Positions 1 to 64,000 of a DNA stretch of 64,000 nucleotides are shown here, piece by piece (positions within the stretch are counted from its first letter, which is position 1; every line of letters starts with the position of its first letter). A program made the translations under genes and the position numbers. Below the pieces are notes generated by a model, which saw nothing but the letters and a program-made list of their open reading frames with translations, made no database searches and had not been told where the DNA came from. The DNA is from Phycisphaerales bacterium (GTDB taxonomy: Bacteria; Planctomycetota; Phycisphaerae; Phycisphaerales; UBA1924), in contig CAJPFG010000004.1 in NCBI GenBank assembly GCA_905339235.1, forward strand, positions 62,001-126,000, written 5' to 3'.

Positions 1-439
1 GCGCGGGGAGAATCGCCCCGGGCAGCGTCTCGATGAACGCACGGATTTCGTCGCGAACGCGCCGGTAGTGCGGCATGGCCTCGTCGTCGCGCCGCGCACC
101 CCGGGCGAGGCGCGGCGGGTCGTCGAACCCGACGTGAATCACTCGGGCGCCGGGCACGAGGGGGCAGGCTTCACGGGCCGAGTCGCAGACGGTCACGATT
201 ACGTCGAACTGGGCCGCGATATCGCCAAGGGGCTTGGAGAGGTTCCGGGAGATGTCGATTCCGACTTCCGCCATCGCACGCACCGCCATCGGATTCAGGG
301 GCACGGGGTACGTGCCGGCGGAGAAGGCCTCGATGGCTTTGGGCAAGAGCGCCCCAGCCCAGGCCTCGGCCATCTGGCTCCTGCACGAGTTTCCCGTGCA
401 GAGGAACAGGACGCGCAGCGGGCGGTCATCGCTTGCCAC
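1..439 (-). CDS. arsC: Arsenate reductase, low-molecular-weight phosphatase type (3' end beyond window)
   Basis: Probably reduces arsenate to arsenite in the cytoplasm. The reading frame, translated from the minus strand, starts at a GTG (437-439) and gives a protein beginning VASDDRPLRVLFLCTGNSCR. It shows the CTGNSCRS phosphate-binding loop (C-X5-R) near residue 15 and IVTVCDSAREACP around residue 85, which carries the further cysteines typical of the thioredoxin-coupled ArsC family. An acidic DDPPR segment follows, as expected for the general-acid loop. The frame is open to the window edge, so the last residues are missing. It overlaps the end of the upstream ArsR gene by 14 bases, which implies translational coupling and arsenic-responsive control. 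A plain LMW protein-tyrosine phosphatase is the alternative, but the second cysteine motif argues for ArsC. Confidence 0.88.
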   Translation of the reverse strand, partial: MASDDRPLRVLFLCTGNSCRSQMAEAWAGALLPKAIEAFSAGTYPVPLNPMAVRAMAEVGIDISRNLSKPLGDIAAQFDVIVTVCDSAREACPLVPGARVIHVGFDDPPRLARGARRDDEAMPHYRRVRDEIRAFIETLPGAILPA

Positions 440-821
440 AGCATCCCTCCTTGCAGGCTTTCGCCTCGGAGGCCGGACAGCACTCTTCAATCGCGTCGGC
501 GAGTTTGCGGAGAGTTCGGCACAGGTGGGCGTACTGGACGGAGTAGGAGACAACGCGGCCTTGCTTGGTTGCCGCGAGGATGCCCGCGCCCTCAAGGAGC
601 GCAAGATGGCGGGAGACTACCGAAAAGTCCACCGAGCAGCACTCGGCGACCTCGGTCACCGAGCAGGGGCGGCCGCACTTGACCAGGCAGCCCAGCAGCC
701 GGGCGCGGGTGGGGTCGCAGAGGGCCTTGAAGAGGTCGGGGTTGAGGAGGTCGTCCACGGGGCGGCAGCAGGCCGCGGCCTGGCGGGGCGACATGGTCCG
801 TCGTGTGTGTACTTGCGTCAT
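426..821 (-). CDS. arsR: ArsR-family metalloregulatory repressor
   Basis: Winged-helix repressor, probably sensing arsenite and controlling itself and arsC. The core reads DLFKALCDPTRARLLGCL, then the recognition region SVTEVAECCSVDFSVVSRHL, then a wing with TKQGRVVSYSV. Vicinal cysteines in the recognition helix (ECC) and at the C terminus (CKEGCCGKR) are candidate As(III) ligands. The longest frame begins at 875, but a good promoter lies inside that extension. I therefore place the start at the ATG at 821, exactly where transcription should begin (ATG at 824 and 794 are alternatives). An inverted repeat covers the start, consistent with autorepression. The arsC frame begins inside its last codons. 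Confidence 0.88.
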   Translation of the reverse strand: MTQVHTRRTMSPRQAAACCRPVDDLLNPDLFKALCDPTRARLLGCLVKCGRPCSVTEVAECCSVDFSVVSRHLALLEGAGILAATKQGRVVSYSVQYAHLCRTLRKLADAIEECCPASEAKACKEGCCGKR

Positions 822-856
822 CATGCAAGTATTGCCATACGGCGCCGCCGGGTCAA
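810..856 (-). promoter_or_regulatory. arsR promoter with overlapping operator
   Basis: On the minus strand a -35 TTGACC (856-851) and a -10 AATACT (833-828) are separated by 17 bases. A perfect 7-base inverted repeat, TACTTGC-N8-GCAAGTA, occupies 831-810, covering the end of the -10 and the predicted start of transcription. The tandem ATG codons at 824 and 821 lie in its spacer. This is a plausible ArsR operator, and the transcript would begin at or next to the start codon. Confidence 0.72.
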
Positions 857-924
857 GCCTCGCCCTGAGATTCAACGCAAATCAACGGTGGCCGGGGGCG
901 TTACCGGAACTCTGCCGCCGCTCA

Positions 925-1401
925 TCAGCCTTGGAGGACGAACTCGGCGACTTCGCAGGCGACGTAGCGGTCCGTCTCCTGTCCCGTGCGATAGCCGGTG
1001 AGACGGAAACCGCAGTTGTGCAGGACCCGGATGGACGCGAGGTTGGCCCGGGCGGCCGTGGCGTGCAGCGGTCGGCGGGGAACCTCCTGCAGGAACAGGC
1101 GGAGCGCCCGAGTCGCGACACCCCTGCCCCAGTGCTCGCGGGCGATCCAGTATCCGACGGCGTCCAGTCCGTCCATGTCGAAGCAGGACACCCCGCCGAT
1201 GATGGACTCGTTCTCAACGATCACGCGCGCGGTGACGGCGGCATCCTTGAAGATCCGATCCCACACGGCCTGAAACGCTTCGAGACTTCGCGGCTTGGTG
1301 CCGGCCATGCGGTTGGCTTCGGGATCGAGTTGATGCAGGTAGAGCGCGGGGATGTCGTCAGGGCGGACCGGGCGCAGGTAAGTTGCGGCGAGTGGCGGCA
1401 T
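925..1401 (-). CDS. GNAT family N-acetyltransferase (RimJ/RimL type)
   Basis: Acetyl-CoA-dependent N-acetyltransferase of 158 residues; substrate unknown. The fold is recognisable from the N-terminal LRPVRPDDIPALYLHQLD, the acetyl-CoA loop WIAREHWGRGVATRALRLF (a Q/RxxGxG/A-type motif) and the C-terminal NLASIRVLHNCGFRLTGYRT, typical of the RimJ/RimL subgroup. The start at 1401 has AGGAT upstream. It is transcribed in the same direction as arsR-arsC but lies upstream of the arsR promoter, so it need not be co-regulated. Such genes often act on small molecules or antibiotics rather than ribosomal proteins; nothing here decides which. Confidence 0.88.
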   Translation of the reverse strand: MPPLAATYLRPVRPDDIPALYLHQLDPEANRMAGTKPRSLEAFQAVWDRIFKDAAVTARVIVENESIIGGVSCFDMDGLDAVGYWIAREHWGRGVATRALRLFLQEVPRRPLHATAARANLASIRVLHNCGFRLTGYRTGQETDRYVACEVAEFVLQG

Positions 1402-1564
1402 GGGGCGATCCTACCCCACCGCTTGTAGGCTTCCCCGCGGGTGTCGGCCACGCCGGGTTGAGGTGACTCCTTCAAGGGGAATGGAGAATCGCCTACCGCG
1501 GCCCACCAACGGGCAAGCGAGTCGGTAGTCGTCGAATCGATTTCCGGAATGACGCAAACTGGCC

Positions 1565-1598
1565 TTGACATATTCCCGTATCGGCATATATTAACGCC
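1565..1598 (+). promoter_or_regulatory. Promoter of the 1599 ArsR-type gene
   Basis: TTGACA (1565-1570) and TATATT (1587-1592) are separated by 16 bases, both close to consensus. The ATG at 1599 is the seventh base after the -10, so the transcript should start on the start codon itself. An imperfect inverted repeat, ATATTCC-N6-GGCATAT (1570-1589, one mismatch), fills the spacer and is a candidate operator for the encoded regulator. Confidence 0.75.
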
Positions 1599-1982
1599 AT
1601 GGCACGTTCACCGACCACCGCCGACGCCTTCGCAGCCATCGCCGAGCCGCGGCGCCGCGAGATCCTCGGCATCCTCGCCGGCGGCATCGGCGAGGCGGCG
1701 GAGCGTGACGTCACCTGGATCGTCGAGGAACTCGGCTGGCCCCAGCCGCAGGTTTCCAAGCACTTGGGAGTGCTTCGCAAGGTCGGCCTCGTCAGCGTCG
1801 TGCGGAAAGGCAGGCGCCGAATGTACAGCCTGAACGGCGAGGAACTGCGGCCCGTGTACGAGTGGGTCAAGGCCTACGAGCGCTACTGGGATCACCAACT
1901 CAAACGCATTAAGGACCGCGCGGAGCAGATGGAACGTGAATCAAGTCTCAAGGAACGCTCATCACATTCCGGCCGAACCTGA
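1599..1982 (+). CDS. ArsR-type winged-helix transcriptional regulator
   Basis: 127-residue repressor-like protein of the ArsR branch that usually sits next to SRPBCC (AHSA1) genes. The sequence shows AFAAIAEPRRREILGIL, then a recognition helix region WPQPQVSKHLGVLRKVGLV, then a wing RKGRRRMYSLN. There are no cysteines, so metal sensing is unlikely. The C-terminal YEWVKAYERYWDHQLKRIKD is the usual end of this subgroup. It starts at the base where transcription is predicted to begin and ends 14 bases before the ATG of the SRPBCC gene, so it heads a four- or five-gene operon (to 4070). Confidence 0.9.
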   Translation: MARSPTTADAFAAIAEPRRREILGILAGGIGEAAERDVTWIVEELGWPQPQVSKHLGVLRKVGLVSVVRKGRRRMYSLNGEELRPVYEWVKAYERYWDHQLKRIKDRAEQMERESSLKERSSHSGRT

Positions 1983-1995
1983 AAGGAGGAACCCC

Positions 1996-2517
1996 ATGTC
2001 CACCGCCACCCCCACCACCCCCACCACCCCCACCACCCCCATGTCCACCACCGCCGAAAATGAAACCGTTCACACGCTCGACATTCGCAGGGACATCTTC
2101 ATCGCCGCGTCGCCCGAGATTGCGTTCGAGGCGCTGCTCGAGGAACTTGGTCCGGGCAGCCAGATGCCCGACGGCAAGCCCTTTCCGATGAAGATCGAGC
2201 CATGGGCCGGCGGACGCTGGTTCCGCGACATGGGTGAGTCGGGCGGGCACAAGTACGGCCACCTCTGGGGACACGTGCAGGTCATCAAGGCGCCCACGTT
2301 ACTCGAACTGGCCGGCCCGATGCCGATGTCATACCCGGCTATCAATCACGTGCAGTACCGCATCAAGGCGGAGGGCGGCGGCACGCGCCTGTCGCTGATC
2401 CACCGCGCGATGGGCCTCATCCCGAAGGAACACCGTGACGGCATGCCCGAGGGCTGGGAGCACGGGCTCACCCGGATCAAGCAGGTCGCCGAGCGCAAGG
2501 CCGGTGCGAAGCGGTAG
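1996..2517 (+). CDS. SRPBCC (AHSA1/START-like) domain protein
   Basis: 173-residue protein with a hydrophobic-ligand cavity fold; ligand and role unknown. The start at 1996 is fixed by AAAGGAGG at 1982-1989. The first 16 residues are a Thr/Pro tract encoded by a 9-base tandem repeat and are probably unstructured. The domain follows: DIRRDIFIAASPEIAFEALL (typical first strand and helix), then WAGGRWFRDMG and the closing helix GWEHGLTRIKQVAER. It lies directly after an ArsR-type regulator, an arrangement repeated at 11790-13225. Confidence 0.87.
   Translation: MSTATPTTPTTPTTPMSTTAENETVHTLDIRRDIFIAASPEIAFEALLEELGPGSQMPDGKPFPMKIEPWAGGRWFRDMGESGGHKYGHLWGHVQVIKAPTLLELAGPMPMSYPAINHVQYRIKAEGGGTRLSLIHRAMGLIPKEHRDGMPEGWEHGLTRIKQVAERKAGAKR
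2008..2040 (+). repeat. In-frame tandem 9-base repeat (Thr-Thr-Pro codons)
   Basis: Units of CCC ACC ACC repeat perfectly three to four times inside the start of the SRPBCC gene, encoding (PTT)n. Because the unit is a multiple of three, copy-number change would alter only tail length. A related Thr/Pro tract lies at 51027-51101. Confidence 0.8.
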
Positions 2518-2537
2518 TCCCTTCCTGAGGCCGCGTC

Positions 2538-2918
2538 ATGTCCGCCAACAAGGACACCATCGAACGCTACATGGAGGGCTTTCGGCGCAGCGACCACGCG
2601 ATGGTTCTCTCATGCCTCACCGACGATGTGGAATGGCTGATCCCCGGCATGTTCCAAGTCTTCGGGAAGGCGGCTTTCGACAGGGAAATCGAGAACGAGG
2701 CGTTCGTCGGCGGCCCGACCATCACCGTTTCTCGCCTGGTTGAGGAGGGCGGCGTCGTCGTGGCGGAAGGGGCCGTCACGGCCCGAAAGCGCGACGGGGG
2801 CCAACTCAACCTCGTGTTCTGCGACGTGTTCACCATGCGGCAAGGCAAAGTTCGCTCTCTCGTGTCGTATCTGATGGCGATCAAGCCAACCACGGGCGCC
2901 GAAGGCGCCCACAAGTAG
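2538..2918 (+). CDS. SnoaL-like / NTF2-fold protein
   Basis: 126-residue cone-shaped alpha+beta protein. It opens with the family signature NKDTIERYMEGFRRSDHAMV and LSCLTDDVEWLIPG, followed by strands such as VVVAEGAVTARKRDGG and NLVFCDVFTMRQGKVRSL. Members include polyketide cyclases, small isomerases and many proteins of unknown function; catalytic residues cannot be assigned here. It is third in the ArsR-SRPBCC-SnoaL-DUF899 operon, 20 bases after the previous stop. Confidence 0.85.
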   Translation: MSANKDTIERYMEGFRRSDHAMVLSCLTDDVEWLIPGMFQVFGKAAFDREIENEAFVGGPTITVSRLVEEGGVVVAEGAVTARKRDGGQLNLVFCDVFTMRQGKVRSLVSYLMAIKPTTGAEGAHK

Positions 2919-2928
2919 GGAGTCATCC

Positions 2929-3729
2929 ATGAGCACCCAGTCACCCACCACCCCCGCCACCCCCAGCCCTTCCACCCACCGAGTCGCCTCGCGCGAAGAG
3001 TGGCTCCGGGAGCGCATCGGCCTGCTCGCCGAAGAAAAGGAACTGACCCACCGGCGCGATGCGCTCGCGAGCAAGGTCCGCTCCCTTCCCTGGGTCAAGG
3101 TGGACAAGAACTACACCTTTGATGCGCCGACCGGCAAGAAATCCCTCACCGAACTCTTCGGCGACAAGAGGCAACTCATCGTCTACCACTTCATGTTCGA
3201 TCGCACGTGGTCGCAGGGGTGCAAGTCCTGCTCGTTCGTCGCCGACCACTACAACCCGCTCGTCGTGCACCTCGCACACCGTGACATCTCGTTCGCCACG
3301 ATCTCCAAGGCGCCCATCGAGAAGATCGAGCAGTTCCGCAAGCGCATGGGCTGGACGTTCGCATGGGTCTCGGGCGCGAACACCGACTTCGGCCACGATT
3401 TCGGCGTGTCATTCACCGATCAGGAACTCACGTCGGACACGTCCGTGTACAACTTCACGGACAAGCCCTACCCGATCCGCGAGCTCCCGGGGCTGTCGGT
3501 CTTCTTCAAGGACTCCCGCGGCAACCTCTACCACACCTATTCGACGTTCGCCCGCGGCCTCGAGGATTTCCTCACCGCGTACCGCTACATCGACATCACA
3601 CCCATGGGCCGCGACGAAACGCAAACCGGCGGCATGGGCTGGCTCCGACACCATGACCGCTACGACGACAAGCCGTTCGTGGACCCGTGGGCGGAAAGGC
3701 CCGGTATCACCGCGCCGCTGGCGCAATGA
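2929..3729 (+). CDS. DUF899 family thioredoxin-fold protein
   Basis: 266 residues; matches the DUF899 family as I remember it. Its hallmarks are ELTHRRDALASKVRSLPWV, the YHFMFDRTWSQGCKSCSFVAD segment with a CxxC at the thioredoxin-like position, ATISKAPIEKIEQFRKRMGW, and the C-terminal GLEDFLTAYRYIDITPMGR. The family is thought to have a thioredoxin-like fold, and its reaction is not established. Start supported by GGGAGT upstream. The N terminus carries a short Thr/Pro-rich stretch. Its stop overlaps the next start (ATGA), indicating tight coupling. Confidence 0.9.
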   Translation: MSTQSPTTPATPSPSTHRVASREEWLRERIGLLAEEKELTHRRDALASKVRSLPWVKVDKNYTFDAPTGKKSLTELFGDKRQLIVYHFMFDRTWSQGCKSCSFVADHYNPLVVHLAHRDISFATISKAPIEKIEQFRKRMGWTFAWVSGANTDFGHDFGVSFTDQELTSDTSVYNFTDKPYPIRELPGLSVFFKDSRGNLYHTYSTFARGLEDFLTAYRYIDITPMGRDETQTGGMGWLRHHDRYDDKPFVDPWAERPGITAPLAQ

Positions 3730-4070
3730 TCGGAGTTCCAATGCACTGTTGCTCTGGCCGCGATCCCGCCGCGCCCGCCGCGGCCCGTGTTGACGTGCGA
3801 GATTCCGGCCGGCGCTCCTGGCGGCGGCGGGTCGGCGCGGCGATCGAGTGGGCCGTTCCCATCGCCGCGCTGGCGCTCATTCCCAAGTGCCCGGCGTGCG
3901 TGGCGGGGTACGTGCTGCTGTTCACGGGGGTAGGGCTCTCCTTCCCCGAGGCGACGACGCTGCGCTGGGTGCTCATCGCGCTGAGCGTGGCAGCGCTGGG
4001 TTGGCTTCTGCTTCGCGCGGCGCGTCGGGCGAGCGTGATCCTCAAGGGACCGACGGGGCAGCCTCATTGA
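3726..4070 (+). CDS. Small two- to three-span membrane protein with CPAC motif
   Basis: 114 residues, function unknown. The ATG at 3726 overlaps the upstream stop. Hydrophobic segments lie at about residues 36-62 and 72-92. Between them sits IPKCPACVAGYVLLFTGVGLS, a CxxC at a membrane boundary as seen in MerC-like and other putative metal- or thiol-handling membrane proteins. An N-terminal HCC adds two cysteines. Being the last gene of the DUF899 operon suggests a redox or metal-stress role, but this is inference. Confidence 0.75.
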   Translation: MIGVPMHCCSGRDPAAPAAARVDVRDSGRRSWRRRVGAAIEWAVPIAALALIPKCPACVAGYVLLFTGVGLSFPEATTLRWVLIALSVAALGWLLLRAARRASVILKGPTGQPH

Positions 4071-4096
4071 CCGCAGAGAGATTGCCTTGCCCGGGA

Positions 4097-5488
4097 TCAT
4101 TCCACGATGCGTTTCGCCTTCACCTGTCCACCTCCCTGGAACAGCGTGAACGACTGTCCATCGTCAGCAAACACCATTCTCACTTCGGTGTCGAACGAGG
4201 CGCGGAACTCGTTGCCGCCGCCGACCTCCGGGCCCTGCCATTGAATGGCGAACGCCGGCTGGCCATCGGCCTGCACCATGGCTTTGCCTTCTTCCTCCCA
4301 AATCTTCACGTCCATCTCTTCCAACTTGAACTTGCCGATGACGCGCTTCAGCGCCTCGGGAGTGATCGGGACGTTTGCGGCGACCACCTTCTCGATGCCC
4401 ACCGCTGCCCGGGCGAGGGCGTTGGCGATCCGGCCCGAACGGATCGGCTCGCCATTCGAGATCACCGCGATGTGCAGGTCCTCCTCCGGCAGCCACATGA
4501 GCATGGAGTTGAAGCCGAAGATGCCGCCGCCGTGACGGATGCAGGGGCGGCCTTCCCACTCGCTGACCTCCAAGCCGAAACCGTAGTGCGTGCTCTCGCC
4601 GTCGGGGAGAATCGCGGCGGTGGTCATCAGGGTGAAAGACTCCGGCCGGACGACCTTGCCGGATGCGATCGCCATCGACCACCTCACCAGGTCCTCGCCC
4701 GTGGAGACGAGCGATCCCGCGGCGTATGGCTGGCTCATTCCCAAGGGTGCATCGTTGACGATCTCGCCATCCTGCAGCGTGTAGCCCTGCGCGCGGTTCT
4801 TCATGAGGGTGCTGTTGGAGTCGTATCGCGTGCGCCCGAGTTTGAGCGGAGTGAAAAACTCGTTCTGCATGTGTTGGGCGTAGGTGACGCCGCTGATCTT
4901 CTCGATGATCATGCCGAGCATGTAGTACGCCGTGTTGTTGTAGGCCCACTTCTCGCCCGGCTTGAAATCGAAGGGCTTGCCCTTGACCAGCGCGAGCATC
5001 TCCTCGTGCGTCAGTTCGAGCGGTTGCAGTTTCGCCCACTCCTCTCCCAAGCTGGTGTAACTGGGGATGCCCGAGGTGTGATTGAGCAGTTGGCGGACAG
5101 TGACCGCGTTGCCCTGCATCGGAAAGTCGGGCACGTACTTGCCCAGATCGTCATCCAGGCTGACTTTGCCTTGCTCGACGAACCGCATGATCGCGGCGGC
5201 GGTGAACTGCTTCGTGACCGACCCGATTCGGAACATCGTGTCCTTGTCGGCGGGAACATCGAACTCGGCATCGGCCAGCCCGTACGCCTTGGCAACGACG
5301 ACCTCGCCCCTTTGCGCCACACCGATCGAGAGGCCTACCGCTCCGGGCTTCCGCAGGTACTCGGCGGCGATCGCGTCGGCCTTGGAGAGGATCTCGGCGT
5401 ATGTGGGCGGCTCCGCCGGCGCCACGCTCGCAACGGTCGAGACCACGACCAGAGCAAAGAACTTCGGAATCGCGCGGGGTGACAGCAT
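4097..5488 (-). CDS. Exported serine hydrolase of the beta-lactamase/PBP (class C) family
   Basis: 463 residues. The signal peptide MLSPRAIPKFFALVVVSTVA ends near APA|EPP. The serine-beta-lactamase-like fold is shown by SVTK at residues 90-93 (nucleophile Ser and general base Lys), YNN at 183-185, and an HGGG segment near residue 345 in the KTG position. A C-terminal lipocalin-like extension rich in beta strands follows, as in many esterase/peptidase members. The chosen ATG (5488) has AGGAG nine bases upstream, although the frame is open to 5611. Probable activity is hydrolysis of esters or D-amino peptides in the periplasm; true antibiotic resistance is not implied. It is convergent with the preceding operon. 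Confidence 0.9.
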   Translation of the reverse strand: MLSPRAIPKFFALVVVSTVASVAPAEPPTYAEILSKADAIAAEYLRKPGAVGLSIGVAQRGEVVVAKAYGLADAEFDVPADKDTMFRIGSVTKQFTAAAIMRFVEQGKVSLDDDLGKYVPDFPMQGNAVTVRQLLNHTSGIPSYTSLGEEWAKLQPLELTHEEMLALVKGKPFDFKPGEKWAYNNTAYYMLGMIIEKISGVTYAQHMQNEFFTPLKLGRTRYDSNSTLMKNRAQGYTLQDGEIVNDAPLGMSQPYAAGSLVSTGEDLVRWSMAIASGKVVRPESFTLMTTAAILPDGESTHYGFGLEVSEWEGRPCIRHGGGIFGFNSMLMWLPEEDLHIAVISNGEPIRSGRIANALARAAVGIEKVVAANVPITPEALKRVIGKFKLEEMDVKIWEEEGKAMVQADGQPAFAIQWQGPEVGGGNEFRASFDTEVRMVFADDGQSFTLFQGGGQVKAKRIVE

Positions 5489-5588
5489 GGGCATCGTCTC
5501 CTGGTGCGGCATGGAGGATGTTGGGAACCGGGGCGTCACGGTTTCACGTGCTCCTGATCGCCACGGACCCGCCGGCGGGCCGCGCAAT

Positions 5589-6083
5589 CTACGCTGCCAG
5601 CCACATCGCAAGCAGGAACAGCCCGAACGCGAGGACGTGAACTCCCCAGACCGTCAGGGCGAACACGGCCTGCCGGCGAGCCGTCCACGCCATGAACCGA
5701 TGCCGGTGCCGGTACATCAGGGCCACGCCGGCCGCGCTAAGAAACCCGAACGCATCCGCGGCCATGACCGGCCAGGGCGCGCCGCTGCCCCCGCGCAAGC
5801 CCTCGCGGATCGTCATGAAGACTGGAATCATCACGAACAACGCGGCCACCCCCGAGAAGCACCCGGGCGCCATCGCGAGCACCAGCCACCCGAACCGTGC
5901 CTGGGGTGAGCCGATCTTCAGGACAAGCGGCTCGCCACATTCCGGGCACGTGGCCGTCTTGATATCTCGAAGGTCGTACGCGCAGCGCGGACAGGGGGCC
6001 GAACGACCCTGGAGGAACGCAACCACTTCACGGCCCGAATCCAGATGAAGCCCCGGCGTTGCTGATTCCTTCTCTGCGTTCAT
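5589..6083 (-). CDS. Membrane protein with N-terminal zinc ribbon
   Basis: 164 residues. A double CxxC zinc ribbon (CPRCAYDLRD at about 31-40 and CPECGEP at about 46-52) is followed by hydrophobic segments near 65-93, 105-122 and 138-162. I remember the combination CPxCxYDLR...CPECG plus a few membrane spans as common in planctomycetes. Function is unknown; the ribbon would face the cytoplasm if the N terminus is inside. It follows the serine hydrolase promoter region on the same strand. Confidence 0.82.
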   Translation of the reverse strand: MNAEKESATPGLHLDSGREVVAFLQGRSAPCPRCAYDLRDIKTATCPECGEPLVLKIGSPQARFGWLVLAMAPGCFSGVAALFVMIPVFMTIREGLRGGSGAPWPVMAADAFGFLSAAGVALMYRHRHRFMAWTARRQAVFALTVWGVHVLAFGLFLLAMWLAA

Positions 6084-6272
6084 CGGCTTCTTTCAACGTC
6101 TTTCGGTGCTGCGTGGTTCGGCTACTTCGCGGATTGTTGGACCCGTTGCGTTAGAATCATCTCCATGACCTCTACGCCATCCTCGGCAACCGACACGCTC
6201 ACCGCGCGCTTTCCCGGAACATCGCGGGAAGGCGGTTCCTGACGGCGTCGATCCGGGCGAACGTAAAATCGC

Positions 6273-6854
6273 GTGATGACACCAACTGCAGGCTCCACCG
6301 CCGCCAGAATCCGGTTCCGGTCCACCCTCCTGAGGCCGCGCCAACCGAAGGCCGCCACCTGGACGTTTCTGGTTCTCCCGAAAGAGGCCAGCGCAAGGCT
6401 CCCCTCGCGAAGCATGGTATCGGTCGAGGGTACGTTCAACGGACGACCGCTCAAGACCACGCTCGAGCCGGACGGCCAGGGCGGCCACTGGCTCAAGGTA
6501 GACCGCAAGTTGCGTGACGCGGCCGGCGCGGCGCCAGGCGACACCGTGACGGTCGAGATCGCCCCGTCGGCACAGGAGCCCGAGCCCAAGGTGCCTTCCG
6601 ACCTGCGAAAGGCGCTCGCCGCGGCCTCGGCGAAAACGCGAGAGGCATGGAAGAGCATCACCCCCCTCGCCCGGCGGGATTTCATGCACTGGATCGTCTC
6701 CGCCAAGCAGAAAGAGACCCGCGCCCGCCGGATCGAAAACGCCTGCGACATGCTCGCAAAGGGAAAACGCCGCCCCTGCTGCTTCGACCGGTCCGGGATG
6801 TACGACAAGAGCCTCAGTTGCCCCGTGGCCGACACCTTTGGCGAAGAGCCCTGA
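6273..6854 (+). CDS. DUF1905 + OmdA (YdeI/OmpD-associated) domain protein
   Basis: 193 residues with two recognisable parts. The DUF1905 beta-barrel has RFRSTLLR near the start, then FLVLPKEASARLPSRSMVSV, VEGTFNGRPLKTTLEPDGQG and HWLKVDRKLRDAAGAAPGD. The OmdA helical region has SDLRKALAAASAKTREAWKS, LARRDFMHWIVSAKQKETR and RIENACDMLAKGKR. The start at 6273 is needed to include the first strand. No enzyme activity is established for the family. The 189 bases upstream (6084-6272) hold no gene I can support. Confidence 0.87.
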   Translation: MMTPTAGSTAARIRFRSTLLRPRQPKAATWTFLVLPKEASARLPSRSMVSVEGTFNGRPLKTTLEPDGQGGHWLKVDRKLRDAAGAAPGDTVTVEIAPSAQEPEPKVPSDLRKALAAASAKTREAWKSITPLARRDFMHWIVSAKQKETRARRIENACDMLAKGKRRPCCFDRSGMYDKSLSCPVADTFGEEP

Positions 6855-6869
6855 GCACCCGCGACACCG

Positions 6870-7403
6870 TCACTTCCGCGGACTCGCCACATGCTGATCC
6901 AGCAGCACCGGATTCCCATCCGGATCCAGCAGCATCACGCTCGCGGGCCCCGACGTCGCCTCATCCGCGGCCAGCGCCAGCGTCAGTCCTCGACCCTTGA
7001 GCGTCCGCTGGATCTCTCGCACATCGTCAAACTCGGGCAGTGTCTTGGCCGAACGGTCCCACCCGGGGTTGAACGTAAGCGTGTTCTTCTCGAGCATGCC
7101 CTGGAACAGCCCGATGGTGGCGGTCTCATTCTGGAGGATCAGCCAGTTCTGGGCCTGATTTCCGCCGATGGCCGTGAAGCCGAGTTTCTCGTAGAACGCC
7201 CGCGACGCGGAGAGGTCCTTGACAGCAAGACTGACCGAGAAGTTTCCGAGCCTCATGGGTGCGACTCCTGCAGCAGGTGCGGACGGGCGGGCCGCGGCGG
7301 GTGAATCGGAAGTGCGCGTCGCAGCGCACCCCCCACATCCCCACACACCGCCCAGCACGCAAACGAAAACGCCTAGAGTGAACCCGGTCACGGGATTCTC
7401 CAC
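6870..7403 (-). CDS. VOC (glyoxalase-fold) protein with export signal
   Basis: 177 residues. A GTG start at 7403 adds a hydrophobic leader, FTLGVFVCVLGGVWGCGGCA, which looks like a lipoprotein or signal peptide (the lipobox is imperfect). The vicinal-oxygen-chelate domain follows: GNFSVSLAVKDLSASRAFYE, then NWLILQNETATIGLFQGM, and VMLLDPDGNPVLLDQH. If the leader is not used, translation would begin at the internal Met at 7256 and give an ordinary cytoplasmic VOC protein. An exported VOC protein would be unusual. Substrate unknown. Confidence 0.82.
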   Translation of the reverse strand: MENPVTGFTLGVFVCVLGGVWGCGGCAATRTSDSPAAARPSAPAAGVAPMRLGNFSVSLAVKDLSASRAFYEKLGFTAIGGNQAQNWLILQNETATIGLFQGMLEKNTLTFNPGWDRSAKTLPEFDDVREIQRTLKGRGLTLALAADEATSGPASVMLLDPDGNPVLLDQHVASPRK

Positions 7404-7470
7404 GCCCGGCCGGCTGACCGACCCGGGCCCACGATCATGGCACGGAAACGCTCGGAGGTCTTGACAGATC

Positions 7471-8457
7471 TTGCGAACTCAGGCAAAAACCCGCTCGCCG
7501 CGCTCAAGCCAACGGCGCCCGGCGACCGCCGCGTCCTACCTCGAGCGGGTGAACCTCGCCATCGACCACGTGGTGAGTCGCCTGCGTGAGCCGGGCGGGC
7601 GGCTGCGGCTCGTGGAAGTCGCCGACGCCGCGGGGATTTCGCCGTTCCATTTCCACCGCGTCTTCCAGGCCCTGATGGGGGAGACGCTCGCCGACTTCAT
7701 CAAGAGGACGCGGCTCGACCGGGCGCTCCTCATGATGTGCCATGGGGCGGGTGGGGCTACCGGAAGAGCGCGAGCCCGAAGACCGTCCCTCACGCGCATC
7801 GCCCTGTCGTGCGGTTTCTCCTCTTCCTCCGACTTCTCCCGCAGTTTCAAGCAGCGCTTCGGCGCCTCCCCCAGCACCTTCGACACCAGGGCCTGGCGCG
7901 ATGCCCACGGCGCGGAACTCCAGGCCCTCGTAGACCGCGCGGCCGCGCAACCCCGCCTCGAGCGCCTTCCCGCCGACGCCAACCCCGACGGCTTCAAGGT
8001 GAAGATCCGCGACCTCCCGACCCGCACCGTGGCGTACATCCGCGTCCATAACCCGTACTCGGGCGATGCGGTCGTCAAGGCCGTTCATCGCCTCGTCGCC
8101 TGGGCCGAGCGGCATTCCCTCGCCGACGGCCAGTGGCTCGGCTACCAATGGGAAAATCCCGAAATCACTCCGCTCGATCGCTGCGTGTATCACGCCGCGG
8201 TCGAAGCCGAGCGGTTCACGCCCAAGGGCGAGATCGGCCGGTTCCGGTTTCCGCCGATGACCGTCGCCCAGGTCGAGGTCCGCGGCGGGATCGACCTCGA
8301 ACTCCGCGCGCTCCAGTGGCTCTTCGGCGTCTGGCTCCCCAGGAGCGGCTACGTGCCCGATGACCACCCATGCTTCGAAGCCTGGATCGGCCGACCCTTC
8401 GCCCACGGCTTCGAGCACTTCGAGTTGTACGCACAGTTGCCTGTCCGCCGGGCGTGA
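7471..8457 (+). CDS. AraC-family regulator with C-terminal GyrI-like ligand domain
   Basis: 328 residues. The two helix-turn-helix motifs lie at about 25-130: RLVEVADAAGISPFHFHRVF, QALMGETLADFIKRTRLDRA and SLTRIALSCGFSSSSDFSRS. The latter contains the AraC signature FSSSSDFSRSFKQRFGASPS. The second half (about 170-328) is a GyrI/SOUL-type effector-binding domain beginning FKVKIRDLPTRTVAYIRVHN. A short low-complexity insert interrupts the DNA-binding part around residues 92-108. A TTG at 7471 is the apparent start, with a TTGACA just before it. Likely a Rob/SoxS-like activator responding to small hydrophobic molecules. Confidence 0.88.
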   Translation: MRTQAKTRSPRSSQRRPATAASYLERVNLAIDHVVSRLREPGGRLRLVEVADAAGISPFHFHRVFQALMGETLADFIKRTRLDRALLMMCHGAGGATGRARARRPSLTRIALSCGFSSSSDFSRSFKQRFGASPSTFDTRAWRDAHGAELQALVDRAAAQPRLERLPADANPDGFKVKIRDLPTRTVAYIRVHNPYSGDAVVKAVHRLVAWAERHSLADGQWLGYQWENPEITPLDRCVYHAAVEAERFTPKGEIGRFRFPPMTVAQVEVRGGIDLELRALQWLFGVWLPRSGYVPDDHPCFEAWIGRPFAHGFEHFELYAQLPVRRA

Positions 8458-8485
8458 GCAACGCGTCGAGCAGCCACCACCTCAA

Positions 8486-9235
8486 TCACCCGGGCGCCGC
8501 CTTGTCGTGGGGTGAGCCCAGCATCTCCTTCATCACGCCGTCGAGCTCGATGAGCGCCTTACCGCAGTCGCCGCGGAAGGAACTGCCGTGCATCGTCGCC
8601 AGCGTGCGCGGCCGCAGCGCCGCGAGCCCTTCGAGGAGCCGGCGCGACTTGGGCGTATACGGCATGTAGTCCATCAACGGACCGGCCTGGAAGTCCACGA
8701 GCGACTGGCGCGCCCTCCCGAGGATGTCCGACTCGGTAAGGGGCTCCACATCGCCGTTGTGAGTGAACAAGTCTGAACAGAACAGCACCCGCTCGGTCTC
8801 CTCGAAAAGAACGCCCGCGTCCCACCCGTGCGGCAGGTGCGGAGTCGGCCGGTAGCGAAACCGGAATCGCCCGGTGCTGAAAACCTCCTCCGCGTTGAGC
8901 GCCCGGGGCGGCCGGTCGGCGAAATCGCCGAGATTCACGAGCGATCCCACCACGCCCGACACCGCCTGCGCACGCGGCGCCACCCTGAGCCAGTCGTTGA
9001 GCGATCCGCACTCGTCGACCTCGAAGTGGCTGAACCCGATCCAGCGGAGCTTCGTGGGATCGATCAGGCGTTTCACCGCCTCATGCACTTCCGGGAACAT
9101 GCGGCGCATGCCGGTGTGGTAGAGCAGGGGCTCGTCGTCAACCACGAGAAAGTGATTGAACTGCAGGTTGATCTCGCGGAAGAGAATGCTGATGCGGTGA
9201 ACGCCGGGCGAGATCTCGGTGATCGTGAACGCCAT
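8486..9235 (-). CDS. MBL-fold protein resembling oxygen-binding diiron (ODP/flavodiiron-like) proteins
   Basis: 249 residues. The metal-binding motif is [10 protein letters not shown] rather than the hydrolase HxHxDH, i.e. His, Glu and Asp as in flavodiiron proteins, with Cys in place of the usual His after Asp. Further ligands are likely in [23 protein letters not shown] and ATMHGSSF. No flavodoxin domain is attached. It matches the ODP group (diiron proteins that bind O2) better than beta-lactamases or glyoxalase II. AGGAGAG precedes the start. A role in oxygen sensing or detoxification is inference. Confidence 0.83.
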
Positions 9236-9328
9236 CCAGGACTCTCCTATGGTGGTCGGGGCACGATATTACTGCGTGGCCGGCCGCCTCGCAACGGTCC
9301 CTCGCAATGGCGGAGCGGGCCCAAGCCC

Positions 9329-9703
9329 TTACTTCACCTTCTCGGCAAGCCGCGCCAACTGCAACTCCACCCGCTTGATCTCCCGCGTGTGGGTGTTGCG
9401 GTTCAACTCCAGGAAGTACCACAACTTGAGCATGGAGATCGCCAGCGCGGCCAGGAGAAAGATGCTGGCGTGCATCACCCACCCACGCGTGTCGCCGGCG
9501 CGGAAGAACGCGATGGCCGCCCACACCGCCACGCACACCCAGAAGAGCGTGGCGAGCCAGGTGATGAGGATCCACCGGCGCATCCGGCCGCGGAACGTCG
9601 CGGCGACCTGCTGGATGATCCCCTCGTCCCCCGCGCTCCGCAGGGACGCTTCATCGGCCCCGGTCAGCATCGCTTCGCGGATGTCATCATCAAACGTGTT
9701 CAT
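9329..9703 (-). CDS. Two-span membrane protein paired with ECF sigma factor (DUF6768-like)
   Basis: 124 residues, starting at the ATG that overlaps the sigma-factor stop (ATGA at 9703-9700), with AAGGA upstream. Its cytoplasmic N terminus is acidic (MNTFDDDIREAMLTGADEAS). Spans lie at about 43-66 and 78-97, then a charged helix (NRNTHTREIKRVELQLARLA). From memory this matches the DUF6768 family, which sits beside ECF sigma genes. It probably acts as the membrane partner or regulator of the sigma factor, although it lacks the usual HxxxCxxC zinc anti-sigma motif. Confidence 0.8.
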   Translation of the reverse strand: MNTFDDDIREAMLTGADEASLRSAGDEGIIQQVAATFRGRMRRWILITWLATLFWVCVAVWAAIAFFRAGDTRGWVMHASIFLLAALAISMLKLWYFLELNRNTHTREIKRVELQLARLAEKVK

Positions 9704-10305
9704 GGTGAGTTCCTTTCGAGAAGTTCCCTGAGCTTCGTCCGCGCTTCGTGAAGGCGCGACTTGATCGTGCCCGCGGGGGCGCCCAGCCCCTCGGCGATCG
9801 CCGCGACCGACATCCCCTCGCCATAGAACAGGCTCACGACGGCCCGAAGGGCGGTGGGCAGTTGCAAACACGCCTCGCGTATCAGCGTGGCCCGTTCCTG
9901 CGATTCGCCCTCACTCTGAAGGTCGCTCCGAGCGCCGCGCGGTTCACGATTCTGGATGGCTCGAACCAGTTGCCGGTCCCGCCTTCCGCGGCGGATCCAA
10001 TCGGCCGCCTTGTTCGTCACGATGCGGAGCATCCACCCGTAGGCGCGGGCGGGGTCATGGAGACGCGGCAAGGCCCCAACGAGCGCGAGACACGCCTCCT
10101 GGCAGACATCCTCGATCGCACCGGCATCGCCGGTCAAACGTGCCGCGTGCCGCCGCATGGCCGGCAGCCAGCGCCGCAGCAGCGCCTCGAACGCCGCGGC
10201 GTCCCCCGCCTGGGCCCTGAGGACCAGCATCTCGTCCTGGATGGTTTCGAAAGACCGCGGCATCGCTCTATCGCAGTCGCTCCAAGTCGTGCCAGGTTCG
10301 CCCAT
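9700..10305 (-). CDS. RNA polymerase sigma factor, ECF subfamily
   Basis: 201 residues. Region 2 (about 25-100) contains DAAAFEALLRRWLPAMRRHA, AIEDVCQEACLALVGAL and RAYGWMLRIVTNKAADWIRR. Region 4 (about 140-198) contains LQLPTALRAVVSLFYGEGMS, VAAIAEGLGAPAGTIKSRLH and EARTKLRELL. The linker is typical in length. The longest start is 10305, and a Met at 10263 is an alternative. Coupled to the downstream membrane protein by a 4-base overlap, so the pair is a transmembrane signalling unit; the signal and target promoters are not visible. Confidence 0.93.
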   Translation of the reverse strand: MGEPGTTWSDCDRAMPRSFETIQDEMLVLRAQAGDAAAFEALLRRWLPAMRRHAARLTGDAGAIEDVCQEACLALVGALPRLHDPARAYGWMLRIVTNKAADWIRRGRRDRQLVRAIQNREPRGARSDLQSEGESQERATLIREACLQLPTALRAVVSLFYGEGMSVAAIAEGLGAPAGTIKSRLHEARTKLRELLERNSP

Positions 10306-10606
10306 TCTCCCGCATTCCTCTCGCGCCCTCCCATCGCTCCCTTGCTTTCCTATCGTCTCTTCTCTGCGCCCTCAGCGCCTCTGCGAGAAACTCCTCCCAG
10401 ACCCCACCGGGCGACGCGCCCGCGCAAGTCTCGCCCATCACCGCGTCCAATGTCAACCCGCTCGCCGGCCCCCACTCCACCACCGCCCGCGTCGCCGAGG
10501 TCTACGGCGTGGAAGGTGGCCCTTTCGTGCATGACGCGGCCGCCGCTCGCGTGCGGTCGCACCTTGCACCGTCCTGACGGTACCATGCCCGCCAAGGAGA
10601 GAACCC
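10306..10606 (+). other. Gap between sigma factor and DUF1801 gene; possible decayed coding segment
   Basis: No complete gene. On the plus strand one frame is open to a TGA at 10576-10578 and has strongly G/C-biased third codon positions from about 10410. It reads ...VSPITASNVNPLAGPHS... and ...RVAEVYGVEGGPFVHDA.... It has no ATG, GTG or TTG that could start the open stretch properly, so it may be a gene remnant or chance. A CTCTGCGCCCTCAGCGCC segment around 10367 resembles a low-complexity motif often found between genes in such genomes. Confidence 0.35.
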
Positions 10607-11131
10607 ATGGCCATATCCGCGAAGAAGAAAACGAACCCCAGGCGCAAGACCGCCAAGGCCCGCCCCGCGCGCAAGCCGACCGCGGCCGACAGGCGCCGCG
10701 CGCCGGGCTCCGCCTCGCCATCGAAGCGCTCGCACGCGCCAGGCCACGCCGATATCCTCGCGTACAACGCGGCCCAGTCCGCGAGCGACCGTCGTATCTG
10801 CGATGTCCTCGCCGCCGCGATCAACGGGAATCTGCCCGGCGCGGAGAGCAAGATCTGGCATCGCCACCCCGTGTGGTTCATCGACGGCAACCCCATCGTC
10901 GGCTACCACAAACTCAAGGACTGCGTTCGCCTGCTCTTCTGGAGCGGCCGCTCGTTCGATGAGCCGGGCCTTCCCCCCGAGGCCGGTTTCCAGACCGCCG
11001 GCACCCGCTACACCGCCGCGGATCAGATCCCCGCAACGGACCTGAAGCGCTGGCTCGCCAAGTCGATCGACATCCAGTGGGACTACAAGAACATCGTGAA
11101 GCGCAAGGGCCGGCTCGAGCGGCTGAGGTAG
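10607..11131 (+). CDS. DUF1801 (YdhG-like) domain protein
   Basis: 174 residues. The first 40 are a Lys/Arg/Ala/Pro-rich basic tail (KKKTNPRRKTAKARPARKP) of the kind that could contact nucleic acid. The rest is a DUF1801 domain: ADILAYNAAQSASDRRICDV, LPGAESKIWHRHPVWFIDGN, and IVGYHKLKDCVRLLFWSGRS. The family, related to iron-sulfur-frataxin-like folds, has no agreed function. GGAGAG lies before the start. A second, divergent DUF1801 gene lies at 13267. Confidence 0.85.
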   Translation: MAISAKKKTNPRRKTAKARPARKPTAADRRRAPGSASPSKRSHAPGHADILAYNAAQSASDRRICDVLAAAINGNLPGAESKIWHRHPVWFIDGNPIVGYHKLKDCVRLLFWSGRSFDEPGLPPEAGFQTAGTRYTAADQIPATDLKRWLAKSIDIQWDYKNIVKRKGRLERLR

Positions 11132-11201
11132 ACGCCGGGATTGAGGCGTTGAAGGTCGTCAACTCGCCCGCGCCGCGGCACACGCATCCGTAGGATTCTC
11201 A

Positions 11202-11684
11202 ATGCCCGAGATCAGCACATTCCTGACGTTCAACAACCAGGCCGAGGACGCCGCCCGTTTCTACACGTCGATCTTCCCCAACTCGAAGATCACGCGCATC
11301 ACGCACTACCCCGACCTCGGGCCGCAGTCGCCCTTCAAGACCGGCGGCGTGATGACCGTCGAGTTCACGCTCGACGGCCGCCCCTTCACCGCCCTCAACG
11401 GCGGCCCGCAGTTCACCTTCAGCCAGGGCATCTCCATCGCGGTGACCTGCGACACCCAGCAGCAGGTGGACGAATACTGGGCCAAGTTCGTCGCGGCCGG
11501 CGGCAAGCCCGTCGCCTGCGGCTGGATCACCGACCACTTCGGCGTGTCGTGGCAGATCGATCCCAAACTTCTGATCGACCTGGTCTCCGATCCTGACCCG
11601 GTCAAGGCCGGCAAGGCCATGCGGGCGATGATGACCATGGTCAAGATCGACAGCGAGCAGATCAAGCGCGCCGTGGCTCAGTGA
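11202..11684 (+). CDS. VOC-family protein (PhnB / 3-demethylubiquinone methyltransferase-like)
   Basis: 160 residues of the PhnB-type VOC group: STFLTFNNQAEDAARFYTSI, FPNSKITRITHYPDLGPQSP, VMTVEFTLDGRPFTALNGGP, FTFSQGISIAVTCDTQQQVD, and the C-terminal GWITDHFGVSWQIDPKLLID. Despite a common database name it has no methyltransferase domain. Metal ligands and substrate cannot be settled. It lies in the cluster of small stress-type domains, without overlap with neighbours. Confidence 0.9.
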   Translation: MPEISTFLTFNNQAEDAARFYTSIFPNSKITRITHYPDLGPQSPFKTGGVMTVEFTLDGRPFTALNGGPQFTFSQGISIAVTCDTQQQVDEYWAKFVAAGGKPVACGWITDHFGVSWQIDPKLLIDLVSDPDPVKAGKAMRAMMTMVKIDSEQIKRAVAQ

Positions 11685-11751
11685 AGCCTCCGAGCCGACC
11701 GGCGCACCGGCGAGGCGCTTGGCCTGAAGGGCTCAAATTTTCGCGGAAAGG

Positions 11752-11789
11752 CATTGACAATATTATTTGTCAATGCTACTTTCCCGACT
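11752..11789 (+). promoter_or_regulatory. Promoter and perfect operator of the 11790 regulator
   Basis: TTGACA (11754-11759) and TACTTT (11777-11782) are spaced by 17 bases. A perfect 9-base inverted repeat, CATTGACAA-N6-TTGTCAATG (11752-11775), embraces the -35 and the spacer, so repressor binding would block polymerase directly. The ATG at 11790 is eight bases after the -10, implying a leaderless transcript. Confidence 0.8.
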
Positions 11790-12413
11790 ATGGTGGACCT
11801 GCGTGTCATCGACGATCCCGCATCGGCCGAGGTGGCTCTTGACCCGGTGCGGAGTCGTCTCCTGTCGGAACTCCGCACGCCGGCATCCGCCTCGACGCTC
11901 GCCGGGCGCGTGGGGCTGCCGCGGCAGAAGGTGAACTACCACCTGCGAAAACTGGAAGTACACGGGCTGGTGCGGGTGGACAGCAAGAGGCGATGGGGCG
12001 GGCTGACGGAGCGACGGCTGGTGGCGACGGCGTCTTCGTACGTGGTCTCGCCCGGCGCGCTGGGCCCGGCCGCGCCACCGGACGATCCGGCGAGGGGCAT
12101 GGATCGGCTCTCCGCGGGCTATCTCGTGGCGCTCGCGGCCCGTGTGGTCCGCGAGGTCGGGCAGTTGCTCCGCAAGTCCGAAGAACTGGGCAAACGCCTC
12201 GCGACACTCTCCATCGACACCGAGGTGCGGTTCAGATCCGCCCAGGACCGGGCCGCGTTCAGCAGCGAACTGACCGCGGCGGTCGCCGCGCTGGTCGCTC
12301 GCTATCACGACGAATCCGCCCCGGGCGGACGCCGGCACCGGCTGATGATCGGGGCCTATCCCACACCCACCTCCCCCACCACCACCGAAACCAAAGCAAA
12401 GGAAACGACATGA
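11790..12413 (+). CDS. Winged-helix regulator (ArsR/HTH_20 type)
   Basis: 207 residues. The N-terminal DNA-binding domain reads DPVRSRLLSELRTPASASTL, AGRVGLPRQKVNYHLRKLEV and GLVRVDSKRRWGG. A longer helical C-terminal part (about 90-185) may bind ligand or dimerise: SAGYLVALAARVVREVGQLL. The end is Thr/Pro-rich. An in-frame TTG extension to 11754 is rejected because it would run through the promoter. Its stop overlaps the ATG of the SRPBCC gene (ATGA at 12410). It is likely an autorepressor of the 11790-14671 operon. Confidence 0.9.
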   Translation: MVDLRVIDDPASAEVALDPVRSRLLSELRTPASASTLAGRVGLPRQKVNYHLRKLEVHGLVRVDSKRRWGGLTERRLVATASSYVVSPGALGPAAPPDDPARGMDRLSAGYLVALAARVVREVGQLLRKSEELGKRLATLSIDTEVRFRSAQDRAAFSSELTAAVAALVARYHDESAPGGRRHRLMIGAYPTPTSPTTTETKAKETT

Positions 12414-13225
12414 CCGTGAAGAAGGAACCGTCCGGCCGCCGTTCCGCCCAAGTCGAAGTCGAGGTCCCCGGCATGCCGGAGGAAGTCTGGCAGGCCATCG
12501 CCACCGAACAGGGTATTTCGTCCTGGCTGGTGCCCGCTGAGTTCGAGGTCAAGAGCGGCACGCCGGTCGCGGTGAAGTTGAACTTCGGCCCGGGCATGGA
12601 GATCACTTCGCCCGTGACGGTCTGGAATCCGCCACTCAAGTGGGCTTCTGAAATCCAAAGCCCAATCCCCGGCGCTCCCCCCATGGCCAGCGAGTGGAGC
12701 GTCGAAGCCCGCGCCGGAGGCACGTGCATCGTCCGAATCGTCCAGAGCCTCTTCGCCAGCACCGACGAGTGGGACAATCAACTGGAAGCCGGCACGGTCG
12801 CGTGGGTCGGATTCCTGCGCACCCTGCGGATCTACCTCACGCACTTCCGCGGCCAGCGCTCCGTGCAGATGAAGTGGGTGGTCCCCGTCGCCGGCACGGA
12901 AGCGGAGGCCTGGGCAACAGCAATCGAGGCGTTGGGACTCAACGGCGCAAAGGTCGGGCAGCGCTGGAGTTCGCCCGCGGGCGTCCCCGCCTTCGGCGGC
13001 GTGGTCGAGTTCTACACCGAGAATCCCTACGACGCTCTGCTGCGGATCGACAAGCCGGGCCCCGGGGTCGCCGCTCTCGGCGCCTTCAACTGCGGCGGCC
13101 CGAGCATGGTGGCCCTTTGCTTCTACCTTTACGGCGACCACGCGGCCGCAACCGCCGCCCGCGAGACCCCGCTCTGGGACGCGTGGTTCCAGAAGCGGTT
13201 CCCCATGCCGGAGCAACCCGGGTAA
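12410..13225 (+). CDS. SRPBCC (AHSA1-like) protein, copy A of a tandem pair
   Basis: 271 residues. The N-terminal SRPBCC domain (about 1-150) starts MTVKKEPSGRRSAQVEVEVP and continues EEVWQAIATEQGISSWLVPA, PVTVWNPPLKWASE, and VEARAGGTCIVRIVQSLFAS. A second region of about 110 residues (EAWATAIEALGLNGAKVGQR to the end) also looks SRPBCC/START-like or degenerate. Its ATG overlaps the regulator stop. The paralogue at 13862 shares the same first residues. Ligand unknown; the pairing with an ArsR-type regulator is a recurring arrangement. Confidence 0.87.
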   Translation: MTVKKEPSGRRSAQVEVEVPGMPEEVWQAIATEQGISSWLVPAEFEVKSGTPVAVKLNFGPGMEITSPVTVWNPPLKWASEIQSPIPGAPPMASEWSVEARAGGTCIVRIVQSLFASTDEWDNQLEAGTVAWVGFLRTLRIYLTHFRGQRSVQMKWVVPVAGTEAEAWATAIEALGLNGAKVGQRWSSPAGVPAFGGVVEFYTENPYDALLRIDKPGPGVAALGAFNCGGPSMVALCFYLYGDHAAATAARETPLWDAWFQKRFPMPEQPG

Positions 13226-13266
13226 TCTGAATCGGCCGCGTGGCACGATCGTTGGAGCATCCACTC

Positions 13267-13830
13267 ATGAGCACAACCCAGCCGGGCACCCAATCCGCGG
13301 CGGAGCGAAGGTCGGCAGAAGCCGAGTTGCGCACGCTGATCGACAAGTTCACGCCCGAGCAACCGCGGCTCATAGCCGCCATGCGACGGTCGCTGCGAAA
13401 GTGCCTGCCCACCGCCCACGAGGTGGTGTACGAGTACCGCGACTGCTTCGTCATCAGTTATTCACCCAGCGAGCACGGGTACGAGGGCGTGCTCGCGATC
13501 CGCGGCAGCGCGAGCGACGTGCGGCTGTACTTCAATCGCGGCAAGGACCTGCCCGATCCCGAGGATCTGCTGCAGGGCTCCAGCCAGGCGCGCTGGGTGA
13601 ACGTGGAGGGCGTATTCACACTCACTCACCCGGCGGTCGCGAGCCTGATCGACCGGGCCATCGCCGACAATCGCGTGCCGTTCGCGAACGCCGGGCGCGG
13701 GTCGGTGGTCATTCGTTCGGCATCGGGCAAGACAAGGGCTCGCCGTGGAGAGTCGCGGACTCGCCGTGGCGAGCCGAAAGCCCGCCCCTCCAAGACACGC
13801 CGCGGCGCATCGAAAGCCTCGTCGCGCTGA
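13267..13830 (+). CDS. DUF1801 domain protein with basic C-terminal tail
   Basis: 187 residues. The DUF1801 core has AELRTLIDKFTPEQPRLIAA, LRKCLPTAHEVVYEYRDCFV, ISYSPSEHGYEGVLAIRGSA and VRLYFNRGKDLPDPEDLLQG. After residue 150 comes a highly basic repeat-like tail (TRARRGESRTRRGEPKARP). The start at 13267 has GGAG nearby. It is inserted between the two SRPBCC paralogues on the same strand, so the three are probably co-transcribed. No function is known. Confidence 0.83.
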   Translation: MSTTQPGTQSAAERRSAEAELRTLIDKFTPEQPRLIAAMRRSLRKCLPTAHEVVYEYRDCFVISYSPSEHGYEGVLAIRGSASDVRLYFNRGKDLPDPEDLLQGSSQARWVNVEGVFTLTHPAVASLIDRAIADNRVPFANAGRGSVVIRSASGKTRARRGESRTRRGEPKARPSKTRRGASKASSR

Positions 13831-13861
13831 GCACCCACCGAACCAACTGAAAGGAACCGAC

Positions 13862-14671
13862 ATGAGCGTGAAGAAGGAACCATCCGGCCGCCGATCGGTG
13901 CAGGTCGAAGTCGAAGTCCCGGGGACGCCCGAGGATGTCTGGCGGGCGATCGCCACGGGGCCGGGCGTTTCCTCCTGGTTCGTGCCCACGCGGATGGAGG
14001 AGCGCCAGGGGGGAGAGATTATCTCCACCTTCGGGCCGGGAATGGATTGCCCCGCGACGATCACCGCATGGGAAGCGCCCAAGCGGTTCCTCGCGGAGGG
14101 AAGCATGGGCACTCCCGGCTCGCCCACCGTGGCGACCGAATGGACCGTCGAGGCCCGCGCGGGCGGAACGTGCATCGTGCGCGTCGTGCACAGTCTGTTC
14201 GCGAACACCGACGACTGGGACAATCAACTCGACGGTCTGGAGAAGGGCTGGCCGGCGATCTTCCGCGTCCTGCGGCGGCGACTCGAGAAGTTCATGGGCC
14301 AGGAATGCGTGGCCATGCAGTTCGTCAGTTTTTCCGGCGACCCCGCGGCGCAGGCGTGGGAGAAACTGGGCGGCGAGTTGGGCCTCCTCAACGTGGCCGA
14401 GGGCCAGCAATGGACCGCCGCGCCGCACGGCTTCCCGCGCATGACCGGCGTGTCGATGGGACACGGAATGACCGACACCACGGTGATCCTCGGCCTCGAC
14501 CTTCCCGCACCCGGCACGGCGTACATCGGCGTCTTCCCGTGCGGCGGGATGTCGATGCCGTACGTGGCGATCTATCTCTACGGCCCCAACGCGAAGGCCG
14601 CGATCGCACGCGATGAACCAGTCTGGCAGAAGTGGATGAACGAGCGGTTCCCGGCTCCCGCCATGTCATAG
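13862..14671 (+). CDS. SRPBCC (AHSA1-like) protein, copy B of a tandem pair
   Basis: 269 residues, paralogous to the 12410 gene over its whole length. It has the same opening (KKEPSGRRSVQVEVEVPG), the same RAGGTCIVRVVHSLFANTDD segment, and the same ending pattern (VAIYLYGPNAKAAIARDEPV). The DNA of the first 80 bases is also clearly related between copies. The start has AGGAA upstream. Divergence inside the cavity-forming strands suggests different ligands. The copy probably arose by tandem duplication with the DUF1801 gene between. Confidence 0.87.
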   Translation: MSVKKEPSGRRSVQVEVEVPGTPEDVWRAIATGPGVSSWFVPTRMEERQGGEIISTFGPGMDCPATITAWEAPKRFLAEGSMGTPGSPTVATEWTVEARAGGTCIVRVVHSLFANTDDWDNQLDGLEKGWPAIFRVLRRRLEKFMGQECVAMQFVSFSGDPAAQAWEKLGGELGLLNVAEGQQWTAAPHGFPRMTGVSMGHGMTDTTVILGLDLPAPGTAYIGVFPCGGMSMPYVAIYLYGPNAKAAIARDEPVWQKWMNERFPAPAMS

Positions 14672-14780
14672 ATGAGCGTCACGACGCCAAGCCAGTCTCA
14701 GGGGAGTGCCACCTCGCGAAAGCGCCCGAGGTTTGGTATCGTGTCCGCTTTCCGGATCCCCACTGCCAAGGTGAACCACC

Positions 14781-15566
14781 ATGCCCAAAGCCACGAGCAC
14801 CGCCAAGAAGCCTTCAAAGGCCCCGGCTTCGCGAATGAGCCTTCAAGAGGTGATGAGCACTCTGGAAAAGGCCGGCTCCGCCCAGACACGGAAGACCTAC
14901 GCGCGCCACGGCGTGCCGGAGCCGATGTTCGGCGTCAGTTTCGCCACCTTGAAGACCCTCTACAAGCGAATCAAGGTCGATCAGGACCTCGCCGAGGCCT
15001 TGTGGAGCACGGGGAACTTCGACGCGCGCAACCTCGCGCTGAAGATCGCCGATCCCGCGGCCATTTCCTCCCGCGAACTCGACCGCTGGGCCGCGACGCC
15101 GACCGCGAGCATGTGCGGAGGCTACGTCGCCCACCTCGCGGCCGAGAGCCCGCACGGGCGCACGAAGGCCGACAAGTGGCTCGCCGCGTCGGACGACTCC
15201 ACCCGGTGCGCCGGCTGGTCCCTCGTCGGCGCGCTGGCGATGATCGACGAATCGATCGCGGATTCCTGGTTCACCCAGCAACTCGCGCAGATCGAGCGGA
15301 CCATTCACGCCGCGCCCAACACGCAGCGCAACTTCATGAACCGGACGCTGATCGCCATCGGCTGCCGCAACGCCGCGCTCCGCAAGTCGGCCGCCGCCGC
15401 GGCCAAGCGAATCGGCACCGTCGAAGTGGACCACGGCGACACCGACTGCAAGACCCCCGACGCCGCGGAGTCCATCGAGAAGGCATGGGCACACGCCAAA
15501 TCCAAGGGCTTCGAGAGCCCCGCCGCGCAGGAGCGATCACGCGAGTCGATGCGGACGCGGTGCTAG
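14781..15566 (+). CDS. DNA alkylation repair protein (AlkD-like HEAT repeat)
   Basis: 261 residues. An N-terminal Lys/Ala-rich tail is followed by the AlkD-family helical solenoid: SLQEVMSTLEKAGSAQTRKT, YARHGVPEPMFGVSFATLKT, LYKRIKVDQDLAEALWSTGN, FDARNLALKIADP. It ends with helices around NFMNRTLIAIGCRNAALRKS. Characterised AlkD proteins remove bulky N3- and N7-alkylated bases. The closest resemblance is to the branch found beside stress genes, where glycosylase activity is not assured. It has its own short upstream gap (14672-14780). Confidence 0.86.
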   Translation: MPKATSTAKKPSKAPASRMSLQEVMSTLEKAGSAQTRKTYARHGVPEPMFGVSFATLKTLYKRIKVDQDLAEALWSTGNFDARNLALKIADPAAISSRELDRWAATPTASMCGGYVAHLAAESPHGRTKADKWLAASDDSTRCAGWSLVGALAMIDESIADSWFTQQLAQIERTIHAAPNTQRNFMNRTLIAIGCRNAALRKSAAAAAKRIGTVEVDHGDTDCKTPDAAESIEKAWAHAKSKGFESPAAQERSRESMRTRC

Positions 15567-15615
15567 GCGGCACCTCGCGCCACGCACAACCCACCTCACC
15601 AGCACGTGCCGCTCG

Positions 15616-16131
15616 TCACGCATTCTCCGCGAATCCGGCGGCGCGGCGCCATTGCTTCAGTTGGCCGAGATGATGCGGAGGGTGCGCCACCAGCAGCATG
15701 ATGGCGATGTGTCCGATGGTCGGCGCGTGAGGGTGGAACTTCGCCGGCGAGGGTCTGGGGAAGTAGTCTGAGTGCTTCTCGGCGACGACCGCGGCGAGCC
15801 GCGCGTTGCGGCGTCTGAACCGGTCCAGCAGTTCGCGTTTGGTCGCGTAGGCAGCGCGGTCGGGTACGGGCGTGGTGCCATACCCGAACCGCTCCATCTC
15901 GGCGTCGGCCGTCGGCCCCCCCACGCTCGGATCGTCGAGCATCGACAGCAGCACTCCCGCGTACGCGTTGAGATGCGAGAGCGTCCACGCCGGGTGGTTG
16001 ACGATGGCGCCGGGCTGCTCGGTCATGCGGGATTCCGGAACATCCTCGACGGCCTCGATGAGGAACCGGGTGATCATCGCGTGGATATCCAGGATCGGGC
16101 CGATCGTGTCATAGAAGTCGCGGGGGCTCAT
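15616..16131 (-). CDS. DinB-like four-helix-bundle protein
   Basis: 171 residues. The N-terminal helix DFYDTIGPILDIHAMITRFL is followed by HPAWTLSHLNAYAGVLLSML, and near the C terminus PTIGHIAIMLLVAHPPHHLG. The His in the first part plus H..AHPPHH in the last helix match the three-His metal site of the DinB/YfiT superfamily. Members include thiol transferases (bacillithiol or mycothiol S-transferases); substrate here unknown. It is convergent with the AlkD-like gene. Confidence 0.86.
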   Translation of the reverse strand: MSPRDFYDTIGPILDIHAMITRFLIEAVEDVPESRMTEQPGAIVNHPAWTLSHLNAYAGVLLSMLDDPSVGGPTADAEMERFGYGTTPVPDRAAYATKRELLDRFRRRNARLAAVVAEKHSDYFPRPSPAKFHPHAPTIGHIAIMLLVAHPPHHLGQLKQWRRAAGFAENA

Positions 16132-16521
16132 GTGGTGATGCTACGCGAATGAGGCAGCCGTCTCGTCATCGCCGCGCGCCGACGGCCATCGAAGCGTGCT
16201 GCCCAAGCGTGACGAGTGCGCGCCGATGCAACTGCCTGCAAACACCGATCGACCCGGCGATTGCCGAGGCCATCCGCTGCTGAATCGGGGTGACGGGACG
16301 GGCTTAAACGTCTTGTGGGGGAGTCTGTCTCTGGAACCACGCGGCTTGTGCTGAGCGTGAGACCGCAAAAGTGGTCACGGGGCAAGGCCGGCGACCGTCG
16401 CTTGAACGTCACGTCCGGTGGCCGTCTATCGACAATTGCCCGATTGAGAAAACCTGCTCGTGGGGGAGAGGGTGAGGCTTGGAGCGGGAGAGGGGGCGCA
16501 TCTCCCTCTTCATCAGCCCAG
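16132..16521. other. Intergenic stretch without a supported gene
   Basis: About 390 bases between the divergent-to-convergent neighbours DinB and AraC. I see no frame with both a start and convincing coding bias. A weak hairpin, GGGAGA-N9-TCTCCC (16486-16506), lies 16-36 bases downstream of the AraC stop on its strand and could help end transcription, but it has no T tract. Confidence 0.4.
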
Positions 16522-17493
16522 TTACCGCGACACTGCGTCCGGCACCCAGCGATCCCGGGCTTCAACAATTCCAGCGGCAAGCCGGGCTCGGATGGCGGCC
16601 GTCTCCTCAGCGGGCGATTCTCCGAACATCCGCTTGAACTCCCGACCGAACTGGGAAGGGCTTTCGTACCCGACCGCGGCCGCGGCGGTGCCAGCGTTGT
16701 GGCCTGCGTGCACCATCATCAAACGGGCGCGATGGAGCCGGATGCTCTTGAGGTACTGGAGGGGCGACTTCCCGGTGACTGCTTTGAAGTTGTGATGGAA
16801 AGTCGAAACGCCCATGTTTGCTCGCTTGGCCATGTCCTCAACGCTCAGGGAGGTTCCATACTCCGCCTGGATCTGCTGCACCACCCGGGCGATCCGCATG
16901 AACTGGTCATTGCGCGTCGCCAGCGCCCGGAGGGCGTCGCCGGGTTCGTCCCGAAGAACGCGGTACACAATCTCGCGAACGATCTGCTTGCCGAGTATGC
17001 GGCTATCGACCGGAGAATGAAGGCATTCGAGAAGCCGTACAACTGTGCTGCGAAGTTCCGGCGACGTCCTGCTCGCATAGATTCCACGCGGGAGAGCCCC
17101 GTCAAACGTGGTGGGTTCATCGAGGCTGATCAGAATCTCCGCGAGCATCGCGGGATCCACCACGAGCGAAACCGCCAGCAGCGGTTCCTTGGGTGACGCC
17201 TTGAGTATCTCGCACTCGACCGGGACGGGCAGCGCCAACGCGAGGTAGTGGTCAGCGTCATACCTCAAGACTTCATCTTCGAGATAGACCTCTTTGGCAC
17301 CCTGTGCCAAGAAGATGAGCAGTGCCTGATAAATCGCCGGGTGTCGCGGTTCTGAATTGGTCCTGCGGCTCACCCAGACGCCCGGCAAACTCGTCTCGTG
17401 TGTGCCCTCCCGAACCGCCAGGGAATCGATGAGGCGAACCATGTCGGGCGTCTTTTCCGTCGTGCTCCGCGGGCGTGTTGTGGCGGTTTTCAT
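16522..17493 (-). CDS. AraC-family transcriptional regulator with AraC_N cupin-like domain
   Basis: 323 residues. The N-terminal ligand domain (about 20-180) has PGVWVSRRTNSEPRHPAIYQ, LLIFLAQGAKEVYLEDEVLR and YDADHYLALALPVPVECEIL, the AraC_N type. The C-terminal double HTH has SVEDMAKRANMGVSTFHHNF, KAVTGKSPLQYLKSIRLHRA and GYESPSQFGREFKRMFGESP. A GTG at 17514 would lengthen it by seven residues, but a TATACT -10 element lies in that stretch, so the ATG at 17493 is preferred. It is divergent from the hydrolase genes at 17655-23002, its likely target. Confidence 0.92.
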   Translation of the reverse strand: MKTATTRPRSTTEKTPDMVRLIDSLAVREGTHETSLPGVWVSRRTNSEPRHPAIYQALLIFLAQGAKEVYLEDEVLRYDADHYLALALPVPVECEILKASPKEPLLAVSLVVDPAMLAEILISLDEPTTFDGALPRGIYASRTSPELRSTVVRLLECLHSPVDSRILGKQIVREIVYRVLRDEPGDALRALATRNDQFMRIARVVQQIQAEYGTSLSVEDMAKRANMGVSTFHHNFKAVTGKSPLQYLKSIRLHRARLMMVHAGHNAGTAAAAVGYESPSQFGREFKRMFGESPAEETAAIRARLAAGIVEARDRWVPDAVSR

Positions 17494-17500
17494 GCGATGG

Positions 17501-17506
17501 AGTATA
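17501..17506 (-). promoter_or_regulatory. -10 element of the AraC-type regulator
   Basis: TATACT on the minus strand, ending eight bases before the ATG at 17493, which puts transcription start at or next to the start codon. No good -35 is visible 16-18 bases upstream, so activation or an atypical -35 is likely. Confidence 0.55.
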
Positions 17507-17654
17507 CGAGTCACTGAAGGACCTGATCTCCCGAAAGCCCACCGGTATGGAGGATTAGGCTAGACATCGGCAGGATCGACCTCTTGAGGAGTGGGCAAGG
17601 GAGGCCTCCAATGCTCCATCGCCATTCAGCCGGTCGCTGGCGGAAAGGACTTCA

Positions 17655-19156
17655 GTGACACGACCTCATCCGATCGCTGCCCTAGTTTCGGCGACCAACC
17701 TGCTGTGCATCTTCGGGCTGTGGGCCCAGAGGGCGGCGGGTCAGGCCGCAACCCAGCCCGCCGTCACGGAGGTGAAAACCTTGAAGGTCATTCGCGCCGG
17801 CACCACGCCTTGGGCCAAGGCCCCCGCCGAGAACTTCACCGGCACCGTCTACGCCGACCGCGTGGTGGCCGAAGAAGCGCCCTCGCGGCTCTCCGTCTCC
17901 AGCGTCACATTCCAGCCGGGCGCTCGCACCGCGTGGCATACACATCCGCTCGGCCAGACCCTCGTGGTGACCAACGGTGTCGGTCTCGTGCAGGTCGAGG
18001 GCGGACCCGTAGAAGAGATCCGCCCCGGCGATGTTGCCCGCATCCCGCCCAACGCCCGCCACTGGCACGGCGCGACCGCAACCACCGGCATGACGCACTT
18101 GGCGATTCAGGAGAGCCTCGATGGCTCGCGCGTCACGTGGATGGAGCTTGCGGGCGCGGCGGCGCCCATGCCGGCCGCAGGGCAACTACGTGCCGCGACA
18201 CCAGCCACCGCTCTCGTTGGTCCGCACGGCCAGAGCGACACAGTCACGGGTGAGAAGGTTTCCTTCCGCAACCGCACCAACATCAACGTCGTCGGCAACC
18301 TCTACGTTCCGAAAGGCATCGACACGACCAGGAAGCACGCCGCCATCGTGGTCGGACATCCCTTCGGCGGCGTGAAAGAGCAGACCTCGGGCCTGCACGC
18401 GATGAGGCTCGCGGAGCTGGGTTACGTCACCCTTGCCTACGACGCCTCACACTACGGCGAGAGCGGCGGCGAGCCGCGCAACATCGAAGTGCCCTCCACC
18501 CGCGTCGAGGACTTCAGCGCCGCCGTCGATTTCCTCAGCAATCATCCGCTGGTGGATGCAGACCGGATCGGCGTGCTCGGCGTCTGCGGCAGCGGCGGCT
18601 ACGCCGTCAGCGCCGCCCAGATCGACCATCGCATCAAGGCCCTCGCCACCGTCAGCATGTACGAGATGGGCAGAGCCCGTCGCGAAGGCCTGGGAGGCAC
18701 CGTCTCCTACGAGCAGCGGATGAAGACGCTGGATGAGATCGGCCGGCAGCGGACACGGGAGTTCGCGGGCGAGCCCCGCCGCGACATCCGGGCCCTCCCC
18801 GAGAAGGTCGATGCCGACACGCCGGCTTTGCCCGCGAGTACCTTGACTACTACGACACGCCCCGCGGGAATCACCCCAACTCCACGGCGTGGTACTCCTT
18901 CACCAGCCTTGCGCCCATGATGAACTTCTTCGCGTTCACCCAGATCGAGACGATCTCTCCACGTCCGGTACTCTTCATCGTCGGCGAGAAGGCGATGTCC
19001 GCGTACTTCAGTGAAGAAGCGTTCCAGAAGGCCGCCGAGCCCAAGGAGCTCTTCGTGGTGCCGGGGGCCACGCACGTGGATCTCTACGACCGGCCGGAGT
19101 TCATGGGGCAATCGCTGAAGAAGCTGGATGGCTTCTTCAAACAGTATCTGAAGTGA
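17655..19156 (+). pseudogene. Exported cupin + alpha/beta hydrolase fusion, broken by a one-base frameshift
   Basis: A GTG start with GGAAAGGAC upstream begins a signal peptide and a cupin domain (about 65-150; [20 protein letters not shown] and [11 protein letters not shown] give the His ligands). A dienelactone-hydrolase-like domain follows: [35 protein letters not shown] and [16 protein letters not shown], the last containing the nucleophile-type G-x-C/S-x-G. The frame is lost near 18823. Reading continues one frame over as [20 protein letters not shown] and on to FFKQYLK at 19156, with the catalytic His in [10 protein letters not shown]. Restoring one G in the CCGG at 18822-18825 joins both parts into 500 residues. 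This is a true mutation or a sequencing error. Confidence 0.83.
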
Positions 19157-19197
19157 CCGGATCGTGGATTGGCAGTGGCCCTCAACGGAGATTCGCG

Positions 19198-21903
19198 ATG
19201 CGAGCTCGAACAGTACTGACATTCCTGCTGCTTGCATTGGCTTCCGCGTTCGCACACGCGCAGGATGTCCGAGCGGCTGAAGCGCAACCCCAAAGTGCCG
19301 GCCCCCGACAGACTGAAGCGGGCCCCATCATGATTCAGGCCCAGGGCAGCTTTGCGTCCGGCGGCACCGTCATTCAGAGCCCCGGCACGTTTGATCCGCT
19401 CCGCCCGACTCCAGCAGGTCAGACCCTGCACGGAGACCACGCGCGCGTCTTCTATCAGGTCCCCGTCAACGCACGCCAACTGCCGCTGGTGATGTGGCAC
19501 GGCTTCGGCCAGTTCTCGAAAACCTGGGAGACTACGCCCGATGGTCGTGAGGGTTACCAGAACATCTTTCTGCGTCGGCGATTCTCAGTCTACGTGATCG
19601 ATCAACCCCGCCGCGGCGGCGCGGCCCGCGGTACAGTGGGAACAACAATCCCGGCCGCAACCGACGATCAGCAGTGGTTCAACACGTTCCGCCTGGGTAC
19701 GTGGCCTGACTTCTTCCCTGATGTGCAGTTCTCGCGCGAGCCGGAAGCTCTCAATCAGTATTTCCGCCAAATGACGCCCGATACCGGCCCCTTCGTCCCC
19801 GCGGTGGCGGTTGACGCGACCTCAGCACTGTTCGACAAGATCGGTCCCGGCGTGCTGGTCACTCACTCCCATAGCGGAGGTCTCGGCTGGCGAACCGCAA
19901 TCAAGAACCGCAACATCAAGGGAATCGTTTCCTACGAACCCGGCAGCGGGTTCGTTTTTCCGGAGGGTGAAGTCCCGCCCGCGATGGCGAGCGCTGCGGG
20001 GCCGCTGGAGGCTGCCGGTGTGCCGCTCCAGGACTTCATGGCGCTGACTCGAATCCCGATCGTCATCTACTACGGCGACAACATCCCCGCCGAACCGAGC
20101 ACCAATCCCGGACACGACGGCTGGCGTGTGCGACTGGCGATGGCCAGGCTCTGGGCCGCCGCGGTGAACCGTCATGGCGGCGACGCAACCGTCGTCCATC
20201 TTCCAGAGGTCGGCATCCGAGGCAACACGCACTTCCCCTTTTCCGATCTCAACAACATGCAGATCGCGGACTTGATGTCCGACTTCCTCAACAAGAAGGG
20301 GCTCGACAAGCCCGAGGCGCCGGACGGAGCGCCCGCTCCGGGTGCAACGAAGACCGATGCCGCCCCGGGCGCCGCCCCGACGGCTCGCACCACCTCCGGT
20401 GTCGTCCGCGGCGTCACCGAAGGGGACGTCTCGATTTTCAAGGGAATCCCATACGCGGCCGCGCCCGTCGGTCCCAATCGCTGGCGCCCTCCCCAGCCCG
20501 CGCCAACCTGGGAGGCAGATCGCGACGCGAGCCAGTTCGGCGCGAGCTGCGCCCAGGCGGGACGAGGCGGTTCAGGCGGAATCGCGCCGAACTCCTCGGA
20601 AGACTGCCTGTTCCTCAATGTGTGGCGACCCGCCACCGCCGGCCCGGACGCGAATCTGCCCGTCATGGTGTGGATCCACGGCGGCGCCTTCGTCTTCGGC
20701 AGCGGCTCCGGCGCGTCGGGGGTCGCGTTCGCCAGGCAGGGCGTCGTGCTCGTCACGATCAACTACCGCCTGGGACGCCTGGGCTTCTTCGCCTTCCCCG
20801 CGCTCAGCACCGAGCACCCGGACGAACCCAAGGGAAACTACGCCTACATGGATCAGATCGCCGCGCTCAAATGGGTGCGAGAGAACATCGCCGCCTTCGG
20901 AGGTGACCCCAACAACGTGACGATCTTCGGCGAGTCCGCGGGCGGCGTCTCCGTGCACACGCTCCTGAGTACGCCCTCGGCGCATGGGCTCTTTCATAGG
21001 GCGATCAGCCAGTCGGGCGGCGGCCGCGACGGCGTGCTCACCGGCCGCCCGATCAGCGAGGACAACGCCGACCGCCACTATCCGGTCTCGGCCGAGACAA
21101 TCGGCGTCAACTTCGCCAAGAGGCGCGGGATCGAAGGCGTCGATGCCGCTGCGCTCGCCAAACTGCGGGCCCTTGGTGTCGCCCAGATCGTCGACGGTGG
21201 GCAGGAGACCGCGGGCCCAGGCGGTCTGCCCACGTACTCGGGTCCGATCCTCGATGGTCGGCTCGTGGTGGAAACAGCCGAGAGCGCCTACGGGGCCGGG
21301 CGTCAGGCGAAGGTGCCCCTCATCATCGGGTCGAACAGCGCGGAAGTGCCGGCCGGCTTCGTTAATGCCAGGTCGAAGGAAGAACTGTTGGCTCTCTTCG
21401 GGAGTTTGAAGGACCAGGCGAATGCGGCCTACGACCCGGCCGGCGCCACCGAGTTCGCCGAAATGCTCACGATGGTCAACACCGACCAAGTCTGGGCGGA
21501 GCCTGCGCGTTTCACCGCGAGGGCATTCGCCTCCCAGGGCACTCCGGCCTACCTCTACCTGTTCTCCTACGTCTCCCCGCCGATGCGGCAGCGGATGCGC
21601 TACGGCGCGGCCCACGCATCCGAAATCCCTTACGTCTTTGGCGCACTATCCGGTCGAGGCGGCGCCAGCGTGGACCCGCAGGATCACGCAATGGCCCGGC
21701 TGATGAGCACCTATTGGACAAACTTCGCCAGGACCGGTGATCCCAACGGCCAAGGTCTTCCGAACTGGCCCAAGTACGATCCGCAAAAACATGAGCTCCT
21801 CGAGTTCCGCGCCGATGGATCAGCCGTCAGCGCTCCCGATCCCAAGAAAGCCCGTTTAGACGTGACCGAGCAGGCCGCCAACGAAACAGCCAAGCCCCGT
21901 TGA
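19198..21903 (+). CDS. Exported fusion of an alpha/beta hydrolase and a type-B carboxylesterase
   Basis: 901 residues. A signal peptide ([19 protein letters not shown], cut near AHA|QD) is followed by two separate serine hydrolase domains. Domain 1 (about 50-375) has [31 protein letters not shown] and the nucleophile region [13 protein letters not shown] Pro/Ala linker follows (about 375-410; [14 protein letters not shown]). Domain 2 (about 413-890) is a complete carboxylesterase: [32 protein letters not shown], oxyanion hole [13 protein letters not shown], nucleophile [14 protein letters not shown], and His in [12 protein letters not shown]. It lies between the cupin-hydrolase and the aldo/keto reductase, probably one operon for breakdown of an ester substrate outside the cytoplasm. 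Confidence 0.9.
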
Positions 21904-21916
21904 GCCTCATGAACTG

Positions 21917-23002
21917 ATGACAACCGGACTCCACACGATGAACACGAACTCACAACGCGATCCTCGATCACTGAGCAGCGCTGGAATGGCGGACCGCCGC
22001 CAGTTCCTCGCGGCCGGCGTCGGCCTCATCGCGGCGCCGATGCTCGTGGCCAACGCCCACGCTGCCGATGGCACCAATCAACCAGCACCGGCGGCTCAGC
22101 CCGGTAGCTCCCCAGCACCGGCGGCAACCGGTGCCCAATCCGACCCAACATCGCGAACCGTCACCCTCAACAACGGCGTCAAGATGCCGATCCTGGGGCT
22201 GGGCGTCTATCAGATGAACGCCGAAGAGTGCGAGCGAAGCGTCCTGGACGCCATTGAGGCCGGGTATCGCATGGTCGACACGGCTTCTGCATACCGCAAC
22301 GAAGAGGCCGTTGGCAAGGCTCTGAAGCGCACCGACGTGCCACGCGACCAAATCTTCGTGACCACCAAGCTCTGGGTTTCCGATGCCACGTACGACAAAG
22401 CCAAAGTTGCGTTCGATCGCTCGATGAAACTGCTCGGCCTCGACTATCTGGACCTGTACCTCATCCATCAACCCTTCAACGACGTGTACGGAGCGTGGCG
22501 GGCGATGCAGGAACTGCACAAGGAAGGCCGCATCAAGGCCATCGGTGTGAGCAACTTCCACTCCGACCGGGTGATGGACCTGATCGCGCATCACGAGGTA
22601 AAGCCCGCTGTCAACCAGATCGAGACGCACGTCTTTCATCAACAGACCGCGGCACAGGCGTTCCTGCGCGACCAGAAGGTCCAGATGGAGTGCTGGGCCC
22701 CCTTCGCCGAAGGCCGGAACAACATGTTCCAGAACGAGGTGCTCAAGGCTATCGGCGACAAGCACGGCAAGACCATCGCGCAGGTCATCGTCCGCTGGCT
22801 CACGCAGCGCGGCATCGTCGCCATCCCCAAGTCTTCGAAGAAGGAACGGATCATCGAGAACTCAAACGTCTTCGACTTCCAACTCACCGCCGACGACCTG
22901 GCGGAGATCGCCAAACTGGACACCGGCAAGAGTCTCTTCTTCGACCACCGAGACCCTCAGACCGTCAGGATGCTGACTGGGGGAGCCAGGCGCAATCGCT
23001 GA
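21917..23002 (+). CDS. Tat-exported aldo/keto reductase
   Basis: 361 residues. The twin-arginine leader [20 protein letters not shown] (about 25-44) ends at AHA|AD, followed by a Pro/Ala spacer. The AKR barrel begins at [20 protein letters not shown]. The catalytic set is visible: Asp in [11 protein letters not shown] (with the Tyr), Lys in [11 protein letters not shown], and His in [18 protein letters not shown]-binding residues are in [23 protein letters not shown] codons at 21938 and 21986 are alternative starts. Folded export with bound cofactor explains the Tat signal. An NADPH-dependent enzyme outside the cytoplasm is unusual. Confidence 0.9.
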
Positions 23003-23137
23003 ACGCGCTGCACAACCTCCGAATGCATTCCGTCTCGGAAGCTCCAAAGTTCGAATCCTGCCAAGACCCGCCCCATAAACCACAGCACCAATCTGGCCCC
23101 GTGTTCGAACTCTCGCAAGTCGTGTATTTCCAACGAG

Positions 23138-23169
23138 AAAGCCCTTCGATGCGCTCATCGAAGGGCTTT
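23138..23169 (-). terminator. Strong hairpin terminator after tRNA-Pro
   Basis: Perfect 14-base inverted repeat, AAAGCCCTTCGATG-N4-CATCGAAGGGCTTT, followed on the minus strand by a short T-containing tail. It lies 13 bases past the tRNA 3' end. It is symmetric and could also act on the plus strand for the operon ending at 23002. Confidence 0.85.
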
Positions 23170-23182
23170 ACTCTGAACAAAG

Positions 23183-23256
23183 TCGGGGTGACTGGATTTG
23201 AACCAGCGACCTTCTCGTCCCGAACGAGACGCGCTACCAAGCTGCGCTACACCCCG
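23183..23256 (-). tRNA. tRNA-Pro (anticodon CGG)
   Basis: The minus strand folds into a full cloverleaf: acceptor CGGGGTG/CACCCCG with discriminator A, D-arm GCGCAGCTTGGTAGCGC, anticodon arm TCTCG-TTCGGGA-CGAGA with anticodon CGG, and T-arm GCTGG-TTCAAAT-CCAGT. It has 74 bases and the 3' CCA is not encoded. A -10-like TATAGT lies at 23275-23270, suitably placed for a transcript start near 23263. Confidence 0.96.
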
Positions 23257-23386
23257 CCTGTTGACGCGGACTATAGGCCGACGGGTCGTCGGCGGAAGGG
23301 TTTGATCGTGCGGTTTGGGCGATGGGTTTCGACGTTCTGCTCGAATGGCGGTTCCCGGACGCAGGCCGCGGCCTCATCGACGCCGG

Positions 23387-24280
23387 TCAGTTGTACTTCG
23401 CCGGGAGCGAGGGGCGGGTGGTGTAGACGTTGTCCTTGTTGTAGTCGGCGAGGATGTTGCCACCATTGCCGAGGTACACGCCCACCAGTCCGTCGGGGCC
23501 GGCGGAGTAGAAGTACGGACGGTTCCCGGTGCAGGTCCCGCCGTCGGAATCTGGGAACATCTCCGCCGCGGAGCGCGCCCCCGGGGCCGTGGTGGTCGAT
23601 CCGTTGCGGCGGATGGCCGAGATGGCCCAGGCGGTCGCGTTGGGGTAGGGATTCTGGATGACGTCCTGCATGTCGCGGGGAGAGTCGGGGTTGGGATTGG
23701 CGTTGGCGGGATTGTCGATCAGCAGGCCGTCGAAGGCAGGGTGGACGTACCGCAGCGGACGGCCCCAGGCGTCGAGGGCGGTGGTAAGGGGCGGATGACG
23801 GTCCGAGCCGCCAGCGGTGGGATCGGGATCGAACATACTCGAAAGCCTGCTTGGGAGGGCATCCAACGCGGCCTTTGCCTGGGAGGAACTTTTCGCCTTG
23901 GTCACGGAATCCTGACCAGAAATCGGGTTTACCTGGCTCATGAAGAGACCCACCGAGTTGATCATCTGGTTTCCGGCGGGTGAACCGGGGTGCGTGTCCG
24001 ACATGTTCCGGGCGTCTGCAACCGGAATCAGCGGATTCGGCCTGGCGGGGTCCTGAGTGGCCCGCGGGTCTTCGACGTAGGCCGCGGGGGTGTCCCCGAC
24101 ATCCGTGATGTACGCGGCCAGGGCATTGTCCATCACGCGTAGGCCGTCGGCGGTCAGTTGCGACCTGGCGTTGCTGGTCACCGCTGAACCGACGACGATG
24201 GTGACCGCCACCAGCACGCCGATGATGCCGATGACGACGAGCAGTTCCATCAATGTAAAGGCACGACGGGACGAGGGCAT
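23387..24280 (-). CDS. Prepilin-type N-terminal cleavage/methylation protein (type II secretion pseudopilin-like)
   Basis: 297 residues. The start at 24280 has GGAGG upstream. The leader MPSSRRAFTLMELLVVIGII is a class III signal: cleavage would fall before the Phe of FTLMELL, giving Glu at position +5 and a hydrophobic helix. The mature part has few conserved motifs, with NAWGRPLRYVHPAFDGLL-like and SAGPDGLVG segments as in GspG/PilE-like planctomycete proteins (DxWGxP...SxGPDG). It is probably a minor pseudopilin or a secreted scaffold. No other secretion genes are adjacent apart from secA. Confidence 0.88.
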   Translation of the reverse strand: MPSSRRAFTLMELLVVIGIIGVLVAVTIVVGSAVTSNARSQLTADGLRVMDNALAAYITDVGDTPAAYVEDPRATQDPARPNPLIPVADARNMSDTHPGSPAGNQMINSVGLFMSQVNPISGQDSVTKAKSSSQAKAALDALPSRLSSMFDPDPTAGGSDRHPPLTTALDAWGRPLRYVHPAFDGLLIDNPANANPNPDSPRDMQDVIQNPYPNATAWAISAIRRNGSTTTAPGARSAAEMFPDSDGGTCTGNRPYFYSAGPDGLVGVYLGNGGNILADYNKDNVYTTRPSLPAKYN

Positions 24281-24386
24281 GAATACCTCCTGACTGCGCA
24301 ATGGTACCGCAGGGGACGCCCCCATCCCCACGAGATTGTACGTGTAGACCGGGGGCGGGGTTGCGAGCCGGGCGGAGCGGGCGATC

Positions 24387-27300
24387 TCAGACGGTGGCGC
24401 CTCCCCCACCGCCGGGCGTCGGCAGCCCCGGGCCCACGATCCCCGATCCCCCCATCATTCCTGACATGGCGGGCATCGGGGCGCGAGGAGGCATCGGCGC
24501 GGGGCGGGGCTGCGCGGGCGGAGGCGGGGCCTGGGGCTCCAGGCGGGCCTTGAAGACGTACTCGGTTATTCGGGCGCGGATGTTCTCCATCATGCCGTGG
24601 AAGAGGTAGGAGCCCTCCTTCTTGAACTCGATGCGAGGGTCCTGCTGCGAGAAGCCGCGGAAGTTAATCGTGTCCTGGAGTTGGTCCATCGCGTAGAGGT
24701 GGTCCTTCCAGAGGTCGTCGAGGGTCTGGAGGAGGATGGTGCGCTCGAACTGGAGCAACTCGGCGCGGAGGATGTTCTCGATGCGGGCGCGGATGGCGTT
24801 GGTGCGCTCGGAGCCTTCCAGATAGCGCATGGACTCTGGCAGGGCGGACTGGTATCGCTCCTGGAGGTGCTTCTCGAGTTTCTCGTCGGTGTCGCAGGCC
24901 AGGGCCTCCGCGATCGCCTTATCGAGGCGCCCCTCTTCCACGAACTTCGAAGAGAGATCCAGGAGTTGCTGGCGAAACTTCGCCGGCGGGGTCTTTCGGA
25001 CATCGTCGGGAGTGAAGTTCGCGCCGAAGCGACGGTTCGACCAGGCGACGAGGTTCGCCAGCGCCGCGGTGGGGTCCTGGCGGATGTAGATGGTCGTGAG
25101 TTGCATGGCGTAGTCAACCGGATACTCCACCTCCCGCTTGCGGTAGAGTTCCTCGACGCGCTTCATGAGCATGTCGGTGACCGAGATTCGCGTGTCCTGC
25201 GCGGTCTTGTGCGTCTGAACGATCTCCTCGGAGGTGACGTCGAAGTCGAGTTTGTCCTTGATCCACTTCGCCAGTTGATTGGCCCCGTAGTGGGGAACGA
25301 CAAAGGCCGCCAATCCGGAAAGGTCCGCCGCGTGGATCGACGCCTCCGCCGCGACGGAGAGTTTGTCCTCGACGGCCTTGCGGTCTTCCGTCGAGCCGGC
25401 GCGGAGTTCCTCGGGGTTGATCTCGACGCCGAAGCGGTTGCGCGCCCAGCGGGCCAGGCCCTGGGCGTCGAAATCCACCTGGGCCTCGGAGCCTTCCTCG
25501 GGAAGGTACTCGCCCAGGGTGATGGAAATCGACTGGCGCGCCTCGTAGAGGGCTTCCTCCACGATGGCTATCTCCAACTGCAGGAGTTCCTTGCCCCGCA
25601 ATCGCTCGGGGGCGATGGAGCATTCAAGTTTGGCCTTGGCAAACTCGGCCGCGCTGACATACGGGTAGTCGTTGTCGAGGTACTCGTCCACGGCGTCATC
25701 GACGGTGGACTTGATGTAGTCGAAGATCAGTCCCTTGACGTCGCGCCCCTCGATGATCCGCTGACGCGTGCCGTAGAAGGCCTGGCGCTGGTGCTCCTTG
25801 ACCTCGTCCATCTCGAGGATGTGCTTGCGGTAGTAGAAGTTTCGTTCCTCCACCTTCTTCTGGGCGTTGGCGACGCTCTTGGAGAGCATCGGGTGCTCGA
25901 TGGCGTCGCCTTCCTTCATGCCGAGCCGCGCCAGGATCTTCATCGTGGTCTCGCCGGCAAACATCTTCATGAGATCGTCTTCGAGGGAGACAAAGAAGCG
26001 TGAGGAGCCCTTGTCGCCCTGGCGGCCCGAACGGCCCCGAAGTTGGTTGTCAATGCGGCGGGCCTCGTGCCGCTCGGTGCCGATGACGTGCAGGCCGCCC
26101 ATGTCCTCGATGTCCTTGAACCAGCGGATGCGGTGGAGCAGGAAGCGCCCGTGCTGGTCGAGGGTTTCGAGCAGTTCGTCACGGTCGGCGTTGTCGATCT
26201 GCTTCTGGGTGAGCCAGGTGTACTTCGCGGCCCAGTGGCGGAGGAGCGCGAGCTCGAGTTCGGGGAAGGGCATCGACTCGGCGTCGCGCTTCTGGAGGTC
26301 GAGTTCCTTTCCGGCGATCTTGCGGTAGACGCCCTCGCGCAGTTGTTCGTCGGTGGATTCGACGGTGACGGTGCGGGGGCAGATGCCCCGGCGGAGGTAG
26401 TGGTCGAGGAGTTTCTCGCGGGAGACCTGGCCGAGTTTGATGTCGGTGCCGCGGCCGGCCATGTTCGTGGCGATCATGACGGCGCCGAGTTGGCCGGCGT
26501 TCTCGACGATGTTGGCCTCTCGCTCGTGCTGCTTGGCGTTCAGCACCTCGTGGTGGATCGCGTGCTTCTGGGTAAGCATTTTGGAGAGCGATTCGCTCTT
26601 CTCGACGCTGGTGGTGCCGACCAGAATCGGGCGGCCGGCGTCGTGGAAGTACTTGATCTCCTCGACGATCGCCGACCATTTGTCCTTGCCGGAGAGATAC
26701 ACCAGGTCGTCAAAGTCGCGCCGCACGACCTGCTTGTTGGTGGGAATGGCCACCACGTCCAGTTTGTAGATGTCGTGGAACTCCTGCGCCTCGGTGTCGG
26801 CGGTGCCGGTCATGCCCGCGAGTCGCTTGTACATCTTGAAGAAGTTCTGAATTGTGATCGTGGCGACCGTCTGGGTCTCCTGCTTGATCGGCACCTTTTC
26901 CTTGCACTCCACCGCCTGGTGCAGGCCGTCGGACCACTGCCGGCCGATCATCGGGCGGCCCGTGTTCACGTCCACGATCACGACGGAAGGAACGCTGCGA
27001 CCGGTCTGCGGGTCCTGCGCGGGCATGATCACGTAGTCACGATCGCGCTCGTACACCGTGTGCGCACGGATCGACTGCTCGAGCAGGTGCGGCAGGTCGA
27101 GGTTCTCGTCCACGTAGAACGAGCCGATGCCCGCGTGGCGCTGGGCCTCGCTCACGCCGTCGTGGGTGAGGTGGGCCTGTTTGCGGTCCATCTTGACTTC
27201 ATAGAACTGAGGGAACTGCGAGCGCTCCCGCTCAAGGGTGGGAAGGTCGGCCTTCGCCTTGGAGAGTTGCTCCTGCAGCCCGGGAACCGCCGACTTGTCG

Positions 27301-28394
27301 CGGGCCTGGCGGATGTCGCCCTCCAGCCCCTTGATGCGCATCATGCACTTCTGAACTTTCTCGTCGGCATCGGTCCACGGGCGCTGCTTCTCCACGAGGT
27401 GGCGCGCCAACTTGTCGGCCAGGTCGTAGCGCGGCTGGTCGTCGTGCGCCTGCCCCGAAATGATGAGAGGCGTGCGGGCCTCGTCGATGAGGATCGAATC
27501 CACCTCGTCCACCACCGCGAACTCGCGCTTCTTCTGCACCTGCTGGTCGGCGGAGCGCTTCATGTTGTCGCGGAGATAGTCAAAGCCGAACTCCGCGGTC
27601 GTGCCATACACGACGTCGCAGCGGTACATCCCCCGCTTCTCACCCTCGTCCTGCATGTGCTGCGGGTGGATTGCGCCGACCGTCATTCCCAGCGCGTGGA
27701 AGAACGGGAACGTCCAATCCCGGTCACGCTGCACCAGGTAGTCGTTCACCGTCACGACGTGGATCTTCAGCCGCTCGATCGCGGCCATGTAGCACGCGAG
27801 CGGCGCCACGATCGTCTTGCCTTCACCAGTCTTCATTTCCGCGATCTTGCCCTGGCACAAAACCATCCCGCCGATCAACTGCACATCAAACGGCCGCGCC
27901 CGGAAGGGCGGACGGCTCTCCGGGAAGAGTTCTTTCACCGCCTCGTAGATCTCGTTGGGGATATCCACCTGCATCCACCCGGGAACCGGCTGCGGGCAGC
28001 CCTGCCATTCGCCCGTGGGCTCGGCGGGAGGCGTCGCGTCCATGCGGGCCTTCAACTCGGCATACACGGGGCGCAACCCCTCGGGGAGCATCGCCGGATC
28101 GAAGTTGAACTTGGGGTTGAAGATGTTGCGGATGCCCACGGCCCGGTCCATGGCTTCGCGAGCGACCGCAAAGGCCTCGGCCATGATGCTGTCCGACTTC
28201 TCACCCTTGTCGTGCCTCGCGCGGAAGTCCGCGATCTTGGTCTTCAGTTCCGCGTCCGTGAAGCGACGCGCCGCCGCCTCCTGGGCGTTGATTTCCGCCA
28301 CCTTCTGCGTGTACTTCTTGACGAACCGTTCGTTGCGCGTGCCGATCAGCCGGTTAAGGAGCGGTCCAATCAGCGGAATGCCTTGCTCTGCCAT
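24387..28394 (-). CDS. secA: Preprotein translocase ATPase SecA, enlarged form
   Basis: Motor of Sec export. The start at 28394 has AGAGAG upstream, giving 1335 residues against about 900 in typical bacteria. Conserved parts are FDVQLIGGMVLCQGKIAEMK, Walker A MKTGEGKT at 187-194, EVDSILIDEARTPLIISG, VVIVDVNTGRPMIGRQWSDG, AGMTGTADTEAQEF, MIATNMAGRGTDIKLG, and RGRSGRQGDKGSSRFF. Extra sequence includes about 80 residues before the Walker A, a coiled-coil insert after PLIISG, and a long C-terminal insertion with three related units (RWARNRFGVEINPEELR, KWIKDKLDFDVTSEEI, AWSNRRFGANFTPDDVR). The C terminus is Pro/Gly/Met-rich and lacks the usual zinc motif. Sequence outside the inserts is intact. 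Confidence 0.97.
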   Translation of the reverse strand: MAEQGIPLIGPLLNRLIGTRNERFVKKYTQKVAEINAQEAAARRFTDAELKTKIADFRARHDKGEKSDSIMAEAFAVAREAMDRAVGIRNIFNPKFNFDPAMLPEGLRPVYAELKARMDATPPAEPTGEWQGCPQPVPGWMQVDIPNEIYEAVKELFPESRPPFRARPFDVQLIGGMVLCQGKIAEMKTGEGKTIVAPLACYMAAIERLKIHVVTVNDYLVQRDRDWTFPFFHALGMTVGAIHPQHMQDEGEKRGMYRCDVVYGTTAEFGFDYLRDNMKRSADQQVQKKREFAVVDEVDSILIDEARTPLIISGQAHDDQPRYDLADKLARHLVEKQRPWTDADEKVQKCMMRIKGLEGDIRQARDKSAVPGLQEQLSKAKADLPTLERERSQFPQFYEVKMDRKQAHLTHDGVSEAQRHAGIGSFYVDENLDLPHLLEQSIRAHTVYERDRDYVIMPAQDPQTGRSVPSVVIVDVNTGRPMIGRQWSDGLHQAVECKEKVPIKQETQTVATITIQNFFKMYKRLAGMTGTADTEAQEFHDIYKLDVVAIPTNKQVVRRDFDDLVYLSGKDKWSAIVEEIKYFHDAGRPILVGTTSVEKSESLSKMLTQKHAIHHEVLNAKQHEREANIVENAGQLGAVMIATNMAGRGTDIKLGQVSREKLLDHYLRRGICPRTVTVESTDEQLREGVYRKIAGKELDLQKRDAESMPFPELELALLRHWAAKYTWLTQKQIDNADRDELLETLDQHGRFLLHRIRWFKDIEDMGGLHVIGTERHEARRIDNQLRGRSGRQGDKGSSRFFVSLEDDLMKMFAGETTMKILARLGMKEGDAIEHPMLSKSVANAQKKVEERNFYYRKHILEMDEVKEHQRQAFYGTRQRIIEGRDVKGLIFDYIKSTVDDAVDEYLDNDYPYVSAAEFAKAKLECSIAPERLRGKELLQLEIAIVEEALYEARQSISITLGEYLPEEGSEAQVDFDAQGLARWARNRFGVEINPEELRAGSTEDRKAVEDKLSVAAEASIHAADLSGLAAFVVPHYGANQLAKWIKDKLDFDVTSEEIVQTHKTAQDTRISVTDMLMKRVEELYRKREVEYPVDYAMQLTTIYIRQDPTAALANLVAWSNRRFGANFTPDDVRKTPPAKFRQQLLDLSSKFVEEGRLDKAIAEALACDTDEKLEKHLQERYQSALPESMRYLEGSERTNAIRARIENILRAELLQFERTILLQTLDDLWKDHLYAMDQLQDTINFRGFSQQDPRIEFKKEGSYLFHGMMENIRARITEYVFKARLEPQAPPPPAQPRPAPMPPRAPMPAMSGMMGGSGIVGPGLPTPGGGGGATV

Positions 28395-28532
28395 GATGTG
28401 CTCTCTTGGCCGCGGATCCGCGGCGGTTTCGTGCGGCGCCGGGATGCACGGGACGATGCCCAAGCGATCCGGCGGACGCACGGCGTGAGTGAGTTGGTTG
28501 TGAGGACGGTAAAACGGGACAAACCTGCGTGC

Positions 28533-28904
28533 TCAGGCCCGGGCGGGCGGCGGCAGGTCGGTCTTCAGCACCAGCGGCAGGAAGCACGCGGCGTCCACCT
28601 GACGGCGGAAGGACATCGGCACCACGCGAGAGGCAATGGTCGATCGAGCGGCCTCGGCGAGAACCTTGGCCGCGGGCCGCTCGGTCTGGCGCCGAAGTTC
28701 ACGCCGGGCGATCGTGTGCTCCCGAGTGGCGACGAGTCGCGACGAGGTCTCAGAACGGGGCCCGCACTGGATCTTGGTGTCCCGCAGTCCGGCCGACCCC
28801 TGCAGGGCGAAGGCCACCACCAGCAACAGGGTCACCCCGCCGAGCGAGGCGGAGGACATCTGGCGGTTCTGGAGGGGCGCGGGTCCCATCGAGCGGTCAA
28901 ACAC
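28533..28904 (-). CDS. Small hypothetical protein with one hydrophobic segment
   Basis: 123 residues, not recognised. It has a hydrophobic stretch near residues 19-40 (SLGGVTLLLVVAFALQGSAG) that could be a signal peptide or anchor, then a polar, Arg-rich region. It lies on the same strand just upstream of secA. Third-position base bias is moderate. Internal ATGs at 28889 and 28859 are possible starts. It may be lineage-specific, and I am not certain it is expressed. Confidence 0.5.
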   Translation of the reverse strand: MFDRSMGPAPLQNRQMSSASLGGVTLLLVVAFALQGSAGLRDTKIQCGPRSETSSRLVATREHTIARRELRRQTERPAAKVLAEAARSTIASRVVPMSFRRQVDAACFLPLVLKTDLPPPARA

Positions 28905-29159
28905 TATCGGGTAATCGCGTCTCGGGGGTCAGCCCCCGAAACATGCCGGAAGTGTAGTCCCAAGGCGTGGTTGCGGTCGTGGGGTGCGGGATAGTGAGCG
29001 CCCATCCCGCCCTGTGTCCGATAGGTAAAGAGCGAATCCCCGTGGCATCGTTCTTGCGGGAAGGCGTTTGGACCGGTGCGGCATTCGCGGCGTGGCTACA
29101 TTCCGCGCATGACCACCGGACCGGCGAGTGAACCCAACCCCAGCGGAGAGACATCACCG

Positions 29160-29525
29160 ATGATCGCAACCCGCCAGAGTCTTCCGGTCACGCGCGAGTC
29201 CATCACGCACAAGTTCGCCATCGAGCGCCACGAAGGCTATCTCACGATCGGCCTCTATCCCGATGGAAAGCCGGGCGAAATCTTCATCAAGATGGCCAAG
29301 GAAGGATCGACCATCTCGGGAATGTGCCAGGCCTTTTGCCGCGCCTTCAGCCTCGCCCTGCAGTTCGGATTGTCGGTCGAAGAGGCGGTCAAGCGGTTCA
29401 AGGGGATGCGGTTCGAGCCGATGGGGTTCACCAGCAACCCGGACATCCCGGAGTGCTCGTCCATCGTGGACTACGTAGCGAGGTACCTGGAGTTGAACTT
29501 CGGAGGCCTCCCGCCGCGTCGCTGA
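29160..29525 (+). CDS. Stand-alone TSCPD domain protein (class II ribonucleotide reductase C-terminal type)
   Basis: 121 residues. It matches the C-terminal TSCPD-type domain of adenosylcobalamin-dependent ribonucleotide reductases: RQSLPVTRESITHKFAIERH, EGYLTIGLYPDGKPGEIFIK, MAKEGSTISGMCQAFCRAFS, and FEPMGFTSNPDIPECSSIVD. The start at 29160 has GGAGAG nine bases upstream, and an ATG at 29109 would add 17 poorly conserved residues. In NrdJ this region closes the polypeptide. Here it is encoded alone and no large subunit is adjacent, so it is either a split NrdJ subunit or a regulatory accessory. Confidence 0.82.
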   Translation: MIATRQSLPVTRESITHKFAIERHEGYLTIGLYPDGKPGEIFIKMAKEGSTISGMCQAFCRAFSLALQFGLSVEEAVKRFKGMRFEPMGFTSNPDIPECSSIVDYVARYLELNFGGLPPRR

Positions 29526-29603
29526 CCCTCACTTTCGCCGAACAAGAGCGGATAAACCTACCATAATTGTGGCGGCACCGGAAATCGGTGGCATGTTTGA
29601 GGC

Positions 29604-30371
29604 ATGAGAACGGGGATTCCGTGTGTGGCCGCGCGCTCCGCGGCGGGAGTGGCACTGGCCGGGCTCTCGCTCGCGGCGAATGCCCACATCATTTACGGGA
29701 CGAGCTTCGAACCCGGCCAGGGCATGCCCGGCCCGCTGGTCGGCCAGGACCTGTGGAATGGCACACCGGGCTGGAATGTGACGAATGACTCCGCGCACAT
29801 CGGCATCCACAGCATCACGTACAGCGCCGCGAGCGGACCCTCCGGCACCCAGGCTTCCCGCCCGACGCCTCACATCCAACTCGACCCGATTCTGTACTGG
29901 GTCGCCCTGCGGCTTGAAGCGGCGGTGCGGCTCGACACGATGCGTCCGGACGCGACGAGTTCCTTCCGACTGTGGGCGGCCAACGAGGTGCCCGGCGGGG
30001 TCCTTCAGATTGGCGTGGACGACGGGCGCGCAGTGGTAACGAGCGGGCTCGATAACGCACCCCTGCTTGTGGGCCCGGAGATCGCGCCCGGGTCGTACGC
30101 ATTCATCGTCGCCGAGTTGGACATGTTCACAGGCCACGTGGTGGCGATGGTGAACGACGTGCCGTTCGGGTCCTTCGAACTCTCGATCCCGACCATCCGC
30201 GCCCTGGATAGCGCTACGGGGATCTCGGTCGCGGCGAGCGTCTCGGGCGGCACCGGCTCGCCCACAGAGACCGTTCACGTGGACTCCGTGCGACTCTGGC
30301 ACGTGCCGGCTCCGGGCATCGCCGGCTGCTTCGCGGCCGCGGCGTTGTGCCTGCCCCGGCGCCGGCGCTAA
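29604..30371 (+). CDS. Secreted protein with PEP-CTERM-like C-terminal anchor
   Basis: 255 residues, function not recognised. A signal peptide (about 1-27, ending ANA|HI) leads into a lectin- or jelly-roll-like beta-rich domain: IIYGTSFEPGQGMPGPLVGQ opens it and VHVDSVRLWHVPAP closes it. It ends VPAPGIAGCFAAAALCLPRR plus Arg, i.e. a Pro-Ala-Pro motif, a short hydrophobic helix and a basic tail, as in PEP-CTERM-type sorting signals. The protein is likely delivered to the cell surface. It is convergent with the following dehydrogenase. Confidence 0.75.
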   Translation: MRTGIPCVAARSAAGVALAGLSLAANAHIIYGTSFEPGQGMPGPLVGQDLWNGTPGWNVTNDSAHIGIHSITYSAASGPSGTQASRPTPHIQLDPILYWVALRLEAAVRLDTMRPDATSSFRLWAANEVPGGVLQIGVDDGRAVVTSGLDNAPLLVGPEIAPGSYAFIVAELDMFTGHVVAMVNDVPFGSFELSIPTIRALDSATGISVAASVSGGTGSPTETVHVDSVRLWHVPAPGIAGCFAAAALCLPRRRR

Positions 30372-31330
30372 ACCACGCGATTGGGCGGTTCGCGGCCATC
30401 CAAGACCGCGCGGGCGTTGGCGCACGCCATCTCGGTCATCATCGCTCGGTACTTGGCCTCGCCCGACGCGATGTGCGGCGCGAGCGTGCAGTTGTCCAGC
30501 CCCAGCAGGTCCGGATGCACGATGGGCTCTCGCTCGTACACGTCCAGTCCTGCGCCCCAGATTTTGCGGGCCCCGAGGTGCGCGGCCAGCGCCGCCTCAT
30601 CCACGATGGGGCCGCGTGCCGTGTTTAGAAGTATCGCCGTGGACTTCATCAACGACAGGTTTGCAGCGTTGATCAAGTGCCGCGTGTCCGGAGTCAGCGG
30701 GGTGTGAATGCTGACCACATCCGCCTCTCGCAGGCCCTCTTCGAGGGTTACGCGCCGGGCCGCGAGCGGGGCGATTTCGAAGTTCCACCGGCGCGACCGC
30801 GCCACGTAGATCACGCGCATCCCCCAGCCGATGGATCTCAACGCCATCGCGAAGCCGATCCGGCCCGCGCCGACAATGCACAGCGTGCGGCCGGAGAGAT
30901 CGACGCCGAGGAACTCGTTGGGCCCCAGCGGCCCCATGCGCGGGTAGTCCGCCGAGCGGGCGAACCGGTCCGCCTCGACGATCCGCCTGGCCACGGCCAG
31001 CAGCAGCGCCCAAGCCATATCGGCGGTCCCCTCGGTCACCGCGTCGGGCGTGTTCGTGACGATGATGCCCCGTCTCTTGCAGGCCGCGAGATCGACGTTG
31101 TCCGTGCCGACCGCGAAGTTTGCCACAACCTTGAGGGCCGGCCCCGCGGCGTCGAGCAGCGAATCATCGACGCGTTCGGAAACCCAGGTAATGATCGCCG
31201 CGGCCCCCTTGACGAAGGCAGCGAGTTCCTCCCGGGGGATCGCCCGCTCGGACGGGTTCATCCGTACATCCGCGTCGGGAATATCGACGACACCGGGCAG
31301 TTTGCGGCAGATGGCGACTATCGGCGGCAT
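30368..31330 (-). CDS. D-isomer-specific 2-hydroxyacid dehydrogenase
   Basis: 320 residues, cytoplasmic, NAD(P)-dependent reduction of 2-oxoacids such as glyoxylate or hydroxypyruvate. The nucleotide-binding motif is CIVGAGRIGFAMALRSIGWG. The catalytic residues are visible: Arg in NTARGPIVDEAAL, Glu in GLDVYEREPIVHP, and His in CTLAPHIASGEAKYR. The N-terminal substrate domain contains LKVVANFAVGTDNVDLAACK. An ATG at 31348 is an alternative start; much longer frames upstream are not coding. Best match is the glyoxylate/hydroxypyruvate reductase group, but substrate is uncertain. Confidence 0.93.
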   Translation of the reverse strand: MPPIVAICRKLPGVVDIPDADVRMNPSERAIPREELAAFVKGAAAIITWVSERVDDSLLDAAGPALKVVANFAVGTDNVDLAACKRRGIIVTNTPDAVTEGTADMAWALLLAVARRIVEADRFARSADYPRMGPLGPNEFLGVDLSGRTLCIVGAGRIGFAMALRSIGWGMRVIYVARSRRWNFEIAPLAARRVTLEEGLREADVVSIHTPLTPDTRHLINAANLSLMKSTAILLNTARGPIVDEAALAAHLGARKIWGAGLDVYEREPIVHPDLLGLDNCTLAPHIASGEAKYRAMMTEMACANARAVLDGREPPNRVV

Positions 31331-31429
31331 GTCGGAGGGTAGCAGCATGTCGCGCCGAATCCGCCGATCACGAGGTGCCGTCGAGCGGATGCGGGTAGAG
31401 TGTGCCCGCACGCACACCGGAGAACCCTG

Positions 31430-33283
31430 ATGCGATTGCTCATTGCCTGTCTCTCGATGCTGCTCGCCGCCTGCGCCCGGGGCCAGGGATCGGTGGAGTA
31501 CACCGTCCGCCTCGACCAGGCTCGCGCCCAGATGGTGGACATCGAGATGCACGTTCGCGGATGGGAACGCGAGATGCTCGACGCCCATCTGCCCGCCTGG
31601 AGGCCCGGAAAATACGCGATCCTCGACCCGGCCGGAAGCGTGCGAGAGGTACGGGCCGTGGACGGCACGGGCGCTCCGCTCGAAGTCGAAAAGACCGCGA
31701 AAGCCAGTTGGCGGATCAAAGGCGTCCGCCGCGAAGCGAGAGTCCGCTATCGCCTCTACGCGAACTCGCTGGGTGACCGCACCCGTCACGCGGACGACAC
31801 CCACGCATTCCTGAGCGGGTCAACGGTCTTCATGTACGTTCCAGAACTGCGGGCCGCGCCGGCGACCGTGCGGCTGGAAGCTCCCTCCGGTTGGCACACA
31901 GCAACGGGGCTCGATGAGGCCGACGGCGCGCTCCACGCCCGCGACTACGACGCCCTCGCCGACACCCCCATCGAGGTCGGTGTCCACACGCGCGGCGAAC
32001 GATCGATCGACGGCGTCAAGTTCGAAGTGGCGGTCTGGGGAGCCACGGCCTGGTGTTCGCGCGAATCGGGAATCAACCTCGCCCGCGTGCTGGACGACAT
32101 CGAGAAGATCGCCCGCGCCCAGATCAGGGTGTTCGGCGGCTTTCCCAGGGATCGATATCTCTTCATCATCCACGCCGCGCCCGGCATCGGAGGCGGGACC
32201 GAGCACCTCAACTCCACCGTCTGCCAGACAAGGCCGGAGTCGTTCGACGACGAAAAGGCGTACAAGCGATTCCTGGGCCTGCTGAGCCACGAACTGTTCC
32301 ACACGTGGAATGTGAAGGCGTTCCGTCCGCAGGGGCTCGTGCCCTACAACTACGACCGCGAGAACTACACCACGCTCCTGTGGGTTGCCGAGGGATTCAC
32401 GAACTACTACGACAGCCTCATGCTCGTTCGCGCCGGGCTCCTCCAGCCCAAGGAGTACCTCGAAGCGATGACCGCCACGCTCCGGGGCGAGATCGATCTG
32501 CCCGGCGGCGCCGTCCAATCTCTCGAAGATTCGAGTTTCGACGCCTGGACCAAGTTCAGCCGCCCCACGCCCGACTCCCCCAACTCGACCGTGTCGTTCT
32601 ACAGCCGCGGCGAGGTCACCGCCCTGGCCCTGGACCTCACCATCCGTCGCCATAGCGCCGGCGAGAAATCCCTCGACGACGCCATGCGGACGATGTGGGA
32701 GCGGTTTCCCGACGCATCGCGCCCATACACCACCGACGACTTCATCCGCGCAGCGAGCGAGGCCGCGGGCACCGACCTGTCCGACTTCCACCAGCGGCAC
32801 ATCCGCGGCACCGACATGCCCGACTTTGCGGATCTGGTCGATGTCGTGGGCCTGGAATGGGTGCCCAAAGAGCCCGACGACAAGCACGAGGAACCGGCCA
32901 AGCCGGAAGCCCGGAAAGCCTACATCGGCCTCAAACTGCGCGACGAAGGCGGCCTGGCGGGCGTAAGCACGGTCTTCAGCGACGGCCCCGCCTACGCCTC
33001 GGGCATCGTGGCCGATGACCTGATCATCGCAATGAACGGGCGCCGGCTTCGCGCTCCGGACCTGGAGGCGCGATTGAAGGTCCTTCGCGAAGGGGATCGC
33101 ATCAGATTGACGCTGCTCCGTCGCGACGAGTTGCGCGACGTAGACTTCGAGCCCGCATGGCGCGACGGCCGCGAACTCGCCCTTCGTAAACTGGACAAGC
33201 GGACCGACGCCCAGAAAGCCGCCTTCGACTCATGGCTCCGGCACGAATCAAAGGAGCGCGAAACCCCCAAGGAGGGAACATGA
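31430..33283 (+). CDS. M61 family (glycyl aminopeptidase-like) metallopeptidase with PDZ domain, lipoprotein
   Basis: 617 residues. The leader MRLLIACLSMLLAACARGQG carries a lipobox (LAAC). The N-terminal beta domain is followed by the catalytic domain with GIGGGTEHLNST (about 252-263), zinc site HELFH at 287-291 and the third ligand Glu321 in WVAEGFTNYYDS. A PDZ domain (about 510-590) closes the protein: GPAYASGIVADDLIIAMNGR. This order is standard for M61. GGAG precedes the start. The lipid anchor suggests a periplasmic or membrane-attached peptidase. It is divergent from the dehydrogenase. Confidence 0.94.
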   Translation: MRLLIACLSMLLAACARGQGSVEYTVRLDQARAQMVDIEMHVRGWEREMLDAHLPAWRPGKYAILDPAGSVREVRAVDGTGAPLEVEKTAKASWRIKGVRREARVRYRLYANSLGDRTRHADDTHAFLSGSTVFMYVPELRAAPATVRLEAPSGWHTATGLDEADGALHARDYDALADTPIEVGVHTRGERSIDGVKFEVAVWGATAWCSRESGINLARVLDDIEKIARAQIRVFGGFPRDRYLFIIHAAPGIGGGTEHLNSTVCQTRPESFDDEKAYKRFLGLLSHELFHTWNVKAFRPQGLVPYNYDRENYTTLLWVAEGFTNYYDSLMLVRAGLLQPKEYLEAMTATLRGEIDLPGGAVQSLEDSSFDAWTKFSRPTPDSPNSTVSFYSRGEVTALALDLTIRRHSAGEKSLDDAMRTMWERFPDASRPYTTDDFIRAASEAAGTDLSDFHQRHIRGTDMPDFADLVDVVGLEWVPKEPDDKHEEPAKPEARKAYIGLKLRDEGGLAGVSTVFSDGPAYASGIVADDLIIAMNGRRLRAPDLEARLKVLREGDRIRLTLLRRDELRDVDFEPAWRDGRELALRKLDKRTDAQKAAFDSWLRHESKERETPKEGT

Positions 33284-33292
33284 TCCCGGCGT

Positions 33293-34729
<1,437 letters not shown>

Positions 34730-34864
34730 TCACCTCAGAGAAGCGCCTGAAATCGCGCTGGCTTATTGACGATATGAAGATATACTAGTCTGCTATTGGC
34801 GCCGGGCAAGTCCATGCGGCCGGAAACGGCCGAGCCGCCGCGCCGCAGCCCTCCGCCAGAACCC

Positions 34865-36217
34865 ATGAAGACCATCATTGAGCCATTCCGCGTCAAGTCC
34901 GTTGAGCCCTTTCGGATGACCACCCGCAAAGAGCGGGAAGCCATCCTTCGTGCGGCCTGTTTCAACCCCTTCCTGATCCACGGGCGCGACGTGATGATCG
35001 ACCTCCTCACGGATTCGGGCACCAGCGCCATGAGCAGCGAGCAATGGGCCGGCGTGATGCGCGGGGACGAAACCTACGCCGGGAGCGAGTCGTTCTACCG
35101 CCTGCGAGATGTGCTGCACGACCTGACCGGCTTCCAGAACATCCTGCCCACGCACCAGGGCCGGGCGAGCGAGCGAATACTGTTCGAACTGGTCGGCGGG
35201 GCGGGCAAGATCGTCCCCAACAACGCGCACTTCGACACGACCCGCGCCAACACGGAGCACAGCGGCGCCGAGGCGGTTGACCTCGCGATCCCCGAGGCGT
35301 CGCAGCCGCGCAACCGGCACCCGTTCAAGGGAAACATGGACGTGGGGGCGCTGGAGGCGCTCATCCGGCGCGTCGGGCGGGACCGGATTCCGGTGGTGAT
35401 GATGACGGTGACGAACAACACCTGCGGCGGCCAGCCCGTGAGCCTGGAAAATCTCCGCGCCGTCCGCAAAGTCTGCGACGCTCATCGCCTCCCGCTCTTT
35501 CTGGATGCGTGCCGATTCGCGGAGAACGCCTGGTTCATCCGTACGCGCGAACGCGGCCAAGGCGGCCGCGGCGTGCGCGAAATCGTCCGCGAAATGTTCG
35601 ACCTGGCCGACGGCGCCACCATCTCCGCGAAGAAGGACGGCCTGGTCAACATCGGCGGGTTGTTGATGATCCGCGAGCCCGGGCTCTTCCAGCGGGCGTG
35701 CAACCTGCTCATCCTGACCGAGGGCTACGTCACCTACGGCGGTCTGGCCGGGCGCGATCTCGAAGCCATGGCTCAGGGATTCCGCGAGGTCGTGGAAGAC
35801 GACTATCTCGGCTACCGCGTGCGCGGCGTCGAGTACCTGGGCGAGAAGCTCCTCGCCTCCGGCGTGCAGGTCATCGAGCCCGCCGGCGGGCACGCGATCT
35901 ACATCGACGCCGCGCACTTCGCACCGCACATCCCGCGCGACCAGTTCCCCGGGCAGGCGCTGGTCTGCGGGCTGTACCGGATCGGCGGAATCCGCAGTTG
36001 CGAGATCGGCAGCGTCATGGCCGGGCCGGGGCGAACCCCCGCAATGGAGCTCGTCCGCCTGGCCATCCCCCGGCGCGTCTATACCCAGAGCCATATCGAC
36101 TACGTCGCCGAGGCGTGCGGGGAGTTGTACGCGCAGCGCGACGAGTTGCGCGGGCTGCGGATCGTGGAAGGACCGGAAGTCCTGCGGCACTTCACCGCGA
36201 AGTTTGCGGAAATCTGA
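34865..36217 (+). CDS. tnaA: Tryptophanase
   Basis: 450 residues, PLP enzyme producing indole, pyruvate and ammonia from tryptophan. Motifs are [54 protein letters not shown], and PLP lysine in ISAKKDGLVNIGGLLM (Lys257). Ile381 in IRSCEIGSVMAG stands where tyrosine phenol-lyase has Arg, supporting tryptophanase. The chosen ATG lies downstream of a TTG that would add 23 Pro/Arg-rich residues. A TATACT -10-like element is at 34781-34786. No tnaC-like leader peptide was found. Confidence 0.9.
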   Translation: MKTIIEPFRVKSVEPFRMTTRKEREAILRAACFNPFLIHGRDVMIDLLTDSGTSAMSSEQWAGVMRGDETYAGSESFYRLRDVLHDLTGFQNILPTHQGRASERILFELVGGAGKIVPNNAHFDTTRANTEHSGAEAVDLAIPEASQPRNRHPFKGNMDVGALEALIRRVGRDRIPVVMMTVTNNTCGGQPVSLENLRAVRKVCDAHRLPLFLDACRFAENAWFIRTRERGQGGRGVREIVREMFDLADGATISAKKDGLVNIGGLLMIREPGLFQRACNLLILTEGYVTYGGLAGRDLEAMAQGFREVVEDDYLGYRVRGVEYLGEKLLASGVQVIEPAGGHAIYIDAAHFAPHIPRDQFPGQALVCGLYRIGGIRSCEIGSVMAGPGRTPAMELVRLAIPRRVYTQSHIDYVAEACGELYAQRDELRGLRIVEGPEVLRHFTAKFAEI

Positions 36218-36242
36218 GGTCGCCTTCGAATGGAGGGGACCG

Positions 36243-38333
36243 ATGTCCCGAACCGCAAACCGCGAATCCCAAACGACACCGCACGGCGACCCGCGCGTGG
36301 TGCACCTCGAGCAAAGGCCCGGAGACAATGACCCGGGTGTCACCTCGCGTCCGCGCCGATGGCGGGCCCTGACGCTGATCCTGGTGTACGTGCTCATGGG
36401 CGCTCACGTCGCGCATTGGCTGCTCGCGGGCCGCACGCTCGGGCCGGTGGTCTTCTCCGAATCGATGTACGCGCTGGAAATCGGGCGCATCAACCCCGGG
36501 TTCGTGTTCTTCGCCGTGACGTTGGTCGCAACGCTGCTCGCGGGGCGGTTCCTGTGCGGCTGGGCGTGCCACATGGCCGGGTTGCAGGAGTTGTGCGCGT
36601 GGATACTCGGCAAGGTGGGGATCCGGCCGCGCCAGTTCCGCGTGCGCCTGCTCGGGTACGTCCCGCTCGCGCTGGCGCTGTACATGTTCGTATGGCCGAC
36701 CTTCAAGCGCGAGGCGCTCATCCCCGCGATGACGCGGTGGTGGCCGGAAGGAGTGGGCCTGATCAAACCCGTCGCCGAGTTTCCAGGGTTCCAGAGCGCG
36801 CTGCTCACCGACAATCTGTGGTCGCCTCTTCCCGGCATTATCGTCTGCGTCGTGTTCCTGCTGATCTCCGGGTTCGCGACCGTGGCCTTCCTGGGCGCGC
36901 GCGGGCTCTGCCGATTCGGCTGCCCCTACGGCGGGTTCCTGCGATACGCCGAGCAACTCGCCCCGGCCCGCATCGTGGTGGACCCGCTGGCGTGCGATGA
37001 GTGCGGCCGCTGCACCGCGGCGTGCGCCTCGGGCGTCCGCGTGCTGGACGAAATCCGCTCGTACGGCATGGTGGTGGACAAAGAGTGCGTGCGCTCGCTG
37101 GACTGCATCAGCGTCTGCCCCACCAACGCGCTCTCCTTCAAGATCACCACCCCCGCGCTCTTTAAAGGCACTCCCCTCGTGCCGCGCCCCAAGCCGCAGT
37201 ACGACACGACCTGGCGCGAAGAAATCCTCGTGACGGGCGTGTTCCTGGCGTCCCTGCTGGTGACTCGCGGGCTGTACGGCCGCGTGTCGCTCCTGATGGG
37301 CGTGTCCATCGCGGCGTGCCTGTCGTTCGTCGCGTGGAAGTCCTATCGAATGCTTCGTCAGCGCGACGTGCGGCACCTCGGGCTGCAACTCAAGCGCGCG
37401 GGGTCGCTGCGACCCGCCGGCGTCGCGTTCCTTGCCATGGCGGCGGCGCTCCTCGCCCTCCTGATTCATTCCGCGTCCGTGCGGGCCATCCTCTGGCGCG
37501 CCGGGCAACTCGATGCTGCCGTCACGGTGACCTCAGACGCCGTCTTCTCCGGCGACCCCGCCGCCGTGCCACCCAACATGAAGTCGCTCGCGCGGCGGGC
37601 CCTCGATCTGTACCACCTCGGCGCCGGCATGGGTCGCGGCGGCATCGCCCTCGCCGATACTCCCGAATTCGACGTTCGCGAAGCATGGCTCTCGCTGGTG
37701 ACCGGTGATCTCGCCGGCGCCGAAGCATCGCTCCAGAGGGCGGTGGGCAATCCTGTTCAAGCCGATGCTCGCGTGCATCGCGTGCTGGGCACTCGCGTTC
37801 CCAGCGATCCCCTCGCCGTGGACCTTGCTCGGATCATTTACATGCAGGGCGATGCCCAACGCGCCGAGGAGTATCTCACGGCGATCACAGAGCGCAATCC
37901 CGGATTTCACCAGTCGCTTGACGCCCTGGCGGCGATCTACGCCGGCACCGGGCGCACCGATATGGCCCGCGCCGTATTCGAGCACTCGAGCCAACGCCTC
38001 CCCAGTGACGCCTATGTCCGCGCCCGCTTGGGCATGATCCAGTTGGCCGAGGGCCAGTCGGAAGTCGCGCGGCGCACGCTCGAACAGGCCGCTTCGGACG
38101 CCCCGCGAGATCCCTTCGTTCTGCACCAACTCGCGGCCGCGAGGTTCGCGAACGGCGATGTGGACGGCGCGGTCGCGTCGCTGCGACAGGCCGCCGCTCT
38201 GGATCAACGGTTCGCCGCGGCGCACCTGCAAGCCGCGACGGCCATGCTGCGCCAAGCAGGCCGCGACGCGGATGCGGACGCGTTGCTCTCCGATTCACCG
38301 AGCACGCCCATCCACGCCGCGCCTCACCCCTGA
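36243..38333 (+). CDS. NapH/CcoG-like membrane ferredoxin fused to a TPR domain
   Basis: 696 residues with GGAGGGG before the start. The N-terminal membrane part (about 40-250) has several spans and the paired motifs RFLCGWACHMAGLQEL and GLCRFGCPYGGFLRY, typical of NapH/NosR/CcoG quinol-linked proteins. Two cysteine clusters follow: CDECGRCTAACASG (four Cys) and CVRSLDCISVCPTN, in which Ser replaces the second Cys, leaving three. After further spans, a TPR-like region (about 440-690; AEEYLTAITERNPGFHQSLD, ARRTLEQAASDAP) extends to the C terminus. Probably passes electrons from quinol to a periplasmic or cytoplasmic partner, with the TPR docking it. It lies directly after tryptophanase on the same strand. 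Confidence 0.88.
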   Translation: MSRTANRESQTTPHGDPRVVHLEQRPGDNDPGVTSRPRRWRALTLILVYVLMGAHVAHWLLAGRTLGPVVFSESMYALEIGRINPGFVFFAVTLVATLLAGRFLCGWACHMAGLQELCAWILGKVGIRPRQFRVRLLGYVPLALALYMFVWPTFKREALIPAMTRWWPEGVGLIKPVAEFPGFQSALLTDNLWSPLPGIIVCVVFLLISGFATVAFLGARGLCRFGCPYGGFLRYAEQLAPARIVVDPLACDECGRCTAACASGVRVLDEIRSYGMVVDKECVRSLDCISVCPTNALSFKITTPALFKGTPLVPRPKPQYDTTWREEILVTGVFLASLLVTRGLYGRVSLLMGVSIAACLSFVAWKSYRMLRQRDVRHLGLQLKRAGSLRPAGVAFLAMAAALLALLIHSASVRAILWRAGQLDAAVTVTSDAVFSGDPAAVPPNMKSLARRALDLYHLGAGMGRGGIALADTPEFDVREAWLSLVTGDLAGAEASLQRAVGNPVQADARVHRVLGTRVPSDPLAVDLARIIYMQGDAQRAEEYLTAITERNPGFHQSLDALAAIYAGTGRTDMARAVFEHSSQRLPSDAYVRARLGMIQLAEGQSEVARRTLEQAASDAPRDPFVLHQLAAARFANGDVDGAVASLRQAAALDQRFAAAHLQAATAMLRQAGRDADADALLSDSPSTPIHAAPHP

Positions 38334-38476
38334 TCGGGCGAACAAGGACTTCGCGGTGCGGTGCTCAAGGTGCGAAGTTCCGCGCTTCCCGGCCCACCTT
38401 GCGCTTATCGGTCCAGACTCAACGCGCCGGATACCGGAACTCGCCCGTTCCGCGCCCCCCGGTCATTCACCGGTAG

Positions 38477-39052
38477 ACTCTTGTCCGCCAACTCTCAGAG
38501 TCCCAGGCCGAGATCGCGAACAAGAACGCCGAACTCGAGCGGCTCGCCACGACCGATTCGCTCACCGGATGCCTCAACCGCCGCGCCATGCTCGACCGCG
38601 CCAGCATGTACTGGGCGATTTCCATGCGCCGTCAGACGCCCGTCTCCTGCGTCATGGTGGACGTGGACCACTTCAAGGCCGTCAACGACACCCACGGCCA
38701 CCACACCGGCGATCTCGTGCTCAAGCAGGTCGCCGAACTCCTCCGCGCCACCGGCCGAACCGAGGACGCCGTCGGACGCTACGGCGGCGAAGAGTTCTGC
38801 CTGATCCTGCCCGACACCGACACAGCCGGCGCAAAGGCCGTCGCCGAACGCCTTCGCGCCTCCATTGCCGCCACACCCATTCAGGGTGTTTCCATCACCG
38901 CCAGCCTCGGTGTCGCTGACAACCAGCGCGGCCGGCTCACCGTCGAGCAGGTCCTCCAGCGCGCCGACGAAGCGCTCTACCGCGCCAAGCGGAGCGGCCG
39001 GAACCGCGTCGAACTCGCAGGCGACCCCGGCCCACGAAGCGCCGCGGCCTGA
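38477..39052 (+). pseudogene. Diguanylate cyclase (GGDEF) gene missing its 5' end
   Basis: A complete GGDEF domain is encoded: LERLATTDSLTGCLNRRAML, MVDVDHFKAVNDTHGHHTGD, the active site RYGGEEFCLILPDTD, and the end ADEALYRAKRSGRNRVELA. An inhibitory I-site, RTED, lies five residues before GGEEF. The frame continues upstream as a coiled-coil linker (LSESQAEIANKNAELE) to an in-frame TAG at 38474, yet has no ATG, GTG or TTG before the Met at 38588. That Met is inside the domain, after the first helix. The sensory part and the start have been lost, or an unusual start codon is used. The 140 bases upstream hold nothing else. Confidence 0.75.
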
Positions 39053-39142
39053 TCCGCCGCTTCGAATCATTCTCAACTGCATGCACACGATTCTCCCGGC
39101 TGGCGGACCGCACTTTGCCTCCGTAGACTCCGCTCCCTACGA

Positions 39143-40714
39143 ATGCGAGTCATCATCCCAACAGAAGTCAGGCCCGGTGAACGTCGCGTCGCTGCCACGC
39201 CGCAAACGGTGCTGCGCCTCGCAAAGCATGGCCTCGAAGTCAGCGTGCAGGCCGGCGCCGGCCTCTCCCTGGGGCTCCCCGACAGCGCGTATGCCGAGGC
39301 CGGCGCCACGATCGTCGAAGACGCCCGCACTCTCTGGGCGCAGGCCGGCATCATCCTCAAAGTCCGCCCGCCCGAGCAACATCCGGCGCTGGGAGTGCAC
39401 GAAGCCTCTCTCATCCCCGAAGGCGCCCTGCTCATTTGCTTTGTCTGGCCCGCCCAGAACCGCGATCTCCTCGACCGACTCCGCGCTCGCCGCGCTTCCG
39501 TGCTCGCCATGGACTCGGTGCCGAGGATTACCCGGGCTCAGAAGATGGACGCCCTCAGCGCGATGGCCAACATCGCCGGATACCGCGCCGTCATCGAGGC
39601 CGCCAATCAGTTCCCTCGCTTTTTCGCCGGCACCATGACCGCCGCCGGAAAGGTCGATCCCGCCAAGGTGTTGATCATCGGCGCCGGCGTGGCCGGCCTC
39701 GCAGCCATCGGCGCCGCACGCTCCCTGGGCGCCATCGTCCGCGCCTTCGACCCTCGCACCGCGACCCGGGACCAGGTCAAGAGCATGGGGGCCGATTACC
39801 TCGAACTCCCCATCAAGGAGGAGGCCGAAGGCGCCGGCGGCTACGCCAAAGAAGTCAGCAGCGCCTTCCTTCAGGCCGAGATGGCCCTCTTCGCCGCCCA
39901 AGCGATGGAAGTGGACATCATCATCACCACCGCCCTCATCCCCGGAAAGCCCGCCCCCAAACTCATCACCGCCGGCATGGTCGAGAGCATGAAGCCTGGC
40001 TCCGTCATCGTCGATCTCGCGGCCGAGCAGGGCGGTAACTGCGCCATGACCCGGCCCGGCGAAGTCGTCGTCCACAAGGGCGTCACAATCGTCGGCTACA
40101 CCGACCTCCCCAGCCGCATGGCCAGCCTCTCCAGCCAGTTGTACGGCACCACCGTCGTCACCCTCCTGGAAGAAGTCTGGAAAGACGGCAGGATCACCAT
40201 CAACCTCGACGACCAGGTGGTCCGCGGCGCCCTCGTGGCCCACGAGGGCAAGATCACCTGGCCGCCTCCGACTCCCGCGCCCGCCCCACCGCCCGAACCC
40301 GGGGTCGCCGTCAAAGCGCCCAAGGTCGAGCAGAACCGGGTCAACCACCAGCCCGAGCCCAAACCAGCCTCCGGCGCAGTGGCCGCGCTCTGGGCCGTGC
40401 TCGGCGCCGCCGTCATGCTCGGCATCGGCGTGACAGCGCCCCCGACCTTCCTCGGGCACTTCACCGTTTTCGTGCTCGCCTGCTTCGTCGGCTGGCAGGT
40501 CGTGTGGAACGTCAAGCCCGCCCTCCACACCCCGCTCATGAGCGTCACCAACGCCATCAGCGGCATCATCCTCATCGGGGGAATGCTGCAACTCGCCCAC
40601 GCCCGGCTCGACGCCCCCACCATTCTCGGCGCCGTCGCCGTGCTCATCGCCACAATCAATATCGCCGGCGGGTTTCTCGTGACCCAGCGAATGCTCGCCA
40701 TGTTCCATCGCTGA
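39143..40714 (+). CDS. pntA: NAD(P) transhydrogenase, alpha subunit
   Basis: 523 residues. Proton-translocating transhydrogenase moving hydride between NAD(H) and NADP(H). The NAD-binding domain I is at about 1-375: [60 protein letters not shown] and [21 protein letters not shown] Pro-rich linker follows, then four membrane spans (about 425-523) with [20 protein letters not shown]. This is the fused one-chain alpha form, as in enterobacteria. The beta subunit starts 9 bases later. Confidence 0.97.
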
Positions 40715-40723
40715 AGACCCGCC

Positions 40724-42139
40724 ATGCTCGACAGCCTTCCAACCGCCGCCTACATCCTCGCGAGCGTGCTCTTCATCCTGAGCCTGGGCGGCCTCTCCCG
40801 CCAGGAAACTTCACGCCGCGGAAATCTCCTCGGCATCATCGGAATGCTCATCGCCCTCGCGGCCACCGCGGTAAGACTCGCCGCCGGCGAAGCGTTCGGC
40901 ACTACCGGTTACGCGGCCCTGGCCGCCGCCGTCATCCCCGGCGCCGTCGTCGGCGCGGTCCTCGCCCGGCGCGTCCAGATGACCGCCATGCCCCAACTCG
41001 TCGCGATCCTCCACAGTTTCGTGGGGGCCGCCGCCGTGCTCGTCGGTATCGCTACGTTCCTCGGACCCCACTCCGAGCACATGACCCACAGCGAGCAGAT
41101 CGTTCACCTCACCGAGATCTTTCTGGGCGTTTGCATCGGCTCGATCACCTTTACCGGCTCCGTGATCGCCTTCGGCAAACTCCAGGGCTTCATCTCCGGC
41201 AAGCCCCTCATGCTCCCCGGCAGGCACCTGCTCAACCTCTTCATGGTGCTCGCCACCATCAGCCTCGGAATCTGGTTCGAGCGCACCTCCCCCGAGCAGG
41301 CCCTGCTCCCGCTGCTCATCGCCACCGCCATCACCGGCGTCCTCGGCGCCCACTCCGTAATGGCGATCGGCGGCGCCGACATGCCCGTCGTGGTCTCCAT
41401 GCTCAACAGTTACTCGGGCTGGGCCGCCGCCGCGGCCGGCTTCATGCTCGGCAACGACCTGCTCATCGTCACCGGCGCCCTCGTCGGAAGCAGCGGCGCC
41501 ATCCTCAGTTACATCATGTGCCGCGGCATGAACCGCTCCTTCATCAGCGTCATCATGGGCGGTTTCGGTACCGCCGAAGGCACCGCGCCCGCCGCCGGCG
41601 GCCCGCAGGGCGAGGTGCGTTCCATCGACGTCGCCGCCGCCACGAACCTCCTCCGCGAGTCCAAGGACATCGTCATCGTCCCCGGCTACGGCCTCGCGGT
41701 CGCCCAGGCTCAGCACGCGCTGGCCGAGGTCGTCCGGCTGGTCCGTGATCGGGGCGCCCAGGTCCGCTTCGCCATCCATCCCGTCGCGGGGCGTCTCCCC
41801 GGGCACATGAATGTCCTCCTCGCCGAGGCGAACATCCCTTACGACATCGTCCTCGAAATGGACGAGATCAACCACGACCTGCCCAAGTGCGACCTCGTCC
41901 TGGTCATCGGGGCCAACGACATCGTCAACCCCAGCGCTCAGGACGACCCCGGCAGCCCCATCGCCGGTATGCCCGTGCTCGAAGTTTGGAAGGCCGGAAC
42001 CGTCATCGTCATGAAGCGAGGCATGGCCAGCGGCTATGCCGGGGTCGATAACCCCCTGTTCTACAAAGCGAACACTCGCCTGCTCTTCGGTGACGCCCGC
42101 AAAACCGTGGACGCGCTCCTGACCGCTCTCCGCGCCTGA
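40724..42139 (+). CDS. pntB: NAD(P) transhydrogenase, beta subunit
   Basis: 471 residues. The N-terminal membrane domain II has about eight spans, with [20 protein letters not shown] and the conserved [20 protein letters not shown]. The cytoplasmic NADP(H)-binding domain III (about 295-471) shows [60 protein letters not shown] and [20 protein letters not shown]. It forms the proton channel and NADP site with PntA, supplying NADPH using the proton gradient. Confidence 0.97.
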
Positions 42140-42182
42140 TCCTCTCCAACCCGGTTCCCTCCCCAAAGCCTGAGAGACTTCA

Positions 42183-42221
42183 GGACCATCGACTCTCAAA
42201 TCTGAGAATCCACCCTGGTCC
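42183..42221 (+). terminator. Two-tier hairpin after pntB
   Basis: GGACCA (42183-42188) pairs with TGGTCC (42216-42221), enclosing TCTCA/TGAGA (42194-42198 with 42203-42207). There is no T tract, so this may be a weak terminator or a processing structure between pntAB and the cytochrome genes. Confidence 0.4.
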
Positions 42222-42277
42222 GGGGCTTCAGATTCATCCAAAAGCGGCCTTCGAAGTCCTTTTCAATCAAGGATCGT

Positions 42278-42294
42278 TTGGTATGGTATTTGCA
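42278..42294 (+). promoter_or_regulatory. Sigma-54-type promoter of the first multihaem cytochrome gene
   Basis: TTGGTATGGTATTTGCA has GG (42280-42281) and GC (42292-42293) exactly ten bases apart, and a full TTGCA at -12. It differs from TTGGCACG-N4-TTGCA at only two fixed positions. Transcription would start near 42305, about 90 bases before the ATG at 42395, leaving room for a structured leader. Confidence 0.6.
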
Positions 42295-42394
42295 CTCTTC
42301 TCCTTGGAAGGTCAAAAGGCGTCCGGATCGAACGAGGGTGTTCCCCGATCGGCACGGACAACCGAATGACCCAGAGAAAACAGAGGGAAAAGCC

Positions 42395-43003
42395 ATGAAA
42401 CTCAGGAACCTCTGGCTCGGAACAGCCGCAATCGTCGCCTTGGCGGGGACTAACGCGTTCGGCCAGATCGGGATCTCCCGGCACAACTTCAGTTCTTACG
42501 GATGGTCGGGCGGCGAGATCTGCAAGCCGTGCCATACACCGCACTTCGCCACCATGGCATTCCCGTTGTGGAACCACGACCTCACCAACGCCACCTACAC
42601 CATGCACGAGGGCGAAGGAACGGCCGCGGCCAACATCGACAGCCGCAGCCGCATGTGCCTGGGCTGCCACGACGGAACCGTCGCGCTCGACAGTTTCGGC
42701 GGGGCTACCGGCACCAACTTCATCGGACCGCTCGGAAACGTGGGCATCGACCTGACTGACGACCACCCGATCGGCTCTGACGCGATCTACCCCACCGCCG
42801 CCAGCACCAGTTTCAACCCGCAGGACGCCAGCCACCGCGTCGGCGGCCTGCGCCTTCGCTCTTGGATCAACCCCAGCGGCGTGGAAGAGTACGTGGTGGG
42901 CTGCTCCACCTGCCACGCGGTCCACAACACCGGCAACTATGGCCACATGCTCCGCATGAGCAACGCGTCCAGCGCCCTGTGCCTGACGTGCCACATCAAG
43001 TAA
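42395..43003 (+). CDS. Exported four-haem cytochrome c
   Basis: 202 residues. The signal peptide ends near AFG|QI. Four CxxCH sites: CKPCH, CLGCH, CSTCH, CLTCH, the last four residues from the C terminus. Spacing is irregular, and the segment GIDLTDDHPIGSDAIYPT between haems 2 and 3 recurs in the N-terminal part of the 12-haem protein at 48150, so the two are related. GAGGGAAAAG lies before the start. It is first of the plus-strand redox group, separated from the rest by a terminator at 43044, and may be the most abundant small carrier. Confidence 0.93.
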   Translation: MKLRNLWLGTAAIVALAGTNAFGQIGISRHNFSSYGWSGGEICKPCHTPHFATMAFPLWNHDLTNATYTMHEGEGTAAANIDSRSRMCLGCHDGTVALDSFGGATGTNFIGPLGNVGIDLTDDHPIGSDAIYPTAASTSFNPQDASHRVGGLRLRSWINPSGVEEYVVGCSTCHAVHNTGNYGHMLRMSNASSALCLTCHIK

Positions 43004-43043
43004 CCCTCTCTTGATCGAGAGTCCCGATCCAGGGTTCTGTTGA

Positions 43044-43095
43044 GATCGCCCCGGCGCCGCAGTGGGTGCAGCCCAGCGCCGGGGTGATCCTTTTT
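43044..43095 (+). terminator. Rho-independent terminator after the four-haem cytochrome gene
   Basis: CCCCGGCGC (43049-43057) pairs with GCGCCGGGG (43076-43084), extended by GATC/GATC on both flanks (43044-43047, 43086-43089) and followed by CTTTTTG. This should end or attenuate transcription before the NHL gene at 43185. Confidence 0.88.
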
Positions 43096-43133
43096 GACGG
43101 ACGCACCCCACGGCCGCGCCAGTCGTCGCTATA

Positions 43134-43150
43134 TTGGCATCCCGTTTGTT
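43134..43150 (+). promoter_or_regulatory. Possible sigma-54-type promoter of the NHL-barrel operon
   Basis: TTGGCATCCCGTTTGTT has a perfect TTGGCA -24 element. The -12 element, ten bases on, reads TTGTT where TTGCA is usual, so the GC is degenerate (GT). The position, between a terminator and the next gene, requires some promoter here. TATATT at 43130 could instead be a -10, but no -35 fits. Confidence 0.4.
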
Positions 43151-43154
43151 CTCT

Positions 43155-43175
43155 TCCTGATGTCCCCATCAGGAG
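43155..43175 (+). promoter_or_regulatory. Hairpin covering the ribosome-binding site of the 43185 gene
   Basis: TCCTGAT (43155-43161) can pair with ATCAGGA (43168-43174) around a 6-base loop. The right arm contains the AGGAG (43171-43175) that serves the ATG at 43185, so the folded leader would hide the binding site. Confidence 0.5.
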
Positions 43176-43184
43176 CACCCCCAC

Positions 43185-44447
43185 ATGACCAGACCCTGGA
43201 ACACCCACCTGCTCCGCACCGCGCTCACCGGCTGCCTCTGCCTGCTCCTGAGCGCCTGCGCAAGCACCCCGGCCGCCGACGCACGCCCGTCGAATGCCGC
43301 CCGCTCGTACGCGTTCTGGCCGTTGTTTCCCGCCGATCCACGCATCCAGTTCCTGCGCTCTTTCGGGAGCAGCGACGACCTCGCCCCCAGGAAGGCCAGC
43401 GGGCTGGAGTCCATCGTCTTCGGCAAGGAAGTCACGCAGGAGGCCATGATCAACAAGCCCTACGGCCTGACCATGAAAGGAGGCAAGATCTACGTGTGCG
43501 ACATGCGGGCCGGCTCGCTCGTCGTGCTCGACCTACTCAAAAAGCAGACCCGCCTGGTCGGCGTGGCGGGCTCCGGCCGTCTCACTCACCCCGTGGCCGT
43601 GGCCATCGCCGATGACGGCATGATCTACGTCGCCGAGAGCGACCGCGGCGCCATCATCGTCTTCGACGCCAGAGAACGCTACTCCTACTCCATGGGCTTC
43701 CAGAAGTTCAAGCCCGTCTCTCTCGCCCTCCACGGCGACCGCCTCTACGCATGCGACATGGCAGGGCAGGTCGTCCAGATCTTCGACCGCAAATCCGGTA
43801 GTCACCTGGGATCCATCGGATCAGTGGGCGACGAGGACGGGCAGTTCCGCCTGCCCCTGGGGGTCGCCACCGACGCCGAGGGAAACGTGTACGCCGTTGA
43901 CATGATGAGGGGCCGCGTCCAGAAGTTCTCTCCCGACGGCCGGTTCATCGCCGGAGTCGGCACGATCGGTGACACGCCCGGCACGTTCGCCCGCCCCAAG
44001 CACATCGCGGTGGACGCCGACGGCATCGTCTATGTTGTGGACGCCGCGTTCCAGAACGTCCAGATGTTCGACGACCAACTCCGCCTTCTGATGGCCTTCG
44101 GCGCCGCGGGAGACTTCCCCGGGTCGATGAACCTGCCGGCCGGAATCTGCGTGGTTGAAGACGGCGCACAACTCTTCGCGGATGCCCTCCATCCGGGTTT
44201 CGCCGCCACGCGGCTCGTCGCCGTCACGAACCAGTTCGGCTCTGCCAAGGTCTCGGTCTACGCCTTGGGACAGGCACGCGAGGGATACACCGCCGCGGAC
44301 CTCGCCAAGTCCGCAGCCAAGGTCTCGCCGGGCACCGGCGCCACCCCTGACACGCTTCAACTCCAGGAACTCGGACAGGAGCCCGAGCCCACGCCGGCCC
44401 CCGCTCCCGAAGTTCAACCTACCGCCCCGCCCGTCAGCCCGAAGTAA
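43185..44447 (+). CDS. NHL-repeat beta-propeller lipoprotein (copy 1)
   Basis: 420 residues. The lipoprotein leader has lipobox LSAC (about 22-25). About five to six NHL-like blades follow, e.g. INKPYGLTMKGGKIYVCDMR, LTHPVAVAIADDGMIYVAES, FRLPLGVATDAEGNVYAVDM, and FARPKHIAVDADGIVYVVDA. The C-terminal 60 residues are Pro/Ala/Glu-rich. Shared with the second copy at 47119 are IQFLRSFGS...FGKE-type openings and blade order. Such propellers often bind partner proteins; encoded among cytochromes and a barrel, it probably holds the complex together at the outer membrane. This is inference. Confidence 0.88.
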   Translation: MTRPWNTHLLRTALTGCLCLLLSACASTPAADARPSNAARSYAFWPLFPADPRIQFLRSFGSSDDLAPRKASGLESIVFGKEVTQEAMINKPYGLTMKGGKIYVCDMRAGSLVVLDLLKKQTRLVGVAGSGRLTHPVAVAIADDGMIYVAESDRGAIIVFDARERYSYSMGFQKFKPVSLALHGDRLYACDMAGQVVQIFDRKSGSHLGSIGSVGDEDGQFRLPLGVATDAEGNVYAVDMMRGRVQKFSPDGRFIAGVGTIGDTPGTFARPKHIAVDADGIVYVVDAAFQNVQMFDDQLRLLMAFGAAGDFPGSMNLPAGICVVEDGAQLFADALHPGFAATRLVAVTNQFGSAKVSVYALGQAREGYTAADLAKSAAKVSPGTGATPDTLQLQELGQEPEPTPAPAPEVQPTAPPVSPK

Positions 44448-44465
44448 TCACGGAGACGATCGCGG

Positions 44466-45086
44466 ATGTCCCGCATACGCGGCCGCCCCCCTGCACATCA
44501 CCGCGGAGCCCGTGTGGCCGCGGGGCTTCTCGCGGTGGGACTTCTCGCCCTCGCGGCGTGGCCGGGCTGCACCGTCACCAAAACAAACTACCGGACGCTC
44601 AGTTTCTTCTTCGACGGCGTCCCCGACCCCGACCTTCCCACCGGCTCCATCGACCCCGCCACCGGCGCCGTCCGCGCCGTCGCCAGCCTCTCCGTTCATC
44701 CTCCCTACGCGGAGGAAAAATGCAGCGAGTGCCACAAGTCGCGCCTCCGCATGTCCAGGAATGACTCGGGCCTCTGCGCCAACTGCCACGCCGGAAAAAG
44801 CAGCGAGCACCAACGCATGCACGGCCCGGTCGCGGCGGGCGCGTGCTTGTGGTGCCACCACCCCCACGAATCCGCGCAGAAACACCTGCTCCGCGACAAT
44901 GACCGCGCCGTCTGCTCGCAATGCCACACGCCTCGCCTGCTGAACTCCGTCCGGGTCCCCGAGCACGCCGATGAGTCCCGCGCATGTTTGGAGTGCCACG
45001 TCGGCCACGGGGGGGACAGGCCGTTCCTGCTCCGCCAGGACGCCGCCACGGCCCAAACGCCCCCCGCGACTCCGGAGGCCCCATAG
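44466..45086 (+). CDS. Five-haem cytochrome c, probable lipoprotein
   Basis: 206 residues. The leader (about 18-36) ends AAWPGCTVT; its Cys could be lipidated, although the lipobox is imperfect. Five CxxCH sites follow in doubled-CxxCH style: CSECH, CANCH, CLWCHHPH, CSQCH, CLECHVGH, with HGPVAAGACLWCHHPH resembling the repeat unit of the large cytochromes at 49764 and 53638. It is placed directly before the barrel gene (5 bases between), so it may be the haem wire inserted in or attached to the barrel. Confidence 0.9.
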   Translation: MSRIRGRPPAHHRGARVAAGLLAVGLLALAAWPGCTVTKTNYRTLSFFFDGVPDPDLPTGSIDPATGAVRAVASLSVHPPYAEEKCSECHKSRLRMSRNDSGLCANCHAGKSSEHQRMHGPVAAGACLWCHHPHESAQKHLLRDNDRAVCSQCHTPRLLNSVRVPEHADESRACLECHVGHGGDRPFLLRQDAATAQTPPATPEAP

Positions 45087-45091
45087 CCCTC

Positions 45092-47104
45092 GTGCGCGCA
45101 CGCCCCCTCCAACTCCTGCTCGCGGCGGCCGCCACGGCCTCGGCCGCGCACGCGCAGAAAGCCACCGACGATGGTCCCGTCGTCGTCGGCGAGAGCCGGG
45201 GTCACTGGAAAGCCTTCGATCTGCAACGGCTCAACGCGGGCATCGAGTTCCTCGGGCGACACCGCTCCGACAAACTCTCCGTGAGCAACGAACCCGACCG
45301 CACCGACACCGAGACCCTCCTGCGCGAACTCTTCGGCATCTCCGGCCAGGCGTACATCGGGCACAAAAACCTCATCGACCTCACCGGCAGCGCCCGTCTG
45401 GGGCTCGAAGACCGCTTCCTCGACAGCGACACCCTCGGTGCCCAGGATCACAGCAGCGACTTCTCCAATCTGTTCGATCTCAACGCCCACTTCCTCGCCA
45501 ACAGCAAGGTCCCCTTCGACCTCTACACCCGACGTGAAGAGCAGTTCCTCGACCAGGACTTCTCCTCCTCCCTCACCACGACCACCTTCGAAACTGGCGC
45601 CGCGGCCCACATCCAGTCGGGCCGCGCACCCACCAACATCCGCGCCTTCCACCTCGAAACCGACCAGAACGACCAACTCGGACTGTTCGACTACTCCCTC
45701 GTGCAGAACACCTTCGCCGCCCAGTCGAACCTCGTGATCTCCGAGCGGCACCGTCTCGAGGTCCAGTATTCCTTCGACGACGTCAGCGAAACTCGCCCCG
45801 GCGGCTTTGAGAATGACTATCTCCGTCACGATCTCCTTCTGTCCGACGTCCTCAACTTCGACGCCAAACTCCCCCGCGAACTGCGGTCCTATCTCCGGTA
45901 CTTCAACCAGGACGGCGACTCCGGACAGGAAATCCTCCGACTCGACGAGCAACTTCTCCTCACGCACACCGATCGGTTCGAGTCGCGGTACAACTTCTCC
46001 GCCGAGCGACAGGCCCGCGGCGACGCCGATCAGAGCACCGTCCGCGGGTCGGCCCTCCTTCGGCACAAACTGTTCGAAAGTCTCGTCAGCACGGGCTCGG
46101 TCGGCGGACAGTGGCTCTCCTCCTCCTCCGACTTCACCAGCAACGAGTGGTTCGTGCAGGGCGGGCTCGAGTACACCAAGAAAGTGCCCAGGGGCCGCCT
46201 GAACGCCAGCATCGGCGGCACGTTCACTACGCAGCACAACGGCGAGCAGGGCGGCACGCTCGTGGTCATCGACGAACCGCACACCTTCAACGACCCCTTC
46301 CCGATCATCCTCTCTCGCCGCAATATCGTGCAGGGCTCGGTCGTGGTGACCGCCGCAGGCGGGTTCCCCACCTATCAGGAAAACGTCGAGTACACCATCG
46401 ACTACTTCGCCGACCGGGCGGAGATCCGCGTCATCGTCGGCTCGGGAATCTCCGATGGCCAGACCCTCCTCATCGACTACGACGTTGGGCCCGTACCCGC
46501 CTCCGACATCGACACGCTCTCACTCACCGCCTCGGCCCGATACACCGTCTCGGAGGGCTACCTGCGAGGCATCTCCATCTACTCGATCTACCGCTCGCAG
46601 GACCACAGCCTCGACGCCGCCGACCCCAGCCGTTTCGTCCTCGACGACACCACGAACCTCCTCTACGGCATCGAATACCGGCGAGAGGGCCTCCACCTCC
46701 GCGCCGAGCGCGAGAGCCACGACAGCACCGTCAACCCCTACGACACCACCCGGCTCCAGGCGTTCTACGACTACCGCTTCTCCCGCGGCTCGTCCCTCGG
46801 GCTCGATGCCACCCACGAGATCATCGACTACACCGATCCTGTCAATCAGGTGACGTTTTCCCGTCTCAGCGCCCGCTGGAACCAGAAGGTCGCCCGGGAG
46901 TTCGACCTCACCCTCCGAGTGGATTTTCGCGACGAATCCAACGATCTCCGAGGCGACACTCAGGGCATCGATCAGAGCCTCTCGCTCCGGTGGCGCCGCC
47001 GCCAGACCTCCGCCTACGCCACCATCCGAAACACGCTCCTCGAAACAGGAGAATCCGACAGAGTTTCGCAGTTCTTTGAGTTGGGCCTTCGGAGGGACTT
47101 CTAA
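45092..47104 (+). CDS. Outer-membrane beta-barrel protein of the cytochrome cluster
   Basis: 670 residues from a GTG start with GGAGG 13 bases upstream. A signal peptide (LQLLLAAAATASAAHA) leads into repeated amphipathic strands, e.g. RHRLEVQYSFDDVS, YLRYFNQDGD, RFESRYNFSAERQARGD, GGQWLSSSSDF and LRAERESHDST. The last residues, FFELGLRRDF, end in Phe as in outer-membrane assembly signals. It has no CxxCH and no N-terminal CxxC like that of MtrB. About 20 or more strands are possible. Position between the 5-haem lipoprotein and NHL/12-haem genes suggests a porin that lets electrons cross the outer membrane, as MtrB/PioB/OmbB do. A TonB-independent porin for solutes is the alternative. Confidence 0.82.
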   Translation: MRARPLQLLLAAAATASAAHAQKATDDGPVVVGESRGHWKAFDLQRLNAGIEFLGRHRSDKLSVSNEPDRTDTETLLRELFGISGQAYIGHKNLIDLTGSARLGLEDRFLDSDTLGAQDHSSDFSNLFDLNAHFLANSKVPFDLYTRREEQFLDQDFSSSLTTTTFETGAAAHIQSGRAPTNIRAFHLETDQNDQLGLFDYSLVQNTFAAQSNLVISERHRLEVQYSFDDVSETRPGGFENDYLRHDLLLSDVLNFDAKLPRELRSYLRYFNQDGDSGQEILRLDEQLLLTHTDRFESRYNFSAERQARGDADQSTVRGSALLRHKLFESLVSTGSVGGQWLSSSSDFTSNEWFVQGGLEYTKKVPRGRLNASIGGTFTTQHNGEQGGTLVVIDEPHTFNDPFPIILSRRNIVQGSVVVTAAGGFPTYQENVEYTIDYFADRAEIRVIVGSGISDGQTLLIDYDVGPVPASDIDTLSLTASARYTVSEGYLRGISIYSIYRSQDHSLDAADPSRFVLDDTTNLLYGIEYRREGLHLRAERESHDSTVNPYDTTRLQAFYDYRFSRGSSLGLDATHEIIDYTDPVNQVTFSRLSARWNQKVAREFDLTLRVDFRDESNDLRGDTQGIDQSLSLRWRRRQTSAYATIRNTLLETGESDRVSQFFELGLRRDF

Positions 47105-47118
47105 GATTGATCCATCCC

Positions 47119-48153
47119 ATGCGCCTTTCACTCGTCATCCTCCCCCTCCTGCTCGCCTGTCTGACCGCCTGCACCAGGCCCGCGGGCGTCCTGTTCGAGC
47201 CCGCAAGTTCCGTGCACGCCTGGCCCACCCCGCCCGACGAGGCCCGGATCCGCTACGTCGGCGAGATCCGCAGCGAGAGCGATCTCAAGCCCGCCCGCGG
47301 CGTGGGCGAATCCATCGGCCGCTTTCTCTTCGGAAAGGAGACCCCCAAGGGCATGGTCGGCCCGCTCGGAGTCTGCACCGACGGCGGTGACCTCGTCTTC
47401 ATCGCCGACCCCAACGCTCAGACCCTCCACGTCTTCGACCTCGCGTCGCGCCGATACCGCCAGTGGACGCCCCCGCCCAAGAGCCCTCGGTTCGTGCAAC
47501 CGATCGCCGTTGCCTTCGACGCCGGCCGCGTGCTCGTCTCCGACTCCGCGGCCGGGGTGATCTTCGAGTTCGACACCAAGGGAGTGTTCCGTGGTCTGCT
47601 CGGCGAGGGCGTCCTCCAGCGCCCCTGCGGATTGGCCGTCGAACCCGGCAGCGGCAACATTTTCGTCGCCGACGCCGCCGCTCATCAGATCGTCGTCCTT
47701 TCTCCCGACGGCACCGAATCGGCACGCATCGGCTCACGCGGCCAGGACGCCGGACGATTCAACTTCCCCACCTACGTCGCTTTCGACAGCCGCGCCCGCC
47801 TCTACGTCTCTGATTCCCTCAACTTTCGCGTGCAGGTCTTCGGCCCGCACGTGGAGTTCATCCGCGAGATCGGCCGAAAGGGCGATATGCCCGGTTACTT
47901 TGCCCAACCCAAGGGCATCGCCCTGGACCCCGAAGACCACCTGTACGTGGTGGACGCCAACTTCGAAGCCGTTCAGGTCTTTGATCCGGACGGAAACCTG
48001 CTCATGACCTTCGGCCACGAAGGGCGCGGCCCGGGAGAGTTCTGGCTGCCCGTCGGAATCTCCGCCGACCCGAAGGGCCGGCTCTGGATCGCCGATTCAT
48101 ACAATCGAAGAGTCCAGGTCTTCCAATACCTGCCCGCCGGAGGAAACCCATGA
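47119..48153 (+). CDS. NHL-repeat beta-propeller lipoprotein (copy 2)
   Basis: 344 residues. Leader MRLSLVILPLLLACLTACTR with lipobox LTAC. Six blades fill the rest: LGVCTDGGDLVFIADPNAQT, IAVAFDAGRVLVSDSAAGVI, CGLAVEPGSGNIFVADAAAH, YVAFDSRARLYVSDSLNFRV, GIALDPEDHLYVVDANFEAV, and GISADPKGRLWIADSYNRRV. It lacks the long Pro-rich tail of copy 1. The two copies flank the 5-haem protein and the barrel. Its stop overlaps the start of the 12-haem gene (ATGA), so the two products are probably made in fixed ratio. Confidence 0.9.
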   Translation: MRLSLVILPLLLACLTACTRPAGVLFEPASSVHAWPTPPDEARIRYVGEIRSESDLKPARGVGESIGRFLFGKETPKGMVGPLGVCTDGGDLVFIADPNAQTLHVFDLASRRYRQWTPPPKSPRFVQPIAVAFDAGRVLVSDSAAGVIFEFDTKGVFRGLLGEGVLQRPCGLAVEPGSGNIFVADAAAHQIVVLSPDGTESARIGSRGQDAGRFNFPTYVAFDSRARLYVSDSLNFRVQVFGPHVEFIREIGRKGDMPGYFAQPKGIALDPEDHLYVVDANFEAVQVFDPDGNLLMTFGHEGRGPGEFWLPVGISADPKGRLWIADSYNRRVQVFQYLPAGGNP

Positions 48154-49757
48154 ACTGGCATCTGTGCATGGCGATCGCCGGCGCCCTCACCTTCGCCGCC
48201 AACGCCCAACCCACCAGCGTGGTTGGAGGGCCCCACAACCTCTCCGCCGGGGGCCCCGGCAGGGTGCGCGCCGTCAACGAGAGCGAGGTGTGCATCTTCT
48301 GCCACGCCCCGCACAACGCAGCCCCCATCCGCCCGCTGTGGAACCGATCCATGCCCGCGGACGCGTACTCCATCTACACCAGCCGCGCCCTCGACGCCGT
48401 CCCCGGCCAGCCCACCGGTACCTCAAAGATGTGCCTTTCCTGCCACGACGGCACGATCGCCCTCGGGGCCATCGTGTCGCGCGACATGCCCATCGCCATG
48501 GCCGGCGGAGTCTCCACCATTCCCACCGGCCCCGGACACATCGGCACCGACCTTCGCGACGATCACCCAATCTCCTTCCGATTCGACTCCTCCCTCGCCG
48601 GGCAGGATCCTCACCTCCGAAACCCCTCTTCCCTCCCCCCCCAAGTCCGCCTCGACGCGAATCAGGAACTCCAGTGCACGGCATGCCACGACGCCCATGA
48701 CAACTCCATGGGCGATTTTCTGGTCATGCAGAACTCCGCCTCACAACTCTGCCTCTCCTGCCACAACGTCGGCTCGACCACCGTGACCGCGCACAACTCC
48801 TGCAACGCTTGCCACCAGCCCCACACGGCCCCCAGCGGCCCCTACCTGCTCCGGGGCGCCACCATCGCCGACACCTGCGTGCGCTGCCACAACGGAACCA
48901 TGCCCGGCGCCGCCAACATCCAGGACGACCTGAACAAGGCCTGGTCCCACGACACCCACAGCGAGATGGACCCTCCCGACCCCCAACGCGATCACGCCTC
49001 CTGCGTCAGTTGCCACGACCCGCACACCATGTCCCCCGGCCCCGGGAGCGCGCCCTCCGTGCATCCCAACTTCGGCCGGATCGACGGAGTGAACTCCTCG
49101 GGCGCTCCCGTGACAGTCGCCTCCGCCGAAGGCGAGGTGTGCTTCAAGTGCCACGCCGACGGCTCGACCATCGCCCCTCTCGTCCCCCGTCGCATCGCCC
49201 AGAACAACACCCGCCTGGAGTTCCATCCCGGCGCGGTCTCGTTCCACCCCGTGCTCGCGACCGGCCGAAACCCCGACGTGCCCAGCCTCAAGCCCGGGTG
49301 GACCACCTCCAGCATCATCTACTGCAGCGACTGCCACGCCTCCGAGACCGGCGAGTCGGCGGGCGGCTCGGGCCCCAGCGGCACGCACGGGTCGAACTTC
49401 CGCGCACTCCTCTCCGCCAGGTACGAGACGACCGACAATATCTCCGAAAGCGCCAGCACGTACGCGCTGTGCTACCGCTGCCACGATCGGGCCAGCCTCC
49501 TCGACGACCGCTCGTTCAAGGAGCACAAGAAGCACATTCAGGAAGAGCGCACGCCCTGCGCCGCCTGCCACGACTCGCACGGCATCGCGTCGTCGCAGGG
49601 AAACTCGACCAACAACAGCCACCTCATCAACTTCGCCACCAACATCGTCCAGCCCGACCCGGTCACCGGCCGTCTCGAGTTCCGCGATCTGGGATCGGCC
49701 CGGGGCGAGTGCTACCTCCGGTGTCACGGCGAGAACCACTCTCCCGAGCGGTACTGA
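48150..49757 (+). CDS. Exported 12-haem cytochrome c
   Basis: 535 residues with a signal peptide ending ANA|QP. Eleven CxxCH sites (CIFCH, CLSCH, CTACH, CLSCH, CNACH, CVRCH, CVSCH, CFKCH, CSDCH, CYRCH, CAACH) and a final CYLRCH (C-X3-CH). The first 130 residues are related to the four-haem protein at 42395 (GTDLRDDHPISFRFDSS). The central part uses doubled-CxxCH repeats (CHQPH, CHDPH). There is no membrane segment beyond the leader, so it is periplasmic or surface-exposed. The plus-strand operon ends here, 6 bases from the end of the opposing operon. Confidence 0.93.
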   Translation: MNWHLCMAIAGALTFAANAQPTSVVGGPHNLSAGGPGRVRAVNESEVCIFCHAPHNAAPIRPLWNRSMPADAYSIYTSRALDAVPGQPTGTSKMCLSCHDGTIALGAIVSRDMPIAMAGGVSTIPTGPGHIGTDLRDDHPISFRFDSSLAGQDPHLRNPSSLPPQVRLDANQELQCTACHDAHDNSMGDFLVMQNSASQLCLSCHNVGSTTVTAHNSCNACHQPHTAPSGPYLLRGATIADTCVRCHNGTMPGAANIQDDLNKAWSHDTHSEMDPPDPQRDHASCVSCHDPHTMSPGPGSAPSVHPNFGRIDGVNSSGAPVTVASAEGEVCFKCHADGSTIAPLVPRRIAQNNTRLEFHPGAVSFHPVLATGRNPDVPSLKPGWTTSSIIYCSDCHASETGESAGGSGPSGTHGSNFRALLSARYETTDNISESASTYALCYRCHDRASLLDDRSFKEHKKHIQEERTPCAACHDSHGIASSQGNSTNNSHLINFATNIVQPDPVTGRLEFRDLGSARGECYLRCHGENHSPERY

Positions 49758-49763
49758 TCCCCA

Positions 49764-51161
49764 TCACCTCGCCGGCGAACCCATCGCCGGCGCGGGCGTG
49801 TCCCGGTCGTACGCCGCCGGCTTGTGGCACCCCGGCGCGCACGACCCGCCCGTCGGCGTTTTCATGTAGTTCAGCGGCAGGTTCCACTGCCCGAACGACA
49901 CGTTGTCCGCGATCATCGTCTCGAACCGGCTCGCATGCACCGTGTGGCACGCGCGGCAACTGCGCCCCTGCGACGTCTTGTTCACATGCACCGCGTGCAG
50001 GTTCCTCGCGCCGTTGCGGAAGCCCGTCTCCTTCTCCGGGCTCTCCGCCAGCACCAGCGCCCGGTCGTGGCACTTGAAGCACAGCGCATACGCGCTGTCA
50101 GAGTACTGTTGATAGAACGACTGCTCGTACGGCTGCACCAGCAGCCCCTCGTTCATCCCCCCGTGCACGTCGTGGCACGCCGCGCACTCACCCTTCTCGA
50201 TCGGCCCGTGCTTATGGAACGCGGCCACCGTCAACTCCCCCGCCGCCGGAATCGTCCGGTCCTTGTCCACGACTATCGGCTTCTGGTGGCACTCCATGCA
50301 TGCGCCCACCGGGTCCTTGAGCAACTGCATCGCGTGATCGCTCCCGTGCGCCGCGTGGCAGTTCAGGCACGCCTTCGCGTCGGTCACCGCACCGTGCGGG
50401 TGCGTCGCCGCGGCCATCGCTTTTCCCACCGGCTCGTGGCACGAAATGCACAGGTCCTTGGGGTTGTTCTTCAGAATCTTCGTCTCGTTGGACGCGTGCG
50501 GCGTGTGGCACTGCGTGCAGTCTCCCTCCACGGGCTTGTGCGCGTGCGAAAAGCCGGAGATTGACTTGCCCACATCCTCGTGACAACTCAGGCACAGCGC
50601 CCGCTTCTCCATCGTCAGCAGTTTCTCGTGATCCGACGTGTGCGGCTGGTGACACGCCGCGCAGTTCTCCGCCGCCGGCTTGTGCGCGTGCGAGCCCTTC
50701 ATTGTGTCCTGATGGCACGACAGGCACAACTCCCCCATCGTCGCCTTCTTGAGCATCCGCGTGGTCTCGGAACCGTGGGGATCATGACAGCCCGTGCACT
50801 CCCCCTTCGCAACCGGCTGATGCACGAACGCCCCTTCCGTGCCCGACTTGTCGATGTGGCAAAAATCGCACAGCCCGCGGCCCTCGCGCTTCAGCAGGAA
50901 TGCGTGTTTCGCCGGGTCCTGGTACTCGTGACACGCGTCGCACGCCGAAACCGCCGTCGGCCCGTGCAGGTACTTGTGGTTCAGTTCCTTGGCATGGCAC
51001 CCCGAGTTCGTGCAGTCCAGCACCTTGGTCGTGGGGGTCGTCGTGGGGGTGATGGTGGGGGTCGTGGGGGTCGTGGGGGGCGTGGGGGGCGTGGGGGGCG
51101 TCTGCGCGCCCGCCAGCGACGCGACCGACACCAGGGCCATGGCCGCAACCCATCGCGTCAC
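49764..51161 (-). CDS. Exported 15-haem cytochrome c with Thr/Pro-rich N terminus
   Basis: 465 residues. The signal peptide ends LAGA|Q. Residues 21-46 form a Thr/Pro tract (encoded at 51027-51101) that may act as a spacer. Then about seven copies of a HGPV...G.C..CHDPHGS...L...P..LC..CH unit give 13 CxxCH sites. CTNSGCH (C-X4-CH) precedes them and CAPGCH (C-X3-CH) ends the series. The C-terminal part RNLHAVHVNKTSQGRSCRAC...GGSCAPGCHK recurs in the 53638 protein, so the two are paralogues. Its start overlaps the stop of the NapC-type gene, the last step of this operon. Confidence 0.93.
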   Translation of the reverse strand: MTRWVAAMALVSVASLAGAQTPPTPPTPPTTPTTPTITPTTTPTTKVLDCTNSGCHAKELNHKYLHGPTAVSACDACHEYQDPAKHAFLLKREGRGLCDFCHIDKSGTEGAFVHQPVAKGECTGCHDPHGSETTRMLKKATMGELCLSCHQDTMKGSHAHKPAAENCAACHQPHTSDHEKLLTMEKRALCLSCHEDVGKSISGFSHAHKPVEGDCTQCHTPHASNETKILKNNPKDLCISCHEPVGKAMAAATHPHGAVTDAKACLNCHAAHGSDHAMQLLKDPVGACMECHQKPIVVDKDRTIPAAGELTVAAFHKHGPIEKGECAACHDVHGGMNEGLLVQPYEQSFYQQYSDSAYALCFKCHDRALVLAESPEKETGFRNGARNLHAVHVNKTSQGRSCRACHTVHASRFETMIADNVSFGQWNLPLNYMKTPTGGSCAPGCHKPAAYDRDTPAPAMGSPAR

Positions 51162-52603
51162 GGTGTCCCCTCCTTCTTCGCGCGTTCACCCGCCAACACG
51201 TCCCGCGCCTGCTCCAGGAGCAACTGCGTGTACCGTGGATTGTGAACACCCCAACTCCCATCGGTCTTCACCAGGTTCAGCAGTTTGCGCACCCGCTCCA
51301 GCGCCTCCGCGTTCGCCCCGCCGCTCTCCGCCACCCGCAGCCCGGCCTCCACCTGGTCGTACAGCCCGTGCGTGGTCTTCTGCCACAGCGGGATCATCTT
51401 TTCCCCGAAGCCCGCCTGGTGGCACTGGTTGCACGCCGCGGGCTCCGCCGCCATGACGCTCGCGCCGCTGTCCGGCTTCACGCTCACCGGCCGCTGCTTG
51501 GTGTGACATCCCGTGCAATCCACGTGCGCCAGAAACATCGGGCTCACAGGCTGACTCTCGGGCGAGCCATGGTGATTCTCACCGAGATTGAAGTACGTGT
51601 CGCGCTGCACCCGGTGCTGATCCACGTGACAGCGGTTGCAATCGAAACTCTCCAGCGAGGCGGTCTGCACGTGCGGACCGTGCCGCACGTTCCCGTGACA
51701 ACTCGAGCACTCGATCTTGTGGTGGCCGAGCGTGTGCACCTTGTGCATTTCTTTGCTCTCCAGCACCCGCTCCACCCCGAACGTGTGACACTCCAGGCAC
51801 CGTCCATCCTCGATCGGAGGCGGCACCGCCGTCACCCCCTGGTGGCACGACTCGCACGAAGCGCCAAACGCCAGGAACTGCGCGTGATCGAACTTCAGGC
51901 CTTGAAACTCGATCTCTCCCCTCGGTGGATCATGACACGCCGTGCACGCCGCAGGCGGGGTCTTCTCACCGTTCCCCGATTCCGCCGGCGCCGGGTGCCC
52001 CGCCCCGTTGCTCCGCACCGTCAGGTAGATGACCTTCGTCTCCCGCCCGCTCACCGTCTCGGTCCCGCCGGTCGCCCCGTCCAGCAGGTGGCAAGTGATG
52101 CACACCGTGGTGTTGACCTCGAAGTGCTCATCGCCCTTCACGTGCGAGTGGCACGTCCCGCACGAAATCTCCACGCCCAGGTGCTTGGCCCCCAGATGCT
52201 TGGCGTGGTCGAACTTGAACCGCCCGTTGTCGATCGTCTTTTTTTCGAGCGTCTCGACCGAGTGACACCCCGACCGCGTACAGGACAACTGGCTGACCGA
52301 GGCCGACGGCTTCGTCGAAGTTCGGTGCAGCACGTCGTCCACGACCTGCCCCAGGCCGTTGAGTTTCGCCGCGATGAAGTTGTCCACCCCCGGCGAGATA
52401 TGGCACTGCACGCACTCCACGTCCTTGTGCGCGCTGTGCTTCCAACTCGTGTAGTACGGCTCCATGATGTGGCAGGAGTTGCAGAACGAACTCCGCGAAG
52501 TCGCCTCGACGCTGATGGTCCCCAGCAGGGCCATCGCCACCCCGCCGGCGAGAATCCACTTTCCCCACCGGCGGAATCTCAGTCGATCAAGAATCGCTCG
52601 CAT
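51158..52603 (-). CDS. Membrane-anchored 12-haem cytochrome with NapC/NrfH-type N terminus
   Basis: 481 residues. After a basic start, one span (about 13-34; WGKWILAGGVAMALLGTISV) leads into FCNSCHIMEPYYTSWKHSAH and ECVQCHISPGV, the pattern of NapC/NrfH/CymA quinol dehydrogenases where CxxCH-x-Met ligates the first haem. In total there are 11 CxxCH plus CTRSGCH (C-X4-CH). The rest is periplasmic, with HAKHLG/HAQFLA segments that may supply distal His ligands. It probably oxidises menaquinol and passes electrons to the operon's soluble cytochromes. A NapC head joined to so many further haems is larger than CymA (four). Confidence 0.9.
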   Translation of the reverse strand: MRAILDRLRFRRWGKWILAGGVAMALLGTISVEATSRSSFCNSCHIMEPYYTSWKHSAHKDVECVQCHISPGVDNFIAAKLNGLGQVVDDVLHRTSTKPSASVSQLSCTRSGCHSVETLEKKTIDNGRFKFDHAKHLGAKHLGVEISCGTCHSHVKGDEHFEVNTTVCITCHLLDGATGGTETVSGRETKVIYLTVRSNGAGHPAPAESGNGEKTPPAACTACHDPPRGEIEFQGLKFDHAQFLAFGASCESCHQGVTAVPPPIEDGRCLECHTFGVERVLESKEMHKVHTLGHHKIECSSCHGNVRHGPHVQTASLESFDCNRCHVDQHRVQRDTYFNLGENHHGSPESQPVSPMFLAHVDCTGCHTKQRPVSVKPDSGASVMAAEPAACNQCHQAGFGEKMIPLWQKTTHGLYDQVEAGLRVAESGGANAEALERVRKLLNLVKTDGSWGVHNPRYTQLLLEQARDVLAGERAKKEGTP

Positions 52604-52621
52604 GCGGGCTCCCGGGTAGTC

Positions 52622-53641
52622 CTATCGCGCGAGCAGCAACTCGGCGGCCTTACGGTATTCACACGACGCCCCCGCGGCATCGCCCCCCTTCTCCCGAATC
52701 CGCCCCAGCAGGTAGTGGGCCCGCGCGTTGGATGGGCTCTTCTCGATCACGCCGCGCACTGATCCCTCCGCGAGAGCCAACTCTTCGTCGCCCCTCTCCA
52801 CCCGGACCGCCGCCAACCCCAGAATTGCCTCCAGCGAATCCGGGTGATTCGTCAGGATCGACTTGAAAAACGGCTCCGCGTCCCCAAGCCGACTCTGCTT
52901 CAGCATCAACTCACCAAGCCCCAACTTGGCCTCCACGCTGTCCGGGGCCAGCGCGATCGCTTCCGCGTACCTCGCCTCCGCCATCTCGAACAACCCGTGC
53001 CGCGCCAACTCCCCCCCCAACTTCACCAGCCGCGCCGCCCGCGTCGCCTCCGGGCTCGCGTGCGGCGCCGCGCCCGCGTCCACCAACTGGTCCAGTTTCT
53101 CCACCGCGTGCTTCCCCGCCGCCACCAGCACCGCCTCCGCCAGAATCTCCTTGAACCGCGGCACGAATCCCGGCATCGCGTACGTCACCTTCGCGTGACC
53201 ATCCACCACCACCACCGTCGGAACCACCAGCACGCGATACGCCCCGAACGCGTCCCGCTTGGGGTCCTGCAGCACGATCGCCGGGAACCGCCCCTGCGCC
53301 GCCTCCTCCTTCAGTCGCGTCGGTTCCGTGTCCTGCGCCACGATCATGATCGGAACCACGCTCCCGGGCTCCACCCGGGCATCCGCCAGCACATCCATCA
53401 CGTCCGAACACGCCTGCTTCACCCCGTCGTGCCCGAACTCACCGAACACCAGCACCAGCGTCCGCGACGAGAGATCCTTCGTGCTCACCAGCGTCCCGTC
53501 GAGGTCTTTCAGCCGGATCGGCGGCGCATCCGATCCCCGCGGCGGCAACGCCCCGCCCGCATCCGCGGCGCCCACGAGCGCGCCCAGGACAACCGCCCCT
53601 CGCACCAGCGCCGCGCCCAACCTCGCGATCACCCTGTTCAT
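52622..53641 (-). CDS. Exported redoxin-fold protein with TPR repeats
   Basis: 339 residues. A signal peptide (ending ADA|GG) is followed by an AhpC/TSA-like thioredoxin fold (about 30-185): PPIRLKDLDGTLVSTKDLSS, LVLVFGEFGHDGVKQACSDV, VPIMIVAQDTEPTRLKEEAA, and VVPTVVVVDGHAKVTYAMPG with the cis-Pro. The active-site CxxC is absent: only one Cys follows the strand, in KQACSD. TPR units (about 205-335; RYAEAIALAPDSVEAKLGLG, FFKSILTNHPDSLEAILGLA) complete it. It lies between two cytochrome genes and may assist assembly or delivery of apocytochromes rather than act as a disulfide reductase. Confidence 0.85.
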   Translation of the reverse strand: MNRVIARLGAALVRGAVVLGALVGAADAGGALPPRGSDAPPIRLKDLDGTLVSTKDLSSRTLVLVFGEFGHDGVKQACSDVMDVLADARVEPGSVVPIMIVAQDTEPTRLKEEAAQGRFPAIVLQDPKRDAFGAYRVLVVPTVVVVDGHAKVTYAMPGFVPRFKEILAEAVLVAAGKHAVEKLDQLVDAGAAPHASPEATRAARLVKLGGELARHGLFEMAEARYAEAIALAPDSVEAKLGLGELMLKQSRLGDAEPFFKSILTNHPDSLEAILGLAAVRVERGDEELALAEGSVRGVIEKSPSNARAHYLLGRIREKGGDAAGASCEYRKAAELLLAR

Positions 53642-55059
53642 GGCGTTCCCTCACTTGGCTTCAACGTGCCCTTGATCGGCGGCAGCAGCGTCCGCCGCGA
53701 GTATTCCTTCGCCTGATGACACCCCGGCGCGCACGAACCGCCCTCCTGCGTCGCCTGGAAGTTGATCTCCAGCAGCCACCCGCCCGTCCCGAACGGCACC
53801 GCCTCCCGCACGTGCGACGGCCGCTTGGACGCATGTACCTCGTGGCACGCGCGGCACGTCCGACCCTTCTCCTGATTCACATGCAGGTAGTGCAGGTTCC
53901 TGTCCCCGTCGCGAAACTGCGTCAACCCCTGCCCCGACGGCTTCAGCACCAGATCGGGAATATGGCACTTGAAGCACAACTTAAACGTCCCCATGTCGAA
54001 CGGGGCGTAGAACTGCGGCGGATAGTCCTCGACCAGCAGCCGGAAGTGATCGCCCGCGTGCGCGCTGTGGCACGCCGTACACATCCCGTCGCGGATCGGG
54101 CCGTGATGGTCCGGGTTCTGCTGCAGCAACTGCGACATGTTCGCCAGTTCCGAGCCGTCCGCCGTCTTGAATGTCTTGTCGTGGCACGAAAGACACAACC
54201 CCGGCTGCGTGTCGCGCTGCAGGCTCGCCAGCCGCGACCCGTGCGGCTCGTGGCACCCCGTGCACCCGTTCTCGACCGTCACCGCCCCGTGCACGACCTT
54301 CGCGTTCCCCACCATCTCCTGGAACTTCTCGCGATGGCACGAAAGGCACAACTCCGGCGCCTGCTCTCGCAACTGAAACTTGTGGCTCGACGCGTGCGGA
54401 TCATGACACTGCGTACACCCGTCGTCCAGCGCCCCGTGCTTGTGCATCCCCGCCGCCTCCGCCTTCTCCGCCACCTCCGCGTGGCAGGTCAGGCAGAGCG
54501 CCCGCGGCTCCTGCACCAGCAGTTTCGGTTGCGGCGACGAATGCGGCTGGTGACACACGATGCACGCCCCAACCGCCACCGGGCCGTGTACAAACTTCTG
54601 CCCTTCAAAGTTCTTCTGGTGGCACTTCAGGCACAACTCCCGCTTCGGGTCCGCCACCAGCATCCGCCGATACTCCGACCCGTGCGGGTCATGACACTGC
54701 ACGCACTGCCCCTCGCGCACCGGCACATGCTCGGTCCCCGAGTGCGGCAGTTCGTGGCATCGCTTGCACAACTCGTTCTTGGGCTTGATCAGGTAGAACT
54801 TGTGATCCGCCGGATTCCCCTGAACGTGGCATGCCCCGCAGTCGCTCAACGCCGGCCCGTGCATCACTTTGTGATTGAATATCTCCTGATGGCACTCCTT
54901 CGCGCACGTCCGCATCGCCGCTTCGCTGATCTTCGCATCCTGCCCCGCCGCCGACCCCGCGAACCACAACACCCCCGCGACCACGCACCCACGCCATACC
55001 CCGGCGCGAATCCTCGGCAGCCACGTGCGCGCACATTCCATAGACCACCGACTGCACAT
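53638..55059 (-). CDS. Exported 15-haem cytochrome c, paralogue of the 49764 product
   Basis: 473 residues from the ATG at 55059; an ATG at 55041 would also preserve the signal peptide (CVVAGVLWFAGSAAG|Q), whereas the upstream TTG at 55101 is unlikely. Thirteen CxxCH sites lie in HGPV.VG.C..CHQPHSS-type repeats, with CAKECH first and CAPGCH last (both C-X3-CH). The ending GRTCRACHEVHASKRPSHVR and GGSCAPGCHQAKEYSRR parallels the 49764 protein. It starts the minus-strand operon and its stop overlaps the next gene's start. An AT-rich stretch at 55100-55130 probably holds its promoter, but I cannot define the boxes. Confidence 0.93.
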   Translation of the reverse strand: MCSRWSMECARTWLPRIRAGVWRGCVVAGVLWFAGSAAGQDAKISEAAMRTCAKECHQEIFNHKVMHGPALSDCGACHVQGNPADHKFYLIKPKNELCKRCHELPHSGTEHVPVREGQCVQCHDPHGSEYRRMLVADPKRELCLKCHQKNFEGQKFVHGPVAVGACIVCHQPHSSPQPKLLVQEPRALCLTCHAEVAEKAEAAGMHKHGALDDGCTQCHDPHASSHKFQLREQAPELCLSCHREKFQEMVGNAKVVHGAVTVENGCTGCHEPHGSRLASLQRDTQPGLCLSCHDKTFKTADGSELANMSQLLQQNPDHHGPIRDGMCTACHSAHAGDHFRLLVEDYPPQFYAPFDMGTFKLCFKCHIPDLVLKPSGQGLTQFRDGDRNLHYLHVNQEKGRTCRACHEVHASKRPSHVREAVPFGTGGWLLEINFQATQEGGSCAPGCHQAKEYSRRTLLPPIKGTLKPSEGTP

Positions 55060-55202
55060 GCCGTGCCAGCCGCTCCACCCATCGGACCCGCACGTCGGCA
55101 ATAATTAGGACAATCTATTCCCATTTGTGAGAGTCGGACTTGCCACGAACTCCCGGATCCGGGAGCCAACCTCAAGACGGCTCATTAAGACCTCCGGTCC
55201 GA

Positions 55203-55219
55203 TGGGCATTTCATTTGCA
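55203..55219 (+). promoter_or_regulatory. Sigma-54-type promoter before the NTF2-like/NtrC operon
   Basis: TGGGCATTTCATTTGCA has GG (55205-55206) and GC (55217-55218) ten bases apart, GGCA at -24 and a perfect TTGCA at -12. Transcription would start near 55230, with AAGGAGAT 12 bases before the ATG at 55271. The gene two places downstream encodes a sigma-54 activator, so self-activation is possible. Confidence 0.62.
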
Positions 55220-55270
55220 GTGCCAACCGCAGGTACACTCGATAACCGTCCCACCCGAAGGAGATCCCCC

Positions 55271-55879
55271 ATGAAACGCCTGGCCGTGCTTCTCTCCGCA
55301 GTGTCGCTGTTCGGCGTGCTCGGGGCCATGCAGCCCAAGCAGCCCGAAAAGCCAGCCAACGTTCCCGCCGGGCACCCGCAGATCACCATCCCCAAAATCG
55401 GGGAAAACTGGCCCACGGCCAAGCCCGAAGACGTCGATTCAGTGGACGCCATCATCAAGGCCTTCTACGACGCGCCAGCCGGCGCCCCCGGCCAGCCCCG
55501 CGATTGGGGCCGCTTCCTTTCCCTCTTCGTGCCCGACGCCCGGTTGATCGCCGCCCGCCCCGGCCCCGAGGGCTCCTCCGGCGCCATGTTCCTTCCGGCC
55601 CCCGACTACGTCGAGGCCAACAAGACCTACTTCGAAAAGGGCGGCTTCCGCGACACGGAAATCGGCCGCCGCGTCGAAACCTTCGGCAATATGGTCCACG
55701 TCTGGAGCACCTACGAATCGCGCCGCAAGGCCGACGATCCTGCCCCCTACATCCGCGGCATCAACAGCCTGCAACTGCTCAAGGACGGCAAGCGCTACTG
55801 GATCGTCAACGCCTACTGGGACTACGAACGTGAGGACAACCCCCTTCCCGAGAAGTACGTGGGAATGCCCAAGGAGTAG
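55271..55879 (+). CDS. Exported NTF2/SnoaL-like protein
   Basis: 202 residues. A signal peptide (MKRLAVLLSAVSLFGVLGAM) and a Pro/Lys-rich spacer come first. An NTF2-fold domain of about 130 residues follows: VDSVDAIIKAFYDAPAGAPG, RDWGRFLSLFVPDARLIAAR, MVHVWSTYESRRKADDPAPY, and INSLQLLKDGKRYWIVNAYW. AAGGAGAT fixes the start. It is one base from the ATG of the NtrC-type gene (stop at 55879, ATG at 55881), so a structural protein and a regulator are co-produced. A periplasmic ligand-binding input for the sensor kinases is conceivable but unproven. Confidence 0.82.
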   Translation: MKRLAVLLSAVSLFGVLGAMQPKQPEKPANVPAGHPQITIPKIGENWPTAKPEDVDSVDAIIKAFYDAPAGAPGQPRDWGRFLSLFVPDARLIAARPGPEGSSGAMFLPAPDYVEANKTYFEKGGFRDTEIGRRVETFGNMVHVWSTYESRRKADDPAPYIRGINSLQLLKDGKRYWIVNAYWDYEREDNPLPEKYVGMPKE

Positions 55880-55880
55880 C

Positions 55881-57263
55881 ATGGCCAAGTCGATCCTGCT
55901 CGCCGAAGACGAGAAGGTTCTGCGAGAGTCGCTGACGCAACTCCTCGCCGAGGAGGGGTACGAAGTCGTTCCCGCCGCCGACGGCCAGGAGGCCCGCGAC
56001 CTCGCCCTCTCCCGCGCCTTCGACCTGGTCCTCACCGACATCCGCATGCCGCGCATGGACGGCATGGCGCTGCTCCAGCACCTTCAGCGTCTGGCCCCGC
56101 AGACCCCCGTAGTCGTCATCACCGCTTTCGGCACCGTCGATAGCGCCGTCGGCGCGATGCGGGCCGGCGCCGCCGATTACCTCCTCAAGCCCGTCCAGTT
56201 CGAAGACGTTCTGCTCCGCGTTCGCCGCGCCCTCGAGTTCGGCGAAATCCGCCGCGACCGCCGCATTCTCAGCGAGCAACTCGCCGCTTCCAGCACCTTC
56301 CACAACCTCATCGGCGAGTCCCCCGCGATCGCGAAGATCTTCGATCTCGCTCGCAAACTCTCCGGCGTCCGCAGCAGCGTGCTCATCATCGGAGAGTCCG
56401 GCACCGGCAAGGAACTTTTCGCCCGCGCCATCCACTACAACGGGATCACCCGCGACAAACCCTTCGTCGCCGTTAACTGCGGGGCCATCCCCGAGAGTCT
56501 CATCGAGTCCGAGTTGTTCGGCCACCGCAAGGGCGCCTTCACCGGCGCCGTCCGCGACCGCATCGGCTACTTCGAGGCCGCCTCCGGCGGCACCCTCTTC
56601 CTCGACGAAATCTCCACCCTCCCGCTCGGCGTCCAGAGTTCCCTGCTCCGCGTCCTCGAAGAACGTGTCGTCGTCCCCGTCGGCGATACCCGCCCCCGCC
56701 CCGTCGATGTCCGCATCATCGCCGCCTCCAACCAGGACCTCGCCACGCTCTGCAAAGAAGGCAAGTTCCGCGAGGATCTCCTCTACCGCCTCGACGTCGT
56801 GCGGCTGCAACTGCCCCCGCTCCGGCAGCGCCGCCAGGACATCCCCCTCCTCGCCCACCATTTCCTCGAGAAGTACTCCCGCGAGATGAGCAAGAAACTG
56901 CTCGGCATCACCAACTCCGCCATGCGCGCCCTTCTCAACCACGAGTGGCGCGGCAACGTTCGCGAACTCGAAAACGTCATCGAACGCGCCGTCATTTTCG
57001 CCGAGGGCCGCGAGATCGATATCCAGGACCTCCCCTTCGCCGCCAGCGTCTCCGCCGACGACTCCGGCGAAGACCTCAAGGAGGCACTCGCCCAGTTCGA
57101 ACGCCAGCACATCATCTACTGCCTCCGCCGCCATCGCTATGACAAGTCCGAGACCGCCCGCCACCTCGGGATCGGGGTTTCCAGCCTCTACCGAAAGATG
57201 GACGAACTCCACATCCCCAAAGACTTCGAAGATCACGAAAACGGCCACTCGAACGCTTCCTGA
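55881..57263 (+). CDS. NtrC-family sigma-54-dependent response regulator
   Basis: 460 residues in three domains. The receiver (1-120) has the phosphorylated Asp53 in VLTDIRMPRMDG and Lys103. The AAA+ domain (about 140-370) has Walker A GESGTGKE at 171-178, the sigma-54-contacting GAFTGA at 218-223, and Walker B GGTLFLDE at 236-243. The Fis-type HTH is at the C terminus (SETARHLGIGVSSLYRKMDE). All catalytic motifs are intact, so it should activate sigma-54 promoters when phosphorylated, presumably by the kinase at 58375. Candidate targets lie at 42278 and 55203. Confidence 0.96.
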   Translation: MAKSILLAEDEKVLRESLTQLLAEEGYEVVPAADGQEARDLALSRAFDLVLTDIRMPRMDGMALLQHLQRLAPQTPVVVITAFGTVDSAVGAMRAGAADYLLKPVQFEDVLLRVRRALEFGEIRRDRRILSEQLAASSTFHNLIGESPAIAKIFDLARKLSGVRSSVLIIGESGTGKELFARAIHYNGITRDKPFVAVNCGAIPESLIESELFGHRKGAFTGAVRDRIGYFEAASGGTLFLDEISTLPLGVQSSLLRVLEERVVVPVGDTRPRPVDVRIIAASNQDLATLCKEGKFREDLLYRLDVVRLQLPPLRQRRQDIPLLAHHFLEKYSREMSKKLLGITNSAMRALLNHEWRGNVRELENVIERAVIFAEGREIDIQDLPFAASVSADDSGEDLKEALAQFERQHIIYCLRRHRYDKSETARHLGIGVSSLYRKMDELHIPKDFEDHENGHSNAS

Positions 57264-57334
57264 ACGCCCCCTCGCTGGCGCGGCGTTTGCACTCCTCTTC
57301 TCCGACTACCGCCCCACCACGCCTGGATTCTCTC

Positions 57335-58378
57335 ATGCTCCGTCGCAAACTGCTTACCCGGGTCGGCCTCCTCATCTGCGCCTTCGTTCTCGGCGCGGCC
57401 GGGGCCGTCTGGGCTCTTCAGAAAGTCCTCGCCGACATCGACCACGCCAACGCCGACGCCGCCTTCCTCATCGACGGCATCCAGTCCGTCGCCACCGCCG
57501 TCAACGCCGTCGAGTCCTCCCGCTTCTCGGTCACGCCGACCCTCCCCGGCGCCCCCGCCACCGACGACCCCTCGCACCACCTCGCCGATGTCATCGGCCG
57601 GCTCGCCCGCCACCCGATCACCGCCCCCGGCCAGAAGGCCGCGGCCGACTACCAGCAACTCTGCGACGCCCTTCCCGCCTTCCTCTCCGCCTGGAGCGGG
57701 CCCGCGGTCGAACCCGGAAGCCCGCCCGACGCACCCGCCCTCGCCGCGAGCCTCGAAGTCCAATCTCGCGTGCAGCAACTCGGACGCACGTTCCGCGACG
57801 AAGTCGCCCGCGAACAGGTCCAGGTCGGCCGAAACTTCCGCACCATCGTCCTCATCCTCACGCTCGCCGCGCTCGTGATGGTCAACGTCGCCGTCTTCGT
57901 GCTGCTCCGAACCGCCCAGATGGTTCTCAAGCCCGTGGGGGCGCTCGTCTCCGGAAGCCGCGAACTCGCCGCCGAGCGCTTCGACCACCGGGTCTCCATC
58001 CCCCAACTCGACGAGTTCGGCGAACTCGCGCACGCCTACAACCGGCTCGCCGAGCACCTCCAGGCCAACGAGGAGCGCAAAGCCGAGACCCTCCGCCAAC
58101 TCGCCGTCACGCTCAACCATGACCTCAACAACGCCATGTCGATCATCGAACTCCAACTCGGCCTGCTCGACCGCCAGGCCGGCGCCAACCCCACCCAGTC
58201 CAAGCACCTCCGCGAGATCCGCGCCAGCCTCTCCCGCATGACCCAGATCGTCGCTTCGCTCAAGAACATCCGGCGCGTCGTCCTTACCGACTACGGCCCC
58301 GGACAGAAAATGGTCGATCTCGAACGCTCCGTCGCCGACGAACACGTCCGACCCGACCCGTTGGCAAAGTCCGCATGA
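57335..58378 (+). CDS. Sensor protein with HAMP and histidine-phosphotransfer-like helices but no ATPase domain
   Basis: 347 residues. A span at about 5-27 is followed by a periplasmic helical sensor domain (about 28-165) and a second span (IVLILTLAALVMVNVAVFVL). A HAMP domain with MVLKPVGALVSGSRELAAER comes next, then a DHp-like helix pair with QLAVTLNHDLNNAMSIIELQ, where His of NHDLNN matches the phosphorylated position. The protein ends about 50 residues later, without N, G1 or G2 boxes. The stop overlaps the ATG of the complete kinase (ATGA at 58375). It may heterodimerise with it or relay phosphate. Confidence 0.85.
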   Translation: MLRRKLLTRVGLLICAFVLGAAGAVWALQKVLADIDHANADAAFLIDGIQSVATAVNAVESSRFSVTPTLPGAPATDDPSHHLADVIGRLARHPITAPGQKAAADYQQLCDALPAFLSAWSGPAVEPGSPPDAPALAASLEVQSRVQQLGRTFRDEVAREQVQVGRNFRTIVLILTLAALVMVNVAVFVLLRTAQMVLKPVGALVSGSRELAAERFDHRVSIPQLDEFGELAHAYNRLAEHLQANEERKAETLRQLAVTLNHDLNNAMSIIELQLGLLDRQAGANPTQSKHLREIRASLSRMTQIVASLKNIRRVVLTDYGPGQKMVDLERSVADEHVRPDPLAKSA

Positions 58379-59730
58379 ACCCGATCATGGATCGCAGCCG
58401 CGCCCGACTCCTCTACAGCGAAACCCGCTGGCTGATGCGGCTGCGCTGGGTCGCCGGCGCCCTCATCGTCGCGTTCGGCTTCATCCACTGGCGCTGGCTC
58501 GATCTCTACCCCATCCGCTTCGAACCGATCTTCCTGGGCCTGGGCGTGCTCGCGTACAACGCGATCCTTCGGGGCGTCGTGCGCGCCCGCCCCGCCCTCG
58601 CCTTCAAGTTCAAGCCTCTCATGCGCTTCGCCTCGCTCCAACTCCACCTCGACATCCTGTGCCTCACCATCCTCGCCGCCTGGACCGGCGGCCTCTCCAG
58701 CCCCGTTCTCAGCGTCTTCTTCTTCCACATGATCTTCGCCAGCCTCCTCCAGCCCCGCGCCCGCGCCTACGGCATCGCCCTCGCCGCCGTCGCCGCCGTC
58801 GCCCTCGCACTCGCCGTTTCCTCCCAGTGGCCCGCCACGCCCAAAGACTCCATCATCGCCGCCGCCTGGGTCTGCACGCTCCTCGGCACCGTCTTCCTCA
58901 CCGACCGCGTCGCCCGCGCCCTCTACCTCCGTGAACTCGCCCGCACCCGACAACTCAACCGCATCCGCGACCTCTCCTCCGCCATGCGCGCTCAGCACAA
59001 CGCCATGGTCCAGGGCGAGAAAATGGCCGCCATGGGCCAACTCGCCGCCGGAATCGCACACGAGATCAACAACCCCCTCGCCAGCATGGACAGCGTCCTC
59101 CAACTGATGCAGCGACACCCCAACTCCCCGCGGCCCGACGCCGTCTCCACCCTCCGCGAGCAGATCCAACGCATCCTCCGAATCGTCCGCCAACTCACGA
59201 CCTACGCCCATCCCGGCCGCGGCCGCATCGAAATCGTCCCCGTCAACGAGATCGTCCGCTCCGCCCTCGACATGCTCTCCTTCAACGCCAAAATGGAGCG
59301 CATCCACCTCGAATGCTCCCTCCCCGATTCCACCGGCAACGCCCGCGTCAACCCGCACGCCCTCCAGCAGGTCCTCACCAATCTCCTCGTCAACGCCATC
59401 GACGCCGTCGCTGAACAGCCTTCCCCGTGCCTCTACATTCGCACCCGCCACCAAGCCGAATCGTGCGTCATCGAGGTGGCCGATAACGGCGTCGGCATCG
59501 CGCCCGAGCATCTCCCCCGCCTCTTCGAACCCTTCTTCACCACCAAGCCCGTCGGCCACGGCACCGGCCTCGGCCTGTCCATCTGCGCCCGGCTCATCCG
59601 CGAGCAGAACGGTCGAATCGACGTCTCCAGCACGCTCGGCAAGGGAACCACCTTTTCCGTCCTCATCCCTGCCGCTGCCGCCAAAGTAGATCAGCAGGTC
59701 AACGAAACCCGAACGTTCGCACCGGGTTAG
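58375..59730 (+). CDS. Membrane histidine kinase
   Basis: 451 residues. Six hydrophobic segments (about 22-180) form an integral sensor without a large periplasmic loop. Then a coiled coil, the DHp with His229 in GQLAAGIAHEINNPLASMDS, and a full ATPase: N box LQQVLTNLLVNAIDAVAEQ, G1 VADNGVGIAPEHLPRLF, F box EPFFTTKPVGHG, G2 GTGLGLSICARL. This is the NtrB-like class that partners NtrC-type regulators, here encoded in the same operon. The signal is unknown; redox or quinone state is a reasonable guess given the setting. Confidence 0.95.
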   Translation: MNPIMDRSRARLLYSETRWLMRLRWVAGALIVAFGFIHWRWLDLYPIRFEPIFLGLGVLAYNAILRGVVRARPALAFKFKPLMRFASLQLHLDILCLTILAAWTGGLSSPVLSVFFFHMIFASLLQPRARAYGIALAAVAAVALALAVSSQWPATPKDSIIAAAWVCTLLGTVFLTDRVARALYLRELARTRQLNRIRDLSSAMRAQHNAMVQGEKMAAMGQLAAGIAHEINNPLASMDSVLQLMQRHPNSPRPDAVSTLREQIQRILRIVRQLTTYAHPGRGRIEIVPVNEIVRSALDMLSFNAKMERIHLECSLPDSTGNARVNPHALQQVLTNLLVNAIDAVAEQPSPCLYIRTRHQAESCVIEVADNGVGIAPEHLPRLFEPFFTTKPVGHGTGLGLSICARLIREQNGRIDVSSTLGKGTTFSVLIPAAAAKVDQQVNETRTFAPG

Positions 59731-59764
59731 CCCAGAATTCCTCCCAAAATGCCCGCTCCCGCTA

Positions 59765-59793
59765 TTGAGGCGCTGCAATTCCGACCGTATACT
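59765..59793 (+). promoter_or_regulatory. Sigma-70-type promoter of the NrfD/octahaem operon
   Basis: TTGAGG (59765-59770) and TATACT (59788-59793) are spaced by exactly 17 bases, pointing to a start near 59800 and a leader of about 30 bases before the ATG at 59831. No GG-N10-GC element is present in this gap, so this operon may not share the sigma-54 control of the neighbours. Confidence 0.62.
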
Positions 59794-59830
59794 TGACATG
59801 TGTATCTTTTTATCATGAGAACCTGACCCC

Positions 59831-60544
59831 ATGCTGGATGAACCCGGCGGCATCCCCGAATCCCCTTTTCAACGCGGTGCCGCGGCCGCGTGGCTGATCG
59901 GGCCCGCTTTCCTGATCCTCGCCGCGTGGCTCATGCTCGGCTCTCAACGCGGCGATCTGCCCCTTGCCCCCGCCGTTCTGGTCGCCAGTGACCAGATCAC
60001 CCCCGGCGCCCGCCGAGACCCCATGGGCGAACCCCCCAGCGTCATGTCCGGCGGCTTCAAGCACGCCTGCAACGAGTGCCATCGGGTCTTCGACTCCCCC
60101 ACCGCCCAGCACCGGCCCATGGTGCAGCACACCCACATCACGCTCAAGCACGGCATGAACGACAACTGCTTCAACTGCCACAACCGCGAGAACCGCGAGA
60201 AACTCGTCCTCTACACCGGCGACCTCATCTCCTTCGATCAGGTCCCCCGCCTCTGCTCCCAGTGCCATGGCACCGTCTACCGCGACTGGCAGCGCGGCAC
60301 CCACGGCAAGACCATGGGCTCCTGGGATGCCGCGAGCGGCCTCCAGATCCGCCTCGAGTGCAACGACTGCCACGACCCCCACGCCCCCGCCTACCCGCCC
60401 ATCGCCCCGCTACCCGCGCCCCAAACCCTCCGCATGGGGCTGCAGTTCCCCTACGGCGCCCACGAGCACGAACACCACGTCCCGCTTCAGGAAGGCGCCG
60501 GCCGAAACCGCAAGCCCGCCGCCCACCCGGAGAAACACGAATGA
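59831..60544 (+). CDS. Membrane-anchored four-haem cytochrome c
   Basis: 237 residues. One uncleaved span (about 17-38; AAAAWLIGPAFLILAAWLML) anchors a periplasmic domain with four CxxCH sites: CNECH, CFNCH, CSQCH and CNDCHDPH. GFKHACNECHRVFDSP and KHGMNDNCFNCHNRENREKL resemble NrfB-like or cytochrome subunits of NrfD-type quinol complexes. The C-terminal tail is His/Pro-rich. It is first gene of the operon, overlapping the ferredoxin start by four bases; it probably carries electrons between the ferredoxin-NrfD unit and the octahaem enzyme. Confidence 0.9.
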   Translation: MLDEPGGIPESPFQRGAAAAWLIGPAFLILAAWLMLGSQRGDLPLAPAVLVASDQITPGARRDPMGEPPSVMSGGFKHACNECHRVFDSPTAQHRPMVQHTHITLKHGMNDNCFNCHNRENREKLVLYTGDLISFDQVPRLCSQCHGTVYRDWQRGTHGKTMGSWDAASGLQIRLECNDCHDPHAPAYPPIAPLPAPQTLRMGLQFPYGAHEHEHHVPLQEGAGRNRKPAAHPEKHE

Positions 60545-61596
60545 GCGTGCGCATCTGGGACGGCCCCTCCGCAACCCTCGACGACCCCCAGCCGCCGCGG
60601 ATGACCCGCCGCAGTTTCCTCCGCGGCACCACCGCCGCCGCCGGGGGCCTCGCCGCCCTGGTCGCGGCGCTCAACCCCCTCCGCGAGTTCACCCAGCAGG
60701 ACGAGTTCACCCTCGACCAGTTCCTCCAGAAGCACTACAAGGAAATGACCCCGGAGGACATGGAAAAGGCGCTCGCCCGCATCCGCGCCGAGGTCGAGAA
60801 ACGCTACGGCGTCCGACCGCACCTCCGCGACGTCAAGCCCCGCGCGGGCGTCGAGTTCGTCTACGCCCTCAACCTCAGCCGCTGCATCGGCTGCCGCAAG
60901 TGCGTCTACGCCTGCGTCGCCGAAAATAACCAGAGCCGCTCCCCGCAGATCCAGTACATCCGCGTCATCGAGATGCCCCGCGGCACGCTCGACACCGAGA
61001 AGGGCAACCACCACTACACGCACCCCAAGGTCCCCGACATCAACCACTTCTACATGCCCGTCCAGTGCCACCAGTGCGCCAACCCGCCCTGCGTCAAGGT
61101 CTGCCCCGTCGAGGCCACCTGGCAGGAGCCCGACGGCATCACCGTGATCGACTACGACTGGTGCATCGGCTGCCGCTACTGCGAAGCGGCCTGCCCCTAC
61201 TGGGCCCGCCGCTTCAACTTCGCCCAACCCGACCTCGCCGGCGACGCAATAAACCCCGACATGAGTTACCTCTCCAACCGCCCCCGGCCCAAGGGCGTCA
61301 TGGAGAAATGCCACTTCTGCCTCCATCGCACCCGCGAAGGTCGCCTCCCGGCGTGCCTCGAGGCCTGCCCCACCGGCGCCCGCAAGTTCGGCAACGTTCT
61401 TGATCCCAACAGCGAAGTCGCGCAGATCCTCAAGACCAAACGCGTCTTTGTGCTCAAGGAAGAAGTCGGCACCCTCCCGCGTTTCTTCTACTACTTCGAC
61501 GAGCGCTACCCCAACAGTCTCGATCCCGAGGCCGTGAAAATCGGCCAGGCCATCGGCTGCTTCCCGGGCTCCCCCGCACCGGAGGCTCTCGCGTGA
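60541..61596 (+). CDS. Tat-exported ferredoxin subunit with four iron-sulfur clusters (NrfC/HybA/DsrO-like)
   Basis: 351 residues. The leader TRRSFLRGTTAAAGGLAALV is a twin-arginine signal, so the protein acts on the periplasmic side. Four cysteine groups follow: CIGCRKCVYAC, CHQCANPPCVKVCP, CIGCRYCEAACP, and CHFCLHRTREGRLPACLEAC with ACP. This is the standard set for [4Fe-4S] subunits of complex iron-sulfur enzymes. About 90 residues between leader and first cluster (FTQQDEFTLDQFLQKHYKEM...) are an unusual insertion. No molybdopterin subunit is encoded nearby. It overlaps the genes on both sides by four bases. Confidence 0.94.
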   Translation: MSVRIWDGPSATLDDPQPPRMTRRSFLRGTTAAAGGLAALVAALNPLREFTQQDEFTLDQFLQKHYKEMTPEDMEKALARIRAEVEKRYGVRPHLRDVKPRAGVEFVYALNLSRCIGCRKCVYACVAENNQSRSPQIQYIRVIEMPRGTLDTEKGNHHYTHPKVPDINHFYMPVQCHQCANPPCVKVCPVEATWQEPDGITVIDYDWCIGCRYCEAACPYWARRFNFAQPDLAGDAINPDMSYLSNRPRPKGVMEKCHFCLHRTREGRLPACLEACPTGARKFGNVLDPNSEVAQILKTKRVFVLKEEVGTLPRFFYYFDERYPNSLDPEAVKIGQAIGCFPGSPAPEALA

Positions 61597-62828
61597 TCCA
61601 GTACCTCACCTTCCTCACCCGCTGCTTCCGCCTCAGTTTCGTCGGCGACTGGCGGTACTACCTCTGGATGCTGTTCCTCTCCATCGTCGCGCTCCTGGGC
61701 CTCAACGCCTACTGCAAGCAGTTCGTCCACGGCCTCGCGACCACCGGCATGACCGACCAGGTCTCCTGGGGCCTGTACATCGCCAACTTCACGTACCTCG
61801 TCGGCATGGCCGCGGCCGCCGTCATGCTCGTCATCCCCGTCTACATCTACCGCAACCGCGACCTGCACAACCTGGTCATCTTCGGGGAACTTTTCGCCGT
61901 CGCCGCCATCATCATGGCCCTCCTGTTCGTCACGGTGGACCTGGGCCGCCCCGAGCGCTTCCACCACCTCATGCTCCGCTTCAACTTCCCCATCTCCATG
62001 CTCACCTGGGACGTCATCGTCCTCAACGGCTACCTCCTGCTCAACCTCCACATCTGCGGATACCTGATTTACTGCGCGTACTGCCGACGCAAGCCCGGGA
62101 AGTTCTTCTACTACCCCTTCGTCTTCATCGCGATCGCCTGGGCCATCAGCATCCACACCGTCACGGCGTTCCTCTACAGCGGCCTGGGCGGACGCCCCTT
62201 CTGGAACTCCGCGGTCATCGCGCCCCGCTTCCTCGCCTCCGCCTTCGCCGCCGGACCCGCGTTCCTCATCCTCACCCTCCAGGTCATCCGCTCCACCACC
62301 GACTACACCATCTCCGACCGTGCCCTTCTCACCCTTCGCAACATCGTCACCATCGCCATGACGATCAACATGTTCCTCCTGGGCTGCGAGGTCTTCACAG
62401 AGTTCTACACCGACTCCGCCCACGTCGCCTCCGCCAAGTACCTCTTCACGGGCCTGGGCCCCCACCGCGGCCTGGTCCCCTGGATCTGGACCGCCATCGG
62501 CCTCAACACCGTCGCTCTGCTCCTGCTCTACCTCCCCGTCTCCCGCGGCCTGCAGTTCCTCAACTTCGCCTGCGTCATGCTCATCATCGGCGTCTGGATC
62601 GAAAAGGGCATGGGCCTCATCGTCCCGGCCTTCATCCCCACGCCTCTGGGTGAGATCGTCGAATACATCCCCACGCTCAACGAATCCCTCGTGTCCCTGG
62701 GGATCTGGGCCTTCGGCCTGCTCGTCTACACCATCCTCGTCCGCGTCACCGTGCCCGTGCTCTTCGGAAGGCTCTCCTTCGATCGCGAGTACGACCCCAA
62801 CGCTCTTCCGGAGCCCCTGCCCCACTGA
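61593..62828 (+). CDS. NrfD/PsrC-family quinol-interacting membrane subunit
   Basis: 411 residues from a GTG start with GGAGG nine bases upstream. About ten spans, including MLFLSIVALLGLNAYCKQFV, VSWGLYIANFTYLVGMAAAA, PERFHHLMLRFNFPISMLTW, NSAVIAPRFLASAFAAGPAF and GLVPWIWTAIGLNTVALLLL. The Trp-Gly-Leu-Tyr and Arg-Phe-His segments are characteristic of the long NrfD form (as in DmsC/HmeB/alternative complex III ActC). It binds menaquinol and exchanges electrons with the ferredoxin subunit. Its GTGA overlap with the previous stop implies a stoichiometric complex. Confidence 0.95.
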   Translation: MIQYLTFLTRCFRLSFVGDWRYYLWMLFLSIVALLGLNAYCKQFVHGLATTGMTDQVSWGLYIANFTYLVGMAAAAVMLVIPVYIYRNRDLHNLVIFGELFAVAAIIMALLFVTVDLGRPERFHHLMLRFNFPISMLTWDVIVLNGYLLLNLHICGYLIYCAYCRRKPGKFFYYPFVFIAIAWAISIHTVTAFLYSGLGGRPFWNSAVIAPRFLASAFAAGPAFLILTLQVIRSTTDYTISDRALLTLRNIVTIAMTINMFLLGCEVFTEFYTDSAHVASAKYLFTGLGPHRGLVPWIWTAIGLNTVALLLLYLPVSRGLQFLNFACVMLIIGVWIEKGMGLIVPAFIPTPLGEIVEYIPTLNESLVSLGIWAFGLLVYTILVRVTVPVLFGRLSFDREYDPNALPEPLPH

Positions 62829-62849
62829 TCAACTTCGGAGTTGCAGAAC

Positions 62850-64000
62850 ATGAAGCGTCACGCCGCACTCATCCCCGCACTCCTGCTCACCGCCGCCGCG
62901 TCGGCGCAGGTCTTCGGCCCGAAGGAGATCTCCGAGGAAAGCAAGGCCTGCATCGCGTGCCATCGCGAGCACGGCCCGGGCCTCTACCAGCAGTGGGGCG
63001 CCAGCAAGCACTTCCGCGCCAACGTCGGCTGCTTCGAATGCCACGCCGCGCCCCAGGCCGAGCCCGACTCCTTCGAGCACTACGGCCAGTACATCGCCAT
63101 CCTCGTGACCCCCAAGGACTGCTCGCGCTGCCACGCCCGTGAAGTCGAGGAGTTCTCCGCCTCCCGACACTCCAAGGCCGCTCGCATCCTCGGCTCCCTC
63201 GACAACGTCCTCGCCGAGGTCGTCGAGGGCAACAAGGGCATGAAGAGCGTCGGCTTCCCCGAGGGCGTCGCCGCGTCCGCGGTGAACGGGTGCTGGCAGT
63301 GCCACGGCTCCGAGGTCAAGATCCTCCCCGAAGGCAAGATAGACCCGACAACCTGGCCCAACAGCGGCATCGGCCGGATCAATCCCGACGGCTCCGAGGG
63401 CGCCTGCAACGCCTGCCACACCCGCCACACCTTCTCCGCCGCGCAGGCCCGTCACCCCGACACCTGCGGCAAGTGCCACCTCGGCCCCGACCATCCCCAG
63501 AAGGAGATCTACGAGGAGTCCAAGCACGGAATCGCCTTCTTCTCCAACGTCAACCAGATGAATCTCGACAGCAACAAGTGGGTCGTCGGCGAGGACTACT
63601 GGGCCGCCCCCACGTGCGCCACCTGCCACATGTCCGCCACCAGAAAGCAGCCCGTCTCGCACGATGTCGGCCTGAGAATCTCCTGGAACAACCGCCCCGA
63701 ACTCTCGGTCCGCCCCGAGTTCGCCGACGCCAAGATGAACCTTCCCGGGGCAAGCATTCCCTGGGAAACCCGCCGCCTCAACATGAAGGACGTCTGCATC
63801 AACTGCCACGACGCTCAATGGATCGACAACTTCTACACCCAGTACGACGCCCTCATCGAACTCTACAACGACAAGTTCGCCACCCCCTCCCGCGACCTCT
63901 ACGCCCTGGCCCGCCCGCTCCTCAACGGCCCCCAGTTCGCGAACGAACTCGACTGGACGTACTACGAACTCTGGCACCATGAAGGCCGCCGCGCCCGCCA
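62850..64000 (+). CDS. Octahaem cytochrome c of the hydroxylamine oxidoreductase family (3' end beyond window)
   Basis: The frame from the ATG at 62850 is open to the edge (383 residues). A signal peptide ends ASA|QV. Eight CxxCH sites lie at residues 34, 61, 91, 148, 186, 206, 256 and 316, the family's full number. The surroundings match HAO-like enzymes: ACHREHGPGLYQQWGASKHF, CATCHMSATRKQPVSHDVGL, RISWNNRPELS, and WHHEGRRAR at the edge. Haem 4 (CWQCH) is the expected active site. The Tyr that crosslinks the haem in hydroxylamine oxidases lies further C-terminal, outside the window, so oxidase and reductase (epsilon-HAO) cannot be told apart. Being fourth in an operon with a quinol-linked ferredoxin/NrfD favours reduction of nitrite, NO or hydroxylamine. 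Confidence 0.93.
   Translation, partial: MKRHAALIPALLLTAAASAQVFGPKEISEESKACIACHREHGPGLYQQWGASKHFRANVGCFECHAAPQAEPDSFEHYGQYIAILVTPKDCSRCHAREVEEFSASRHSKAARILGSLDNVLAEVVEGNKGMKSVGFPEGVAASAVNGCWQCHGSEVKILPEGKIDPTTWPNSGIGRINPDGSEGACNACHTRHTFSAAQARHPDTCGKCHLGPDHPQKEIYEESKHGIAFFSNVNQMNLDSNKWVVGEDYWAAPTCATCHMSATRKQPVSHDVGLRISWNNRPELSVRPEFADAKMNLPGASIPWETRRLNMKDVCINCHDAQWIDNFYTQYDALIELYNDKFATPSRDLYALARPLLNGPQFANELDWTYYELWHHEGRRAR

Follow-up and report, generated by a model that had tools for sequence, protein, structure and literature searches.

Introduction

The question raised by the ten-gene cluster at positions 42395–55059 of the window (the whole 64,000-nt stretch of planctomycete DNA analysed) is whether its multihaem cytochromes and barrel protein form a route for electrons across the outer membrane and, if so, what lies at the outer end of that route. 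A first-pass annotation, made from the sequence alone, had proposed an outer-membrane conduit of unreported type, built from two facing operons and matching no known system. The present analysis, in which the homology of g1 and of the g6 head to nanowire subunits of solved structure was computed, a wide barrel was predicted, and conserved gene linkage and co-occurrence across genomes were recorded, suggests that the cluster probably encodes a Uet-class extracellular electron-transfer machine with an OmcE-type cytochrome nanowire as its outer end.

Organisation of the cluster

With frames called from stop to stop, so that some ORF lengths are too long, all ten annotated genes were found in place, six on the plus strand (g1–g6) and four on the minus strand (g7–g10), the facing operons ending at 49757 and 49764 with the previously noted six bases between them. 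The haem counts originally assigned to g1, g3, g6, g7, g8 and g10 (4, 5, 12, 15, 12 and 15) were correct, the last four totals being reached only when CX3CH and CX4CH motifs were included with CxxCH (11 + 1, 13 + 2, 11 + 1 and 13 + 2, respectively). The description of the other features as a Phe-terminated barrel (g4), two NHL lipoproteins (g2 and g5), a redoxin-TPR protein (g9) and a NapC-type head on the 12-haem protein g8 also stood, on the evidence given for each gene below.

The window, together with 20 planctomycete loci, supplied the sequences for the HMMs. The six plus-strand genes occur in identical order in 15 of the 20 related loci, more often than chance would give, and one of the five without the full order (L065) is interrupted by a contig end. 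Three relatives (L070–L072) carry a 10-haem variant of the lipoprotein, have the first NHL gene on the opposite strand, and have no 4-haem gene in the corresponding slot.

OmcE-type domains in g1 and g6

The first-pass annotation missed two OmcE-type nanowire domains, one constituting the 4-haem protein and the other heading the 12-haem protein. The former, g1 (42395..43003, + strand, 202 aa), a UetA-like putative extracellular filament subunit, matched two PDB sequences, 9yuq_N (E = 3e-19), from an entry that contains 16 chains, and 7tfs_A (E = 5.4e-12), 7TFS being the OmcE filament according to a legend in PMC12954529. Residues 25–202 of g1 aligned with residues 26–232 of 7TFS, i.e. along the whole chain with the haem motifs included, and H30, H50, H61, H124 and H177 were invariant in 16 aligned sequences. 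Four histidine columns outside the CxxCH motifs were conserved in 104, 106, 108 and 108 of 108 relatives, and these residues are candidate bis-His or inter-subunit haem ligands. Like g1, 100 of the 108 stop two residues past the final haem motif. The protein shares with OmcE of Geobacter sulfurreducens (7TFS) its four haems, its histidine signature (N-terminal His, CHxPH, DHP and CHxxH) and a chain that ends at the last haem motif; polymerisation of g1, known for OmcE, is predicted. The genomic setting differs, as far as GSU0612–0614 and GSU0618 show, the former comprising ppcA and a biogenesis pair and the latter being omcE (PMC2700814). Within the literature searched, the homology of g1 to the nanowire subunits OmcE and 9YUQ, as judged from sequence, is apparently new.

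Homology is no proof of polymerisation, and g1 might instead remain monomeric and, docked on g6, serve outside the cell as a terminal reductase or oxidase; the available part of a recent review likewise stresses that the respective roles of monomers and polymers are unresolved (PMC12307469). This alternative is considered unlikely, given that the two closest solved homologues are the OmcE filament and an entry with 16 chains, and that the histidines of the signature are retained.

The second OmcE-type domain forms residues 8–206 of g6 (48150..49757, + strand), a UetJ-like cytochrome with 11 CxxCH motifs and one CX3CH motif, in which this head (48150..48767) is followed by an 8-haem tail. The head matched 7tfs with an E-value of 2.7e-31 and was also recognised by the g1 profile (E = 2.3e-23), while an AlphaFold model of g6 (pLDDT 84.9) superimposed on 7tfs with Z = 14.3 and an rmsd of 2.5 over 176 residues. 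The cysteines and histidines of its haem motifs, together with other histidines, were invariant across 45 aligned sequences. It is proposed that g6 serves as the base linking the nanowire to the membrane pore.

The barrel g4 and its upstream cytochrome

The UetC-like protein g4 (45092..47104, + strand, probable GTG start) contains no cysteine, ends in phenylalanine, and was predicted by AlphaFold2 (pLDDT 91.9, pTM 0.78) to be a large outer-membrane beta-barrel of MtrB size with approximately 28 long strands by our own count, for which number the formula radius of the barrel alone is 24.6–26.9 Å. Among the 50 matches listed in a fold search, MtrB (6r2q_B) had the top TM-score (0.46), ranking 36th by Foldseek E-value, after TonB receptors, LptD and ushers; by VIA-align Z it ranked fourth, after FecA and OprC. 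Profile searches against the MtrB/PioB family, a check suggested in the first-pass annotation, gave no match to MtrB_PioB (PF11854) and no credible Pfam family in hmmscan to E = 0.1; PF11854 was absent from the barrel's own genome and above cut-off in none of the 101 genomes searched (G098 gave a sub-threshold 19 bits), and the sole match of the barrel profile among PDB sequences (E = 1.9) was to an apparently unrelated protein. The modelled g4 resembles MtrB in size and fold only.

Directly 5' of g4 lies g3 (44466..45086, + strand), a 5-haem lipoprotein with an FFFDGVP motif, the best PDB match of which was to residues 198–326 of the MtrA chain 6r2q_A, its C-terminal half (E = 9.4e-7); the 10-haem relative that occupies the same slot likewise matched MtrA (E = 7.9e-7). 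On the basis of this match and of its position, g3 is proposed to be the haem plug of the barrel. When 84 barrels (83 distinct sequences) were compared, the nearest same-strand upstream cytochrome lay within 600 bases and was multihaem in 67 (65 once two OmcE-like cases, L141 and L161, are set aside), and none was found for the remaining 17. The nearest upstream cytochrome carried five haem motifs for 50 of the 84; the haem count varies while the slot is constant, and an FFDG-type motif was common to 47 of the 67 upstream cytochromes, which ranged from 5 to 15 haems. An apparent natural fusion of a 5-haem cytochrome with a barrel in G060 (L064) was dismissed as an artefact, a run of N lying between the two genes.

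Distribution and linkage of the module

With presence thresholds of E ≤ 1e-3 for the barrel and E ≤ 1e-10 for g6 and g1, the barrel was detected in 21 of 101 genomes, and g6 in 20 of the same 21 and nowhere else. The g1 profile also found matches in 20 of the 101, two of which (G069 and G080) were counted only through the g6 head, leaving stand-alone g1 in 18. No homologues of g1 or g6 were found in the plasmids searched. The real exception to the pairing of barrel and g6 is G087 (L068), in which the barrel and second NHL gene are present, the 12-haem side is cut off, the 4-haem, first NHL and 5-haem genes are missing from the uncut side, and neither g6 nor g1 was matched anywhere in the genome; a haem-free FFDGV stretch precedes the barrel. 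A barrel without cytochromes, which the first-pass annotation had named as evidence against a conduit, was thus encountered once among the 20 relatives.

A wider sample consisted of 79 loci, representing the best 80 of at least 571 confirmed matches to a query that began with 9yuq, and was therefore selected by OmcE-like domains; since it was drawn in this way, phylum counts derived from it describe a sample and are no census. Within this sample, barrel, 12-haem protein and propeller occurred together in 42 of the 79 loci and all five parts in 36, and the barrel/12-haem/propeller linkage extended over ten phylum-level groups by our own labels, which were read from record titles and may be wrong for metagenome bins labelled, for example, Bacillota. 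In the same best 80 of at least 571, an OmcE-like gene stood without a visible barrel in 24 of 72 loci, some with full 10-kb flanks (e.g. L142 and L157), and the core module was present in none of five Acidobacteriota, four Deltaproteobacteria or two Zixibacteria loci and in the single Aminicenantes locus, counted apart from Acidobacteriota. A planctomycete-specific novelty was ruled out by the related modules found in many phyla.

These distributions bear on the suggestion that g4 is an ordinary solute porin that lies beside cytochromes by chance. Many transporters did surpass MtrB in fold-search E-value, and in G087, which has the barrel, no g6, g1 or neighbouring cytochrome was detected; nevertheless, the pairing with g6 in 20 of 21 genomes, the failure to find g6 alone in any of the 101, and linkage maintained in ten phylum-level groups within the best 80 of at least 571 matches render this reading highly improbable.

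NHL propellers g2 and g5

Both UetH/I-like propeller proteins, g2 (43185..44447, + strand) and g5 (47119..48153, + strand), matched Pfam NHL (E = 1.5e-14 and 7.1e-28, respectively) and have signal peptides that read as lipobox-like. A search of the 4.55-Mb assembly with g5 returned only g5 itself (787 bits) and g2 (153 bits) as strong matches, the third scoring 35. Of 20 related loci, 19 have the g5 gene adjoining that for the 12-haem protein, and in the remaining one (L068) this side is truncated. Two loci, L143 and L195, encode a fusion of a propeller with an octahaem cytochrome, whose homologues six further loci encode as genes of their own.

No other partner accompanied OmcE-like genes as regularly as a propeller did (65 of 72 loci from the best 80 of at least 571 matches), and this constancy is compatible with the proposal that barrel and propellers constitute an Osc-like secretion or assembly machine for the nanowire, electrons entering elsewhere and the barrel never holding a haem chain. 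A precedent exists in Osc, for which folding, secretion and shaping of OmcS have been proposed in the available part of PMC13194489, and both the ushers and LptD among the fold matches of g4 and the haem-free stretch ahead of the G087 barrel accord with it. Against it stand the multihaem upstream cytochrome of 67 of the 84 barrels (65 without the OmcE-like cases), in a slot that is kept while haem number varies, the MtrA matches of both upstream cytochromes compared, and the top TM-score of MtrB among the 50 matches listed; such a machine is accordingly thought unlikely, and an electron-conducting barrel is preferred.

Minus-strand genes and the direction of electron flow

The facing operon encodes four further proteins. 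The 15-haem cytochrome g7 (49764..51161, − strand), with 13 CxxCH, one CX4CH and one CX3CH motif, scored 139 bits against the DmsE-type TIGR03508, below the cut-off of 192, and its best PDB match was a partial one to MtrA (6r2q_A, E = 1.4e-19); a second 15-haem cytochrome, g10 (53638..55101, − strand, as the longest frame, with an internal ATG at 55059), has 13 CxxCH and two CX3CH motifs and matched Paired_CXXCH_1 (E = 6e-65). Between them lie g8 (51158..52603, − strand), a putative membrane-anchored quinol dehydrogenase with an N-terminal NapC/NirT region (Cytochrom_NNT, E = 2.3e-8), a match of its residues 20–126 to NrfH 2j7a (E = 1.1e-5) and a match of its own C-terminal part to 6i5b (E = 2.3e-7), and g9 (52622..53641, − strand), a possible maturation or assembly factor that combines AhpC/TSA (28.2 bits, cut-off 26) with TPR_19 (43.6 bits) and has two cysteines in total and no CxxC motif. 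The two facing operons do not behave as a fixed unit: in fetched stretches of up to 20 kb, some of them cut, 12 of 20 relatives had 15-haem genes in the vicinity of the module (the L056 copy split across two frames), eight had a NapC-headed gene there, and four a redoxin-TPR homologue above 60 bits, the profile for the last scoring low beyond close relatives.

A head of the NapC/NrfH type is usually a quinol oxidiser, and its presence in g8 argues for outward flow rather than for electron uptake from Fe(II), a cathode or partner cells. Also against uptake, no RuBisCO large subunit was found in the 93.7%-complete assembly, RuBisCO being the one CO2-fixation route searched for, although haem-copper oxidases are present in that assembly. 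Uptake nevertheless draws support from the description of Uet in cathode-oxidising Tenderiales and its occurrence in iron-oxidising Gallionella, as given in the available parts of PMC10734462 and PMC12575090, and it is regarded as a possibility of some substance, albeit a less probable one than export.

Comparison with known systems

The original description of Uet (undecaheme electron transfer) is reportedly that of Eddie et al. 2022. In the available parts of PMC10734462 and PMC12575090, uetABCDEFGHIJ is recorded from Tenderiales and some Gallionella and comprises an 11–12-haem UetJ, tetrahaem UetA, barrel UetC, NHL proteins UetHI, trihaem UetDEG and the peptidylprolyl isomerase UetB. As far as that published description goes, Uet and the present cluster share cytochromes of 11–12 and of four haems, a barrel and a pair of NHL proteins, g2 and g5 corresponding to UetHI. 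The cluster's HMMs also matched two Uet-like gammaproteobacterial loci (L130 and L133, NHL-4h-3h-3h-barrel-NHL-11+1h), in which full-length g6 homologues scored 449 and 401 bits, the barrels 139 and 178 bits against the g4 HMM, and g1 homologues adjoined the other parts. In contrast to Uet, there is no trihaem protein among the ten genes and no peptidylprolyl isomerase domain among their products, and the facing operon with its two 15-haem proteins, NapC-headed 12-haem protein and redoxin-TPR protein is additional; because a 5-haem lipoprotein replaces trihaem UetDEG, the cluster is best termed a Uet-class variant and no strict member. Linkage, co-occurrence and the model of g4 support the outer-membrane conduit envisaged at first pass, but its designation as unreported and unmatched is unsupported, since its make-up fits that of Uet and related modules span many phyla.

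In the MtrCAB, MtoAB and PioAB systems, too, a multihaem protein of the MtrA kind accompanies a large barrel. However, the MtrA-type plug is decahaem whereas g3 has five haems (a 10-haem version occurring in the three relatives L070–L072), the outer cytochromes of the cluster are of OmcE rather than MtrC type, and propellers are added; MtrAB was rejected as a name for the cluster because g4 did not match PF11854.

As regards Osc, Shen et al. 2025 are said to have described OscD as propeller-like and OscEFG as channel-like. The Geobacter osc cluster resembles the present one, by description, in associating a nanowire gene with such companions, but it serves the hexahaem OmcS, which OscH is proposed to fold, OscE/F/G to secrete and OscD to shape (available part of PMC13194489).

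Proposed route of electron transfer and its implications

In the proposed scheme, electrons from quinol would enter at g8 and pass to g7 and g10 acting as periplasmic wires, and thence to g3 threaded in the g4 barrel; outside the cell they would be received by g6, with its OmcE-like head, and delivered to a g1 polymer carrying four haems per subunit. As outer-membrane lipoproteins, g2 and g5 may hold the plug and base in position and/or guide filament assembly. A broader proposition, the prospects of which are evenly balanced, is that such nanowires have their missing membrane base in the 12-haem proteins of UetJ type. The OmcE-like head would then be the first subunit of the filament, permanently in place and connected electrically to the 8-haem tail, and the tail would rest on a barrel that propellers clamp and that can take differing haem plugs.

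The available part of the 2025 review (PMC12307469) identifies the membrane anchoring of nanowires and their points of electron entry and exit as key challenges, and the anchoring question is now testable because three elements are co-encoded and co-occur: a nanowire-like subunit, a protein headed by the same domain, and a wide barrel that has an MtrA-like protein beside it. By our own labels, and within the best 80 of at least 571 matches, Uet-class gene sets are extended to Planctomycetota, Bacteroidota, Verrucomicrobiota, Calditrichota, Nitrospirota and others. The planctomycete genes resemble the components of an entire electrical cable, comprising an inner-membrane feeder, wires dense with haem that cross the cell wall, a wide outer-membrane pore and a subunit for an extracellular nanowire, and, if the proposed role of the UetJ-type proteins is correct, OmcE-type wires would be plugged into the outer membrane across many phyla, Planctomycetota included.

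Gene Content and Relationship to the Uet System

All ten genes (42395-55059) described in the first-pass annotation were confirmed in the window, with haem motif counts (CxxCH + CX3CH/CX4CH) of 4, 5, 11+1, 13+2, 11+1 and 13+2 for the cytochromes g1, g3, g6, g7, g8 and g10 respectively, as was the convergence of the two operons, whose stops lie at 49757 and 49764. In Pfam searches, g2 and g5 gave NHL domains and all six cytochromes gave cytochrome c domains; g8 was headed by a NapC/NirT region, g9, a protein without CxxC, combined redoxin and TPR domains, and the g4 barrel fell into no credible family. The sole NCBIfam match above the curated cut-off among the cluster proteins was to a generic doubled-CXXCH domain.

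The suggestion that the system might be unreported was not sustained, since the cluster holds the core of the published Uet (undecaheme electron transfer complex) set as it appears in the accessible passages of PMC10734462 and PMC12575090. The former describe an undecahaem (UetJ), a tetrahaem (UetA) and trihaem proteins (UetDEG), a peptidylprolyl isomerase (UetB), NHL proteins (UetHI) and a barrel (UetC), and credit the first description, in Tenderiales, to Eddie et al. 2022; the latter name the cluster uetABCDEFGHIJ, and passages of PMC13386937 and PMC13264449 mention undecahaem clusters elsewhere. That core is common to Uet and the window, but the trihaem proteins and the isomerase are absent from the window, and we therefore call the cluster a Uet-class variant. 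Among the papers listed for Uet names together with OmcE, the Geobacter nanowire subunit, PMC12575090 alone contains both, in unrelated places, and PMC10734462 does not mention OmcE, which is not proof of absence.

Conservation among Planctomycetes

In a set of 101 genomes (the window's own plus 100 relatives), the barrel was present in 21 (E <= 1e-3), and the order 4-haem, NHL1, 5-haem, barrel, NHL2, 12-haem was unbroken in 15 of the 20 other neighbourhoods. A contig end truncates the neighbourhood at locus L065; at L070-L072 the 5-haem lipoprotein gives way to a 10-haem one, NHL1 is encoded on the other strand, and the usual slot of the 4-haem gene does not contain it. The 12-haem profile (E <= 1e-10) matched 20/101 genomes, all within the 21 barrel genomes, and the 4-haem profile matched the same 20, two of them (G069 and G080) through the 12-haem head alone. 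The only barrel genome matched by neither profile, G087 (78% complete), keeps just the barrel and NHL2 at its locus L068, where the 12-haem side lies past the contig end and the module partners are missing from the uncut side.

Across the phylum (392 genomes), the 12-haem profile matched 25 at E <= 1e-10, near full length in 19 of the 25, and many of the 20 stretches fetched from such genomes held the same module with 5-haem or 9-haem lipoproteins. The 9-haem lipoproteins of L116 and L119 do not adjoin the barrel; the contigs of L118 and L122 are short, and L125-L128 hold module fragments alone, without a barrel. Several relatives carry 6-haem genes near the module. With the g5 propeller as query, the window's own genome gave, besides g5 itself, a 153-bit match to g2 and one further match at 35 bits.

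The Barrel and Its Upstream Cytochromes

The mature g4 barrel, modelled with AlphaFold2 from 44 sequences (pLDDT 91.9, pTM 0.78), contained 28 long strands as counted from the model, for which the textbook formula with tilts of 37-43 degrees gave a radius of 24.6-26.9 Å. A small conserved beta region (residues 364-449, window about 46244-46501) is inserted between barrel strands 17 and 18; it gave a sub-threshold NCBIfam match to a phage tail tube model (27.4 bits against a cut-off of 60) and could possibly serve as an outer docking platform.

The comparison with MtrB and PioB drawn in the first-pass annotation found no profile support, PF11854 not being matched. Among the 50 Foldseek rows listed, MtrB (6r2q_B) had the best TM-score (0.46 both ways) and ranked 36 by E-value, after TonB-dependent receptors, LptD and ushers; with VIA-align it ranked fourth (Z 15.6), FecA (17.2) and two OprC entries standing ahead of it, and its 435 aligned residues were the most among the rows listed. 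On these model comparisons the likeness is one of size and fold and not proof of kinship. The 5-haem lipoprotein g3 had its best PDB match in the C-terminal half of MtrA (residues 198-326, E 9.4e-7); MtrA was likewise matched by the 10-haem protein of L071 (E 7.9e-7).

When the nearest same-strand upstream cytochrome was scored for 84 barrels (83 distinct) from all loci, its haem-motif count was 5 for 50 barrels, 9 for six, 10 for four, 3 for two, 6 for two, and 4, 8 and 15 for one each; 47 of these 67 cytochromes had an FFDG-type motif. At L141 and L161 the upstream cytochrome was OmcE-like and not a plug. No upstream cytochrome was found for 17/84 barrels, among which L064 is interrupted by a run of N, L113 is close to the end of its contig, the 9-haem gene of L116 and L119 lies elsewhere, L143 and L195 carry an NHL1-octahaem fusion, NHL1 is directly upstream in L131, L135, L164, L174, L189, L200 and others, and L068 has no cytochrome. 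At L068 (G087:C75, 1164-4280, - strand), a haem-free stretch with an FFDGVP motif precedes the barrel in one open frame.

The fusions (L143:3578-6001 and L195:3809-6886, both - strand, Phycisphaerae), the former examined by Pfam scan, run the NHL1 propeller in one frame into an octahaem cytochrome, whose homologues stand as genes of their own in L131, L132, L141, L169, L174 and L189. The arrangement argues for a propeller and a conduit cytochrome acting side by side.

OmcE-Like Proteins

Against PDB sequences, the 4-haem g1 matched 9yuq_N (E 3e-19) and 7tfs_A (E 5.4e-12), the third match listed not being significant; 7TFS is the OmcE nanowire according to its structure title and a legend in PMC12954529. 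Residues 1-206 of the 12-haem g6 matched the same two (9yuq E 9.2e-22, 7TFS E 2.7e-31), and its AlphaFold2 model (45 sequences, pLDDT 84.9, pTM 0.80) aligned with 7TFS at Z 14.3 and rmsd 2.5 over 176 residues, the next row being OmcS at Z 3.4. Passages of PMC12203936 and PMC9473688 state that in OmcE a neighbouring subunit's histidine ligates a haem. Four histidines outside CxxCH that align with OmcE were kept in 104, 106, 108 and 108 of 108 four-haem homologues, 100 of which end two residues past the last haem motif, as in OmcE, and the corresponding histidines were invariant in the 45 g6 sequences. Because of the sequence and model matches to 7TFS and these conserved histidines, g6 is an OmcE-like unit plus an 8-haem tail, and we infer that it caps or anchors a filament.

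Distribution across Phyla

A genome-wide scan based on OmcE/9yuq-like alignment kept at least 79 loci, surveyed with HMMs built from planctomycete loci; parts are hidden where contigs are short. Among the matches listed, all five parts were found at 36/79 loci and the core (barrel, 12-haem and a propeller) at 42/79: Bacteroidota 10/16, Gammaproteobacteria 7/11, Betaproteobacteria 1/3, unspecified Proteobacteria 3/3, Planctomycetota 7/7, Verrucomicrobiota 4/4, Calditrichota 2/3, Ignavibacteria/Chlorobi 3/3, Nitrospirota 2/2, Gemmatimonadota 1/2, KSB1 1/1 and Aminicenantes 1/1. Among the same matches, the core was seen in none of the remaining 13 labels (Acidobacteriota 0/5, Deltaproteobacteria 0/4, Zixibacteria 0/2 and Bacillota 0/2 among them), a propeller accompanied the OmcE-like gene at 65/72 loci, and the barrel was not seen at 24/72.

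At L157:10750-19011 (+), from Geothermobacter hydrogeniphilus, and L180:10671-14837 (+), the OmcE-like gene is immediately followed by a giant open frame (57+14 and 31+4 haem motifs respectively) replacing the barrel module. A tree of 74 g6 proteins placed the window inside planctomycete groups (four rows, 100/95; 14 rows, 100/99); Planctomycetota overall did not form one clade (four changes), which leaves room for transfer or an old duplication.

Neighbouring Genes and Proposed Electron Path

Translation suggested transhydrogenase (pntA/pntB-like) genes at window 39143-42139 (+), just upstream of the g1-g6 operon, and an NtrC-type response regulator, a candidate regulator, adjoining the cluster at 55830-57263 (+). 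A 7-haem-motif frame (L074, G000:C4:125000-140000, 1-1284) crosses the window's right edge, overlapping its last 1000 bases, and a 6-haem protein with a weak g1-profile match (30.5 bits) lies at L074 7823-8746. The same genome holds another multihaem cluster (L073, G000:C37:17000-36900, 3881-11245), which encodes two multihaem proteins whose membrane parts look cytochrome-b-like in translation, then two 15-haem proteins resembling g7/g10; it may feed the same conduit.

The g8 head resembles NrfH and g7 partly resembles MtrA. Electrons would pass from g8 through g7/g10 to g3 inside g4, then to g6 and a g1 polymer, with g2 and g5 as putative clamps. Export would be favoured by the NapC-type head and by the lack of a RuBisCO match in the organism's own assembly (4.55 Mb, 93.7% complete); haem-copper oxidases are also present. 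The settings in which Uet has been published would favour electron uptake.
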